From Thuidium tamariscinum (lineage: Eukaryota > Streptophyta > Bryopsida > Hypnales > Thuidiaceae): a DNA stretch of 64,000 nucleotides. Shown here one piece after another: positions 1 to 64,000 of this stretch. The notes beneath the pieces were generated by a model that saw only the letters and a list, made by a program, of their open reading frames with translations, made no database searches and had not been told where the DNA came from. The stretch covers positions 20,421,386 through 20,485,385 of the forward strand of contig OX344752.2 of assembly GCA_947034885.2 (NCBI GenBank), given 5' to 3'. The position numbers and the translations under genes are program-made. How positions within the stretch are numbered: the first letter of the stretch is position 1; every line of letters begins with the position of its first letter.

Positions 1-2607
1 GAGAACAACGACCAGGTGCAAATCCTCCACCAAGATAACCTAGTTGAACAAAGCTATGTATTTCATTAAAAGTCATCCACTTCTTAACCTTACTTCCAAA
101 TTCTTGGAAGTAAAAGCGAGCAACTTCACCTAAAATTTCCCTGCAAAATAAATAAAATAAAATAAAAAACATTTTATTTTATAAAGCAAGTTTTTATTGT
201 ATAAAATGTAAAATTCAATGAAATATGCAACTAAAATTATATTGATTGTATTATTAAAATTTAAAATATAATTAATTTTTTAATGGGATGAAAAAACATC
301 CAATTACGTACACCATCTTTGGATTTAACCATCCATCCATAGAATCTTCAAGAGCACTTGGCATGTCCCAGTTGTAAATAGTTACATATGGTTCAATACC
401 TTCAAGAGAAATATAAGGCAAACAATTAACATAATGAATACTATTCAAAATTATTAAATAATATAGAACAATCATTTGATATAAAATGGTCATAAAATGA
501 TAGCTTGCTATAAATTTTGAATCTTCATCTAAATATTTGAAAATTATATTATAGTCTTAAATTGAAAGTATCATTTTATTATATTTTTATAATTATTATA
601 TTGTACAATTATAAATAAGATTCTATAATAATTGTATAAATATTGATTCAATAAAATTATATTTTATCTACATATAAACAAAAATATTAGATTGAAAATA
701 TGATGCAAATAAATAAAAATTGAACAACAAATGAATTTATCAATTTAATATTACCAGCTTTCAAAAGGGCATTAAGGAGCTTGTGATAGTATTGAACTCC
801 TTCTTTATTTATAGCTCCAACACCATCTACAATAACAAGAAAAAATACAATTTAAAACAAATATGCAATCTTCAAATAATATATTGATTATGCAATCAAT
901 GGAGATACATAGATGAACTTAATGTTAAGAAAAGTCATGAAAGATTTTTTAATAAGAAATTCAAATTTGAATGTCATCAATATAATATTATTCTAGCATC
1001 AAATGTAATTAGTATTAAAGTAAAATATAGTTACTTGGAAATATTCGAGGCCAAGAAATTGACAAATGATATGCATCAAATCCAACGTCTTTCATGAGCC
1101 ATACATCTTCCTGCAATATTTTCAAACACAATTGATTGGATATTAATCATTTTTGCCATTAAATTAGAATATTAATAAAACATCATTAGAAAGATTATAG
1201 TTTTAAGCTATTTGAAACATTAGCTTATTCTACATTCAATATAATTATAATATTAGCCAATGCTAGGAGGTTTATATGTCTCCCTAGAAAAACAAGACCA
1301 CCAAATGATGCAACTTTCATCACTCTTTGCAACTTTCCAATTAGCTAATGGTACTAGCATTGCAACTTCTTAATTAGCTAATGACACTAATATTACAAAT
1401 TCCTAACATAGCTAATAACTCTATGTAGGTTATACAAAATTCTCTCCCAAGGATCCAAAGTAGGATTTATCCCAATCTTTAGAGGGAAACAGTTTATGTT
1501 GATCAACAATGTTATAGAATACATACCCTATAACGATGATATTGATCGGTAGCAATATTTCCGGTAGAATTGTCAATGACTCGTCCTGGTTGAGCAACAA
1601 AATCATCCCATATACTTCTACCTTTGCCTCCTTCAAAAGCTGCACCTTCAAGCTACATACAAGTCCTCCAAATGAACAAGTCTTGTCAATAAATCTCAAG
1701 AAAAAGAATTACAATAATAGACTCAATTGTAAAGTGTCCTGGAACTAGAATTTAGAGTTTGGAAAAAACACCAGATGAAATTCCTTGGAGCTCTAAAATT
1801 GGGGTGGTTTGATGGAGTTAGGTGTCATTAGATGAAATTTGAGGGCTCCGGAGGGCCGTTTTGGGTCTATTCCCAAAACGGTTCCCAATATCGCTGGCCG
1901 CTATCAAGCCAACACTAACAAAAAAAAAATTGGGTCCTGAAATTATAATTTTTTTTCCAAAAATAAATGAATGATATGGCAGTCCCTCAACCATGTTGAA
2001 TACCTATTTCCGTAGCAGAAACTGTATTCCCATAGTGTGAGAATCCGTAATCTTCTAATGCCCTCAAAACTCTTCTAATGTATATTTCTTTTGCACTATT
2101 CTTAGCTTAACCTTCCTCTTTGACACCTGACTTTACAATTAACTCTAATATTTCAAAAAACAAACCAATATACTCCTTTTGTCCCACTAGAAGCTTCTCA
2201 GATTCTTCTTGCTAAGACTGTAAATCAGCCTAATGAGGAAGCTTTTAGTGGGACACAGGGAGTATTTGTATGATTTTGTGAAATCATAATAATCAAATGA
2301 GTTTTATAGGAAAAATATCAATCAATTGAAACAAACAAACCAAGTGTCCAGGCACCTGATAAGCAGATCCTGCCGACCCGAAGACGAAGCCTTTTGGAAA
2401 TTGGGACCTATGCAATTCTCCTGGAAACAGTTGCTCTGGATAAACATTTAATTTGGAAGCCGTGAGGGGGTCGTTTGCTGCTGCCACGTCAGCATCAAGC
2501 TGAAAATGATTATAGTGGTTGTGTTGATGGGATCGCCCCTCAATACAACTCCAAGCTTGAATCAACAATAAAACTACTAAAAAATAGGATATCTTCATCT
2601 TCCTCAA
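1..2607 (-). CDS. Beta-glucosidase (glycoside hydrolase family 1), 5' part, cut by the window edge
   Basis: Secreted GH1 enzymes remove beta-linked glucose from glycosides. Six exons fit in phase with GT/AG ends: 2607-2356, 1652-1527, 1110-1035, 826-755, 399-312 and 140 to the edge, giving the first ~251 residues. Residues 1-25 look like a signal peptide ([20 protein letters not shown]). Family hallmarks follow in order: [15 protein letters not shown], then [56 protein letters not shown] and [10 protein letters not shown]. The last holds the acid/base Glu, but the usual TFNEP reads TFNEI here. The C-terminal half, with the nucleophile ENG motif, lies outside the window. Introns are short (about 170-700 bp), and intron 1 carries two MITEs. 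The family is certain. The substrate is unknown. The NEP-to-NEI change is seen directly and may alter activity. Confidence 0.93.
1826..2080. mobile_element. ~255-bp MITE with CATTAG ends (MITE family 'C'), in GH1 intron 1
   Basis: The ends are imperfect inverted repeats of the type CATTAGAxGAAATTTGAGGGC. The same element recurs at 49,310-49,597 and 53,466-53,732, with a partial copy near 2,996-3,091. All share an interior with GGTTGAGxGAxTGCCA and GGAATxC. No convincing target-site duplication was found, so the superfamily is not assigned. Confidence 0.75.
2173..2262. mobile_element. 90-bp Stowaway-like (Tc1/mariner) MITE in GH1 intron 1
   Basis: The element is flanked by TA on both sides. 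It begins CTCCTTTTGTCCCACTAGAA and ends with the inverted counterpart TTTTAGTGGGACACAGGGAG. This matches the known Stowaway/mariner consensus (CTCCCTCYGTCCC next to a TA target) of plants. It has no coding capacity. Confidence 0.85.
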
Positions 2608-2839
2608 CTTTACACACTCTCTCCTTGAAAATTGAAAAAAATAAAAATGAAAATGAAGTTTTTCACAACAACAAATGTAATTAATATATTGGAACTAGAA
2701 GTTTTCTAAAATTAAATGCCATGTGATTTTTTAATAGCACTGGTGCCACAATATTGTGAAATAAAAAGTAAAAGTATTTTTCTTGAAATTATTAATAGTT
2801 TGTTTTTTGGAATTCAATATCATTCTTTTCTACTTTGAG

Positions 2840-3860
2840 TTAGAATGCCATGACACAAAGTTTGTGCACCCTTCCTTGTTGAGAGCTTTCCAATGGTATT
2901 ATGATTATGAATGTAATTGGGATACATGGTTCCAATGATCTCATTGTCATTGTAACAAACAAACAAAATGAAATAAACATTAGATGTTTTTTCTGCAGTT
3001 TAGAAGATTGCGAATTCCCAACTGTGGGAATGCTGTCGGGAACTGCCACATCTACGATTTGACGTGGTCGAGAGACTGACACGTCAGATATTAATATTAA
3101 AAAAAAATTGAATTTTGAACTTTTTTTTGAAAAAGAATTTATTTTTATTTTTTTATTATATTTTATTCTGATTGTTCACAGCACTAAGAATAGGCCTGAA
3201 ACAGTCTTCTAATCTCTACAAAAAATCTAATGCATCCTCATTTAAAGTATGGAAGATTGGTGTACCCTTGTGCTATTGCCCTGAAGTAAAAATTAATAAA
3301 ATCCTTGTGTTCCAAAAGCAAAAGATAACCCTGATTCAATTTTTAATTAAATAATTCAAAAATTAATTAGAAAATTTATACCTTTTGATTTAGGTGCAAA
3401 AACTCCTCAAAGAAAACACATTTGTGCACTTGTCTTTACAAAGAGCTTTCTAATGGTACCAAAAATGTAATAGGGGGCCACATGTCTCTACAAGATGTTA
3501 AATCTTACCATCAAAGGTGGGCCCAATATTAATATAGATTTACCTTGGGGGAAGTTATAGGAATTATTTGTTTTTGCAAAATGTATATTTTTTCAAATTC
3601 TAAATTCATATTTGCAATTAGAGACCCCAAATTAGAGAGGAAAAGTCTAGAACATACTCTAGACACATTACAAAATAGGGAGCTTTTTCTTCACTTTTAC
3701 TTGGAGAATCCAAAATTTACTTTGCTGGATCTACTTTTGATGGTAGGATTTAATGCCTTGCCATGTTTTCCAATAATTTATTGTAACAAAATAATCAAAA
3801 CAAACAAAACAAACAACCTGATATATTGTACATATGTTTTGCGCAATTTTATAACATAAC
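2840..3860. repeat. Diverged dispersed repeats (first cluster), including a partial family-C MITE
   Basis: About 2,840-2,975 (GTTTGTGCACCCTTCC, GAGCTTTCCAATGGTA, AACAAACAAACAAAATG) recurs in the same orientation at 3,395-3,475 and inverted at 6,478-6,610. The block at about 3,475-3,760 (GGGCCCAATAT, AATTAGAGACC, AAATAGGGAGCTTTT) recurs at about 7,060-7,330. A partial family-C MITE lies at 2,996-3,091. The parent element was not identified, and no coding sequence is recognisable. Confidence 0.6.
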
Positions 3861-6469
3861 AATGCCAACTTTATTAATAAATTAAAGTTGTTTTCTTATT
3901 ATAGTTTCATTTGTGAGTTGAATCTATGTAGGAGGTAGGTTAAAGTGTTTCTTTTTAGGCATTTAAATGCCTAAATAGACTAAAAATAACTGAAGGGCAT
4001 CAAGCCTATAGGAAAAGTTTGAAGAAAAATTGGATGTGATGCCAATTTGTTCCAATTTTAAAAAGCAATTTTGATGAAATTGACAATTCTAAATGAAATA
4101 CATCCAAATAAGTGCATGAAAGATAGTTTTATTCAAAATATAAATTTAATATTAAAATATTTGGCTAAATCAGTTTCTTGTATATTGCCACTTCAACACT
4201 TCTCCAAAAACCAAAAGTGCAATTTAGGTGAGGCTTCCTGGGGGTCTTAAATGTCCAAAATTACTAAAGAAGTAATGAATAGAAGCTCTCTTATAAATGA
4301 GTTTGAATAAATAATTTATTTATTTAATTTAAAAGTATAAAATTACTTTTATTTTTATTTATCTTTTCAATCAATTAGTTTACTTCAAATCTTGCCTTTA
4401 TTGTTTTTATTTTTTTAAATCCTATAATTATCTTAATATAGACCAATCTAGACAAAGAGTAATGGATGATAAAATTTATAATTCTATTTTATCATCAAGA
4501 CAATATACCAACAAGTGCAATGTTTGTAGCTAGTGAAATGCAAATTTTCTATTTGAAGTTCATAGTTTTAAAATCCTTTACTAGAACCCCAAAGAATTTT
4601 TTAAATTATTTATGTGGTACAAAAGGACGGCTAGGTAATTACCACTTTTCATTAAAACTAGCCTTTAATTGATAATAAAATGATTTTAGTTGAATATTTG
4701 AAACCCATATTTTTTCAAAGATTTTATAGATCCTTTTGTTATCCTCTAGGCATTCAATTATAAGCAAATTGTAAAGCACAACTCCCAAAGATTTGAAAAC
4801 TTTGAAACTAAGCATAAACCTAGGTAGAATAAAGAATTGGTTCAATCAACAATGTTAATTGAGTTATTTCCCACTAACAACTAATAAACTTTTGACAATT
4901 ATTGGATTGAATATTTAAAGATTGATGGCATTTAGAAAAAAATCTTTTCGAACCTTGATTTGTTTCTTAGCTTCAACAATCCAGTAATACAATTTATGAA
5001 TATTAGTAACATCATTAACACCAAGACAAATTGCAAAACTTAATGTTCTTGAGATTGTCTCTTGATACAAATATCTAAATTCTTATGAACATTATTACAA
5101 TATCTTATATTAATAGATGATAATGACCACATTTTGGTATTATATTGTTGATACATGATGTTTTACAATTTGATTGAGAGCACAAATTTATTACCACTTG
5201 GATATCCTTCAAAAGAGACTTGTCTCTCTTTCTAATGTGCCCTCTAGGAAATCCAACACTTTCTACAAAATTCACATAGTTTTCAAATGAAAAAAGGATT
5301 ACATTTTATAGTATGCATGAAATATACACACATATCAAAAGAATATCTAAAAAATATTAAATGCTTGTTATGCATATATCATAGTAAATTTAAAAAAGGA
5401 CCAAAATTGAAATCAAAGTCACTAATGTGCAAAAACCTTAGAATTTGTAGTATAAAACTATATATCAAACTTATTGAAGATTTAATACAAAAAATATACA
5501 ATATTATTATAAGAATTCATATTAAGTGATAGATGCAATTGATACATCTATATTGACTTTTTCTTTAAAAACAACCAAGATTCAATAGATGCTACTAATA
5601 TTTCTTTTGAAAGATTTTTTTCTGCCTTGAGATATTAAACAATTTATAAAAATGCACAAAATTTGGTGTCTAAATTTTAGATTGTAATCCAACAATTTTG
5701 CCTTACAAATGCAGTAGTGAAATTCATGTTTCAAGAATCCGCAAACACTCACCAAACTACCATTTGAAAATCAACTCTTTTTAAAGAAATTATTATCTAT
5801 CAATCAAATTTCATTCATTTTTTAATTGAAAACTTGTAACTATAGGATCTTAATCTTGACTACTAGTAACTTTAGTCACTTATAAAAAAAATTTAGTTTG
5901 AAAACAATGTATGTGTGGGATTAAAGCTTGTGAATTTGGAGCAAAAATGTTTTTTCTTAAAACTACCTATATTTTAGACAATGTGACCTCGCTGGATGAT
6001 AGAAGCCCATAACACAAACTAAAAAGATGATTTAGGGACTTCTAATTTTGGTAGGATCTTAAGTTAGAAAAATCTAAGTATGCAAATTTTTAAACTAAAA
6101 TTACATTGCCTTCCTTTTGTCCAAATTAGGCCTTCCTAAAATTTAAGGTATAATTTTTTTTCAACTATTGGATACATGTGCATAAAATTAGATTTCCATG
6201 AAGTTTAAATTTTTTTCTCCTACTCTCATCAACAAAATGAAGAAGAAGAAAAAAAATTTTGATACTTCATTTTAGATGCTAAAATTTTTCCAAACTCATT
6301 TCAGCTTGTAAAGAGTTTAAGGGATTAAGAGACTATAAGACAAATCTTAGAATTTCTAGAGGACTACCAAGGTTTGAGAAGCTAGTCTATTTTGGGAGCC
6401 CTACTAAGCTACAAAAAAACACTATAATCAACAAAAAAAATTCATGTTGTATCTATACCTTAAGATAGG
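3861..6469. other. AT-rich intergenic DNA, nothing recognised
   Basis: Every open frame here is short and of low complexity, and none matches a family I know. No tRNA-, rRNA- or transposase-like signal was seen. Confidence 0.6.
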
Positions 6470-7330
6470 TTGTTTGTTTTGTTTGTTTGTCACGTTGAGA
6501 ACTTGAGATCTCTTGGCTTGTGCATCCTTTGGTTGCATGATTGGTACCATTCAAAAGCTCTTAGCAAGGAGAAATGCATTGGCTTTGATTTGTGGCATTC
6601 CAATGTATGGTAAAAATGTTATGGATTTTTGAGTTATTTTTGTATCTAAGAAATTAGAAAATTATTTTTACTTTAGTTTTGGCTGTGGCAACGGCACAAG
6701 GCTCACTAGTAAATATGAGGGATGAAAGGGAGTATATCTCATTTAAACTACTTGAGTACTAATGTTTATGTACTAATTCTTTGATGATTGGCAATTATAC
6801 AATGATTGGTAATAGGAAAAAAATTTCATGTTAGTCAAAAGAAAATAATGTTGCATCTTTTTAGTCCTTCTATGGAGTGTTGAAATTTTCTCTAATGCTT
6901 ATGAAATTCTTTGTTAAAATATTTGGCAACATTATATACACTATTTTTCCATTCATTTCCTTTATTAGCTCTAAAATCTACGACTAGTGCATAATTTAAA
7001 ATGCACAATCCAAATGTAAAAGTGTCAAGATTGTTCTTAGAGTATCACGGGTGATACTAAATCCTCCATTTGAAGTGGGCCCAACAGGGTACATATTCCA
7101 CTTTCAGCCATATCAGTGATGATGTGGATTTACTTGGGAGATAATACAATAATTTTATTTTATTTGTACATAATTTATTTTTGTAAATTAATAAAAATTC
7201 AGATTTACAATTAGAGACATGGCACAAAACTAGGGTAGGTCCAAAACATGCCCTAGCAGCCTAGACATGGTACAACATAGGGAGTTTTTAATAACGTTTA
7301 TCTTAAGGGAGATTGCAAGAAACACTTCAC
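6470..7330. repeat. Second cluster of the dispersed repeat seen at 2.8-3.8 kb
   Basis: 6,478-6,610 is the inverted counterpart of 2,840-2,975: TTTGTTTGTCACGTTGAGAA, then GGTACCATTCAAAAGCTCTT, then GTGGCATTCCAATG. About 7,060-7,330 parallels 3,475-3,760 in direct orientation, sharing GTGGGCCCAA, TTACAATTAGAGAC and ACATAGGGAG. Divergence is high, so these copies are old. Confidence 0.6.
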
Positions 7331-7468
7331 ATTTTTGTTTCAAAAACACAGTTTTTGGTCATAGGACTAGTTGTTTAGTGTGATACTATAAGTATTGCAC
7401 CATAGCACTGCGCGTACAAATCTTAATTGTTGAATCAAAGCACTTGCAAATTTAGACTGTTAGTACTA

Positions 7469-8799
7469 GGGTGATTGCAAGAAACACTTGTCCTTTTTTT
7501 TGTCCCCTTGACCTTTAGGAGGTAGTTTTTTGCTCATAACTTTTGCATATTTTGTTCATTTGACTTGAAACTTGAAATAAAAGTGCCTACAAAGGTTTTA
7601 CATTTTGTGTAATTTTTTTCAATTTTTCCAAAATTATTTTACTATTTTAAAACTGCTCCCGATTGGGTGTCTACTCTGGCCATTTTGAGGGGTTTTAGTC
7701 CTATTTTTGACCCAAAAATGAAAATTTTGAGCTGAAAATTGGCATGCAAGGACCTAACCTAAAGTTACACAAGACTACAAAGAGATTTTTTGAAAATACT
7801 ATACTGTTCAACCTCCACATGTCGTCAAAGTGGCTGACTTTGCGCAAGTGTAGAGAATAGAATTTAATTTTTCCAAAGATGAAATTTGTTGGAAATGAAA
7901 GACCTTTACTTGGAAAAAAAATTGATTTTTACTTTCATTTTTTGAATTTTTTTACTATTTTTACCAAATTAGTGAAAAAAGAGCTATTTTCATTGTATTT
8001 TCCATTGTCTATAACATTTAGAGAAAAAATTTCTTAGGTCTGAATTTCAAGAGACATGATATTCTCATTGCTCTTCAAATTACCCATATTTTTTCAATTT
8101 AAAAAAAATTTATTTCAAAGGGTCACAGGACTCACAGGACTCACTGATTTTGAGCCATTTTGAGACAAAACCGGTAAGTGTTTCTTGCAACGATATAGTT
8201 ATATGTATAGTATTGTAAACTACTACAAAGTACTACAAAGGCCATTAGTAGCAGAAAATAGCAAAAAAAGGGTTGTGAACCATTTCATTTTTGGTAATTC
8301 AAAAAAAAATTCAAAAAATTATTTTAAGAAAATTCATTTTTCCAAACAAAATTGTACTCATATTGTAATAAAAATTTCTCTAGGAAATTTTTTCCTTCTT
8401 TATAGCCTTTGTACCTAGGAAGGTGATTTTGTTCCCATGTGTACAACTGTACAATAGACATGTTGCTAATTTCATAAAAACTCATTGTCACATCTTGTAA
8501 TGTTAGTAGACCTCCAAGTCTCCAACTTTTTAAATTTGTGGCTTCAAATTCGGATTTTTGGATAAAAAATAAGACTAAAACCTCCTAAAATGGTCAAAGT
8601 AGACATCCAATTGGGAGTAGGTTAAAAATAGTAAACTAATTTTAAAAATTTTGAAAAAATTATTCAACATCTAAAACTTTTGTGTGCACCTCATTCCAAA
8701 TTTCAAGTTAAAAAAAAAATATGCAAAAGTTATGTGCAATAAATTACTTGTTGGAGGTCAAGGGGACAAAAAATAGGACAAGTGTTTCTTGCAATCACT
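7469..8799. mobile_element. TIR element family 'A', 1.33-kb copy with long inverted ends
   Basis: It begins GGTGATTGCAAGAAACAC and ends with the inverted GTGTTTCTTGCAATCAC. Similarity between the two ends continues inward for roughly 280 bp, for example CTCCCGATTGGGTGTCTACT on the left against the inverse of a block near 8,590-8,625. A third end-like sequence lies inside at about 8,172-8,190. There is no transposase ORF, so the element is non-autonomous. No clear target-site duplication was seen here. Four further copies occur in the window. Confidence 0.85.
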
Positions 8800-9038
8800 C
8801 CAAAAGACAATACAGAATTTACCTTATTAGACCCACTTCATATGGAGGATTTAGTGTATTGCAAGGCATAACATTGTATACTAACTGCCTCCATGAGTCC
8901 AATAGCCCACGACTTCCCCAACATAGAAAGTATAATTTTTTGAAGATACCTCTTTATTCTGACTTTAGTTATATTGTGATGATTGAGATTGGTTGAGTTT
9001 CATGTTCTAGTAATTTTTGAGAGACATTTAATTACAAA

Positions 9039-9459
9039 GTACCCAAAAGTGGCGTACCACCCTTGGCCAATTAATTAGCTCCCCCTTCTCTCAAATGTTT
9101 TTTAGGCTACTGATTGTTTAAAAAAAAATTGCTTCCCTACGAAATCACCATTGATTTCTCAAAAAACCAGAATCCATTGATCTTGTGAGATTTAATCTAA
9201 GCTATTCAAATATGGATGTGGATATAATACGATATACAAAATACGTGGTGAATATTAAATTTGTGTATGGATATAGATACGGTACAGATATGATACAAAA
9301 TACATATATGGATATGGGATACGGGATGCATTATCCCATATCGTTGTCAATGAAGTTGCTTACTGAAAACTACAAGGAAGGGGGGAATGGATTAAAAAAT
9401 TAAAAAATTAAAAAATTAAAAAAAAATTAAAATTGATAATTATTGCCACTTTTGGGTAC
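9039..9459. mobile_element. ~420-bp TIR/MITE element with GTACCCAAAAGTGGC ends
   Basis: The left end GTACCCAAAAGTGGC is mirrored by GCCACTTTTGGGTAC on the right. The interior is rich in GATAT/ATACG-like degenerate repeats (about 9,210-9,345) and an (ATTAAAAA)n run (about 9,390-9,430). Just outside the right end, GTACCCAAAAGTGG appears again at about 9,475, making a hairpin of about 44 bp with the right end. Confidence 0.65.
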
Positions 9460-9489
9460 ATTGTTCATACAAGGTACCCAAAAGTGGTA

Positions 9490-12144
9490 GTAACTGCCAA
9501 CTCCAACATACAATACAGAAAGAGTCGTTAGATTTGAGAAAGCTAAAGGAGAACTTCCGGCATTGCTTAATCCCTAAATGAGTAAATGATGTACAAACCA
9601 TATTTTAGTTAATGAACAAAACAAAATCTTTCTATAGAGGACAAAAAAATAATTATTTATCCTTGAAATTAGGGGTGAAAAGAGAAGATCTTCTACAATG
9701 CTTTGACTTCCAACGAAAACTATTAAAACCAATGATTCCCACGGTATCAATATATTCATGATTTCCACTGCCACTGGCTCGTCGTTTAGGGGTTAATAAT
9801 ACTATGGTAACACAATTTGAACGGAATTTGGTTTCTTCAGATCAATTTACTTACTGTAGAAGAATGATACTACCAAATTCTCTATAATCTGTTCCGCTTT
9901 CCATGCAATTACCAAGTCCGTTATTGATTGATGGTGTGAGATCCCTACGTCAGAGTGACAAAGCTACCTCGGAAGTCTTGGCTAGCTCCTGCTTGCAAAC
10001 ACACAGATTTTGACAGTGCTTCACACTTAAACGTGAGCATTGCTAAATATGTTGGTGCAAAAGCCATAAATTGAAATGGCACGGTGAGCCCTTGAGCATG
10101 CACCGAACTGAAATGATTTAATTAGGGAGCGAGGAAGGTGGCGGGGAAGGGATGCCGGTGGAAAACCTAACAGGGGTGCAGATTCGATGCAATTTGCACA
10201 ATGATTCTGCATTCCTGTGGGTTCATGCAGCAAGCTCGTGCGCGCAAAACTCAACATGGGACATGAAATACCCGCAATTCCGGATCCACGGAATTGACAT
10301 TTTTAGCTTGAACCCAGATTTTCTGCCACAAAGAGAGTCCTAGCTAGTTTGACAAGCCGTTTGTGAACTTTCTGTCTGTACGTCACATGCAGCGTTCAAG
10401 AGATCGTCTACGTACTCCGATCATTTATCAGTACACTGATTGAAATATAATCTCTTAATTACAGCGGTTTGGCTGATATCGATATCGATATCGATTGGCT
10501 TCGGTGGGATGCATGCTTCGTATGTACACTCAGCAATAATCTTTCATGCATGTGACACCTTAAACATACCATGCATCAAGCACTTCGATCTGGGTCAGCA
10601 TCAAGCTAGATCAGAAAGTCTTGTTTGTTGGAATTCAAGTGTCTCATTGTGTCGATCAGTGTGTTTGTCTCTGATCGATCGATAGATGCTACTGCATGTG
10701 AACCTCAACCCCGACGACTTCATTTCAAATTTCTGCGGGGTCCCTGTTTTCGAGCAAGGTACTGTGGAACGCAATTAATTAAGAAAGATAAAAAGTTGTC
10801 ATGATGGTGTGAATTTTGATTTTAATGGTAAGGTCTGTACGAACGAGTTTTGAGCAGTTACACCGACACCTTTTTAATGGTACGTGTACAGTATGTACAG
10901 CGTTCCCGCCTCCTCAACCGTGTACTTACCGATTCATGGGATTCCGCCTGGCCGGGATGCATGAACTGTCGTCGTCTAATTAGAGAGTTCAATAGATTTA
11001 AAGATGTATGGGCCGACAGAGTGAATTCGAAAGGAGCCACGCTGTGTACACTGTATGACGCTGTAGTGGAAACGTCTATTTCGTTAAATCGGCGATATAT
11101 ATTCCATTCCTTTGGCGCGGCCTGAGCGAAACCAGAAACTACACATACCCCGGTTTGTGATCTGAAATTAGGCCTTTCATTGTGAAGATATATGTCACAA
11201 TTCTTGGCTTGTGGAACACCGGAATGTCACTATTTTAGCGAAATAGATCGACGTTAGGATCGGATTTCGCGCTACAGACAATTGCGGACAATCGGTGGAC
11301 GTTCAATTAAAATGATAAAATCCGTGAATTTAGCTCCATTGTTTATTCTATTAGTGAGAGAGTACCATGTAATTATATGATATGTATGCTTACCGTGGGC
11401 TCACTTGTCTGCAATTAATATTGCACGGAGTATGTACAATCCGTGACCGTCTTCTATTTTAACCCTTCAACTCCAAGCCTAAGGTCAACTTAACCCACAG
11501 CTATATAGGGCCTCTGGTAAAAAGAATTTGACCGTTCGTAATCTGCAAGTTGCACTGCTTACGATTCCAATAGGGGCTATAAAAATGAGCGAGGGGCTGA
11601 GTTCTTGTCACATGCAACATTCTCCTTCTGCAGCGATCCGTTCCAAGCTCTTACGTACGCACGTTCGTGTAAGCTTGGCACTAATGGACACAGTTTCAAC
11701 CATTGTTAGATGTTTCAGTTCCTTTTGTACGTTTCGATTACATGCAAATGTTTTTCAAGTACGTTGAAACTCAATGTGAATCTAACCTCGATCGATCTTG
11801 TCAAGTTAGCCAGTACGTCTTCTAAACTGTTCGATCTCCTGATCCATCACTAGCTAGGATCGATAGGTCCAAGCTTAGAACTTTCACAATGCAGGGACAT
11901 AGTTTCGACCAATTTTCCAGCATTGCAGTCGAGCAAGAAACAAATGAGCTCAGATCTAGGAATATTTTTGGTTCAGTTCGTGAATGATATGATGCTTACG
12001 TACTAGGTAACGGATCAGATCTTTGTTGTTAGCCAATTATGCACACTGATTTAACGAAAATCGATTGGGCCATGCAGGTCGGAAGAATGCGCATGCAGAG
12101 GCGTTACTTGTTGAAAGTCGTTTCGATTCTGCGAAGAAATTAAC
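9490..12144. other. Gene-free stretch entering a GC-richer island
   Basis: From about 9.8 kb the base composition rises compared with the AT-rich flanks. No frame here has a recognisable domain. A short self-complementary run of GATATC units lies near 10,478-10,497. Part of 11.8-12.1 kb is probably the promoter and 5' UTR of the gene that starts at 12,145. Confidence 0.5.
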
Positions 12145-12660
12145 ATGGCTTGGACGAAACTCCGGAAGAAACCATCATGGTGGTCAATTGAAGTCCTCGT
12201 CCTCGTCATCTTGTGTGGCACGGCCATATCAGGCCTACAGATTCCACCCCTGCTGCAGAGTGGAGTTGTGGGTGTCTACGACAAGTCCAAGTTGGAAGCC
12301 TCGATGTTCCGGAATATCTCGGCCCCGTCGTTTTTCCACGTCTGGCCTGAAGACTACAAGAAGACACGCTACTTCTGCGAAGATTACACCGGCATCTACT
12401 CGCTTGCGAACTTCACGTCCAGCGATCAAGGAAACGTCCTTGATCCTCGACCGTATTACGATATCGGCATCGCCGATGCTTATCAGTCTACTCTGGGGAT
12501 CAACAAGCACTTCTGGGTTGTGGACACCGATCGGAGAACATATCCTTTGCGCTGCGAGTACAGAGATCTTCAGGCCCTCTATTTCCACAGGTACCTCCCA
12601 GCTTCTGGTATTGAGGACGACTTCATTCGTATTAATTCTTACAGCATGATGGAGAGCTAG
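12145..12660 (+). CDS. Orphan signal-anchored protein, 171 aa
   Basis: I do not recognise a family. The start AACATGGCT fits the plant initiation context and opens a basic leader (KLRKKPSWWS) followed by a hydrophobic stretch at about residues 15-32 (IEVLVLVILCGTAISG). That predicts a signal peptide or type II anchor. The rest is polar and aromatic-rich, with two cysteines (in RYFCEDY and LRCEYRD) that could pair in an extracellular fold, and one NFT glycosylation sequon. Third codon positions are C/G-rich, unlike the surrounding DNA, which supports real coding. The gene is single-exon as read. A second unfamiliar membrane protein follows 0.5 kb downstream on the same strand. Its function is unknown. 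Confidence 0.7.
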   Translation: MAWTKLRKKPSWWSIEVLVLVILCGTAISGLQIPPLLQSGVVGVYDKSKLEASMFRNISAPSFFHVWPEDYKKTRYFCEDYTGIYSLANFTSSDQGNVLDPRPYYDIGIADAYQSTLGINKHFWVVDTDRRTYPLRCEYRDLQALYFHRYLPASGIEDDFIRINSYSMMES

Positions 12661-13167
12661 CTAGACCTGACCACAACCAATTCAATGTTCGGACTTGTAT
12701 TGGTTTCAGTCGATACCGTATATATACTTGTGATCTTGTTGCATTTCGCGAAATATTCATATACCTCGTACGTGTAGAGGTGAATCAGTAATAGGGACTC
12801 TCAATTCGATGGAGTTTAATTAGCATTTGCATTTTCGGTGCGGGAATCGTCACTTTCTTTTAAAGTGGACCGATTTCGGATCCCGGAAATGCACGAGACA
12901 TTTTTACATTTACACAAATACTGTTGCTTAGAAAAGTAAAACAGCTATTGAATTATGTTTCTGAAAAGCTGAACGTTGCTGAAATAGAGCTCTATTGGAA
13001 TACCGTGAGAATCGCCAATCTGAATGACGAAAAGTCTCATCGATCTTTTGAGTTCAAATGACCGGGATTTTTGGCAGTTAGTTTGAAAATTCCTCGTTCG
13101 TAGAGATTTCTTGCTAGGATTTGAAGATGACAATTTTCACCCTCTGAAACACACGGTTTTAACAAAT

Positions 13168-14157
13168 ATGAGCCTCCACCCATGTTACTTGCCTTGCAGA
13201 TTGCATCATAAATTGCCGTGGATGCAGGCTAGATGGAGTATTGCTTTCCTGGTCATATTCGAGCTAGCAACCTTCGCATCAACCTCCTTCTTCTGGTTCT
13301 TCCCGGGTTTCGTAATCGCGGACCCCGTTCTCCGGCACGATCCTAATCCCGGTCAAGAACTTCGAATTCGTGCTCATGCCGACCCTAACGACGACGCCAA
13401 TGCCAACGACCCCAATCGTGCTGTCCCCGCTGCTGTCCCCAACCCCGATCCCGATCAAGAATTTCTTGTCATGCTCGAAAATGCCGAGCCCATCGTCGAT
13501 GACGCCAATGTCGCCGACCCAGCCCCCGATCCACCACCGCAACTTGGCCCACGCATCATCGCCTTCAAGTGGATCGTCCTCATGTCTGCCATGGACAACT
13601 GCGCCGACGTTGTCCACATCGTCCTCCTCTCCTCCGCCAGCATGATGCTAATTGAGAATATAGGCCACAGTGACATTCGAGGATGGCGGCCCACGGCATT
13701 CTACAACGTCGGCGTGCTGTACAAGCAAATCGCCCTAGTGGCAATCATCGCAGCTTTCCTTCGTCAGATCTGCTTAGCTTTGCCGTCTGAGCATACAAGA
13801 ATGCAGCTGCGACAGAGAGAACTTCAGTTGTGGACACACTTCGCACCGGCCCACCGGGTGTTCGGCTGGTGGGAGTATGGTCGAAAGTCGATCCAATCAC
13901 TGAACGTGGATCCCGTGACGAACACATCCGACGACTGGCGGTGGCAACGAGTGTTTGGTCAGGGCGCAGTGATTTTGTTGACGGGGACGTTGTTAGCTTG
14001 TGTGGAGGATAACACGGGCACCAGCTTGGACAATCTGGCGAGCTTGCTTCTGGCGACGGTCGTGGTGGCGTGCAGTTGGTCAGTGGGGGTTATGAGTTTG
14101 TCGCTCTTCAAAAGCGTCTTCTTCCTCGTGGGAAAGATACCGGGGGGGCGGCCCTAA
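13168..14157 (+). CDS. Orphan multi-pass membrane protein, ~329 aa, with an Asp/Pro/Asn-rich loop
   Basis: I do not recognise a family. The first ATG is at 13,168. A second at 13,222 (MQARWSIAFLVIFE) would place the first membrane segment at the N-terminus and is an equally good start. Hydrophobic segments lie at about 13,240-13,320, 13,555-13,660, 13,715-13,790, 13,955-14,000 and 14,020-14,140, suggesting four or five passes. Between the first two is a loop of about 80 residues, low in complexity and built from DPN, DAN and PDPD motifs, which is likely exposed and disordered. Coding is strongly C/G-biased at third positions, like the gene at 12.1 kb. A role in the membrane is the only inference possible. 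Confidence 0.7.
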   Translation: MSLHPCYLPCRLHHKLPWMQARWSIAFLVIFELATFASTSFFWFFPGFVIADPVLRHDPNPGQELRIRAHADPNDDANANDPNRAVPAAVPNPDPDQEFLVMLENAEPIVDDANVADPAPDPPPQLGPRIIAFKWIVLMSAMDNCADVVHIVLLSSASMMLIENIGHSDIRGWRPTAFYNVGVLYKQIALVAIIAAFLRQICLALPSEHTRMQLRQRELQLWTHFAPAHRVFGWWEYGRKSIQSLNVDPVTNTSDDWRWQRVFGQGAVILLTGTLLACVEDNTGTSLDNLASLLLATVVVACSWSVGVMSLSLFKSVFFLVGKIPGGRP

Positions 14158-15082
14158 CTTTCGTTGATAACTAGATATATACGCCTGTACGGGTACGATA
14201 ATCGTGGTTTTCTGTCGACGAGCATTACTCATACACTTGAACCTTTGCAGAGCTTTGCATCGATTATCCCTTCACGAATACGTCCTAGCTAGCTTCTCAA
14301 TCTCGATCAGTCTCGTTAATTAAATTGGCGGTCTTCCACTACTTCGGCACATTTCAGGAATTCATATCAACTTGAAATGTAAATCTACACGGGTCCTAGC
14401 TTTTAGAACCTCGTGCCTTTGTATGTCACGTTTTTTGGTGCTGGAATTGTGCGTGCCAATTTAACGGAATTGACAATTTGAGAAAGATACAGTGATTTGA
14501 TACGTAATTGATATGTGGATATTAAGCAGTTGAGTTTTGGGTTCATCCGGGAAACAAAGAGGAAATTAGGACTAAAACCTTATACTTGAGGCTGCAGACT
14601 GAAAATTTGAATTTGCAATCACATTGAGAAAGAGGATTCTGGAGTGCCAAACATAAGAATTGAATGAACTATTATTTTCTTTTATCTCGCTATCGTTCAC
14701 GTGATTACAAATGAGGCTTACTATTGAATATTGATAATCATGCCAGCAGTCGATCAGAGTCTTTGCAGGCATCAATCGAGTACTGACTATTGAGCTCTGT
14801 AGGTAAGCAGCGAAATGAAGTGAGACAGTGCTTAGTAGGTAGATAGAGTACGTAATGTACCGTAGTGGAACCAAAAATACAATTTTAGAATGAAAAAAGT
14901 TACACTCACAGGATGGTCACATGGGCTCTTGCTGATCTAATTTGCTTGACTGTCTAGTAACATAATAGATAGATTGACAACCAGAAAGTTGTTTAATTAA
15001 TTAGGCTCATAAGGACCCGGGTGATAGTGTTACCTCAATGGTGCTGGCTACTCCGATCCTTGGATTAATTGTTTGAAATCAA
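14158..15082. other. Intergenic, nothing recognised
   Basis: The stretch runs from the downstream flank of the 13.2-kb membrane-protein gene to the TIR element at 15,083. A minus-strand open frame of about 100 codons around 14.6-14.9 kb has no recognisable domain and no coding-type composition. Confidence 0.5.
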
Positions 15083-15813
15083 GGTGAATGCAAGAAACAC
15101 TTGTACTATTTGTTGCGTTTTACTACAGTACTCATGACTTTTTCTGGAGTACTTTAAAATTAGAAAATTAATTTGAAAAAAATTTGAAAAATATGAACAA
15201 TGTATAGACCTCTAAGATGAAGGTTTTCACCGTAGGAAATTGATAGAAAAATTCTCTAAGTAGGAGAATTTAAAAAGTGCCAAACCTCAAGAAAATACAT
15301 ACTTTCATGTTTTAATTTGGAAAAAATAGTAAAAATAAGTAAATTCAAAAAATAAAAAGTGGCCATTTGCAACAATTCTATGGAGATGGTCATTCACCAA
15401 AAAAAACACCAAAATAATATTTTATATGTTTCAAAATTCAAGCAGAAAGAAGCTCACTTTGTAGACTTCTACACCACACAAAAATAACTTTTTTCAAAAT
15501 CCCTCACGTGGAGAGATGTGAATCTACTAGAAGACCATCTCATCCAAATTTCATCTCATAATCATTAAAAAAAGGTACTCCTTAGTACTAAAAACCTCCA
15601 AATTCTCATTTGTGACATTTAATCACTAGTACTATTTTAGTATTAAACTATTTTTGAAAATTATGAAAAAATTATGTAAGGTGTATGATAGACATGAGTA
15701 CCTTCTCTAGAAATATTGAGTCATTTCGAGCAAAAATGCAAAAGTTATGACCAAAAAACAGATCAGCACTTAGCTTGTGATGGAAAATAGTACAAGTGTT
15801 TCTTGCATTCACC
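15083..15813. mobile_element. TIR element family 'A', 0.73-kb copy
   Basis: The ends are GGTGAATGCAAGAAACAC and its inverse GTGTTTCTTGCATTCACC. The interior is closely related to the copy at 19,881-20,601 (AGTACTTTAAAATTAGAAAA, CTCTAAGTAGGAGAA, CCAAAATAATATTTTATATG). It is non-coding. The flanks share only ATCA, so the target-site duplication is uncertain. Confidence 0.88.
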
Positions 15814-16965
15814 CATCAGTGACTTGATATTTCCATTCTGTACTAAACTCTTGCATGCCTCTAAGGGGCACTCAAACCTTTGAATTCTGTGTCAAATAGA
15901 TTCCTTTAAAATGTAAAGCATTTTAAGTAGGCTCAATTTTGTAAATATTTATCTGTCACACTGATCACTGTGATCAGGAAATCATTTTCTATGATCATTT
16001 ATCAAACACGCTGAATTTTTTTACAGTTTGGATGCCGAGTAACTTTCATCAGTTTCATGTGGATGGGGTGCAGAATACAGTCAACAATATGTTTTAGCTA
16101 GTTTAAACGTTCAGGACTTCTGGGTCTGCATCATCTGAATATTTATTACATTGCAACTTTGCAAGCAAGGGGAGCTACATCAGTACATCACTCACTGACA
16201 TGACATCATTCAGTTTTAGTCAGTCGAACTGCTCGCGAAGGAACCAAACCTAAGCATGTGTTACATGGAACTCTGCTTAGGAAACTTGTATTTCATAATA
16301 AGCGCATACCAACAGTAGTTGCACAATTAACAAAGAAAGTTGGATCTGTACAGATTTTCTACACAGAACACAAAGTCTGCACATACTCCGCAAAGCCTGC
16401 CTGCATTTAATCCTGAAAAGTTTACACCTCCCACAATAGCTATCCAAATGGATTCTTCATAAACCTAAGCGGCTCCCAGTCGACCTCATGTACGTTGATT
16501 ACCTAGCCTCAACAAGGCAGGGCTAATGTCGCCTAATCAAGACCGGATGAGAATGTGCATCTTGTTCTCTGCCATAAAAGATTGATTTGGAGATGAAGGA
16601 GTTGAAATGAAAGCAGAGATATATAAAGAAATACTTACTAAGCAGTGGTCTTGAGAGCATCATCGATCACTTTGTTCAGCTGCTTTCGATTCCAACAATT
16701 AAGCTAAAGCATAATTCCATCTTGTGCATATTCAACATGGAGCGCCTTACACTAAGCCCAATGCCAATTGAGTTGGAATGAGGACGTACTACCCCACTGC
16801 AATGGTTTCTCCCTTACCCTCTAAGAGCACGAGGTCGTCGTTGAGGTAGTCAAGAGTGGGAGCTACCTGAAAGTATAACCACTCCCGTCTGCTTTCATAT
16901 TTTGAAAGGATGGGCATTTCAGTGCTAATTATTTTCTTCAATCGAAGTGCTAACCGCTCTACCGT
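15814..16965. other. Probable 3' flank/UTR of the 17-kb gene plus unassigned DNA
   Basis: Composition is moderate. No ORF of interest was seen. The part nearest 16,966 is probably the 3' UTR of the minus-strand gene that ends there. Confidence 0.4.
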
Positions 16966-17577
16966 TCAGATATCCACTTTATTGTAAGGCCGCCTTCCTA
17001 TCAAATTGGACTTAAACAAACGATGATTTATGCAAACTTTATAGGGCAAGCTGTCCCAAAGATCCTTTAATTTTCTACTAAACTTCAATTGGTGAACAAG
17101 GACGACCTCACTTTCATAGTCTATAACAAAGGCAGTACATTTGGTATACAATAAATAAGGGAATCCACCAGGCTCTAATTTGTTAGCTTCTGGTATGACC
17201 CTATTATCGAACCCTACACTTCTGAGAGCTCGGAAGCAGTCTCTAGTCACGAAGATATCAGAAGTGTTGATGGGAATTGAAATAGGCAAGTAATTGAGAT
17301 CGTCAAAAGTTAAACCCATGCCGACACTTTTCAACCATCGAAACAATCGATACGTTTCTCCTCGAAGGATCGGCTTGAATGTATTCAAAACCAACATGGC
17401 CATCTTGGAGTGTGGGGATTGCCACCAGTCAATGACCATGAATATGATATTCGGCAAGGTGATGACAAGAGTAGCGATGAAGAGGCCCAACTTCACCCTG
17501 AACTGATTCCAATTAAAGCACTCTGCAACGAAATTCAAGGTGACAAAGAGAAGGATCAAGAATACAGACAGATCCAT
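16966..17577 (-). CDS. Orphan two-pass membrane protein, 203 aa
   Basis: I do not recognise a family. The ATG at 17,577 opens a hydrophobic segment at residues 2-20 (MDLSVFLILLFVTLNFVAE). A second follows at about 28-50 (KLGLFIATLVITLPNIIFMV) before a WW motif. The remaining ~150 residues are a mixed, probably cytosolic or lumenal domain with several aromatic and basic patches and the sequence PGGFPYLLYTKCTAFVID. The frame is uninterrupted in otherwise AT-rich DNA and ends at TAG. It lies in the same island as the orphan membrane proteins at 12.1 and 13.2 kb, but I see no sequence repeat linking it to them. Its function is unknown. Confidence 0.6.
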   Translation of the reverse strand: MDLSVFLILLFVTLNFVAECFNWNQFRVKLGLFIATLVITLPNIIFMVIDWWQSPHSKMAMLVLNTFKPILRGETYRLFRWLKSVGMGLTFDDLNYLPISIPINTSDIFVTRDCFRALRSVGFDNRVIPEANKLEPGGFPYLLYTKCTAFVIDYESEVVLVHQLKFSRKLKDLWDSLPYKVCINHRLFKSNLIGRRPYNKVDI

Positions 17578-17964
17578 TACTACTAACTAATTCAATCCAC
17601 TGGAACAAAGGAGAAATCGATCGGTAAAACTCACTAGACTACGTCCAAAGAGAAATCCACTTATCACAAGTGCGACGAGCAGCTTTCCTTAGCTAGAGCG
17701 AGATTCTCAATCTGGAAGCAAATGAACGTACTTCAAATGTGCAGAGTTCCGAGTGAGACCGTTCGATCTAAAGGCCTAAATTTCTACAACTATAGGGAGA
17801 GGTCTAAATTAAAGTCTCTCCAGGATACTACTAAAATAAAGAGTCGATAAAACGTGTTGTTGGAGACCCTATTGATCGGAGCGCCCAGTGGACAAGCTAG
17901 CTATGGCTTACGGGAGATCGAGAAAACTGAACGATTAATCTTAATCGATCACGCACGCACTTGC

Positions 17965-18245
17965 CATGACTGACAACAGGCCATGGCCATCTAACTTACC
18001 GATCGAAGCTGCAACACTAACCGAGTGACAAAAACGAATTAAAGCACCGACGAAAGCTGAGGAGATCCACGCTTAGTCGTGCTGAAGCTAAGGAAGACCA
18101 TTTTCCGCTGCCTTCCTATTGGACTATGATGACTGAGACTAGGCCGCGACCATCTAACCGATCGAAAGCTAGCTGCAACACTGACCGAGTGATAAAAACG
18201 AAAGGTGAGGAGCACTGAGCTTAGTTTGGCCGAAGGAAAAGGCCA
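17965..18245. repeat. Tandem duplication upstream of the 17-kb gene, two units of ~120-150 bp
   Basis: About 17,965-18,115 and 18,127-18,245 share, in order, CATCTAAC, CCGATCGAA, GCTGCAACACT, ACCGAGTGA, AAAAACGAA, GCTTAGT and GGCCATTT-like blocks. The copies are imperfect. The position suggests a duplicated promoter or 5' UTR segment of the minus-strand gene starting at 17,577. Confidence 0.65.
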
Positions 18246-18396
18246 TTTCTACAAGACGTGGTCTGTAGACCGAGTACCAAGACCAGCTAAGTTAGTACTA
18301 CTCGTGTTAACTGACCTCCAGAATCTTTCTTTGCAACTTGGAGACGATGGAGTGACCGACGTTCAGTCGAAGATAGATTTTATCATAAACTATTAA

Positions 18397-19760
18397 TATA
18401 TGTAGCGCAAGGAATTAGAGCCACTTGCTTGCTTGAAATGATTAGAGTACTGCAGTCGGTAAGAAAGCGGTAAGAAAGTTGGCCCAAAGTCTACAGCATA
18501 ACATTATCAACCCTAGAAGGACTCTGCGGACACTTATTGTCCGATGGATGATTTCTAACAGATCTCCACTTCTCCAGTCGATAGAGTAGAGAGTATTCAT
18601 CCAACTGTTTTTTTCCAATAATAGGCTTAGTAGTGAACAGAGTTTGGCTGCTTTTCGGCTCATTGAAGGCCCTTGTTCTTTAGTGCAACTGAAGATTCTA
18701 AAAAAACGGCACACCGAATCTTTAGGACAGTAGCAGGCCAGCCTGCCCTAATATGAAATTTATATGCATGGGCATCTTGTTTTTCCAAGAAAATTTTCAT
18801 CATGCCTTCTCCAAATTTGGATAATAGGCAACAGGCAAGCTGTCCATGTGAAGTTGTGAACAATTGGGCAGTTCCTTGAGAGAAAAACAACAAAGCAGTT
18901 ACATCTCAGGACAAAAATAGAGGCGACTTTGGGGACGAGTATGGGCCAAATTCCATGCATTTACTTCCAAAGGCGGCTATAGAAATTGATACCTTCTCTA
19001 CAAAGTAAGAAGCAAAGTTAGCATACTCATGAACTAGTGCAAGAAGGTTTTCCACAACATCTATGCAATCTGTCTTTCCAATGCCTCGTCACACACTAAC
19101 ATCTCTTCAGCTCCCCCCTCCTCCCTGCGTCCCTTCATCATGCTCTTCGGAGGTAGCTGAAATTGTGGACCACTTGAAGAGTGTTCACAAAGCTGAATCT
19201 TAGCAAATTGATGTCATTGTTGGCTGTCTAACATAGAGCTATCTTCTCAATTTGCCAAGACTCAAAAATGACAAACACAATCATCTAGATAGGAGTTCGA
19301 AGAGACTATGATGGCTTTTCTATAGCTGGGTAGCTAACATACTACGTTGGAGGGAATGACGGAGTGAAGGAGATGAGAATGGGTTTTCACAGAACTTTTA
19401 CCGTATCATTCGTGAGGTTGTGTACCCTTCTCTAAAGATTGAGAGAGAAGAAGAGTATTAAGTACATTCGGTAGTTCAAGAAGTAAACTCAAGAAGCACC
19501 TCCTCTAAACCATCTTCAAGCACTTGTTATGACCTTGAACAAACTGAAATTTCGATAGGTCTTCAGTGGGTTCTTTGGACTACCGAGAATGACGATGAGT
19601 ACTGGAAGTAGACCTACCTTGAAGAAGGAGATGTTGACAATGAAGGATTCATAAATGAAGAACGATTTGAGAACAACTTGTGGTGGATGCAGGTAAAACT
19701 CTTCCCTTCCTATTTGCTCATCATTTCATTTTTTGTAAAGAGAAGAACAAACCATTTCCA
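18397..19760. other. Coding-like relics of unknown origin
   Basis: Minus-strand frames between 18,442 and 19,090 and plus-strand frames near 19,490-19,690 have protein-like composition. An example is the plus-strand frame with SSSKPSSSTCYDLEQTEIS near 19.5 kb. They are interrupted and match no family I recognise. They could be decayed gene or transposon pieces. Confidence 0.3.
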
Positions 19761-19880
19761 AATTCTATAAGAGATAGAACAATCACATTTTTCCTATTTG
19801 ACATATTCTTATATAAGATATAACTTGAGAGTGAATAGGAAGACTTGAAATTTGGCAATAGATATTCCTTACTTCAATAG

Positions 19881-20601
19881 GGTGATTGCAAGAAACACCT
19901 GCCGATTTAGTTGCGTTTGGCTGATTTTTTCGGGAGTACTTTAAAATTAGAAAATTAATTTAAAAAAGATATAAAAAATATGAATAGTGTATATACCTCT
20001 GAGATGAAGGTTTTCACCGAAGGAAATGGATAGAAAAACTCTCTAAGTAGGAGAACTTGAAAAGTGCCAAACCTCTAGAAAATACATACCTTCATGTTTT
20101 AATTAGGGAAAAATAGTAAAAATAAATATTTTCAAAAAATAAAAAGTTTCTATTTTCAACAACTTTATAGAGATGGTCATTCACAAAAAAACCCACCAAA
20201 ATAATATTTTATATGTTTCAAAATACAAGCAGAAGGGAGCTCATTTTGTAGACCTCCACACCACATAAAATTAACTATTTTTAAAAATCCTTTCCTGGAG
20301 AGCTAGAAGTCTATTAGAAGACCATCTCATCCAAATTTCATCTTGAAATCATTAAAAAAAAGGTACTCCATAGTACTAAAAAACCCTAAACTGCAAAGTG
20401 TGACATCCAATTGGGGTCTATTTTTGGATAGTAAAATATTTTTGAAAATTATGAAAAAATTATGGAAGGTTTATGATAGTTATGAGTACCTTCCCTACAA
20501 ATCTTGAGTCAATCGGAGCCAAAACACAAAAGTTATGGCCAAAAAACAGATCAGCACACGTAGTGTGACATAAAATAGGACAAGTGTTTCTTGCAATCAC
20601 C
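19881..20601. mobile_element. TIR element family 'A', 721-bp copy with 6-bp target-site duplication
   Basis: It starts GGTGATTGCAAGAAACAC, ends GTGTTTCTTGCAATCACC, and is flanked by CAATAG on both sides (19,875-19,880 and 20,602-20,607). This is the best-bounded copy of the family and gives the termini and target length. It has no coding capacity. Confidence 0.92.
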
Positions 20602-20607
20602 CAATAG

Positions 20608-22370
20608 AAAATGTCAAACAAATGCACCAATTCAGAGAAAGTTATTACCTTTTTCATGGAGAGAGAAAACACAACTTTTCGTACAAAACTCTTTCTTTGT
20701 TACTTCTTTCAAAACATTCATAACTAACTTCCTTTCTTATTTTGAAGATTTGAAGTTCTACATACCAAAAAAATGTTTCTACAAAGATTTTTTGTAACTA
20801 TTTCTTACCAGATTTGTAAAGGCATGGGTATTGACTCTTCTTGATACAGTCGAATCTCTACTTCAAAAACGAAGAGAATCATTCATAATTTCTTAGAATC
20901 CAATTCAATAAAACCGCTTCCTTCAAAGTAACCTTTATTAATTCCATATTCCTACTATTGTCAGTAGAAAATGAAACTGCCCCAAAACGTGATTGTTGCA
21001 TATATTTCACATAATCACTACTTAGCTAGTATGAGTTCACATTACTTCCAGAGCTTCAGAAGCACCTCAAACTACACACTGCAGAATATGCAAACACTAG
21101 TGTAAGTAAATCGTATGAAGACTCATAGTCAAAGTAATTAACCAATATTTCTTATTTCTAAAACTTCCACTGACAAAAGAATATACTCAGAAGATGGGTC
21201 AGAAGCTCACCTCATTATATTTCTTCCTTTTGAATCACAATTAACATTCCAGTTTTGTTTCTCTGTGACTTCTTCTACCTACAAGATAAACTGCTGAAGC
21301 ATTTAAAAAAGAAAGCACTTGAGAGCAAACACCAAAATTCATTGCCATCAACAACCACAAGTGCAACATTAGGAGAACTGTTAACATTTGGTCAATTTGG
21401 GAATAAGCTAGAGAGCTAGAGGTGACGAACATTCAACATGGAACGATAAATGCCAAGTCCTGTCAATTTCTAGCTCCAACCCTAATTTAGAGAATGTGTC
21501 CACCACAACAATAACTCAAACCACAAGAGAGTTTGTGGATGCACCTCGTCATGGAGTGTACCTCACCACCTTCGCAAAATCAAGTGACGGCACACCTGCA
21601 AGTATGAAGCCAAGACCGGTTGCAGAAGGGAAGTGCAAGGCACCTTCAGGTACCTCATATTCCTCACCTGCACATTAACAAGCAAAGTGTCAATGCTTCA
21701 TTCCTTAGGTTAAAGTATTCTACTTTCTTACTTAGTCAAAAAGATAAACAACGTAATTCAATAATTGTGGTTACAAGGAAATCCATTCATGTTTGCTAAA
21801 ATCTTGCTCTTGGACATGTTGCAAACCTCTTGTGAAAGTGCAAGCTCCCCATGTCCAGAAAATTCAATATGCAATTTACATGTGACTAGAGATTGCTGAG
21901 TCTTACTAAATTCAATCACTTACACTATCCTCACATCCCATAGTTTGATGACCTCACTCTATAGAATCACAAACTTGTCAGACATACTATGGAGAATATG
22001 CATTGAATAACAAGAAAATATGGGTAATTATGAATATAAAACCTAATTTTTTTACGGAACATGTTCTTTAGCTTCGGAAGGTTTTTTGCTCTAATTTGCA
22101 CTCTTTCATACTGTAGCTGCCCAAGCAGAGATAAGTGGCATCTTCTAAATATATCCAAAAATTGAAATGAATTCAAGTATACCTAATTTGATAAGTGAAA
22201 TCAATTTCAAAATCCTCAAATTACAATGTTAGGAACCTCAAACATCAAATTGTCAGAATGTTATTTTATCAAATCACAACCATGTCTTTGAACTATCGTT
22301 ACCGCAACAATAAAAAAACATGTAACCCTTTTCTCTCAAATAGATTCCTAATGGAAAAGGTACCTGAGAT
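20608..22370. other. No gene recognised
   Basis: The DNA is AT-rich with short frames only. A 60-codon plus-strand frame at 21,496-21,678 has plausible composition but no recognised motif and no supporting splice context. Confidence 0.4.
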
Positions 22371-22991
22371 TTGCAAATTGCAAAGGATTTGGAGAAAGAA
22401 ACTACGGCGCAGAATCGAAGTCAAACAATCCAAAAACACCCTTGTCCCAAGCAATCAATACTTGTAGCAGCTCTAAAAGTATTGCGGAAGTCGAAGCTAA
22501 ACCGAGGATTGAAAAAGCAAGCTCTCCTTACTGATGTGGGTCCAATGACAATGTCAGAGGAGCTTGGGAGGATGCGGTCTTCAACATCGATGAGGAAGAC
22601 CAACATAAGTGATTTGGTAAGCCTTCTTTACAACAGCAGTGTCCCCCAAACCACCTCTTATGCTCTCCCCAATGTAGACTCCCTAGAACCAGTTAGGTTT
22701 CAAAAACATGTTATTGAACACAACAACAAAGACACAGTGCACCAAAACTTAGATCAATGGACAATGGGGTATTTGCTGCGAGAATACACTATTCAAGAGA
22801 CCGGTGAGAAGCAAGCAGTTATTCGATTAGAAATGAATTATGAAATGGATGTATTTGTTTGGTGCACTTCTTCAAAAGACCTGGACGAGAACACAAAAAG
22901 GGTTCTAAAGACAATAGCTATTTGCTCACTGATGGTCGTGGAAGGCACCGTCGGAGATGATGATCATTGGAAGGCAACACATCGTCCTTAG
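22371..22991 (+). CDS. Unrecognised ORF, ~206 codons, possibly an exon or relic
   Basis: This is the longest uninterrupted frame of the 18-26 kb region. It is basic at the N-terminal side (ALKVLRKSKLNRGLKKQ), and the second half reads like folded protein (QWTMGYLLREYTIQETGEKQ, then RLEMNYEMDVFVWCTSSKDL). It ends at TAG. A further plus-strand frame at 23,102-23,542 (Ser/Lys-rich) could be a following exon or a separate relic. No domain is recognised and no promoter was seen. It may be part of a decayed transposon or a lineage-specific gene. Confidence 0.35.
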   Translation: MQIAKDLEKETTAQNRSQTIQKHPCPKQSILVAALKVLRKSKLNRGLKKQALLTDVGPMTMSEELGRMRSSTSMRKTNISDLVSLLYNSSVPQTTSYALPNVDSLEPVRFQKHVIEHNNKDTVHQNLDQWTMGYLLREYTIQETGEKQAVIRLEMNYEMDVFVWCTSSKDLDENTKRVLKTIAICSLMVVEGTVGDDDHWKATHRP

Positions 22992-23101
22992 AGAATAGTA
23001 CTTCTGATGATGATGACACGTTCAAGAGCAATAGTGAAGAAAGCGATGTGATGTAAGAAGAAGAGACATGAGCTATTCCACTTAGTTCTATTAACCCTAA
23101 T

Positions 23102-23542
23102 ATGCTAGGACAAAACCTAAACAACAAAGTTGGACTTCTAGCAAGTCGCTCTCAAAGTTCTACACAAACTCTTGATCTTGAAAACATCAACCCTAGTATA
23201 CTACATCAAAGCCCATCCATTTCTTCCTTGAAGAGAAGGGTGAGAATGAAAATGGTCAGTTTTGCAAAGGGATTGCAAGTCGAAGCAAGTCATTCGACAA
23301 GTAGGGCACACAAAACAAAAGTAAGGGAGGGCAGCAAGTCCAGTGATGACGCTACGCCTTCCCATCGTCTCCATTCTTCCATGGATGGGAAGGAAAAAAA
23401 AGTTGATCCTTTGCTTGGCCAATTTGCAAGTGAACAATGGAGTTCCAAGGAAAGAACATTCTCTAGCAATCCAATACTGTTCACGGGAAGAAACCCTGGA
23501 AGTACAAGATTGTACGGAAGATTACCATCATATCCCTTATAG
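23102..23542 (+). other. Ser/Lys-rich open frame, unknown
   Basis: A 146-codon frame with low-complexity Ser/Lys/His composition and no recognised motif. The opposite strand is also open over part of it, so even the coding strand is uncertain. Confidence 0.2.
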
Positions 23543-26500
23543 GCATATTTGAGCGCTTCTTCACAATTCAAGGCAGTATGAATTTGTGAGAAGATGAGTG
23601 TAGTAAAATATATATGTAGAAACAACTAGAAATTTAATATGAAAGTGTTTACAATTACAATTGTCTCTAGTCCAAGTGCATTTCAAAACTTAAAACCAAC
23701 AAGTTCAAGTTCAAGATTGTTTTGGCAATATTTAGTCCCTTGTGAGATGCTAATTTGTACAACTCTACCATGTGGAAAAAAAATGATAACCTCAAAATGT
23801 GTATTACTCTCCCAATACAAATTATAATAGTAACATATTTCAACTCTCTCGAGGCAACCAGGGTTTCTCCATCGTCAGATTTCATCATGCCAATGCATTT
23901 TGGAAGTGCACTTTCATACATCAATGTGAAAACTTCAATCTTCTTCATCTCTGTTGGAAGTCTTGAATTCAAAAAGTTGACCACATACAACATGACAAAT
24001 CAGCAGAGCTAATAGTTGACCCATCCACAGATTTAACATAAGTCTTGAAGTCTAGGCACAAATTCAAAAAGGATTCCAAAGTTCTAGACTTCAATCCCTC
24101 CTTACACCCTAAGTGTTGCATATACTAGATTAAAACCAAAATCCTAAAGAATATATAACGAACGTAATATGTATAAGAATGCAACATGAATCCTAAATTC
24201 AAAGCAAATGAAGATATACATCGAAGACCATATAACTTATGAAAAGGAACAATGCTAAATTGTTGCAGAATTGTCAAACTCAATGATTTCAACACAAAAT
24301 TGAAGTGCACCCTAAGCTACAAAACTCACAGGGACACGTATTGTAAAACAATTAAGAAATCTTGAAATAGCACAATGAATTAGCAAAGCTAGCAACCCAT
24401 GAACAAATTTGATATAAACCCTCAACCCCAAACACAAATTAGAAAAGGGTTCTGAAACCCCATATGACTCTAATGTGGCCTACAAGAAATCACTATGCGT
24501 CACAAATTCAGAAGACAACACCTACAATGCGCGCTAAAGAATCCATTGGGAACTCCAAAAACCCTCACAAAAGTTCAAAATGCCAAGCCATCATGCCAAT
24601 GCATTTCCCACCAAACCGTAAAGGTGCCTAAGTCAAATCCAAACCACTAGTTAACTTAGCTTATAGCCTAGTTACCACGAAAGGTAGTAAATGTGGGATT
24701 GAACCCACTAAGTACTTATAGAGGAATTAAAAATTTGGCATCTTTATTTTCCTACTCCTCAAAAAAAGGTAGGAATTTCTCACCACCCTATTTTATATAT
24801 AAACCCACCAAGTCATATTACCAACACTATGGTACATCTACAAAAATAACAAATTTTTCCTTCAACAAATTAAAGTGACCCTATCTTTTATTTCATGCCA
24901 TTGTCTATTGCATCGGGAGTTTACCCCCCAAGAGTAGTCATCTAGTCAATGGACAATTCAACAATCGATACACTTCCTAGCAACTCTATGGTTTTCATTC
25001 AAGTTTTTTTAGGCTTTCTTGAATACATGTGCACAATAGATGGAGGTTGAAATTTGCAAAATTGAAGTGAGATTAGTCTTTTTATACAATAAAATGTATT
25101 AAAAATAAATCATCAAAGATGCTTTCTTAGTGTATTTTTTGTACCTTCTACCTTCTTACTTTGGATCTCAAATTTACGGGCAAATTTAGCTTTAAAAATG
25201 GTCTTTATTTAAATTAACCCCAAAAGGACCATTGCTCTTATGGGGGGGGGGGCAAATGGGATTTTTGGTAGATATCTACAATCTCAATTTTTGTCCTAAT
25301 TTTTTGAAATTTTATTATCAAATAGAGACGTTAACTAATTTTGTGAGAATATAATTTTTTTTCAATTAGTTTGCAGGGAATAAAAGTTATGCCCAAATAA
25401 GTCCAAAATAGGAGAGGGGGTAGTCCAAAAAATTTTAAAAATTTGAGTTCCAAAAAATAGTTTTCAAATTTTTTTACTCTTTAAAATAGAAGTGACAATT
25501 CTAAGTGTTTTTTTGGCATAAAAAAGGCCTTGGTCTTTTAGGGATTAAACTCATTTGACTTTCAACCAAAATGATGTGTTATGTAAAACTAACCACACAC
25601 AAAGATGACCAACTTAATTTGTCAAACAATCACTTCAAGTGCAACTTCAACTAAATATTTTTAATGATAGAAAAAACACTTCAAAAACCAAAGTGACTAC
25701 ACTCTAGTTGTTTAAAAAGTTAAAGGTGAAATGGTTAATCAATTGTTGATTGTTTAATGTTGCTTTTGAGTTTGATCCAATTTTTTTTGTATTTTGCATG
25801 TTTTCACGCCAAACATTCATCCTAAAATCCTTCACTATCAAACAAAACTAAATTCACAAAGTTTATAAATACTATAGTGTGCGAAAAATTAATCTAGATT
25901 TAAATTTATAATTACCTATAGGGTGCTTAAAACTAAGACCAAGTAGTTTTTTTCTACTGAAAAGGTCCCTTAAAATCATAATTACTAGGCAAATAGCCTC
26001 CAATCAAATATGTGGTTAATGCAAGTGGTTAAAAAATATAAGGGGAAGTGATCCCAAACCCCAATTGCTAAATTCTAAATCTTAAACTACAATATTCTTT
26101 AAATCTATTTAAACCTACACTTTAAAGATATTTTTAGTTTTTTTTCAATATTGCCTTTGAAAACCTACAAATAATACAAAAAAATACTTCAAAATTATTA
26201 TCATTTTTTAGAAATTTGTGATTTTAATTATTTCTCTAAATGTAAAAACAAATCTCTAATTGTAATTTTGACTTTATGTACACACATAACTTAAGTGAAT
26301 GTTTTAAATTTTTCAATATTTATTTACAATATTTATTTCAAACCTTTGCTTTGCAAGCCCGCTCTCAAACTTTGCCTCTACCTCTCTTCTCTTCTACCTC
26401 CTCTACTTCTCTTCTCTTCAATTAGACCTAAATTTGAGCCCTTTATAAAATCAACCCCAATTATAAATTCTTGCCTAAAATGTACTACATCTATTTCTAT

Positions 26501-26764
26501 GAGCCTAACATTAGTTTTTAGTGTATCTAACTTAAAATTCTTAAAAATTTGTAATTTAATTAAATAGTGCCCCCAAAAAATGCACAAGAAATCAATTTCC
26601 TATATTCTTTTGACTTTCAACAATGTCCAATTAAAAATTAGGCAGCTTTTACTAATAAAAACAATATTTAGAAAATACATCCCATCATCAAGCACCAACC
26701 TTTTGCCATGCACTAATTGATTTATTACAAGAATTTGTAATTGAAGTGAACTATGCTTGGATGA
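23543..26764. other. AT-rich intergenic DNA, nothing recognised
   Basis: No coding frame of interest was seen. A G-run of about ten lies near 25,242-25,252. The tRNA T-arm-like sequence near 24.70 kb lacks the rest of a tRNA. Confidence 0.5.
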
Positions 26765-27034
26765 GGTAGGTACACCCAAAATGGCACCTGACCTTAAAGC
26801 GCCATCTATAATGTGCATGCATTTCCAAAATCAGTCATGTACCCAGGCTGTAGATGGCACTTTCAAAAACAAACTTTGACTGCTAATAACTTTTGCATAT
26901 GGTATCCAAATCCTTTGTTCTTTGGTGGGTTGGAACATGCTTTCACTTGCCAATAAGAGTATAAAAATCTGAACAGCATGATAACAGCACCTAGGCACAG
27001 TAAGAATAAGTGGCGCTTTTAGGTATATCCACCT
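26765..27034. mobile_element. ~270-bp MITE-like TIR element upstream of TIP41
   Basis: The left end GGTAGGTACACCCAAAATGG and the inverse of the right end (GGTGGATATACCTAAAAGCG) match imperfectly over about 23 bp. A subterminal pair (GCGCCATCTA and its near-inverse TAGATGGCAC) lies near the left end. It sits about 250 bp before the TIP41 start codon, so it may lie in that gene's promoter. The family is unknown. Confidence 0.5.
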
Positions 27035-27283
27035 TATCGATACTTGCATATTTGGAGGCATTCACTAGTAGGTCTTCCCCTATAGGAAGTTACCGGTAGC
27101 CTCTTTACCCCGAGGTGGGATTTCTCAAGCAACGTTCCCGTGAGGAGAAGTGAGCGGGATTTCCAAGCTGAGGAGCGTGAGTGCATTTTGACAGAAGCTG
27201 TGCCTGTGTTTTTTCCCACTTCATCAGTCGTCTCCTTCCGCGATCGCTCTGTTTCTGTTGAGATCACGCTCACTACATCAAAT

Positions 27284-30200
27284 ATGGCGTGTCACAATTG
27301 CGCATGCGGCGATGCTAATGTGAACATACCCACAAGGTTGCCTACAGCCGACGATTGCTTGGTGGAAGAAGACGAGGAGTCTCTTCGCCAGCAAGCTCTC
27401 AAGGCTGTAGGGGCGCAATTAATCCAGAATGGTCAGCAGCAGGGCGTCCACGGGATTCGCGTCGCCGGATGGGCTATCCAGACGCGCAAGACCGCCATTC
27501 TCAAGATGGGCCCTCGGGAGAAGTGAGTGCCCTCAATTCCCCTGAACAGAGTTTTCGTTCTTTTGTTGCAATGGGTTCGAAATTTTGGAAATGACCTAAC
27601 ATTGAGACACTCAAGGTTGCCAGTGCAGGTGGACTGGTCTAAATTCTTAAATGGTTGGGTTGGGGAATGAAAGAGGACTCAAATGCACCAAAGAGACCGT
27701 CGTTTGGATACCATATGGAAAGGTTACGAAGGATCGGATGAGAAACCCTCGCTACGTTAAAACCCTCCTGCGATTGTAGTACTTATATGACACTGCAGAA
27801 TTGAAATGCTAGACGTGGATTCAAAAACCTGTGCGAGGAAGACAGTACAAGACCTATGTGGCTCGATTTGGGTTTCCTTTGTTCCGTACTTTTGAGTAGG
27901 TTTTGTGGGAACCTTTCTTTTGGGTTTACGTCTTCTGTTGCAATTGGATCGGAATTTTGGAAATGCCCTAACATTTAGACACTCAAGGTTGCCAGGTTAG
28001 GTAGATTGGTCTAAATTTTTACATGTTTTGACTGTGGAATGAGAGGACTCCAACGCACCAAGGAATCCGTTGTTTGGATACCATATGCACAAGTCACGAA
28101 GTATCAGAATAGAAACCTCCTGTGATTGTAGTACTGCAGAATTAGGTCAGAATGTAGAGTCGGGACTCCCCTGCAGTATACACAGGCACCCCCATGGAGG
28201 ATGTTTCTACTCGGGACATTCTGCAGCGGTGATTCCCGATTGTACCTGTATCCCTAGAATTGAAATGTTTGACGTAGATTCTGGCGAAAATGAATGGCAC
28301 ATCAGGGACTACGTGACCTTCATTGGGTTTCATTTTTCAGCAGTTTTGAGTAGGTTGCATAAGGACTTTCGATTGACCAATTTTATTTATGTTTTGACCA
28401 ATATAGGCGATGTTCTTCGCTGATTCTGGTGATCTAAAATTTGACTACATCTGAGTTGTCGATTCTTCACAATATGGAAAATTGATTTGGTCGTTTGAAA
28501 TGATGAATCGTTGGGCTTTTTGGGGGGGTACTACGATACTGAAGTGTTCGTGATAATGGTGAACAGGTTGGAGAAAATGTTGGGTACGATTCATTTGCCG
28601 GAGATGGTGTTTGGCGACAATTCTCTGGAACTAATCCACGAAGCCACTGGGGTGAAGATCCATTTCAATGCTTTGGATGCACTGCGAGGGTGGCGTCAGG
28701 AGAGCCTGCCTCCCGTTGAGGTTCCTGCTGCGGCCAAGTGGAAATTCCGCACGTAACGCTCTTCATACACCTGCAGTTTTACTCGCAATAAGTTAGCTTG
28801 CTTTGAGTGCTTTGGAGTCACCTCGTTTACGGAATCTCGCCTGTTGCGTTTTGTGCCATTTGATAATGGTATGTTTATATGTGGGCCTGTATTTTCGTTA
28901 TTGATGTTGATCGACTTCTGTTGCAGGAAGCCAAATGAACAAGTGAGATTAGACTATGACTACACATTCACAACACCATATGCTGGAAGTCAATGCGTTG
29001 AAAGAAAAGAGGTTTGTGTCTCGTAATTTCATGCATATGATTATCTGTTGAATTTTTTGTAGTCTAAGAAGGGGAAAACCAAGAGGATTTGTGTTTCGTC
29101 GGTTCTTGCGTATGGTATCTGTTGAATGATCTGTTTTCTGAGAGATTGGGACAGGATTAGTATAGAGGACATGCCATGCAGACCTGGCGTTCTACAGGGT
29201 ATGGAAGTTGACTGAGTCCTATCCGAAGTACAGAATACATTAGCATATTCTAGAAAACCAAAATTTGAATTCAACCTAGGTCGTTTGCTAGGAATTTTAG
29301 AGTAGGCAATGAGTCCAGCAATCATTCCGCCCTTTTCACAAGCCCTACTCGTTCCCCTCCGTAGGGTCTGTGACTTGAGTGAGTCTTCAAAGAGCACCCT
29401 GAGGCCAGGATTGGGGATCTTCATCTGGGTCTTCAAAGTATTAGGCCTGGAGGAGGCCTGGATGAGGCCTGGGATCCTTTACAGTACAGCTAGCGAGAAG
29501 TTGACCTAATTCCTTCGCTCACTTTCGCAGTGATTTTAGTGTCCTGGTATGGACCTTGTATCAAGTGATTTATATCATTGATAGGTGTGTATTGTGTTGG
29601 CTTTAATCTTACTGAACGATCAGGTATTGGCTCTCGATAACGAGGTCTGGCAATGCGGTTCATCTCATACGTTCCTAGTTCTTGCATTTGACCTGGAAGA
29701 TGAATCCTTGGTATGCAAATAAGAAGTTTGCAATCATGATGGTAGTTTTTCTGTTTTGAAAGCTTTGTGCTTGTGCCTGATTGGAATGAACAGGACATCG
29801 TGAATGAAGCAGTGGAGTGGGTACCTAGCGAAGAACGGATTGATGTGGCTGCGCTGCAAGCAAGGGATCCAATACTGTTCTTCGATGAGGTAGTATTAGG
29901 ATTTTTTGTCCCAACCATGGTCAGCAAGGACTTGAGATGGCTAACATATTCATAGTCTAGTTTATTGTTATATAATTTGATCACAGTTGCAATACAAGAA
30001 CAGGTAATTTATTCAGGAGCTGTTTCTCATCATGAGCCCTTTAAGTTTTGTAATCTAGCGCCAGTTTTCACTCGGTTCTTTTCTTGAGACGGTGTTGTAA
30101 ATTTCAGCTTGAACCAGATGAACATGCTTCCTTTAGTTGGTGCGTTTGTGCTTTATTATGGCAAATGTGAAATTTAAAAGATGCCTGCTCTTAATGTAAA

Positions 30201-31328
30201 TGGCTTAGTGACTGTATTGAAGCATCTGAACATCTTTCGTTACTTTTTCTGTGTCTACCCATGTTCTGACTGATTTTTACAGGTGGTGCTGTATGAGGAC
30301 GAGTTGGCTGACAATGGGATATCACTTTTAACTGCTAAAGTGGTATGCAGTCGATGCCCGCTCAAATTTTTGTTGACAAGCTTTGGGATTGTGCATTTCC
30401 TGTTGTGCGCTCATAGCTGTTGAAAATCTGCCATCTCACTGGGTTTGTGGGTATTTGTTGCAGAGGGTGATGCCCACCTGCTGGTTTCTCCTGCTGCGCT
30501 TTTGGGTAAGCCTTAGCTTTGTAGGTCGTATCCTAGCTTCACATCAGTTCCGTTTAGTATTGAGTTAGTTTTGAAGATTTATACGTGACCAAATATGCTG
30601 TTAAGATTGATATTCGCATGATATGTCCTGGTGTTTCTTGACTTCACTTCTGATACCCCCCTCTAGTTTTGTGCATTCTCTCGACAGCGCGTCAATCGAA
30701 TTGCAAACTGGAATTGATGTGTTGCCGTCGTTTCTGTGGACAATTTGTTTTTTTGAAACGTCAGTTGTGAATATATTCTTGGTAAGGTCTGTGTCCTTTC
30801 TTAGATGTTACTTACCCAATGCTATGATCTGCAAACAGTTGCGGGTGGATGGAGTTCTCATGAGACTGAGGGATACGCGTATGTTTTGTCGAATGCAAAG
30901 TGGTTCTACTGCCTTTCCCGTGGTCATAAGGGAGCGCAACATCAAAGAGGATACCTTCGAGGCCTTGGCTTTGGTGTGTGTCGCTGTCTTTTTACAACTT
31001 TTGTGAGGATTTTTTCGATGTCGTCCTAGTTTGGCATGTGTTTGATGTTGACTTTCCTTCTTCGATTTGGTGGTTGTACGTGAAATCAGAAGGGAGGAAA
31101 TCTCTGAGTTTCAGAATGGTATATCATCTTATGATCTTAGCTCCGTCTTGAGGTACACGTAAACGTATCGACGACCTAGCCCAGTTCTCTAACTTGGTCG
31201 ATTTGTGGGCATGTTTGCAGAAAGGTTATCCACGTGATCCAGCAATGTACCACGACTCAACTGTAGCAGGCGAGAGGCTCACACAAATCAGTCACTTCTG
31301 CGAGAAACTGACTTCCACCACCAAATAG
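27284..31328 (+). CDS. TIP41L: TIP41-like protein (TAP42/PP2A-associated regulator), 316 aa, 8 exons
   Basis: TIP41 proteins bind TAP42/PP2A-family phosphatase complexes downstream of TOR; plant homologues are cytosolic signalling factors. The exons close exactly in phase: 27284-27522, 28567-28752, 28927-29011, 29794-29889, 30283-30342, 30464-30505, 30839-30973 and 31221-31328. Conserved family blocks are seen in order: HLPEMVFGDNSLELIHEATG, IHFNALDALRGW, LPPVEVPAAAKWKFRTKP, LDYDYTFTTPY, ARDPILFFDE, VVLYEDELADNGISLLTAKV, RVMPTCWFLLLRFW and LRVDGVLMRLRDTR. The N-terminus has a short Cys-rich extension (MACHNCACG). The C-terminal tail after GYPRDPAMY is unlike the usual QRLPxxMxKTQ ending, and it lies next to a repeat. 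A longer upstream in-frame start at 27,140 is less likely. The family call is firm. Confidence 0.95.
27530..28300 (+). repeat. Tandem duplication inside TIP41 intron 1
   Basis: A block around 27,550-27,800 (GGTTCGAAATTTTGGAAATG, GACACTCAAGGTTGCCAG, GTTTGGATACCATATG, TGATTGTAGTACT-like) recurs at about 27,935-28,140. A shorter third copy of the GAATTGAAATG..GACGT block lies near 28,257. The copies are imperfect, so the duplication is not recent. Confidence 0.75.
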
Positions 31329-31329
31329 C

Positions 31330-32866
31330 AGAGTCTCCGCCTCACGGTACTTAAAAAGCCCAAGAGTCAATATCACAACTGATTGACCTTTGTCTTGGAC
31401 ATCTAATTTCGACAGAGTTTGTTCAAGCCCTGCATTGCTGTAAACATTAGTGCTTGAAAGATCATACGACACGCTTTCCTGTAATCAACCATTTCAAAGT
31501 AGAGTCATCCACATCCTGCCACCACCCATCAAGTTTTTGCATCATAGATTTGTTGTATACAAGAATACCTGCAAGTGCAAGTTCTATGCAGGAAAGCGGC
31601 AGTCAACTATATTCAATCATCTAGAAGTCTTATTCGGGGACCGTTGTCGGTTATGATATCATTATGGGCAGTCAGACCATCATTTTTCAATTTGCTGGAG
31701 ATGTTGAGAATGCTGTAAAAACGTTCTTGAGAAGCGTTCTTGAGACAGTATTTATCTGAGTTTATGAACTTGATAGCCGTACATCAAATAGTGTTTGATT
31801 ATGAATTTCTTTTGTGTTGTCACTAATTTTCTCTTTGATGGATAATCCTTCCTCCCTACTACTATTGTGATAATCTTCGGAGCAGACTAAATTTAACCCC
31901 TACCGTAAACGGCTATGGCGTTTTTTGGCCCAAAATTGCTTCAAAATACTCATTCAATAGCTAGGGTCAAATCTTCATGTATATTTATCATAACATTCAG
32001 TAGCATGGCTGGCATTGCCTTGGCTCTACAGTGATTGTGTGAAATATGCCACACCCAACAGTGTTGATTGGTTGGGAGTGGAATATGCCACACCATCACG
32101 TAGAGGCATGGCATGCTACTGAATGTTATGATTAGTTTGCAAATTTAACCATAGGACAACTTGTTAGAATATAGCTTCCTAAAATTTCAGAATAAGAAAC
32201 CTGACCAATTGCAAAATCATGTGCTTGAATTTCAGAAAGAAGTGTTTTCAGTATTTTTTTGAATGCCTTTGTCTTTCAAACTTTTTACCCAAAAATGTGT
32301 AAGCCCTTGAATTTACAATTCTCCATAATATGTTCAAGAAATAAGTTGGGAATACACAAAAAAATTCATCAATAATATTTCATATTCATGATTGAGGAAA
32401 GAATAGGTAAAAAGAGGTAAGGTATGATTGAAAATATTAAATTATTAAGAATTTAGTTACAAAATTGAAAAATTCTAATCCCAATGATTGTAATGTTCCT
32501 TTTCCCTCCTAAAAGTGTTGTAAATTGACTTCAAAGAAAGACTTCAAAATTTACTTTTGATTATAGATTTTATCGGTGCTTGCAAACTAAAACTAATCAT
32601 AACTCTCATACTATAACTTTTCATGTATACATCTAGTCAAGCTTCATTAGACCTCTACACTAAATAGGGAAACTAAAAGGACCTATACTAATAAGTTGAC
32701 ATTTTGCACTATATAAATGTTTATTGCAAGGCAAATTTTATACAACTATTCATGATAGCTTGCTTTTTTTCTACAATTGAGTTGTTCATCAACTTTGTGT
32801 AAGGAAGTAGTTCACTTTACTACAAGGTAAGTTTTTCATAGTAATTTCTTCAACGGTTTGGTCCCT
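31330..32866. repeat. Downstream flank of TIP41, present again at 51.77-54.09 kb
   Basis: Long colinear similarity to 51,770-54,090: TTTGTTCAAGCCCT, GCTTGAAAGATCATA, ACCCATCAAGTTTTTGCATC, TATGATATCATTATGG, AGACTAAATTTAA, AATAGCTAGGGT, ATAAGTTGGGAA and TTCATGATTGA. Each copy has its own later MITE insertions. It is either a dispersed non-coding repeat or a segmental duplication of the TIP41 3' flank. Confidence 0.8.
31988..32131. mobile_element. 144-bp PIF/Harbinger-type (Tourist-like) MITE
   Basis: The perfect outer inverted repeat TCATAACATTCAGTAGCATG is mirrored at the right end, and TTA flanks both sides (31,985-31,987 and 32,132-32,134). A 3-bp TWA-type target is typical of PIF/Harbinger. 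The equivalent position in the 51.8-54.1 kb repeat copy (about 53,310-53,330) lacks it, which confirms insertion. A shorter copy is at 49,734-49,837. Confidence 0.9.
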
Positions 32867-33788
32867 TTAACCCCTAAGTGACGGGCTGGTAAGTGTGGAA
32901 AAAACGGTGGTGGAGAGCCTGTAACCGTGTGGGCTCAAAGAATTGGATGGGGAGCGTGTTTAGAGCAGCGAATGCTGGAAATTCCAGCGCACATCCTAGC
33001 AGTTGCAAGATGAGCAGCTTCGAAGCGGGTTACGATGGTGAGAGAAGATGCTCTCATAGAGTAGCGGCCACAAACAAGAAGATGTGCTATCTTTTGACAG
33101 CCTGGGCAGATGCTAAAAACAATGCAAAAAAAGCGCAAAAGATGTGAATACGGTAAATTTAGAAGCGGAAATGGATAGCTTCCATGCCGCTACTGTGTAT
33201 ATTCATATAGCTTTCCAAAAAAAAGTGGAGGAATCTGTACAATGGTGCTTGCTATGTCTGATGGATTATGTAGTAAAAAAAATAAACAGTGCAAAGTGAA
33301 CCGAGGGAATGGTGAACGTGAAACCTGCTCGCTTTCTAATCTCGCTACGCACCTTCCAACAAGTCTGCTGTCGACATCGAACACAAGCAAGCGGCTCATG
33401 ATACTTGCAGATTTGGAATTCGAGAAGCCACACTGGAAATGCGGTATCCAAGGATGGGCAAGGCGGGCAGCATGGGCTCCAACAGTTCACTGTGCCCGGG
33501 CTGCAGTTGCGGGTAGGTATCCGACTCCACATTCTGGTCGCTTCAGCTACCCGCGCTCGAAGGCTTGCAACGCGACGCTCTGGCAGAACGGCCTGCTACC
33601 GCCATGTGCGAATCCGCAACTACTCCTTGATCCCGGGACTGCGGCCTTGGAACCGACGACGCCTGTGCTCGCCGCATGCCTACAACTGCGATAGCGGAGA
33701 AGGCCACTCCTTGACAAATTTACAAAGTCGATCGAAGAATCTACAACACGATAAAAGCCTGAGATCAATACTGTCGAAATGGACAACT

Positions 33789-35954
33789 TCACAGATGGGT
33801 GTTCCAAAAGTAGGGATCCCTGCAGAGGTGAAATCCACAACCTAGACAGGCTTGATTTGTCCTCCTTCCACAAACGCGGCAGTTACCTCTCTTAATTCCC
33901 ATGCTCTTTGTGCCATGTGCTGAACGTACGTTTGGTGACAACGTCGAATAAGCATGATGTCGCCCGCTCCATTTTGATAACAACTGCTTGGCCAACTGCA
34001 TTTGGAAAGTGAGGTGAGTCATAGGTTCTTCAAGGAACTGAAAACTTAAATTTGAGTGAATAATCCAAGCATTGTTAATAGTTGTATCAAGCAAGTAGAA
34101 GAACAATCTGTGCCACCATTTGTGGCTGCGGGACTAACTAGAATAAACAACACGTAATTGATCAGCAGTGTCAACGCCTCTCATGTTTTCAGTGTATTGC
34201 AGATGCATTGGACCAGTTTTGACCTTCTTGCGTTTCCCTTTGACTCTACGGTAAACAAATTGCTTTGGGCCAGGTGGTGAGATTGCTTCTGCGTGTGTGG
34301 AGAGGAGAACCACGGCATTGCGGTCCTTCCACACAGAGCAACAAATCTTCCCCTCTTTATGCATGCGATAATCAATCCATCCATAATTCGTTTTTTTGGT
34401 GACAACCTTAGTAAACATAGGACGCGGCACATATTTGCGATTCGCTTTGAGCGTCCCTGTTGCCATGATCCCTGAGGCTAGCAAATCGAGAAACAAAGGT
34501 ACTGAGGTAAAGTGTTTCTTGCATTCACCCTCACATTTGGACATTGAATTCTCATAGAATTCCGGTGAAAAAAATACAACTTGTGACATTTTAATTTGTT
34601 AAAAATAGTATTATTTTCTTGAAAAATACATAAAAATACAAAACTTGAAAAAACTTTTTGGTGATGATATTTGACCAAAAAAATCACCAAAATAATGTTT
34701 TATACCTTTGGAAAAAAATGCAAAATGAAGCTCTCTTTGCCGACTTCTACAACACTTAAAAATAAGTATTTTTAAAATTCCTTTGGACAGTAGGTATAAG
34801 TCTACTAGGAGACCATGTTCTCCAAATTTTAGGTCAAAATTCGTTTTTTTGAGAAACGGGGTACTAAAAACCCTTAAATCAAGTATTGTGAGAAATTTTC
34901 GGGGATATTTAAAAATAATGAATTATTTTTGAAAAATCTCAAAAATTCATTTTAGATATATAATATCCATGAGTAGCTTCCCTATAAATTTTGAGTCATT
35001 TGGAGCTAAAACACAAAAGTTATGGCTAAAAGAGAAGGAACAAAATAGGGTGTGACAAAAGGCTTTAAGTGTTTCTTGCATTCACCCGTGACCCTTCCCA
35101 CCGAAATCATGCATCAAGTCCTTTACAACGTTTCAACCCCGCAGTCCCTATCCCTTCCCCGCATGCGTTGGAAAGCCGATGTCTCCGTCGACCGAGTCCT
35201 CTCCACTGTCGCTGCAATCACTCCCGTCATGAGGGTTTCCCATTTTACCGCAATAAATCTGAAAATTGCAGACGTACTTCGAAAGAGCATCTGCAACGCA
35301 CCAGACTTTCAACCCAAAGCGGACGGGTTTCTTAGGCAAGTATTGACGAATTGGAGAGTATTTTCCCTTATACATAACCATACTTTCATCAACAGTGAGC
35401 TGTTGATTAGGAGTCCACATAGTTTTGAAGTGGTTACACATTTGATCAACCAACCATCGTATCTTGTGTAACTTGTCATACAATGGACTTTGCCTGTTTT
35501 GAACTTCAGCAGGTGCTGTGGCTACATGAAGGCACCGAGTTATGCGTTCAAACCTTTCCCGTGTTAGAATATTGCTGATGACTGAGCAATGGAATAAATC
35601 TTCCTCCCGTGACCAGTAAAGGTGCCTATTCGGTACCTTCTTCATCCCCATGAAGAGAGAAATAGACAAGTACACCCGAAACTCTTCTAGCCGCAATGGA
35701 ATCCAATCCCGTCCTCCGCGGGTCCGCCCTTTTTAATCTAGGACCTCTGACGCATATAAGTTAGTTTCACGAAAGATCCTTCTTTGCATTTGAATTGACC
35801 AGAATCGTTGGAATAGTCCCAAAATAGATGGCAATCTGCCGTAGGGGTACATGCATCCCGGCTCATCTCCGCTAAAGGGAAGGGGCGCTAAGCTGTAATG
35901 AGGCATGTCTGGACTCCAAGTATTTGGAACAATTCGTGCTAGCAAAGGATCCAC
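33789..35954 (-). pseudogene. piggyBac transposase (DDE_Tnp_1_7), interrupted
   Basis: Transposases of this family cut and paste at TTAA. In order along the minus strand: LPFSGDEPGC and LFQRFWSIQMQRRIFRETNLYA (N-terminal part of the domain), VYLSISLFMGMKKVPNRHLY and NILTRERFERITRCLHVA, then TVDESMVMYKGKYSPIRQYL followed by KPVRFGLKVW (core with catalytic Asp). After the inserted element come HFTSVPLFLDLLASGIMATG and VVLLSTHA. A C-terminal CRVCGRRTNQACLGCGFHLC cysteine cluster is the family's zinc-binding tail. An in-frame stop separates the first two blocks, and the family-A insertion with a small loss lies just before HFTSVP. The family is unmistakable and the gene is non-functional as read. 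Confidence 0.93.
34508..35087. mobile_element. TIR element family 'A' copy inserted in the piggyBac transposase
   Basis: The interior matches the 15-kb and 20-kb copies in the same orientation (ACCAAAATAATGTTTTATA, GGAGACCAT, GGTACTAAAAACC, TTGAGTCATTTGGAGC, CAAAAGTTATGG). The right end AGTGTTTCTTGCATTCACCC is normal. The sequence at the left junction is the same AGTGTTTCTTGCATTCACCC in direct rather than inverted orientation, and the usual left 200 bp are missing, so this copy is rearranged. Confidence 0.8.
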
Positions 35955-37688
35955 AGTGTGACTTTTTTTTCCCCCTTTGATTTCGACATTCCAACGGACT
36001 GAGATAAATCCCTGGTCTTCCTCGCCTGAGGCCTGACATCCTCCGGCTCTCGAAACGAGGAGTCAGAACTCCCATCACTCTCGCTGTCGCGCTCTGATCC
36101 GTCAAGATGATTCCCGTCTTGAGTGCACTTTCCTTCATCCATGGGCTTCTTTCCCTTTTCAAAAGTTGTGAACCTCCTTGCAGGGCGAGAATTCGTGCTC
36201 TGCTTTCTTTTTCCCACCAAAGCCGTTCCAACGGCTTCCTCATTCCCTCCGTGATTAGGACTACTTGCTGCCATGCCAGTGACTTTAGAACGTCTCAACA
36301 GACCTCGAGGACGCCTCCTTCCCTCCAAAGTGGTCGCTTGCAATGAATTTCATGAAGTGTTTCTCGCGGCAGTTGGTCTTCCCGCTGTTTGATATTCACC
36401 TTTGCTCGTAGTGTTGTCGGAGTCTTCTTCCCTGTTTTCGAAAGCCTTGTCATGTGCTAGTGGCTGTCGGGAAGGAGGTAGACTCCGGACTCCATCACTG
36501 GAGCTAGATGAAGTCGTTGAAGCATCTCCGTCTTCGGAGGAGGTGCTGAAGAAATCATCGCCGGAGGAAGGGTGTCCTTCATTTGCATCGAGGTTGTCCG
36601 AGTCTATGCCACTGAAATGAGTTTCAGCCTCCTCATGGCGATCGCTGAGGGAAGAGCTGCCGACCATCGAGACCCGTAGCGCCTGGTGGGATCGACGTAG
36701 CAAAGACCTTTGCACAGCTCCGACACACACTTCTTCGACGTCCCCATTTTCAAATCTGAGTTCTAGGTACTTGTGATTCGTTATATTATCCGTCCTCTCG
36801 CTCATGACATGTGCGGCACTGAGTTCTTCCAGATCTTCGTCATTGTCATACTGTGTTTCATGTAGTACTGATCTTTGGACCCACACGACCTCAACACTGG
36901 GAAAACTACAGGGTTCGGAGGGCAGTAAGTGTGGGATCGAGAATCTCACCTCACAAGTTGCTTGCGCAGGTGTCGACTGGGTCATCGCCGCCTCCAAGTG
37001 TGAGGAGTCCTCTAGCGCCGTCCCACGGTGCGGACACAGTCTCGGCCCAGTCGCGGCTTCAACTTCGATCCCCTGCTGTGGCCGGCGGAGCTCCGCTACC
37101 TCGACCTCGTCGTCTGCGGCCCCCTGATCTTCCACCTGAGTTCGTGGATCGATGTCCGCAGTCTGCACTCCGCTACAAGACGGCACTGGTTGAAGCCTGA
37201 CTTTCGCGATTTGTGCAGCATCGGAAGATGGTCGACGAGGTAGTGGTGACACCGCTTGCCAATCAGGTGCGCGGACCCGAGCCTTGGCTTGCAATCTCAT
37301 GATGTGCAGCTCTTTCAATTTTTGGAAAAGGAAAAACGATATCTCTCAACGCTTGATGCACTTCCTCTGAGAAACCTCTGCGGTGTCCTTGCGGTCTCTC
37401 CTTCACACAACCAAGCATTCGTGTTGCCCAAGTACACCACAGTCGACGCAAGTTGGTTGGACTTCGGTCGAAATGAAACAATTCTGATCGATTATTCGGT
37501 AGTTTGGGCAAGGACATCAAGTAGTTTTCATCTAGCATCGATGTCAAGTAATCCACTTGCCACTTCCTAGCTCCATGTACTGTGATTAGGTACACTATGA
37601 TCATGCCAGCCTCTCTTGTACACCATCGAGGAGGTGGACGCGGAAATGGAAGATGATTGAATTGCTTTTTGGTGCTCCGTCTCGGCAT
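35939..37688 (-). CDS. piggyBac-internal 5' region: acidic and basic ORFs, possibly the transposase N-terminus
   Basis: Three minus-strand frames precede the transposase domain inside the same element: 37,688-37,263 (141 codons, starting MPRRSTKKQ), 37,318-36,350 (322 codons, rich in Asp/Glu/Ser with SSEDGDASTTSSSSSDG) and 36,343-35,939 (134 codons, mixed-charge, starting MQATTLEGRRRPRG). A long acidic, low-complexity N-terminal region before the DDE domain is common in piggyBac transposases, so these may be exons or broken parts of one protein. The segment NHKYLELRFENGDVEEV in the 322-codon frame looks like a small beta-rich fold. The exon structure cannot be settled from sequence alone. Confidence 0.55.
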
Positions 37689-38353
37689 GGCTATGACCGC
37701 AATTGCGATGAATGTAGACTACAGACACTAGAAATGCTGGGACAACAACAACAACTACTCTCTCTCAACGATGACCTCCTTCGCAACAACGCAGTCATGG
37801 TTGTTCAGTCCTCCGTTTTTTGGCCAAGCGTCGACAGCATTCACTGAGCACTTCGTTTCATGCACTCCATCGTAGGTACCTACTGATCTTTGTTTCCAAA
37901 TCAATTCTCGCCGTGACGTACTACTTGCATGGGCACATGAAACCCACCGCCACAGTCTGTAGCCGCCACCTTGTTGAACCTCTGCCCGTTCTCTGATCTG
38001 TCAAGCTTACGTGTATATCACTGTAGCTCGATCATGGCTTTTTCCAAGTTTGGGCAAGTCCAGTCTGATGCATGAAAATTTCTATAACCAACTTCAGGGC
38101 CGTTTGCAGACTGGTACCCTACCCGTCGAGTACAAACGCGCAGTCCCGCTTTCATTGCGGTAATCAATACAACCTCACCAAACTTTGCAATTTCACTGCG
38201 CTAGCATTATGTACAGTTCCCCAAGTTGGGACCCCACCCTTCTACCTTGTCAAAGGATGAGATATCTTTCACATCTGTCGCTGAGAACAAAAATCCTTCA
38301 TCCAAATGCCAAAAAATGGTGCCAGCGACGCTTAGGGGTTAGTCCTTAAAAGC

Positions 38354-40501
38354 CACTACAAGAGATATGGGTGTTTTAAGGAAGAGAGATTAGTAAGAAA
38401 TTACTTAAAAACGCTTCATATTGTTGGAAGGTCATGTTGGAAAGTGGGAATTATGTAAATTGAGGAGCGGAGTGTTGATCGGTCATGGCAATGCATGGAA
38501 ACATGCCATTTTCGGTCGCACGATTCTCTTGATACGCTTCGAACAAAGTTCTACCTCTCATCCCTCCGCCCCTTATCTTCTTCTTCTCTCCCTGTCTTGC
38601 TCATTCTCGTGCACCAAAATGGCTGATCGACATGTAATTTGGCCTTAGCGCAACAGCCTTTCTCTGCGCCTTTAGGCTCTCCGCCATCATATCTTGGTAC
38701 AATTTCTGAACCTCGTGTGTTTTCTCACTAATTTTTTGAACCTTTTTGAACCGTTCAATTCTCTTCCATTTTTCTGCCCCTCCTCTTCATTCGCCCTTTT
38801 TCTTTCGCATCCTACTCCGCTTTGTGTACATCCTACTCGTTTTTTTTGCTCGGAAAATGGTCAAGTGGCCAATCCGCCTTGTTGGTTGTAGCGACGGGCA
38901 TCCATAGGGTTTGGAGGGCAAGCCATTTGCAGTTTAGTTGGTTGGGGTTTGATTGTCTCGGTCGCGGAGTGAGGTGGAGTAACACAGAGGCGGTCTGAAA
39001 AAGACTGGGATCGGCGGCAATGGATTCGGGCACTGTTGGATCTGTAAGTTTTTGCAAGTGTCATTTGATTTTCATTGGAAATTTACTACAGGATTTAAGC
39101 TTGTTTTACAGCTCGTCTCCGGATATGTACACCACTACTTTAGGAGACCTAGAGGATGGTAGTACTGAAAAAGACTGTTTTTATTGGCAGAAATATACGT
39201 TCCGAATCTCCTGAAAGAGTTGGCAGAGTCAGCGGAAAAGCACGAGAAAGTAGTTGCAGAGCTTCTACAGAGGCACCAACCAGAACTTGCGGAGGCTGTT
39301 GCTCTCCAAATGCAAGAGCGACCTCACCGCGAAAGGTTGGAGAACGAGTTGGCTAATAAACAACAAGAGGTAGCTTTATGTGAAAGGCTAGAGAAGGAGC
39401 TACTTGACGGCACTCAATCCCAGCACCAACGCCAAGAGGTAGAAAATATCGTACATTTTTCTTAAAAGATTTATGTAAACCATTGCAACTATCAGTTGTG
39501 TGTTGTGTGAGTATTTTATATTTCTTTTCATTTCACTGTACATTATATATTAGTGTCATTTCCCTCCTTCCCTAAGGTGTGAAGGAAGGCAAATATGCTT
39601 CTCTGAAATACTTGGGGACCAACCATACTGAAAGATTGAAAGCAATGCATTCGTGAAGGATCCCATGAACCAATCCTAGGATGGATATGCTTGTTGTATA
39701 GCAGGGTCATAGTTGGGCTTTACAAAGATGATTACAATTGTACTTAGAATTCAGGATTCCGAGCAATAAGGGAAAAAGACCTCTCCAATACTGCACTACT
39801 CCCTAGTGATTGATCTCCGTCTGTGCTTATGTGGTGCTCCCTCTTTGTGCTTATATTATTGTATTTCTGTGGTATGCAGTCAGTTGAGCGCAGTGGCAAA
39901 GTGCTTGACTTCAGATTGTCTCTTGAGAAGGATACCCAAAGGAGGGAACAACTGGAACAGGAGTTACGCGCTTTTAAATCATCAGCCTCAAGAAAAAATC
40001 TAAATGGAAACCTCCTGAAACAAAGCGATGAACTTCTCACAGTAAGACAACAGCTGGAAGATGAGCTCAAAGAAGGAGAGAGACTCGAGGCTGAAAACCT
40101 AGATTTATACTTTTTAATAGATTTAGAGTTTTTCATAGATTTAGAATTTTTTTGTATATTTAGATTCATCATAGATTTGGCCTTTCTTTTAGATTTATAT
40201 TTTATCATATATAGATTCAAAGTTTTTGTAAGAAATAAAATTCTTTGTTGATTTGGCTTCTTAAATGTACAAATTTTTGGAAAGCAAATTGTCTCTTAAA
40301 GAGTTCTTTTTTGTAGTTCATGTTGTCTTTTAAGAATGCTGAAAAGACATGCAAAATTCATTAAATTGACCTTTCCACAAGGTATTTTAAGGTAAGTCCT
40401 AGACACATGATTTTAAGCAAATTTTACTTAAAGTACATGACCTTTCAATATGCATTTTTTGCCTTAAAATTCCACTTAAAACACCCCTTTCTCTTGTAGT
40501 G
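38354..40501. mobile_element. CACTA (En/Spm) element, 2.15 kb, carrying captured gene exons
   Basis: It begins CACTACAAGAGATATGGGTG and ends with the near-inverse CACCCCTTTCTCTTGTAGTG, flanked by AGC on both sides (38,351-38,353 and 40,502-40,504). CACTA ends and a 3-bp duplication define this superfamily. Subterminal motifs AAGGTCATGT and TGACCTTTC recur in inverted orientation, as expected. No transposase was seen. Instead it holds spliced coiled-coil exons, so it is a non-autonomous, gene-carrying element. Confidence 0.92.
39124..40251 (+). CDS. Coiled-coil gene fragment inside the CACTA element
   Basis: Exons at about 39,124-39,1xx (starting MYTTTLGDLED), 39,190-39,437 and 39,880-40,100 join in phase through consensus GT/AG sites. 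They encode a Glu/Gln/Leu-rich heptad protein (LLKELAESAEKHEKVVAELL, RLENELANKQQEVALCERLE, KDTQRREQLEQELRAFKSS, RQQLEDELKEGERLEAEN). The source gene is not recognised. The frame then runs into a T/A-rich tandem repeat (about 40,105-40,215, units like TTTAGATTTAT), giving an odd hydrophobic tail before the stop. A promoter-like, UTR-like stretch (about 38.5-39.0 kb) precedes it. It was most likely captured from a host gene and may be transcribed. No function can be assigned. Confidence 0.55.
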
Positions 40502-40504
40502 AGC

Positions 40505-41454
40505 CCAACTGAAGTAGTTAGAACAAAACACAACAAAACACAAATGTGCTATAAAATATAAGTTCTATAACCTTTTTGAAGTTAATTACAAAATTATTTT
40601 TAGATCTCTTCAAATGAAATTTGAAGATATAACTTCACAAAAAAGACAATTTCTCTCTTTAGTACTTGAAATTTTTTTTGAGTGGTCAAAATTGTGGTTT
40701 ATATTGATTTGTAAAATCATGAAAAAAATCTAGTAAATGAAAGCATCAATAAATTCCCCAAATAGTAAGTTTTTTAGCACTAAACAATTCTAAATACTTT
40801 GTGCTATTTTTCTTATAATTTTTGTTTGACAGTACGAATCTTAGTTTAATTTGAATATAGATGTTGAAAGGCAATCCAATTTTTACTAAGATTAAAAAAG
40901 AAAAGTTTAAGAAAAAGTTTTTTTCTACCCGAAAATTCTACCCAAAATTGGGCATCAACCAAAAAATGGTTGATTGAGTACTTAGGGATTAATATCCCTT
41001 TGCGATGAACATCAAATGTAGTAATGTACTAATGTGTGTATAAAATTTAATCTCAATTTTTCATTATTAAAAACATCAAATTGAATTTTATATGATTTTA
41101 AAAAAATTCTTTATAAATTTTATAGTAACTACAAGTATGCTTTTGAAATATGAAATTTTCAAAAAAAATGAAAATGATAGTGAGAAATATCATGGTGTAA
41201 CTAATGTACTCTTTGAATCCAAATCAAGAGAAACTCAATAGAAAAAGTTCAAAAGTGGTATATTTTGAGCTTTCAAGATGCTATCTTCAAAGTATCATAA
41301 AAACTATGATTTCAAAATTTTGAAAAAAGTAAAATGGATTAAAGAGTAGATTATTGGAGCTACATTTTCTTAGTTAAGCTTAAGTACATTTAAAATTAGG
41401 AATGGTGTGAAATTCAAATTTTGGCTTCAAGGTGCTGCTAGAGCTTTGTAATAG
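40505..41454. other. AT-rich DNA, nothing recognised
   Basis: No coding frame or bounded repeat was seen. It may continue the repeat interrupted by the piggyBac and CACTA insertions. Confidence 0.4.
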
Positions 41455-41800
41455 GAGGTGTCACCGCTCCTCAGAGAAACTCAATTTCTCAAGGGAACCC
41501 AAGTTGGTGAGATTTTTCGGGAGCCAATGAAAACTACTATAGAATGGAGGAGCCATGACACCCCTTTCTACTGTTCGCAACAATTTTGCAAGAATTTTTG
41601 CCTCGCACAGCTGGATTGGGAGCTCCGATACTTGTGTCAAGTCAAGGGCTTCAAGAAATTTTTCAAAAACGCCATTTCTTCACCCACAGAGGAGAAGAAA
41701 CACCACTCCGTTTTCTCTGAGAATTTCACGTCTGTCTTTCACTCCCGGTGCACCACATATTCTTTCTCACGGACTTCGGAGGTGCCGTGACACCCCCTAA
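41455..41800. mobile_element. ~345-bp TIR/MITE-like element
   Basis: The left end AGGAGGTGTCACCGCTCCTC is mirrored imperfectly at the right end (GAGGTGCCGTGACACCCCCT). TAAT occurs at both outer edges and may be a target duplication. The interior has a 110-codon frame (41,458-41,790) with no recognised motif, which I take as non-coding. Confidence 0.5.
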
Positions 41801-42093
41801 TGTGTTGGTTGAAGTAGAATGATTCAAAGCTTTCCACGTATACAAATATAAAAGAAAATTGGACTCTATTATTGTTCTTAAAAAAATTCAATTTTTCAAT
41901 TCTGCCCAGTCTATTTATCAGGAGTTTGCCAAGACTATACATGTCTGAAAATGGCACATATAGTACAGACTGCAGGTTCCAGCCCAAGAAGCGCTGAAAT
42001 CCATCTTCCACTTTGAAACGTAGATTGCTACAGATTCAAGGTCGATGAGCACGAAACTCATCTCTGAAAAGGCACACAATACACAATATATAT

Positions 42094-42982
42094 GTGTTAC
42101 AGCTTAATACCATGCTTGCTTTGTGCAGGACAGACAAGGCCGTTGTGCAAGCGCTGAACCATCCTACTGCAATCCAGCTCAAACTTCAACGAGCATCAGT
42201 AATCCAAAGGTCTACACTCAAGTCTGCCACTAATTTTCCTTCTTCGTTGGATTTGAATCAGGGACTTTTCCACCATCCTTGCCAATGCAGACCCACTGAA
42301 ATGCTGTGTCTACTGCTTTACAGCCTGAGAAGAAATCGCCTCTCCATGAAACATTGCATTAAGTGGCTCCATGTTAAACTCGAGATCAGCTCGAGCAGCA
42401 TGCAAGTCATGAACCTTCTCTTCATAAAAAAGATGCATTCAGATGCTCCGACAATCGTATCAAGCCTAGACCTCGGTTCGATATTATGGGTACCGATTTC
42501 CGAAGAAATCAAAACAAGATGCAACGGCAAAATCGTTACTGAAAAGCCCAAAGAATGCTTCGAGGTTACCTACAACGAGGAGTTTTGTATCCGTATCGGT
42601 GGTTGCACGCCGGAAATCTCTCATAAGGAAGGTTCCTACAGCGCAAGGAAGAATTGAACCATTCGTCTCGTTCAAAAAATCCCTCACCGTCTTAGGCATC
42701 GATACACAAAGCCGCTTGTACATCATCTTCGTGACAGGACGCTTCCCACGCTGCTGCTGGTCAAGAAACAAATCCTTTTCAAGGTCGGACTCATTTCGGG
42801 GGAGATCAGGTAGCTGTGGGAGCACCAGATGCCCGATCCAAGTCTCGGAACGGTCTTTAACCTCACCTACAGGAAATTCACGAAAATGGATTAGGAACCA
42901 CAGCAAGTGCGTTCAGATGGTACAAAGAACAAGAACTGGAGCTCCGTCGAGTCAACTCCTTGTCCTCTCGAATGAAATATAA
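42094..42982. other. Coding-like region, strand and product unresolved
   Basis: The composition is clearly gene-like (GC-richer than the flanks). The plus strand has a 187-codon frame (42,094-42,657). The minus strand has a 140-codon frame (42,906-42,484) containing DLEKDLFLDQQQRGKRPVTK and MPKTVRDFLNETNGSILPCA. Neither matches a family I know. It may be a gene, a relic, or the downstream neighbour of the DUF247 gene. Confidence 0.35.
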
Positions 42983-43629
42983 CAAGAAGTAATCACAAAG
43001 CGCTGGAGAAAACAATGCCTGCAAAACGCTAAGAAGACGAGCACAACGATGAAAAAGAATTATTCAATCGCGAAAGAAAGCCCACAATTCAACAGCGAAT
43101 AAGACTGCAAACGTCCGACAGTTAAAGAAGTAACGCTCAACAAATGTAATCTGATCCATACAATACCTGAACAAGCAGCTGGCAAGGACAGGGTGTTAGA
43201 TTCCTTGCGATTGTTTAGCTTCGGGGTGAGCCATGGGTTCTGATTTTCGTGGCTTGCTTGAATTGAAGGTTGTGGCTGACGGTTTGCATTATTTGAATGT
43301 GGGGGCAGGTTGGGGAGCGCGTGAGTGACTTGTTGATTTCTAAGAGCGTCCCTCTTACAATCACTGCTAAGATAACTCGTTGCAGCTTCCTGACTCTCCA
43401 TCTATAATGTAAAGTCTCCAATCTAGAAATTGGCACCAACTAAAAATATGCACATTTAGTACGTGTCAAGCTACAAAACAATTGCATAAGAACAAACGTC
43501 AGTAGATAAACTCAATTTCCGCAGTTTTCACAAATCAAAGCTCGTGAGTGTGGTCAATGGAGCCTCTATTGTAAAATATAATTGATGGAGCTTCTACCTC
43601 AATGTGTCTCTGGAAGCAACGTAATCACT

Positions 43630-46605
43630 TCAGTTTTCACTAGGCCATCGCCAACCCCTGCGACCCGAATTCACCACCGTGAACCACGTCTGCAACGCCG
43701 TCAGGAACAAGATCGTCAACGCTCCCAACAAGCTTAGAAACGTCCACGGATTGGAGAAGAAAAGCACCCACGCTTCTCTCCGCCATCGCTTCACCCGATT
43801 GCGACGATGATGGTGGATGTCATGGTAGCACTTGAGCCACAACGGGGAAGGCCTCGGAGTGTACACGCCCCTCATGATGCGGTTCCACATTCCGACCACC
43901 CCGGCGTTCCCCACCTTGTCGTCCAACACGCCGTGGTCGATCAGGAGGGCCACGTCTTCGGAGTCGTTGCTCAGGGAAGCCATGCACTGCAAGAAACAAC
44001 GCATCTCACCACCTGATGGTGATGGGAAAATGGAGTTACTTTGGGAAAGATTTGGACGATTGTGCATGCAGACCTTGAATCTAGACCAGTCCTTGACCTC
44101 GAAGGAAAAAGAACACTACTGTGCATCTCGGTTTCGGTTGAGGGTTTTCATTGACTTGGCAGGGTTTTGCACGATTGTGAAGAGCTTGAAGTCAAAACTG
44201 TGCTAATAATCACATGAAATACCACTCTTCTGCATTTCATTTTTGGTTCAAGGTTTCAGGTTTTCAGTTCTTTCATGGTTTTCATGGTCTTAGGGTTTCA
44301 CGGTTTAAGGTTTTCACTGAATTGACAACGGTTGGAACGATTGTGCAGAACGGGAATGTACGCTAACCCTGGTAATCAACGGAAAAGACACTTTGGGGAC
44401 ATCTCAATTTCGGTTCAGGGTTTGAGGGTTCAGACTGTCGGGTTTTCACTGATTTGACTGTTTGAAACGATCGCGCAAAACGTGAATACAGAGCTGTCCT
44501 AGTAATCAAAGAATCTCCTACTTTTTACATCTCATTCTGGTTCTAGGCTAAATTTAGCCATTTCAGGTGAACTTTGGTACGATTGTGGAGACTTGCATCT
44601 TGACTTGCCCTTGAAATCAAAGTAAAAAACATCCGCGAAATGGGAAACTGCGAATTGTCATACCTCCAGTGAGTTGCTCGTGAACCGCCAGGTTGTGGAA
44701 CACAGTTTCAGTGAAGTCGTAGATATTCACTTTCGGTAAGCTCAGTGTGGCATTGGTGACGTACCCGCATCCTATGAGCTTGATCTGGTTCAGTGCCGGC
44801 GCTTTGTCTGTGATGGTGATGCCGGTGGCTTTCAAACGAGAGGCGGAAGGTATGGAGTCCAGGGACGGAGACGGAGTGCGTTGCGGAGCAGAAACAGGGA
44901 GCGAGTGACCACACACCACGACGTACACGCAATCAAGTAGATGCTTGCAGCTCTGTAGAGACTGCTCGAGATTGTTCAAGGGATACATCTTGTCCAAATG
45001 GTCATAAAATCTTTCCGTCTCGCTTTTGTTTTTACGTCTGCACAATGTCGAAGATTAACAAACCTTCAGACTCATATCATGGAGGCCGCTGCAAAGTTCC
45101 CTGTTGCTACATGTGTCCTCAACAATCATCACAAAACCCTAAACCTTTGAACAGCAAAATTGCATGGCCGGTGGGCTGGCGATGACCACTCTATTGAACC
45201 TCAGAGCGCAAACACTAGAGGGATTGCGGTACAATGTGCGATAACCATACCGTTTGAGCATCCAACGCGGCGTTGGCACTGGTTCATCCAGGTGTCTCAA
45301 CGGGTAGAGATGATTCACAGCGACCTTCAGGATGTTATCCAGCTCGTCGTCCGCCCGCTTTCGAATCTCTTCAGCAGTATCAGTTGGGGCAGCACGAATG
45401 GCAACCAACTCCGCAACGACGTTCTTGAGCAAGTACATTGGAAGCTGATTCTCCAGCAGCAGCAAGTCTGACCTGAGGCAAGTTCCATAAATTGGCAATT
45501 CCCAGTTAAATATATGGCAAGTGAACTCTTAATTCACAGATTTTACGAACCTCAAATCTATCCACCTGTGCTTGTTTTCAAAACCACTTGTGCATTTCGT
45601 TATACCAAGCCAAAATGTACTGATCTAGATACTGTTAGCTAAAAAATCCTAGAACAGGCAACGCTTGCTATTTCGCTAGACGCACGACAAAAGACACTGC
45701 ACATGGCAAAGCACTCTGCAAGATGAATTGCACGGAGCAAGTATACTTTGCTGAGTTCCCCTGCTGAGCGAATTTGATTGATTAGGATGACTACGTCCCA
45801 TGCTCTCTATCAAGTATTAGAGTAATCCAAGAGTTTAGGGAAGGGTGTAGGCACTCCGTCCTCTTTCAGGTGATAGGGCACTGCAGAGCTTTAGGATTGA
45901 CAGTTTCCACTCAAAGAACAACTGCAAAATTGAATGTGAATTCACTTACCTGATGAGAGTCCTTGCAGTGTCGAGCAGCCTCGGCTCCAGATGCTCAAAC
46001 TCCTCCAGGAAGAACGTGTTGTAATTCAAAAACTGGAAGAAGACAACAACAAAGAGAGCATCGAGAGCAAGCAGAAACGGCACCACTTCTTCTGCAATCA
46101 CGCTGCTACAATTCTTTTGGTAGTGTCCACGAGCAGTCCCTACATCTCCCACGACGGTGCTTGCAAAGGCTTCCCAGGAGCCACCACTGGAGAGAAGCTT
46201 GCCGTGGAGGGAGCGAGCGATGTCGACCTTGAGCAGCTGCGTTCCCGTCGTTTGCAGTGAGCGGTGGTGGAGGCCCAGTTGGAGCTCCTTCCGTTGGTGG
46301 TACGCTGGGGACATGTGTCGCACGAGGTCGGGGACGCAGAAGATGGTCACCGAGGGTTGTGAATCTGCAGGGAAGATTTGGAGTTTGACGGGCTCGTCAC
46401 GGAGCTGATGAAGCCATTGCTGAGTGGTCATGCTTGATCTCTTGAAACTCGTAACAGAAATGTCTGTTGGGGTTTCTGTAGACGAAGCTGAAGATGATGA
46501 TGAATCACTCTTGCGAACCTGAAACTGATGATGAGAACCAAACAGGAGACCCTGACGAGCTGGATCGGTGCTTACGTTATGGAGAAAGGAAATGTGCAAT
46601 TGCAA
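43630..46605 (-). CDS. DUF247 family protein, 544 aa, 4 exons
   Basis: DUF247 proteins are a plant-specific family, usually with one C-terminal membrane anchor, and some members are known in grass self-incompatibility. The exons close in phase: 46605-45950, 45472-45251, 45037-44664 and 44012-43630. Family hallmarks are seen: TIFCVPDLVRHMSPAYHQ near the start, RTLIRSDLLLLENQLPMYLL across the first splice, VFHNLAVHEQLT, LLIDHGVLDD, and a final RREAWVLFFSNPWTFLSLLG followed by the membrane segment ALTILFLTALQTWFTVV. An N-terminal extension of about 80 residues is Ser-rich. The end of exon 2 (donor after ACG at 45,251) is the least certain junction. The function in this plant is unknown. Confidence 0.9.
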
Positions 46606-46719
46606 GCGATCTGGGCATTAAGGACTTGACTACTCACCTTGATCATTCCGATAGAAAAGATTTCGGGACTCTGTTGTTTTGACTTTCACGCTATCACTCA
46701 TCCTAGGCTCTTGGCGGGG

Positions 46720-46890
46720 GAGGTGGAGGTAGCCACTGTTTCACCAGGCCGGGGTGAGCTTTGTTTTGTTATCACTTGATCAATCCTTGTCTCCGTAGGC
46801 TCACCTTTCACTGCACGGGAATATTATTCTGAATGGTTTCCCATTTTCCCGGCAAGATGTGCCTTTACACGAAGGTTGCAGACAAAGAAA
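46720..46890. repeat. Short repeat, diverged copy at 49,130-49,270
   Basis: Shared in order: TCTCCGTAGGCTCACCTTTC-like, GGAATxTxATTCTGAATG, TTCCCATTTTCCxGCA and GATGTGC. One copy lies upstream of the DUF247 start and the other in gene-free DNA. The parent element is unknown. Confidence 0.55.
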
Positions 46891-47073
46891 CCGTGTTCAC
46901 TTATTGGTTTCCGACAGATGTGTCTTCACAAAGTCGGTACTACTTTTACGGAACTCCGGAAAAACCGTGTGTGTGAAGCAGATCTTCTTTTGTTCTCTTT
47001 TGCAGGGGTGTTGGCGTGTAGCGGTACGAGGCGAGCGGTAATGGTCGAGCTTACTGGGCTTCTGGCACTTGCT

Positions 47074-47721
47074 TCAGGTATTCTGATCGCCCACAGCAGA
47101 ACAGATCGCGCACAGCACACGTAACTCCATGGTTGAGATGAAGAGCAGCGAAGTGGTGTTGAGCTTGGCAGCGCAGTTGGCGTCCTGGAGGGCAGTCCTC
47201 GTCCTCGTCCTCAGCTGGGCAACGTGCAAGCCATGGCAGCGATGGGACTTGCACCAGTATTCAATATTCCTCTCAAATTGTTTGAGTCGGTCACAGCAGC
47301 CTGTCTGGGAATCGGCTGGTGCTGCTGCTGCGACAGAGTCCAGGACAGTTGGGAAGCGACGGCGAAAGCGACGGTATGCAGATCTGGATGGACCTGGTGC
47401 AAATCGTGAACCCGAACTTGGTCCGCGTGGTCCTACATTGAAGAAGCAGGTAATGAAGGAATTTGACAGGCTCGACCTTAGCCCGGTTTCCCAACTTTCG
47501 GATTCATCCTGGGATAGACCATTTGAGGACTGCCCTCTTGTAAAAGTGGGTGAATGCTTAGATCTGCTTACAGACGATTCGGAGGCGATGGATCCAGCAG
47601 GGTCGCCATCGTCAACTCGGAAGGTGGCGGATACAGCACGCCCGTCTTCATCGTCTCCTTCAGCTGCTCCTGACTCTGACTGGCGGAGCTTTTTCTGTCT
47701 TGGGAACAGCAAATGAATCAA
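47074..47721. other. GC-rich open region on both strands, possible gene
   Basis: Both strands are open for about 200 codons. The plus-strand frame (47,129-47,716) has a hydrophobic N-terminal part, a basic cluster GKRRRKRRYADLDG that could be a nuclear signal, and a Ser-rich tail. The minus-strand frame (47,721-47,074) has similar complexity. I cannot choose the strand or name a family. High GC alone could produce both. Confidence 0.35.
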
Positions 47722-49309
47722 TTTCAGTCACGTTCCGTAAGTTTATATTACTCACTTCCTATTTCGAATTTGAAACTCCTCCAAAGCTGAGATTTGAAAT
47801 TGTTGCTAATAGCTCAAAAGTCCATCAGATCAGAAATTGTGAAGTGTCTTGGAAGGGTCAAGACAGTAGTCTATTGTGAAGTTATTAAACGTCCACATAG
47901 TTGTTGAAATTTTCAAAAGAATACAAGAATTTGGTAATGTATTGCTACTTGTGTACCATCTAGTATTTTCACTTCCAACACCAATTGCAACATTCATTCT
48001 ATGATGCAATGTTGAAATGAGAACTACAAGTAAGCTTACATTCATAGGTTTTCCTTCCCATATTCTTTGCAACAATTCAATGAGTTCTTTTCTATTTCTG
48101 GGGTTGTTTGATTCAATTCAAATTTGGTCTTTTAGTTCTTTTAATAGTTTTCTATAGGGTTGATATCTAGAAAGTTTGCTTACAGAGCACACTAAATTCT
48201 TGAATGATACTAAGTGAGAACTCTATAAGCTCTCACCAAAATTAGAATCCCTTAATTTGTAGATAGTTGAGATCCAATATTCTAATTGATTTGTTTAAAT
48301 GAAGTATATGGTAATTGTGAGAGGGATGCTCACAAAAAATCCTAAACCTATTGAAGGTGATGGTATTGTACAATTTTAAATTTTCCTTTTTGGAATCCAT
48401 AGGTTTCATTTATTCAAATTTGTTCATCTTGTTTTTGATACCCTTTTATAGAGTTAGGTTGTAATGTTCTACCCAATAGAAGGGATTGAATGAGCTTATG
48501 TATATGTTAGTTTGTTGTCTTGTATAAATTGATTTGACAAGTCACTTAGGGTTTATAGAGTGGCTATGAGGTTCAAGTGGGAGTTTGAGTAAGGTAACTA
48601 CACTTAATTGCATGTGAATATGCAATTGATCATTGTTCCTATTCTTACATCAAGTTTTTAAATAATTTTCCGAATTTTTTGTTAGATCTTGTTGGTAGTC
48701 AAAAGAATATTTTAGATTCTCTTTATATAGTATTGGGTATGCCATAGGAATGAACAATGAATTTTCAAATGATTGAAAATAGGTGCATTCATAAGTAGCC
48801 TTAGGCTCTCATGACTAAATATAGTACATTTTAGGCAAGAATATGTAGGGGTTAGTTTTAGAAAGGGATTATAACCAAGTGCAACTACATTAATTAGCAA
48901 AAGACTCTAGGGTTGTTTTCTAAGAGAAATAGTTGGAAACAAACATTTTTTGGGTGCATTTGACTACAATGAGAGTAAATAAAAACAATTATTTCTTTCT
49001 ATCATAGTAGGCTAGTGTAGCAAAGTGTGGAAAGATTTTCAGACCATGTGACTATGTACATTGCAAAATTATTGGGCTCCAAAATTGGGCTCTTGGCTTA
49101 GGAAGTATGAGTGGCTGGTTGGCTCACCTGTTTTCTGGGAAAAGCCTAGTTTCTGTTTTCACTTCTTTATCTGTGTCACCGCAGGCTCGATCACCTTTCA
49201 ATGCGTTGGAATTTCATTGTGAATGAATTCCCAATTTTCCAGCATGATGTGCATTTCCAAAGACAGAGTAACTCTGTGGATGCCCGCCTTCACTACTACA
49301 ATGATTAAT
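47722..49309. other. AT-rich intergenic DNA, nothing recognised
   Basis: It holds short frames only. The diverged copy of the 46.7-kb repeat is at about 49,130-49,270. Confidence 0.5.
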
Positions 49310-49597
49310 CATTAGGGGGGATTTGAGGCCTCCAAAGGGTCATTTTCAGGGTTGTTCCCGAAATTGTTCCTATAATTGTTGGTCGTTGTCAAACCAGCAT
49401 GTATTGAAAAAAAAATTTGAATTTTTTTTTGGGTCCTGAAATATGAAAAAAGCCTCCAAAATTTATTTATTTTTCAAATTTATTTTAATGATGTGGCACT
49501 CTCTCGACCACATAGGATTTCTGTTCATGCGGCAGAAATTGTGTTCCCGCAATCAAGGAACCCACAATCTTCCAATGGCCTCAAATTTCCCCTAATG
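49310..49597. mobile_element. MITE family 'C', ~288-bp copy
   Basis: The ends are CATTAGGGGGGATTTGAGGC and its near-inverse. The interior is related to the copies at 1,826 and 53,466. The right flank TGATAGGT only loosely resembles the left flank TGATTAAT. Confidence 0.8.
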
Positions 49598-49733
49598 TGA
49601 TAGGTTTAAGAAACTGTTCAAGTGGGGTGTGCTTGATCAATCGATAGAGATCGTTTCGGGGATGGCAAAGATCTATTCGAGCTTAAGTGTTGTAGGTCGA
49701 ATTGCATATTGTTAGGGACAACATTACCCTCTG

Positions 49734-49837
49734 CAAAACACTCAATAGCAAGGTTGGCATTGCCTTGGCTCTACACTAATGGTGTGGAATATGCCACACC
49801 ATCACTATAGAATCATGGCATGCTGCTGAATGTCATG
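49734..49837. mobile_element. Short copy of the PIF/Harbinger-type MITE of 31,988
   Basis: It shares GGCATTGCCTTGGCTCTACA, GTGGAATATGCCACACCATC and GGCATGCTGCTGAATGT with the 144-bp copy. It lacks an internal block of about 40 bp, which in the longer copy is a partial duplication of the TATGCCACAC motif. Its ends are more decayed. Confidence 0.8.
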
Positions 49838-49866
49838 TGGAGCGAGAAGGCATGAGATGTTATTAA

Positions 49867-50832
49867 CCCCTAAAGGACTGAAGTCCAAATAGGTTCTAAA
49901 GCGTCATTCCATTTGAAGAGTCATAGATCAAAATATCACTTAGTTATTAAGATCTTAACCATACAATGTTTTAGTAAACATGTTGTAGATGATGTGTATC
50001 AAATTTGGAGTCATTTGACTGCATAGATTTAAAGATTATAATGTTTTAGTGCTAAAAATGAATGCTGAAATTTCCATAAAAACACATTTGGAGATGAAAT
50101 TTGATTTCTAAACCTACTCAAATGAAAAAACTTTATACTATAGAATGATTCAAAATTAGTAAACAAACACATTGGTAAAAAAAATTCATTGAATTGACTC
50201 ATTGTGGTTACAAATTGGCTTTGAAATACCTTGAAAAGAGCAAGAAAAACTGCAAAAAACATGTCTATGGTTGAAACTCCTTCTACTAGAATGCTTCTCA
50301 GTCACTCATAACTTCTTTGATTGACATAAAATTTTAGCCACACAAACTAGACTATTATGTGCAACTTTTTCAACATAAATTATTGAAAATGGACTTTGTA
50401 TGAAGAAGATACAAGTCGCCGAAGTTTATTGTTCTCCAAAAAAGGTAGGGATTTGAACTTCGAATTGCTCCCAAAAATTCAAAACAACTTGGATTGACAA
50501 TAAATTTTTACCACAATAACTAAACTTCAAGGGGAAGAAAACCCAGAAAATTTTATTGAATTTAAACCTTGGATGAAAGAGATACAAGCCCCCGAAGTTG
50601 CAGCCCTAAAATGCAGTTTGTGAACTCAATTAGAACCTGCAAACTTTGATTGGCTGCTAAAAACTCATTATGTTGTGTATTGATCTGAAAATTTTACCAC
50701 ACAAACTAGAAGACAAGGCGCAACTTTTCCAACAATTTTTATCAAATTTGGACCTTGGTTGCAAAAGTTACAACACTTTGAAGTTACAGCATTCAAGAGG
50801 GTATGAAAAACGTCCGCTGTGACGTTCAGGGG
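49867..50832. mobile_element. Non-autonomous piggyBac-type element, 966 bp, perfect TTAA duplication
   Basis: TTAA flanks both ends (49,863-49,866 and 50,833-50,836). The ends CCCCTAAAGGACTG and CGTTCAGGGG match the termini of the 5.5-kb piggyBac copy (CCCCTAAG..CTTAGGGG). There is no transposase. The interior contains three imperfect units of about 150-180 bp (around 50,290, 50,480 and 50,660), each with the order TTTTACCACA-like, CAACTTTT, TTGxATGAA, GATACAAG and GAAGTT. It was probably mobilised by a related piggyBac transposase. Confidence 0.88.
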
Positions 50833-50836
50833 TTAA

Positions 50837-51189
50837 ACATCATTCTTTGTCAAGTTTATTCTTTCATTGAGATTTTTGCAGATTGATACTGTTTGGTTGA
50901 TCCAATTTACCCAAATACCTCAAAGCCTTGAATGGAACCAGTTTTATTTAAACTAGGACTTCGTATTTTGTAGATTTGATATAGCAACTATTCTTGTTTC
51001 CATTTCTTATGACACATGTATTACTTATATGAATGTGTATGAAGCAACCAAAGTTAAATGGAAAAATGCATGGACATAATGTGAAGACATTTGGCATTCT
51101 TAAAAATATATGGATGTAGTAGTTTAGTGTTTTAAAGTATTTTAAACCATCCTATCACTTTCCTTTAATACAAAGTAATCAATGAGCTT
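50837..51189. other. Intergenic, nothing recognised
   Basis: AT-rich DNA between the short piggyBac element and the minisatellite. No coding or repeat signal stands out. Confidence 0.4.
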
Positions 51190-51545
51190 GTCCATGCTCC
51201 AACCAATGTACACTTGTGCCTTGACTTGCATTCATGCTTGTCCTAACTTGTGTCCATGCCTTGAAAACATTTCCCCCCCTATGGAATTTTGTCCATGCCT
51301 TAGTCTTCTGTTTGTGCTCTTGTAGAATTTTGTCCATGACCTCTCTTCTATTCACGTTTCTCCATAATTTTATCCATGCCTTGTCTTCAAACTCTACTCT
51401 TGTAGAATTTTGTCATAACCTCTCTTCTATTCACATTTTTCCAAAATTTTATCCATGCCTTATCTTTGGTATATGCCCCTATATAATTTTGTCTATGATC
51501 TCTCTTTTACTCACGCTCCTCTAGAATTATGTCCACACTTTGGTG
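51190..51545. repeat. Minisatellite of ~36/72-bp units
   Basis: About eight to ten imperfect half-units repeat TAGAATTTTGTCCATGACCT, CTCTTCTATTCACG and ATTTTATCCATGCCTTGTCT. The repeat makes a long pseudo-ORF (51,234-51,524) that is not a gene. Confidence 0.85.
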
Positions 51546-51769
51546 ACTATCCGCTCCCAACCAACTTTTGTTTCTACTCATATCAAAATTAGAAGCTAGA
51601 TGGTGATAAAGCAAATCCACGTCAATTTTTTCTTACCCTACCAAAAAGTCAAATATATGTTGCCATTACATTAGATGAGTCGAAACTCTATTGAGAATGG
51701 GAATTGGTCAAACAAGCAAGTGGGCAATTTGTCCAATTTCAATCTAGTATTAATAACAGAATTTTTGCC

Positions 51770-54095
51770 TTATGGTACCTAAAATTCAAGAGTTAATATT
51801 GAAACTAAATGACCTTTGTCCTATATATCTAACCTCGATAGAATTTGTTCAAGCCCTACATTGTTGTGAATGTTAATGCTTGAAAGATCATATGACATCC
51901 TTTCTTGTATTCAAATCAATTTAGAGTAGAGTCATATTCATCATGCTATCACCCATCAAGTTTGTACATCATAGATTTCTTATACAGAAAAATACTTGCA
52001 AGTACAAGTACTATGCAAAGAAGCAACATTCCACCATTCCTAGTCATCTAAAGGTCTTGCACTTTAAAGAAACAAAGATATAAATGACTTGTCTACGATG
52101 AATGTAGATATTATTTCTTGTCCACAATGATGGCAAATAATTGCTCTGCAATCATTGTTAAGTTATAGTCATTGTAAACAAGTAATTATCAACACTTGTT
52201 TTTTGCAGTCTTGTTTGAGGATTATGGTTGAGTATGATATCATTATGGACAATCAAAGCACTCTTTTTTGATTTGCTAAAGATTTTGATAATGCTACAAA
52301 AGGTAATTGCAAGAAGGGATGGCATTATTTTTTGTGACATTCAAAGTAACAAAGTTGTTTTTTGTTAGAACTTTTGGAGCATGGAGTTGATGTATTTTAA
52401 AGTTTTGTTGAAAATGGTAACTTATTTGTAATCATATACCTTACATTAAATTTTTTTTTAAAAAATCATTGTATATTTAAAATTTAATTTTGCTAATTTG
52501 TCCCAATGTGTGGTTTAGGATTTTTTAGTATTAGGGAGTATTCAAAAATAATTATCTAAATCTAAAATTTCTATAGTTTATTCCCACTATAGGAGGACAT
52601 GTGCCTATGAAGGGAAGTTTATATAATATGAATTTGTAGCTTGAATTCCATATTTGTGCAAATAAGGTCCCTTGTGCAAGTACTTTTGAGCATTGATGGT
52701 TTCAACTTCATTTTTTTGGTGAAATCTAATCACCATCAAGTCCTTACACAATACAAAATTTTAGTTTTTTGTTCGTGATTTTCTATTTATTATTGATTAA
52801 TACATCAATGTATCTATTTTCTTTGACAAATTGACTTTCTTTTAAACAATACTATTTTAGTACTTTAAGTAGTCATAGTACTTGCAACAATACTATAAGA
52901 TATTGATTTTTTAGATTAATGACAAAAAAATGTGTTCCATAATACTCATATTAATCCCAATATTGAATACAAAAACAACAATTTTGGAAAAAGACTACAG
53001 AAGAAGAATGCCCCTTCTTGCACCTATCCTAAAACTATTTTTGACAATATGGCGACAGTTTATATGAAATTATGAAATTTATAGTAGTACATTAAATAGT
53101 GTTTTATGAATTTCTTTTGTCTTGATACTAATTTTCTACTTAATAATAATTTTAGCCTTTCACTAATAGAACAAAATAATCAATGAAGTTTGACAATCTT
53201 TGAAGAAGACTAAATTTAATGCCTAGTCTAGAGGGCTATAGTGTTCTTTGACCCAAAATTGCCTAAAAATACTCATATTCAATAGCTAGAGTTTAATCTT
53301 CATTTATATTTATCCATTCACAAATTCAACTATAGGACCTTTTAGTTTACCTTTTAGAGTATAATATACACCTTCCTAAATATAAAAATGAGAAACCTTA
53401 CCAATTGCAAAATCATAATGCTTGAAATTGTAGAAATAAGCATTTGCAACTCTTTCTGAATGGACATATTAGGGGATTTTTGAAGCCATTGGAAGACTGC
53501 AAGAACGCAGTTTCTACTGTGTGAGCAGGAATCCTATGTGGTTGAGAGAGTGCCACGTCATTAAATTGTTTTTTTGAAAAATAAAATAAAATTTTGGCCT
53601 TTTTTTCATATTTCAAGATCCAATTTCTTTTTTTTGGGTAAATGCTGGCGTGACAACGGCCAGCAGTTATGGGAACAGTTTTGGGGAACAACTCCGAAAC
53701 GGCTCTTTGGAGGCTTCAAATCCCCTCTAATGGTTTGTCTTTCTAACATGTATCTAGAAAATTTCTTAAATTTCTTAAATTTGTTAATCTAGAAAATTGG
53801 TGACTCTTTGTAATATACAGAAAAAATAAGTTGGGAACACATCTAAAAAATCATCAAAAAATATTTTTTATTCATGATTGAAAAAAATATATTTAGAAAG
53901 AGGTATAGTATGATTTAAAGTATTAAATTGTTAAGAGTTTAATTACAAAATTGAAAAATTCCCATCCCAATGATTGAAATGTTGTAATAAACAACCTATA
54001 TCCAATGTTTTGTTTTTGTTTTTCAAAAGTATTACAAATTGAGTTCAAAATTAGACTTGGCAATTTATTTTTGAGTAGAGATTGTATGATTACCA
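51770..54095. repeat. Second, longer copy of the TIP41 downstream flank
   Basis: It is colinear with 31,330-32,866 through TTTGTTCAAGCCCTACATTG, GAAAGATCATA, ACCCATCAAGTTTGTACATC, AGACTAAATTTAATGCC, ACTCATATTCAATAGCTAGA and ATAAGTTGGGAACACA. It carries a family-C MITE (53,466-53,732) absent from copy 1 and lacks the 144-bp MITE of copy 1. It ends where a family-A element starts. Confidence 0.8.
53466..53732. mobile_element. MITE family 'C', ~267-bp copy
   Basis: The ends are ATTAGGGGATTTTTGAAGCC and the near-inverse GGCTTCAAATCCCCTCTAAT. The corresponding place in repeat copy 1 (about 32,260) is uninterrupted, which confirms insertion. Confidence 0.85.
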
Positions 54096-54507
54096 GGGTT
54101 GTTGCAAGAAACACCGTGCAAAAAGCGTAGCGTTTTCAATAGTATTTCTTTTTTCCGGGAGTACTTTAAAATTAGAAAAATAAGTTTTAAAAAAAGTGAA
54201 AAATATGTTTCATGTATAAACCTTTAAGAAGAAGGTACCCTAGGAAAGAAAGGCATGGGAAAAATCTCTAAGTAGGAAATCCAGAAAAGTGCAAAATCTC
54301 ATGAAAATTAGCACTTCCACATTTAAATTTGTAAAAAATAGGAAAATCAATTTTAAGAAAAACTAAAAATTGTCCATTTGAGGAAAGTTGATTTTGATGA
54401 GATTTGACCAAAATAACAATCTTAAAACCATCATCATTGTTCAAAAATTGCGTGCCAAAAAAAAAATTTGTACTCATGTAGAGGACATAAAAAACAAGGT
54501 TGTCATA
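54096..54507. mobile_element. TIR element family 'A', left half only
   Basis: It starts GGTTGTTGCAAGAAACACCG and continues with family-A interior (GGGAGTACTTTAAAATTAGA, CTCTAAGTAGGAAA). Similarity stops at about 54,500, where GC-rich repeat DNA begins. The right half is not in the window. The simplest reading is that the large kinase/RING unit inserted into this element. Confidence 0.75.
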
Positions 54508-54745
54508 CCTGGCGGACGTCCGGTTCGCCCGTCCGTCCGTCCGGGACGTCCGATAGAGCTCTCGCCCGTCCAGTAGAGTCAACACATAGTTGACTTTTTG
54601 ATAATGGAAAAATAGGCCACGTGGCTGCCATGTGGATTCTAGAACATGCAGGGTGGGGACGCGATCGTTAGGGCGCGGACGCAATCGTCAGGGCGGGGAC
54701 ATGATAGTCAGGGCGCGGACGCGATAGTCAGGGCGCGGACGGGAT
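54508..54745. repeat. GC-rich tandem block at the left edge of the kinase/RING unit
   Basis: GTCC-type repeats (CGTCCGTCCGTCC near 54,530) are followed by about five units of 20-22 bp of the form GCGATAGTCAGGGCGCGGAC (54,655-54,740). These are the inverse of the units in the 58.9-59.2 kb promoter, so this is a partial promoter copy. No TATA box was seen. Confidence 0.8.
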
Positions 54746-54749
54746 TTGG

Positions 54750-57000
54750 GACCACCTTAAAATTAATTAATATGCTTCTACATATTTCCTTTTTATATTC
54801 CATATTCCCACTTTCCTAGTCACTCCAACACTTTATATTTTTTTTAATGTTACATCATATCACTCTAATTAGTCTAATACCCAAACCATTTTCATATCCA
54901 AATTACTCCACCATTCCATTTTTTTTTAGGTGTGAAATTACATCATTCTAACATCCAAACCATTTTCATATCCAAATCACTACACCATTTTATATTTTTA
55001 GGAGGTGTTAAATTACCTCACTATAACATGCAAACCATTTCCATATCCAAATCACTCCAGCATTCCATATATTTTTTGGGTGTTAGATCATATCACTCTA
55101 ACACCTAAGCCATTTCTATATTCCAAAGCACTCTTCCATCCCTTATTTCTTTTAATGTTAGATCATATTACTCCTAAAATAAATTGGTACGCTTTTCAAA
55201 AGCTTGGGTCACTTTACCTCCCCTTTTGGACATTGACTTTTGAAGCAGACTTCCATTCCAAGTCTCTGCGATTATTTTTATTGGCGGAATCATTCCCTTT
55301 CCTATATCTTCGCATCATTACCAAAACTCTTTGATTTTAATTCAATGCCATTTGTCTAGTGTAGAATGATTTCTTTTCCCTATTTTATTTCATGTGATTA
55401 CCAAAATTGTTCCATTCCAACCAAAGGCCATTTATTTTTGGTTGATCATTAGCAAAATTCTTTCATCCGAACTCAATTCCATTTATTTTTTGTGGCATCC
55501 CAACTCTATCCCAACTCTATCCCAACTCAATGGTAATTTGTGTTGGTTGTTAGTTGAAATCACTTTGACTCCTTATTTTTTGTGGACTTATCCCTCTTCA
55601 TTGAGTTTACTTTTATCAACAACATTTTGTTAACATAAAGCTTAAACGGATTTTCAAAACCCAACAACATTTTATTTCCCTCCTTATTTTTGTTTATCAT
55701 TCATATCACATTAACATCCAAACCATTCCAAGTTTTTTTAATGTTAGATCACATCACTGTAGCACCCAAACCATTTCCATATCCTTAGTCACTCCACCAT
55801 TCCAAAAAAATTTAAAGTGTTAAATCATTTCACTCTAACACCCAAACAACTTTAATTTATTATTCCATCATTTCCTTCCAATTTCTTTTGCATCATAAGC
55901 AAAACTCTCCCATCCCAAGTCAATGCCATTTGTTTTTTGTTAAATCATTCCTTTTTCTATTTTTCTCTCCTCATTAATTAACAAAGCTTTTCTATTTTTT
56001 TCCTTCAATCCTAAAACTCTTTCATTCCAAATCATTGTCATTTTTTTGGATGAATCATTCCCTTTCCCTTTTTTTTGGCTTCATTCCTAGAACTCTCCCA
56101 TCTGAACTGAATGCCATTTCGTATTTGTTCCATCATTTCGTTTCCTATGTTTTTTATTAATTAGCAAAGCTCTTCTTATCCCAACTCCATGCCATTCTTT
56201 TTGGTTTAGGTCATTCTCTCTCTTATTTTTTTGGCTTCATTCCTAAAACTCTACCATCCCAACTCATAGTTTTTCTTTTAGTTTTTCTTGAATAATTCCA
56301 TCTTCGTTTCTGTTTTGCTTCATTAATTAACAAGACTCTCCCATCCTAATTCAAAGCCATTTTTCTGTAATTCCATCATTCCCTTTCCTTTTGGGGGGCC
56401 TCCTTTCTAAAACCCTTCCATCCCAATTGAAAGCAAAATGTTCATTTTCTGTTCCATATTTTCTTTCCCTATTTTTTTGGCTTCATTCCTACAATTCTCC
56501 CATCCCAACTCATAGTTGTTGTTCTCTTTTTTGTTGAATCATTCCTTTTTCTTTTTTGTTTACCGTCATTAATTAGCAGGACCACTTTATTCCAACTCAT
56601 ATTTCCTCTTTATTTGTTGAATCATTCCCTTCCCTATTTTATTTTTGTAATATTTCCTAAAGTTCTTCCATCCCAAGTCAAAGCTATTATTTTTTTTGTT
56701 CCATCTTCCCTTTTCCTTTTTTTGGTTTCTCTTCATTCCTAAAATTCTTCCATTCTACTTCAATGTCATTCATTTTTTTGTTGGATCATTCATTTTCCCT
56801 TCTTTGGGGGGGCTTCATTAACTCCTAAAACATAGGCATAGTGGAAAAAATTAAGTGTGTGCATTTTTATACCAAACTATTGCATCCATAGTTTTCATTT
56901 ACGTTTTATCATCAATTCATAGAAGTCATAAAAAATGCCATGAGGAAAGACCAATGAAAGGGCATATTAATATATTTTGGGATTTTGAGTATGGTACACA
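54750..57000. repeat. Left satellite arm, degenerate tandem repeats
   Basis: Two unit types occur. The outer one, about 80-90 bp (54,780-55,170 and 55,690-55,860), contains CACCCAAACCATTTCCATAT and TGTTAGATCATATCACTCTA. The inner one, about 70-80 bp (55,200-56,830, roughly twenty copies), contains AACTCTCCCATCCCAACTCA, ATGCCATTTTTTT and AATCATTCCCTTTCC. It is strongly T-rich on the plus strand, so plus-strand open frames here are repeat artefacts. Confidence 0.85.
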
Positions 57001-57134
57001 ATTACACATCTGATTTAATATATATTCAAGCTGTTTGGCAATTGCCAAGTAGGTACATAGGCTCCTCTATGAGGATGATTTTCTTCTATGCCTGAAATAT
57101 ATGCTAAACTACAAAAAATATTAAAAACAAAATA

Positions 57135-58714
57135 CTATGTACGATAACAACAATCCGGCATCATCCAACAGTGGGGGGCCTTCTTCAATTTGTCTAGAAC
57201 ATCTGGCACTGTTGCCCTTTCACGCACATCTTCTTTTACGAGGCTTCCCAATTTGATCCTGAAATTCTGATACTGCTCTGGGTTTTTCGTTGTGAAGTAT
57301 TTAGGGTCCCACTCTTCATTCCAAATTGCAAAAGCTATCCATCCCACCGCATATGCATCAGCTGCCATAGAATACAAATGCGTTTTTTGCATGGCCTCAA
57401 TGGAGTTTGATGAACCCTGCTCTCCGTATACATAAAACAATTTTGGGGCCGCAAACCTTCGCTTTTTTTTCTCCTTCGCAAGGATCTCCATACTGGGATA
57501 GCCATACCTTGATGGCTCCTTTTCCACAACTCGGCTAGAAAGTCCCCAATCACATATCCCTATGTACACCCTATTTCGTTCCCAAGGATCAAAATGGAGC
57601 AAAACATTGGATGGAGATATGTCATTGTGCATGTACTGCGCATCATGGCATTTCCCCACAATGACAAGTAATGACAATGCCAATTTCACTCGATTTCTCC
57701 GATACGTTGCAACCCATGAAAGTTCCTCTTGCGTCAGCCCCGTAGAAAAATCACTCTCAATCTGATCCACATCCAGTGCTTCGCTCACTTTCGCATTGCA
57801 TTTGGACAAGAAAGAAATTAGAGATCCTCCATTCTACCATAGTGTGTAGCCTTCCATTGTTTTAGGGTGGAGGTACGCAATTCGAATGATGCCAGGATGA
57901 TTCACTAGACACCCTCCTACCTCATTGATGATTGCTTGGCGTTTCTCCTTTTCATTCTTAGTCTTCAAGCTCTTCCCAGCAAAAAATATCCAACTAGGAA
58001 TGCTCTCAAGTTTCGTAAAGATCACCTTCCTCACGGTCCCATACGACCCAATCGCAATTTGTTCTAGCATGGGGATGACTTTCACGGAACTTTCTAGCCA
58101 CTTGAATGTTCCACTCACGCAATGAGCCGTTATCGCTTCTTCAATTGTCACTTTCCATGGTGCTTGCTTTTTTCTACGTGAAGAAGAATATCGTTGAGCA
58201 AACGTTTGAATCTCCTTCACTTTTGTAACCATCTCTCTGTCCTCCGTGTCCTAGTCGCTACATCTTCTTTCTTACCCGTGTGATAACACCAATTACACAC
58301 TATATTGGTTGTCAAGGCGACCACTTGTTTATCCAGCCACTCTTGGTGCAACCAATAATTTGAGAAGTTGTTGAATTCTTCTGATTCTTCAAACTTTGAC
58401 TCCAGCTCCCTTCGCAGGTCCCTCGTCAGTTTGTGGTACCCTTCTTCGTTGAGCAACACATACTCCCTGTTCAACATATTTGTACTTCGACGAGTGTAGA
58501 ACACCACAGCTATTTTTCTCCCTTCGACTATGAATTCATGTCCAGGTATTTGGGGATTTTGTTCTTTCTTGCGTTTTTTCTGGCCTGATGAGGAAGGATT
58601 TGATGAACCTGAGGCCATCAACGTGTTCGTACATGGAATTACCGTCTCATCGACATCATCCAAGTCTACAAACATAGGACGTTTGTCCACCGATCCACTC
58701 CCTTCACCTGCCAT
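57135..58714 (-). pseudogene. Protein-kinase-like gene of the divergent pair, interrupted copy
   Basis: Starts at the ATG at 58,714 (MAGEGSGSVDKRP). The N-terminal ~170 residues include an NLS-like SSSGQKKRKKEQN. The kinase domain follows: gly-rich loop IAIGSYGTVRKV, lysine block FFAGKSLK, helix-C Glu in IINEVGG, catalytic loop YMHNDISPSNVLL (HND for HRD), DWG for DFG in IGICDWGLS, and AADAYAVGWIAFAIWN as subdomain IX. The Lys, Asp, Asn and Asp needed for catalysis are present, so the ancestor was probably active. The reading is broken twice: a change of frame near 58.22 kb and an in-frame TAG near 57.84 kb, just before a GGSL motif. It may be a recent pseudogene, or an intron or sequence error may be involved. 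Partner: the RING gene across the shared promoter. Confidence 0.8.
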
Positions 58715-58859
58715 AATGGAAAAAAAAAGTTCCAATGGGCCTCCGTATCAATCCCAAAGCAAGAAAGTTTAAAAAAAATTCAAAAAAACCAGGTCACATA
58801 TGCAGGCCAAGCCCAGCACCCACCAAACTCACTCGCACAGGCCGTGGGAACGAACTAGC

Positions 58860-59220
58860 ATGTGAGGCATAGGGCGCGGACTTGGCAAAGGAATGAGGGC
58901 GGGGACTCGCTTTATATAGTCCCCCCGCGCACGTCCCCGCCCCATCCCCATCGTGTTCCCGCCCCAACACGTGGAGTCCCCGCCCTGATACACGCGTCCC
59001 CGCCCTGACGGAGACGTCCGCGCCCCGACAACGAAGGAGTCCCCGCCTTGACCCTGGCGTCCGCGCCCCGACAACGAAGGAGTCCCCGCCCTGACACTGG
59101 CGTCCGCGCCCCGACATCGATGGAGTCCCCGCCCTGACAGCGATGGCGTCCGCGCCCTGACGTCCCCGACTGCCCCTATATAAACCCGTCCCCGCTTCAC
59201 TTGTCCCCGCCCTGCATACT
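58860..59220. promoter_or_regulatory. Bidirectional promoter: GC-rich tandem repeats between two outward TATA boxes
   Basis: On the minus strand CTATATAAAG lies at 58,910-58,919, about 200 bp before the kinase ATG. On the plus strand TATATAAA lies at 59,177-59,184, about 130 bp before the RING ATG. Between them about 257 bp hold some twelve units of 20-23 bp, alternating GTCCCCGCCCTGACxxxGGC and GTCCGCGCCCCGACAACGAA. Two inverse GGGCGxGGAC units lie beyond the minus TATA. The array is dense in CpG and G-runs. Confidence 0.8.
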
Positions 59221-59313
59221 CTCAGCCTTCCACCTCTTCATTGAGTTGGTTGTGAGCGTTGTGCGGGGTCTTTTTGATTGCCACGTGGGAGGTTTTCACA
59301 TTTTCTCGTGAAA

Positions 59314-61599
59314 ATGGCTACACCGACAAGACCAAGGAAGGAGGAACGAAACAAGACCCGACCACGACCAGGAAACAAACATCGTAAGCGGTTGCATGTT
59401 TTACATAATCCCGCAAAGCTTGCATTCAAAGGGTGGGAAGACGTGCCTGACCCATGGACTTACGAAAACTGTGCCAATTACATCGAGTGGTGCCACATTG
59501 ACAAGGTCTTCCCAGAAGAGCGACACAACTATCACCGACGCTTCCACAAGGCAAATTTAAAACATTGCATTGATGAGGAGTTCACAAATCGGTGCATCGA
59601 AGTGTACCAGGCGTTGTATGATGTCCCTATCGTCAAACGCAATGAAGTGCATCTCTTCATTGCACGAGGGGTACATGCGGAACTGAAGTTGAACAAGAGA
59701 ATGGATTGGTCAACTTTGAAGACAATGGGGGACAAAGTCAACATTCCTACCCCAGCAAATGGATTCATTCCAAGAGGGGTAAAAAGGTACCCGCAAGGTG
59801 GACTGGGTAAAACAACTACACAAGTTGAAGCACCACCATTACATGACATTGAGGACTCTGCTACAGATAACGACTCGGATGGATCTCATGTGCCACATGC
59901 ACTCAGCTATAGAACAAATCTACGGCTTAAAAAGAGGAGGGCTGAGCGTGCAACTGAAGAGGGTGTACAAGAAAATGTTGTGGAGGGACAGGTGCCAGCT
60001 ACTGACGAACCAACAATAGGAATTGTTGATGTTACAGCTGCTGCAGATCGAATTCAAAGTTTGAGGATTGAAGTGGAAGAGAGTAATGCGCATCTGCATT
60101 CTTTGTCTGAAGATGTTAATAAATTGAGGGATGAACTCAAAGAGAAGAACAATATTATAAGTGAACAACAACGTGAGATAGAGGCGCTGCGGCATGCTCT
60201 TGAAGCAGCCACATTGGCCAATGATGGTCAGGATCCACGAGGGGGAGCGCAAGGGCCTCCAATCAATGATGAAATTCCAGTGCAACATGTTGAAGTTGGT
60301 GCAACACAGGGTACTCAAGATGATGCACTGTCATTTGGAGAATTACCCACAAATGCAGGTCAAGCAATGCCAATTGACCAGAGCATTCAATTGACGGACG
60401 CGCTTGCAAACAATTTGATATTGAAAAAACAATTGAAAGCGTTGATGGAGCAATATTACCAGTGGAAGATGGCATGCGTCTTTTCTGTTGACAGGACTCA
60501 GCAAATGGTGTCAGAATTCCAAAAAATCGACAACAATTATGGCGCACACAATCAAGAGAGGGTTTTTGGGTTGACATCGTGGGCCCTCGTGGATGATCAT
60601 TTCAACATGGATGAAATGGTGACCAAAGACATTGGTGGTGGAACAACAATCATCGATTGGTCCAAACACCATTGGGATTTCAAGAATGAAGTTGGCTCTT
60701 CCCTCGACCAAAACGGCAATCCACTATTATTGTGGCCAAATCCTTCAAGCTTCGTGTATGATGGTACTACGTGTCCCATTTGTCTAAATCCATTTGGCCC
60801 TGAAGGTGGAATGCACCTAGGCACGTGCGAACACTTGTACCATCCATTTTGTTTGATTAGCTTGATGGTTGTTCGTCGACGGTGTTCCTTGTGCAAGGCT
60901 CCTTTCCATGAGCGCTTGTATGATTTGTTTGGATTAGTTTCATACATGCCACCACATTGGGAATATAATGCTGAAAATGCCCCTGATCATGCTCAGAAGT
61001 GGGGAACTGACTTGGTGTGGAGTTGGAAATTGAAGGTCCATTCCTTGGATAAACAAAACCTTTCTGCCGAATGGGGTTGGGAAAAAAATCCAGCTCAAAT
61101 AGTGGAGGTGTGTCAACACTTGATTCCAATGAAGGACAAGTATAGCCAAGGACGACAGAATTTCTTCTATCAGTGCTTCAATGGGCATTGGGACGAGGTT
61201 TTTGAGAACTTTCAATTTGGACCTCATCCTAAACAGTGGTTTTGGAATAGGGATGGAGTTCGTATCACTAACGACGATGGGATTCGTATGGTGGATGATA
61301 TTGACATGCCTGACCCTGCTGAACTAGTTCAACTAGAGGAGTCAGAGTGGCGAGAAACCTTTCGACATGAAGGGATGGATTTCTTGCTTGAACAGCATAG
61401 CCCTCGAACTCGCCAATGTCTTGAGAGCCTCAAACAATCACAGATCATGAGGGCTGTATTGGAGGAAGATGGACCAGCGCGGAGAACTCGATCCGCAGTT
61501 CGTAGACTTCGTTTAGGCTCGGACGAAGACCTTCCCGTCATTGCAGGGACACATGACAATGAGGCTGGCCCAAGTGGCAGTGCAATGGACATAGACTAA
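59314..61599 (+). CDS. RING-H2 protein with coiled coil, 761 aa, intact
   Basis: Probable E3 ubiquitin ligase. The start AAAATGGCT at 59,314 is preferred over the in-frame ATG at 59,278 because of its context and basic N-terminus. Order: Arg/Lys/Pro-rich start; a ~150-residue alpha-rich domain with WTYENCANYIEWCHIDKVFP; an acidic linker; a coiled coil at about residues 244-301 (RIQSLRIEVEESN, KLRDELKEKNNIISEQQREI); a second helical region; a RING-H2 at about 487-527 (CPIC, CEHLYHPFC, CSLC: all eight ligands present); then a ~120-residue conserved-looking domain rich in Trp (MPPHWEYN, GWEKNPAQIVEVCQHLIP, FFYQCFNGHWDEVF); and a basic C-terminal patch RRTRSAVRRLRLG. It is one exon, without interruption. 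I cannot name the domains outside the RING. Confidence 0.88.
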   Translation: MATPTRPRKEERNKTRPRPGNKHRKRLHVLHNPAKLAFKGWEDVPDPWTYENCANYIEWCHIDKVFPEERHNYHRRFHKANLKHCIDEEFTNRCIEVYQALYDVPIVKRNEVHLFIARGVHAELKLNKRMDWSTLKTMGDKVNIPTPANGFIPRGVKRYPQGGLGKTTTQVEAPPLHDIEDSATDNDSDGSHVPHALSYRTNLRLKKRRAERATEEGVQENVVEGQVPATDEPTIGIVDVTAAADRIQSLRIEVEESNAHLHSLSEDVNKLRDELKEKNNIISEQQREIEALRHALEAATLANDGQDPRGGAQGPPINDEIPVQHVEVGATQGTQDDALSFGELPTNAGQAMPIDQSIQLTDALANNLILKKQLKALMEQYYQWKMACVFSVDRTQQMVSEFQKIDNNYGAHNQERVFGLTSWALVDDHFNMDEMVTKDIGGGTTIIDWSKHHWDFKNEVGSSLDQNGNPLLLWPNPSSFVYDGTTCPICLNPFGPEGGMHLGTCEHLYHPFCLISLMVVRRRCSLCKAPFHERLYDLFGLVSYMPPHWEYNAENAPDHAQKWGTDLVWSWKLKVHSLDKQNLSAEWGWEKNPAQIVEVCQHLIPMKDKYSQGRQNFFYQCFNGHWDEVFENFQFGPHPKQWFWNRDGVRITNDDGIRMVDDIDMPDPAELVQLEESEWRETFRHEGMDFLLEQHSPRTRQCLESLKQSQIMRAVLEEDGPARRTRSAVRRLRLGSDEDLPVIAGTHDNEAGPSGSAMDID

Positions 61600-61899
61600 G
61601 TGAAGTTTCTACTATCTAGCTAGTGAACTTATGTTTTCATAGAAGACTTAGGGTCCTAGCTTAATATAGGCTTATAGAATTTTGATCTCGGCAATAGATA
61701 TTATTCGTTATATTAGATATTGGCACATGCATTTTTAGATGGTGTCATGGTCATAGTAACCTCGTCATATACTTTTCCAACTATGTATTCCATGACGCTT
61801 ATGAAATATATATTATTTAGCCCAAAATCTAGGCCAAAATCACTTCGTTTTTTTTTTGCACATACTCTTTTGAAACAACATCATACATATACAAAAATT

Positions 61900-64000
61900 A
61901 TATCCTAAAATGAAATGTCATTGAATTGGAGTATTGTACTATGATTCATTTCCATTTTTCCATGAATGAATAAAATTAGGGAAGGACAACAAATGCCATT
62001 ATATTGGAAAAAAACTCATTTCTAATGTTGCTAATGATAGAAAACAAGTAAATGGCATTCACTTGAGATACCACCAAAAAATAGAGGGCATTCTGGTGAG
62101 ATGGAACAATTTCGCTAATCAAGCCCCAAAAAAATAGGGGGGAATGATATACAATAAATAAAGTGCATTGGGATGGCATGGGATAATGTTGCAAATGCTG
62201 CCAAAAACAATTAGGGAGGGAATGATATCCACAAAAAATGGCATTCAATTGGGACAAAATAATCTTCCAAATCAATAAAATAAAACTATAAAGAGTTTAG
62301 GAAATAAATCGTCTTCTGTTGGGATGGAACATGTGGCTAATGAATTTCGAAGAATTAGGAAGGTAATGATCAAAGAAAAATGAATGGCATTCGGTTGGAA
62401 AAAAGTTAGGAAGACAAGAGTAGTGCCATTTACTTCTTGTATAACTTGAGATGGAACAATTATGCTAATGAAGCCAAAAAAAATGAAAAAAAAATGAATC
62501 CAACAAAAGAAAAGTTGAAAAGGCATTGACTTGGAATGTAAGTGCTTTCAAAATAAATGCACCCAAAAGAGGGGTAGAGAGACCCAAGCTTTCGTAAATT
62601 TTATTTGGGAATGATTCTAAACTTCACTTACAAGTTAAAGTGATTGACTATAATCCCAAACACTCATCCTTCAATTTCCTATCACGTAATTGCCAGACCG
62701 ACAATGGAAGTGTATTGTTACCCAAAGTACAAAAAAATGGGAAAAGTAAGTAGGGATGATTAAATTGGCATGGAAATAGGTACATATTTAATAAAAAAAT
62801 GGTTACCCAATATAAAAAAATTTAGTGGCGAAAAAATCAATTTTCATTGACTTGAAATTGATGAAGTAAAATGTCATTGACTTGGAATAGGATTCAATCA
62901 TAAAAACATGTACGGAATGAAATGAAAAGTCATTGAATTGGAGTGGAATTCATTTCCAATCTATGAAAAAAATTAGGTAAGGAAAAAAGACGTCATTTAG
63001 TTGGAGTGAAAGTGCATTTTAGATGTTATTAATAAAAGCAAACAAATGTGAGAGATATGAAACAAACATTATGTTTGATTACCTATTTTAATAAACGAGA
63101 AATGGAAAGCGAATGGAAAGACTTCCATTTCTTACCATAAAAAACATTTATTATTGAGTTGGGATGGAAGAGTTTTTCTAATGAATAAAAAAAATAGGAA
63201 AGGGACTGACGGGAAAAAAAATTACAATTTATTAAGACGGAAAAGATTTCGGTTCAGGATTAAAAAATAAGGAACGAGAATGAGGGCGAAAAAAAATTGG
63301 TATTGAGTTACATGGACAAGTTTTGCTAAACAATAAAGTAAAAAACATAATAAAAAATAGTAAAGAGGTTGGTTAGCTGGTGGTACAAAAAAAATTCCCA
63401 TTGACATTGGATGAAAGAGCTTTGCTAATAAATGAAGCCAAATACATTTAGGAAAGGCAATGCAATGATTCAACTAATAAATATTGGTATTGCTAATTAC
63501 GATAAAAGAGTTCTAGGAATTAATGAAGACCAATAGAAATGAAAATCTGAAAAGAAAATGGTGACAAAAAAAGATAGAATGATGCAACAAAAAAAGGATG
63601 GCATAGAGTTGGGGAATGAGAGCTTTGCTAATTAATGGGAAATAAATAGGAAAACGAATGACGTAAAAAAAAATTGGCATTCAATTTGAATGCAAGAGTT
63701 TTAGGAATGAAGTAAAAAAAAAGGAGATAAAACGATTCAATAAATAAGGAATGATGCCACAAAACAAGGGGGCTAAATAATTCAACAAAAAGGAATGACA
63801 ATGACTTCGCATAAAAGAATTTTTGCATTAGAGGCCAAAAATATAAGAGTTTTGCTAATTAATGAAGCAAGAGAAATGGACAAGGAATTGAATTAAGAAA
63901 TAAAAAGATGGCATTGACTTCGGATAAGATAGTTTTGCTTTCCATGCATAAAAAATTGGAAAAGGGATGATGAGATGAAAAATTGAAGTGGCGTACTGGA
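61900..64000. repeat. Right satellite arm, inverse of the left arm, continues past the window
   Basis: The units are the inverse of the inner left-arm type: AATGGCATTxAxTTGGGATG, GAGTTTTGCTAATxAATGAA, GGAAAGGGAATGAT. About 25 degenerate units are visible. The outer unit type of the left arm has not appeared by 64,000. The strand is A-rich here, as expected for an inverted arm. Confidence 0.85.

Follow-up and report, generated by a model that had tools for sequence, protein, structure and literature searches.

The window considered here, which is the whole 64,000-nt stretch of Thuidium tamariscinum DNA that was analysed, harbours near its end a gene for a RING protein and a gene for a protein kinase. 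The RING gene (59314..61599, + strand), identified as an ORF with a profile match, is an open single frame of 761 aa from its first ATG, and its product is laid out as a conserved N-terminal region, a predicted coiled coil, the RING and a C-terminal region. The RING finger itself (60772..60894, + strand) possesses all eight zinc ligands, namely C488, C491, C506, H508, H511, C514, C525 and C528 (numbered from base 59311), and matches zf-RING_2 of Pfam with an E-value of 2.3e-5 and 25 bits, the cut-off being 27.3. Amongst 20 aligned proteins, four of these ligands are identical in all 20 and three in 19, with H508 retained in 16. As the score lies below the Pfam cut-off, and H508 is replaced in four of the 20 proteins, ligase activity would seem uncertain. 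The structure predicted for the RING product is of low quality (mean pLDDT 59.6) and a PDB search with the model returned nothing at E ≤ 0.001, so that no function is read from it. Public data contain at least 19 RING relatives amongst the best 7,996 candidates scored, with 34–79 % identity and many being full length; a scan of genome contigs for RING yielded one locus.

The kinase gene (57135..58714, − strand), recognised by its match to the Pkinase profile and by comparison of copies, is broken in the window. A frameshift lies near 58217–58250 and an in-frame TAG at 57834–57836, and the match of this broken copy to Pkinase (Pfam; E 5.3e-7), at 29.7 bits, stays below the cut-off of 31.7 bits. 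In five of 10 copies the frame is uninterrupted, at 526 aa. Catalytic residues K235, E252, N357 and D376 are present in 19 of 19 relatives, and D352 in 18 of the 19, whilst the structure predicted for one relative (P0020; pLDDT 83.3) gives 1,721 PDB matches at E ≤ 0.001. Judged by catalytic residues and modelled fold, the product belongs to the protein kinase superfamily. Thirty-seven kinase relatives occur in public data (25–83 % identity, many full length), whereas on the one foreign contig (L034) the 1.9 kb preceding the RING gene do not contain it.

The start codons of the two genes are ~600 bp apart in the window, and the upstream region common to both (58715..59313) carries 11 copies of a motif described below. 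A preliminary description of this DNA had proposed a kinase-like and RING-H2 pair with a shared promoter, which holds for both genes and their spacing, albeit with the kinase frame broken in this copy. The two genes stand head-to-head in all 10 copies read in detail, with the kinase being split by an insertion in one of them.

Satellite arms lie to either side of the pair. The left arm (54870..56830; repeat comparison) is composed of degenerate units of ~75–82 bp, and the right arm (61850..64000; BLAST) continues outside the window, where 172-bp tandem units follow later, at L009:2272-3228. The opposite orientation of the two arms, as had been proposed, is borne out by 53 inverted BLAST matches and no direct ones; neither three shuffles nor 2.4 kb of AT-rich DNA nearby gave any match. 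The left arm is, however, absent from five of the 10 copies compared. The inverted arms are internal satellite and not element ends, and a two-gene element bounded by them was rejected on account of the missing left arm. The symmetry that had been taken for mobile architecture gives way to ends formed by a 13-bp inverted repeat with 8-bp duplications. An Rfam scan of the window returned no family at its gathering score.

Ends, transposase and dispersal of family A

The window copy is one member of a multicopy group, termed family A, and comprises the left part of the element (54495..64000, + strand), as delimited by copy alignment, the left inverted repeat and complete copies with 8-bp duplications. 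Its left terminal inverted repeat, CAAGGTTGTCATACC (54495..54509, + strand; copy comparison), places an element end where a mobile-looking boundary had been suspected at 54508, with the exact position being 54495. The repeat reads CAGGG in eight of 10 copies and CAAGG in two. Beyond the window edge the copy runs to ~L009:8254 (window-equivalent ~72254), where it is truncated; it is decayed, with the kinase frame broken, the right end missing and the RING frame open. For a 1.09-kb insertion nested within it, an 8-bp duplication was not confirmed on inspection.

Both ends were read in four of 10 copies, and these complete elements measure 19,997, 19,301, 16,952 and 17,047 bp. Their ends are a 13-bp inverted repeat, CAGGGTTGTCATA, on both sides (with CAAGG on the left in one of the four), which fits the hAT-type terminal pattern [T/C]AGNGNNG. 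Three of the four display exact 8-bp target duplications (CTTTTACT, GTCTACTA and CTAGTAGT), and the fourth has GCGACAAC/GCGACAAT, matching at seven of eight positions. The exact 13-mer occurs at 224 places genome-wide, compared with two for the reversed control. Amongst 100 of these places that were listed, at least 34 facing pairs lie less than 60 kb apart, of which 12 enclose a RING gene and 22 do not, the latter spanning 228–10,991 bp; the other neighbouring pairs in the same listing comprise three in reverse order and three of the same sign. Dispersed copies are accordingly joined by shorter derivatives with common ends, as befits a hAT transposon.

The third gene of the unit, downstream and outside the window, encodes a hAT transposase of ~1,200 aa, the long tail of which is of low complexity; public data contain 34 relatives of this protein. 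It matches DUF659 (PF04937; E 1.9e-36) and Dimer_Tnp_hAT (PF05699; E 2.9e-7), and D243, D304 and E624 are invariant in 19 relatives, so that the protein has both the domains and the D, D and E residues of hAT transposases. Its N-terminus appears zinc-finger-like, with C24, C27 and H41 kept in at least 90 % of the 19 relatives, and gave no zf-BED match in Pfam. What had been considered a two-gene system is therefore a three-gene hAT transposon, the transposase of which lies outside the window.

Family-A RING loci number at least 44 and are dispersed on 11 of 19 contigs (C1–C11), which, together with the constant gene order, substantiates the mobile, multicopy unit originally envisaged. A same-strand downstream transposase lies within 12 kb of 31 of the 44 loci (median 7,016 bp) and at 12–60 kb from a further nine; four have no transposase within 60 kb, and no locus displays any other geometry. 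Kinase, RING and transposase are linked together in the family-A copies read, with all three frames shown open in none of the 10. The liverwort Marchantia possesses a multicopy male-specific RING-finger gene in Y-chromosome repeats, and with this case in view an amplified sex-chromosome array had been put forward here as one possibility. The spread of the family-A loci over 11 of the 19 contigs, and the different target duplications of the four complete copies, leave such an array virtually no probability, and it was rejected as a description of family A.

Large DNA viruses commonly have kinase and RING genes, and the size of the element and its gene types might likewise recall something virus-derived or virus-like. 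The presence of a hAT transposase, and of short inverted repeats flanked by 8-bp duplications, speaks against this. A search of 2.9 million viral contigs gave pattern matches for RING (26) and kinase (23), none of which was confirmed by tblastn. A viral origin is thus highly improbable and was rejected. On the strength of its ends, target duplications, gene content, dispersal and RING–transposase linkage, family A is read as a hAT transposon, and is almost certainly a giant cut-and-paste element of this superfamily.

Sister families and motif arrays

Two other families harbour RING and kinase genes. In family B these are in same-strand order, with 38 of 41 RING loci having a downstream same-strand kinase, and in family C, known here from RING and kinase, a convergent kinase is found at 14 of 14 RING loci. 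The head-to-head order of family A is therefore not kept in either, and across the three families the gene set is retained whilst its arrangement changes. With the best 83 transposase candidates scored, a transposase accompanies 29 of the 41 RING-B loci, 11 have none within 70 kb and one has it on the opposite strand; for the 44 kinase-B rows, 12 have none within 70 kb and one has it on the opposite strand. In family B, ~16 kb lie between kinase and transposase. The one complete family-B copy is 36,772 bp in length, with an exact 8-bp duplication (GTATCTGG; 1/1), and both of its ends read CAGGGTTTTCT, departing from [T/C]AGNGNNG in the last of eight letters.

GC-rich motif arrays lie upstream of the genes in all three families, and in families A and B at both ends also, with one motif in family A and another common to families B and C. 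In the window, the left subterminal array (54649..54745, − strand) contains four copies, within one mismatch, of the 13-bp motif GTCC[CG]CGCCCTGA, and in family A generally the left-end array is reversed relative to that at the right end. The four complete elements possess 42, 46, 47 and 57 copies of the family-A motif, which is absent from 24.3 kb of their flanks, from window positions 1–54494 and from five shuffles of one element.

Gene capture is reported to be widespread amongst the DNA transposons of plants (PMC8903248), and the kinase and RING genes could on this basis be captured host genes, carried as functionless Pack-type passengers. Against this, both genes recur in three families with three layouts, and their relatives in public data, at 34–79 % (RING) and 25–83 % (kinase) identity, are in many cases full length. 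Furthermore, the best-scored rows in searches of this genome with RING-A, RING-B and kinase-B are these same multicopy families or decayed pieces. Within family A, dN/dS is 0.52 for RING (95 % interval 0.36–0.78; nine copies) and 0.53 for the kinase (0.33–0.91; five copies), neither being above the transposase, at 0.70 (0.50–1.01; six copies), for which the interval touches 1. These ratios indicate that the kinase and RING genes are under measurable constraint within family A, and a passenger status for them is unlikely. We read them instead as the transposon's own accessory genes, with their role being inferred. Taken as a whole, the best explanation, to which we assign a probability of roughly 90 %, is that of a giant hAT element with its own kinase and RING genes beside the transposase.

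Possible roles and relation to known elements

Related elements within this genome bear both extra genes too, differently arranged, which suggests that the kinase and the ubiquitin-ligase-like protein serve the spread of such transposons. The transposase, with its zinc-finger-like N-terminus, DUF659 region and dimerisation domain, would bind the ends and move the element, and may perhaps also bind the GC-rich arrays, which, being at the ends and upstream of genes, could act as shared addresses. The kinase and RING protein would then modify host factors, such as silencing proteins, by phosphorylation and ubiquitin transfer, leading to higher expression or mobility of the element. An anti-silencing or expression-supporting role of this kind is put forward tentatively.

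By classification, VANDAL elements carry accessory genes besides their mobility gene, as do the elements described here, with the anti-silencing protein VANC being the example from Arabidopsis. The motif targets in VANDAL are repeated in tandem and differ from one related element to another (PMC5735166). Non-coding DNA of the elements described here likewise contains tandem arrays of motifs, with that of family A unlike that of B and C; this is resemblance rather than membership, as VANDAL belongs to another superfamily and a kinase and RING protein are set apart from VANC by kind. Arguing by analogy, the giant hAT lineage might have a two-protein phosphorylation-plus-ubiquitin counter-defence, in which kinase and RING are guided to lineage-specific GC-rich arrays at promoters and ends and switch off host silencing of their own elements, much as VANC does, but via modifying or removing host proteins; this more specific proposal is doubtful.

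In other transposons, subterminal motifs are transposase binding sites that also autoregulate promoters. Kinase and RING might be accessory to transposition itself rather than to silencing, through transposase stability, or through repair or cell-cycle control at excision, with the arrays being transposase binding sites that autoregulate promoters. The same motif is found at the left end (reversed relative to the right) and upstream of genes, for which one zinc-finger-like transposase could suffice. Arrays are also found remote from the ends, at the promoters of both accessory genes, and the motif differs between A and B + C, as in VANDAL anti-silencing; these two features favour the silencing-directed role, although both are compatible with action on transposition too, which we regard as possible at less than even odds. 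If kinase and RING are indeed counter-silencing or mobility factors, they would offer a natural way, addressed by sequence, of acting upon the silencing of transposons. They would also represent an instance of ubiquitin and phosphate signalling encoded by a transposon, and would account for a large gene family, present in many copies, the members of which might be annotated as host kinases and E3 ligases.

Elements of the hAT superfamily are usually thought of as small and one-gene. Those described here share with it (Ac/Ds, Tam3 type) the transposase domains, D-D-E residues, short repeat (family A) and 8-bp duplications, and differ in their size of 17–20 kb (A) or 36.8 kb (one B copy), in the extra kinase and RING genes and in the ~1,200-aa transposase. 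The longest plant consensus element in a 2018 survey is 7,144 bp, and no hAT was found there in the moss Physcomitrella (PMC6027215). Amongst the best-matching papers in searches of the open literature, subscription journals and bioRxiv aside, none described a hAT element that combines kinase and RING. ToxhAT/ToxTA of wheat pathogens is similarly a 14-kb transposon with a non-transposase gene, differing from family A in being fungal and single copy; its authors now doubt its hAT status, citing a 2-bp TA duplication and 74-bp repeats (PMC12506042). Terminons, Burro and Helitrons are comparably large, with accessory ORFs, but use other integration enzymes. For giant transposons, accessory functions that help regulation or subvert host defence have been proposed in a review, the main text of which does not contain the words hAT or kinase (PMC6431247). 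Complete copies here reach up to 20 kb, and one 36.8 kb, with kinase and RING recurring in three families.

Structure and distribution of the family A transposon

The kinase and RING genes of the window reside within a giant hAT transposon, family A, the left part of which occupies positions 54495–64000. A comparison of the window copy, with the DNA to its right, and nine further copies (n=10) reveals a transposon with a transposase, defined ends, target duplications, linked kinase and RING genes, and motif arrays. The left end, CA[AG]GGTTGTCATAC, is present in all ten (two display a CAAGG variant), and the right end, ...TATGACAACCCTG, in all four copies read at both ends. These complete copies, of 19,997, 19,301, 16,952 and 17,047 bp, share 95.7–97.6 % identity over aligned DNA and are flanked by 8 bp duplications, three of them exact and one matching at 7 of 8 positions. 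The RING gene and right arm are followed by the transposase, which harbours DUF659 and hAT dimerisation domains. None of the ten copies could be shown to keep all three frames open, with the transposase truncated or outside the examined DNA in four. An inverted repeat was spotted by eye near the right end of complete copy c2_362 (stretches L032/L035, around position 21500). Separately, a divergent hAT transposase (38–42 % identity) is found to the right of a broken copy (L013, c9_154 positions 17021–18997), and a more distant RING relative (approximately 29 % identity, 731 aa open frame) occurs at c4_165 positions 17995–19965, minus strand (L017).

Both genes of the preliminary description are indeed present in the window copy, the RING gene at 59314–61599 (+) as a single open frame, and the kinase at 57135–58714 (−), recognisable but disrupted by a frameshift and a TAG codon; their start codons are approximately 600 bp apart. 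The satellite arms flanking the pair are inverted as proposed, with 53 inverted and no direct matches between them (none in three shuffles, nor against 2.4 kb of adjacent AT-rich DNA). They do not, however, define the unit, being internal satellite of the element, with the left arm missing from five of the ten family A copies compared. The window copy is itself a decayed element, as its right side is truncated at around L009:8254 and it carries a nested 1.09 kb insertion (L009:3229–4318) with inverted ends AGGGTGAATGCAAGAAACACTT, around which inspection confirmed no target duplication. Elsewhere in the window, a piggyBac-like transposase fragment is found at 35148–35729, minus strand (DDE_Tnp_1_7, E-value 9e-40).

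A search of the 363 Mb genome (19 contigs; the window is C4:20421386–20485385) with the RING protein, as had been suggested, demonstrates that the gene is multicopy. At least 61 matches were scored, 54 of which, with ≥80 % identity, merge into at least 44 loci; seven matches of 43–71 % identity were left out, and the counts are lower bounds because only the best candidates were scored. A same-strand transposase follows at up to 12 kb in 31 of the 44 loci (median 7,016 bp) and at 12–60 kb in nine; within 60 kb, four loci have none and no locus displays another geometry. The 13 bp family A end occurs 224 times genome-wide, against two for its reversed control. Among 100 listed places of these 224, 34 neighbouring pairs face each other within 60 kb, as in an element, with three in reverse order and three of the same sign. 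The RING gene lies inside 12 of the 34; the other 22, of 228 bp to 10,991 bp, are probably family A derivatives, judging by their ends. A family accompanied by shorter relatives in this way is typical of hAT elements. Short units with family A ends in this same listing fall into classes of 0.23–0.29 kb (five), 3.8–4.0 kb (eight) and 6.8–7.0 kb (four). Four fragments of the family A transposase, sharing one 733 aa frame, are spaced by approximately 0.2 Mb on contig C6 (24949068, 25160696, 25392958 and 25585187), a regularity suggestive of a long-period array.

With regard to novelty, no description of a hAT element carrying a kinase and a RING gene was found among the best literature matches listed. 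A survey published in 2018, which covered hAT elements from 11 plant species, gives a longest consensus of 7,144 bp and reports no moss hAT (PMC6027215).

The sister families B and C

One family A copy has inserted into a second element, slightly inward of that element's left end. The recipient belongs to family B, whose RING protein is 43–51 % identical to that of family A over matched pieces. At its 41 RING loci (matches of ≥92 % identity, best candidates scored), a kinase lies downstream on the same strand in 38 (median 12.5 kb) and is lacking in three. The transposase, 44–46 % identical to that of family A, is downstream on the same strand in 29 and on the opposite strand in one (median 29.5 kb, 30 distances), with none within 70 kb in 11, among the best 83 transposase candidates. 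Against the same candidates, 44 kinase matches have a downstream transposase on the same strand in 31 cases, on the opposite strand in one and none in 12. A complete copy read at both ends, C10:4843221–4879992 (L040:422 to L041:3393), is flanked by an exact 8 bp duplication, GTATCTGG, and at 36,772 bp is very large for a hAT element; its kinase–transposase interval is approximately 16 kb. Two long open frames (639 and 471 aa) occur upstream of a family B RING gene at L028:4253–6169 and 8587–9999 (−).

Family C (L042:841 onward, and L043) resembles family B, with 70–71 % identity for RING and 73–76 % for kinase. Its genes are convergent and 8.1–8.7 kb apart at all 14 loci (52 of 70 kinase matches used). 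The candidate left end, CAGGGTTGTTCTG, disrupts the hAT transposase frame of another family (L042:7–840). The same two accessory genes are thus arranged head-to-head in A, on the same strand in B and convergently in C, and therefore represent a constant pair in varying layout. In the stretches of B and C that were read, a further gene encodes a RING-less protein resembling the RING protein in its N-terminal region; such relatives lie near motif arrays or kinase genes (L038:3608–4762 (−), L043:4867–6339 (+) and L024:2625–3737 (−)).

Motif arrays and the proposed role of the accessory proteins

The four complete family A elements harbour 42, 46, 47 and 57 copies of a 13 bp motif, GTCC[CG]CGCCCTGA (≤1 mismatch), clustered at both ends (reversed at the left one), in the kinase–RING interval, centrally and upstream of the transposase. 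It is absent from 24.3 kb of their flanks, from window positions 1–54494, from five shuffles of one complete element, and from the B and C stretches searched. The latter instead possess arrays of CGCGGTCGCC upstream of the RING, kinase and N-domain genes, and in B also at both ends. This sequence is absent beyond the family B ends in the flanks examined and from window positions 1–54494; three matches occur in one complete family A element and one in L034. This last is a RING contig of other source (39 % identity), whose filing under a cyanobacterial MAG presumably reflects contamination. Seven exact GTCCGCGCCC units precede its RING gene and one follows it, with no kinase found within 1.9 kb upstream.

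In the proposed mechanism, the transposase would move the element by cut-and-paste, the motif arrays would be bound by an element-encoded protein, and the kinase and RING proteins may raise expression or mobility of the element. On the model of VANC, encoded by VANDAL elements, this accessory role would most likely be directed against host silencing. VANC targets are tandem repeats that differ among related elements (PMC5735166), much as the arrays of family A differ from those of B and C. The main rival, a role of the kinase and RING proteins in transposition itself, appears about as likely.

Constraint on the encoded proteins

For family A, dN/dS (95 % intervals) is 0.52 (0.36–0.78) for RING (nine of ten copies, excluding c3_38), 0.53 (0.33–0.91) for the kinase (the five of ten whose frame is complete and unbroken) and 0.70 (0.50–1.01) for the transposase (six of ten, the rest being truncated or outside the examined DNA), or 0.75 over its first 730 columns. 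All these values combine pre-insertion selection and post-insertion decay, and stops present in some of the copies were skipped. The hAT D, D and E residues are invariant in 19 transposase relatives, and the catalytic residues of the kinase are each unchanged in 18 or 19 of its 19 relatives; the predicted structure of one kinase relative comprises a kinase fold and a helical N-terminal part. The RING zinc ligands are conserved in 16–20 of 20 proteins, 17 of which match zf-RING_2 at E≤0.01.
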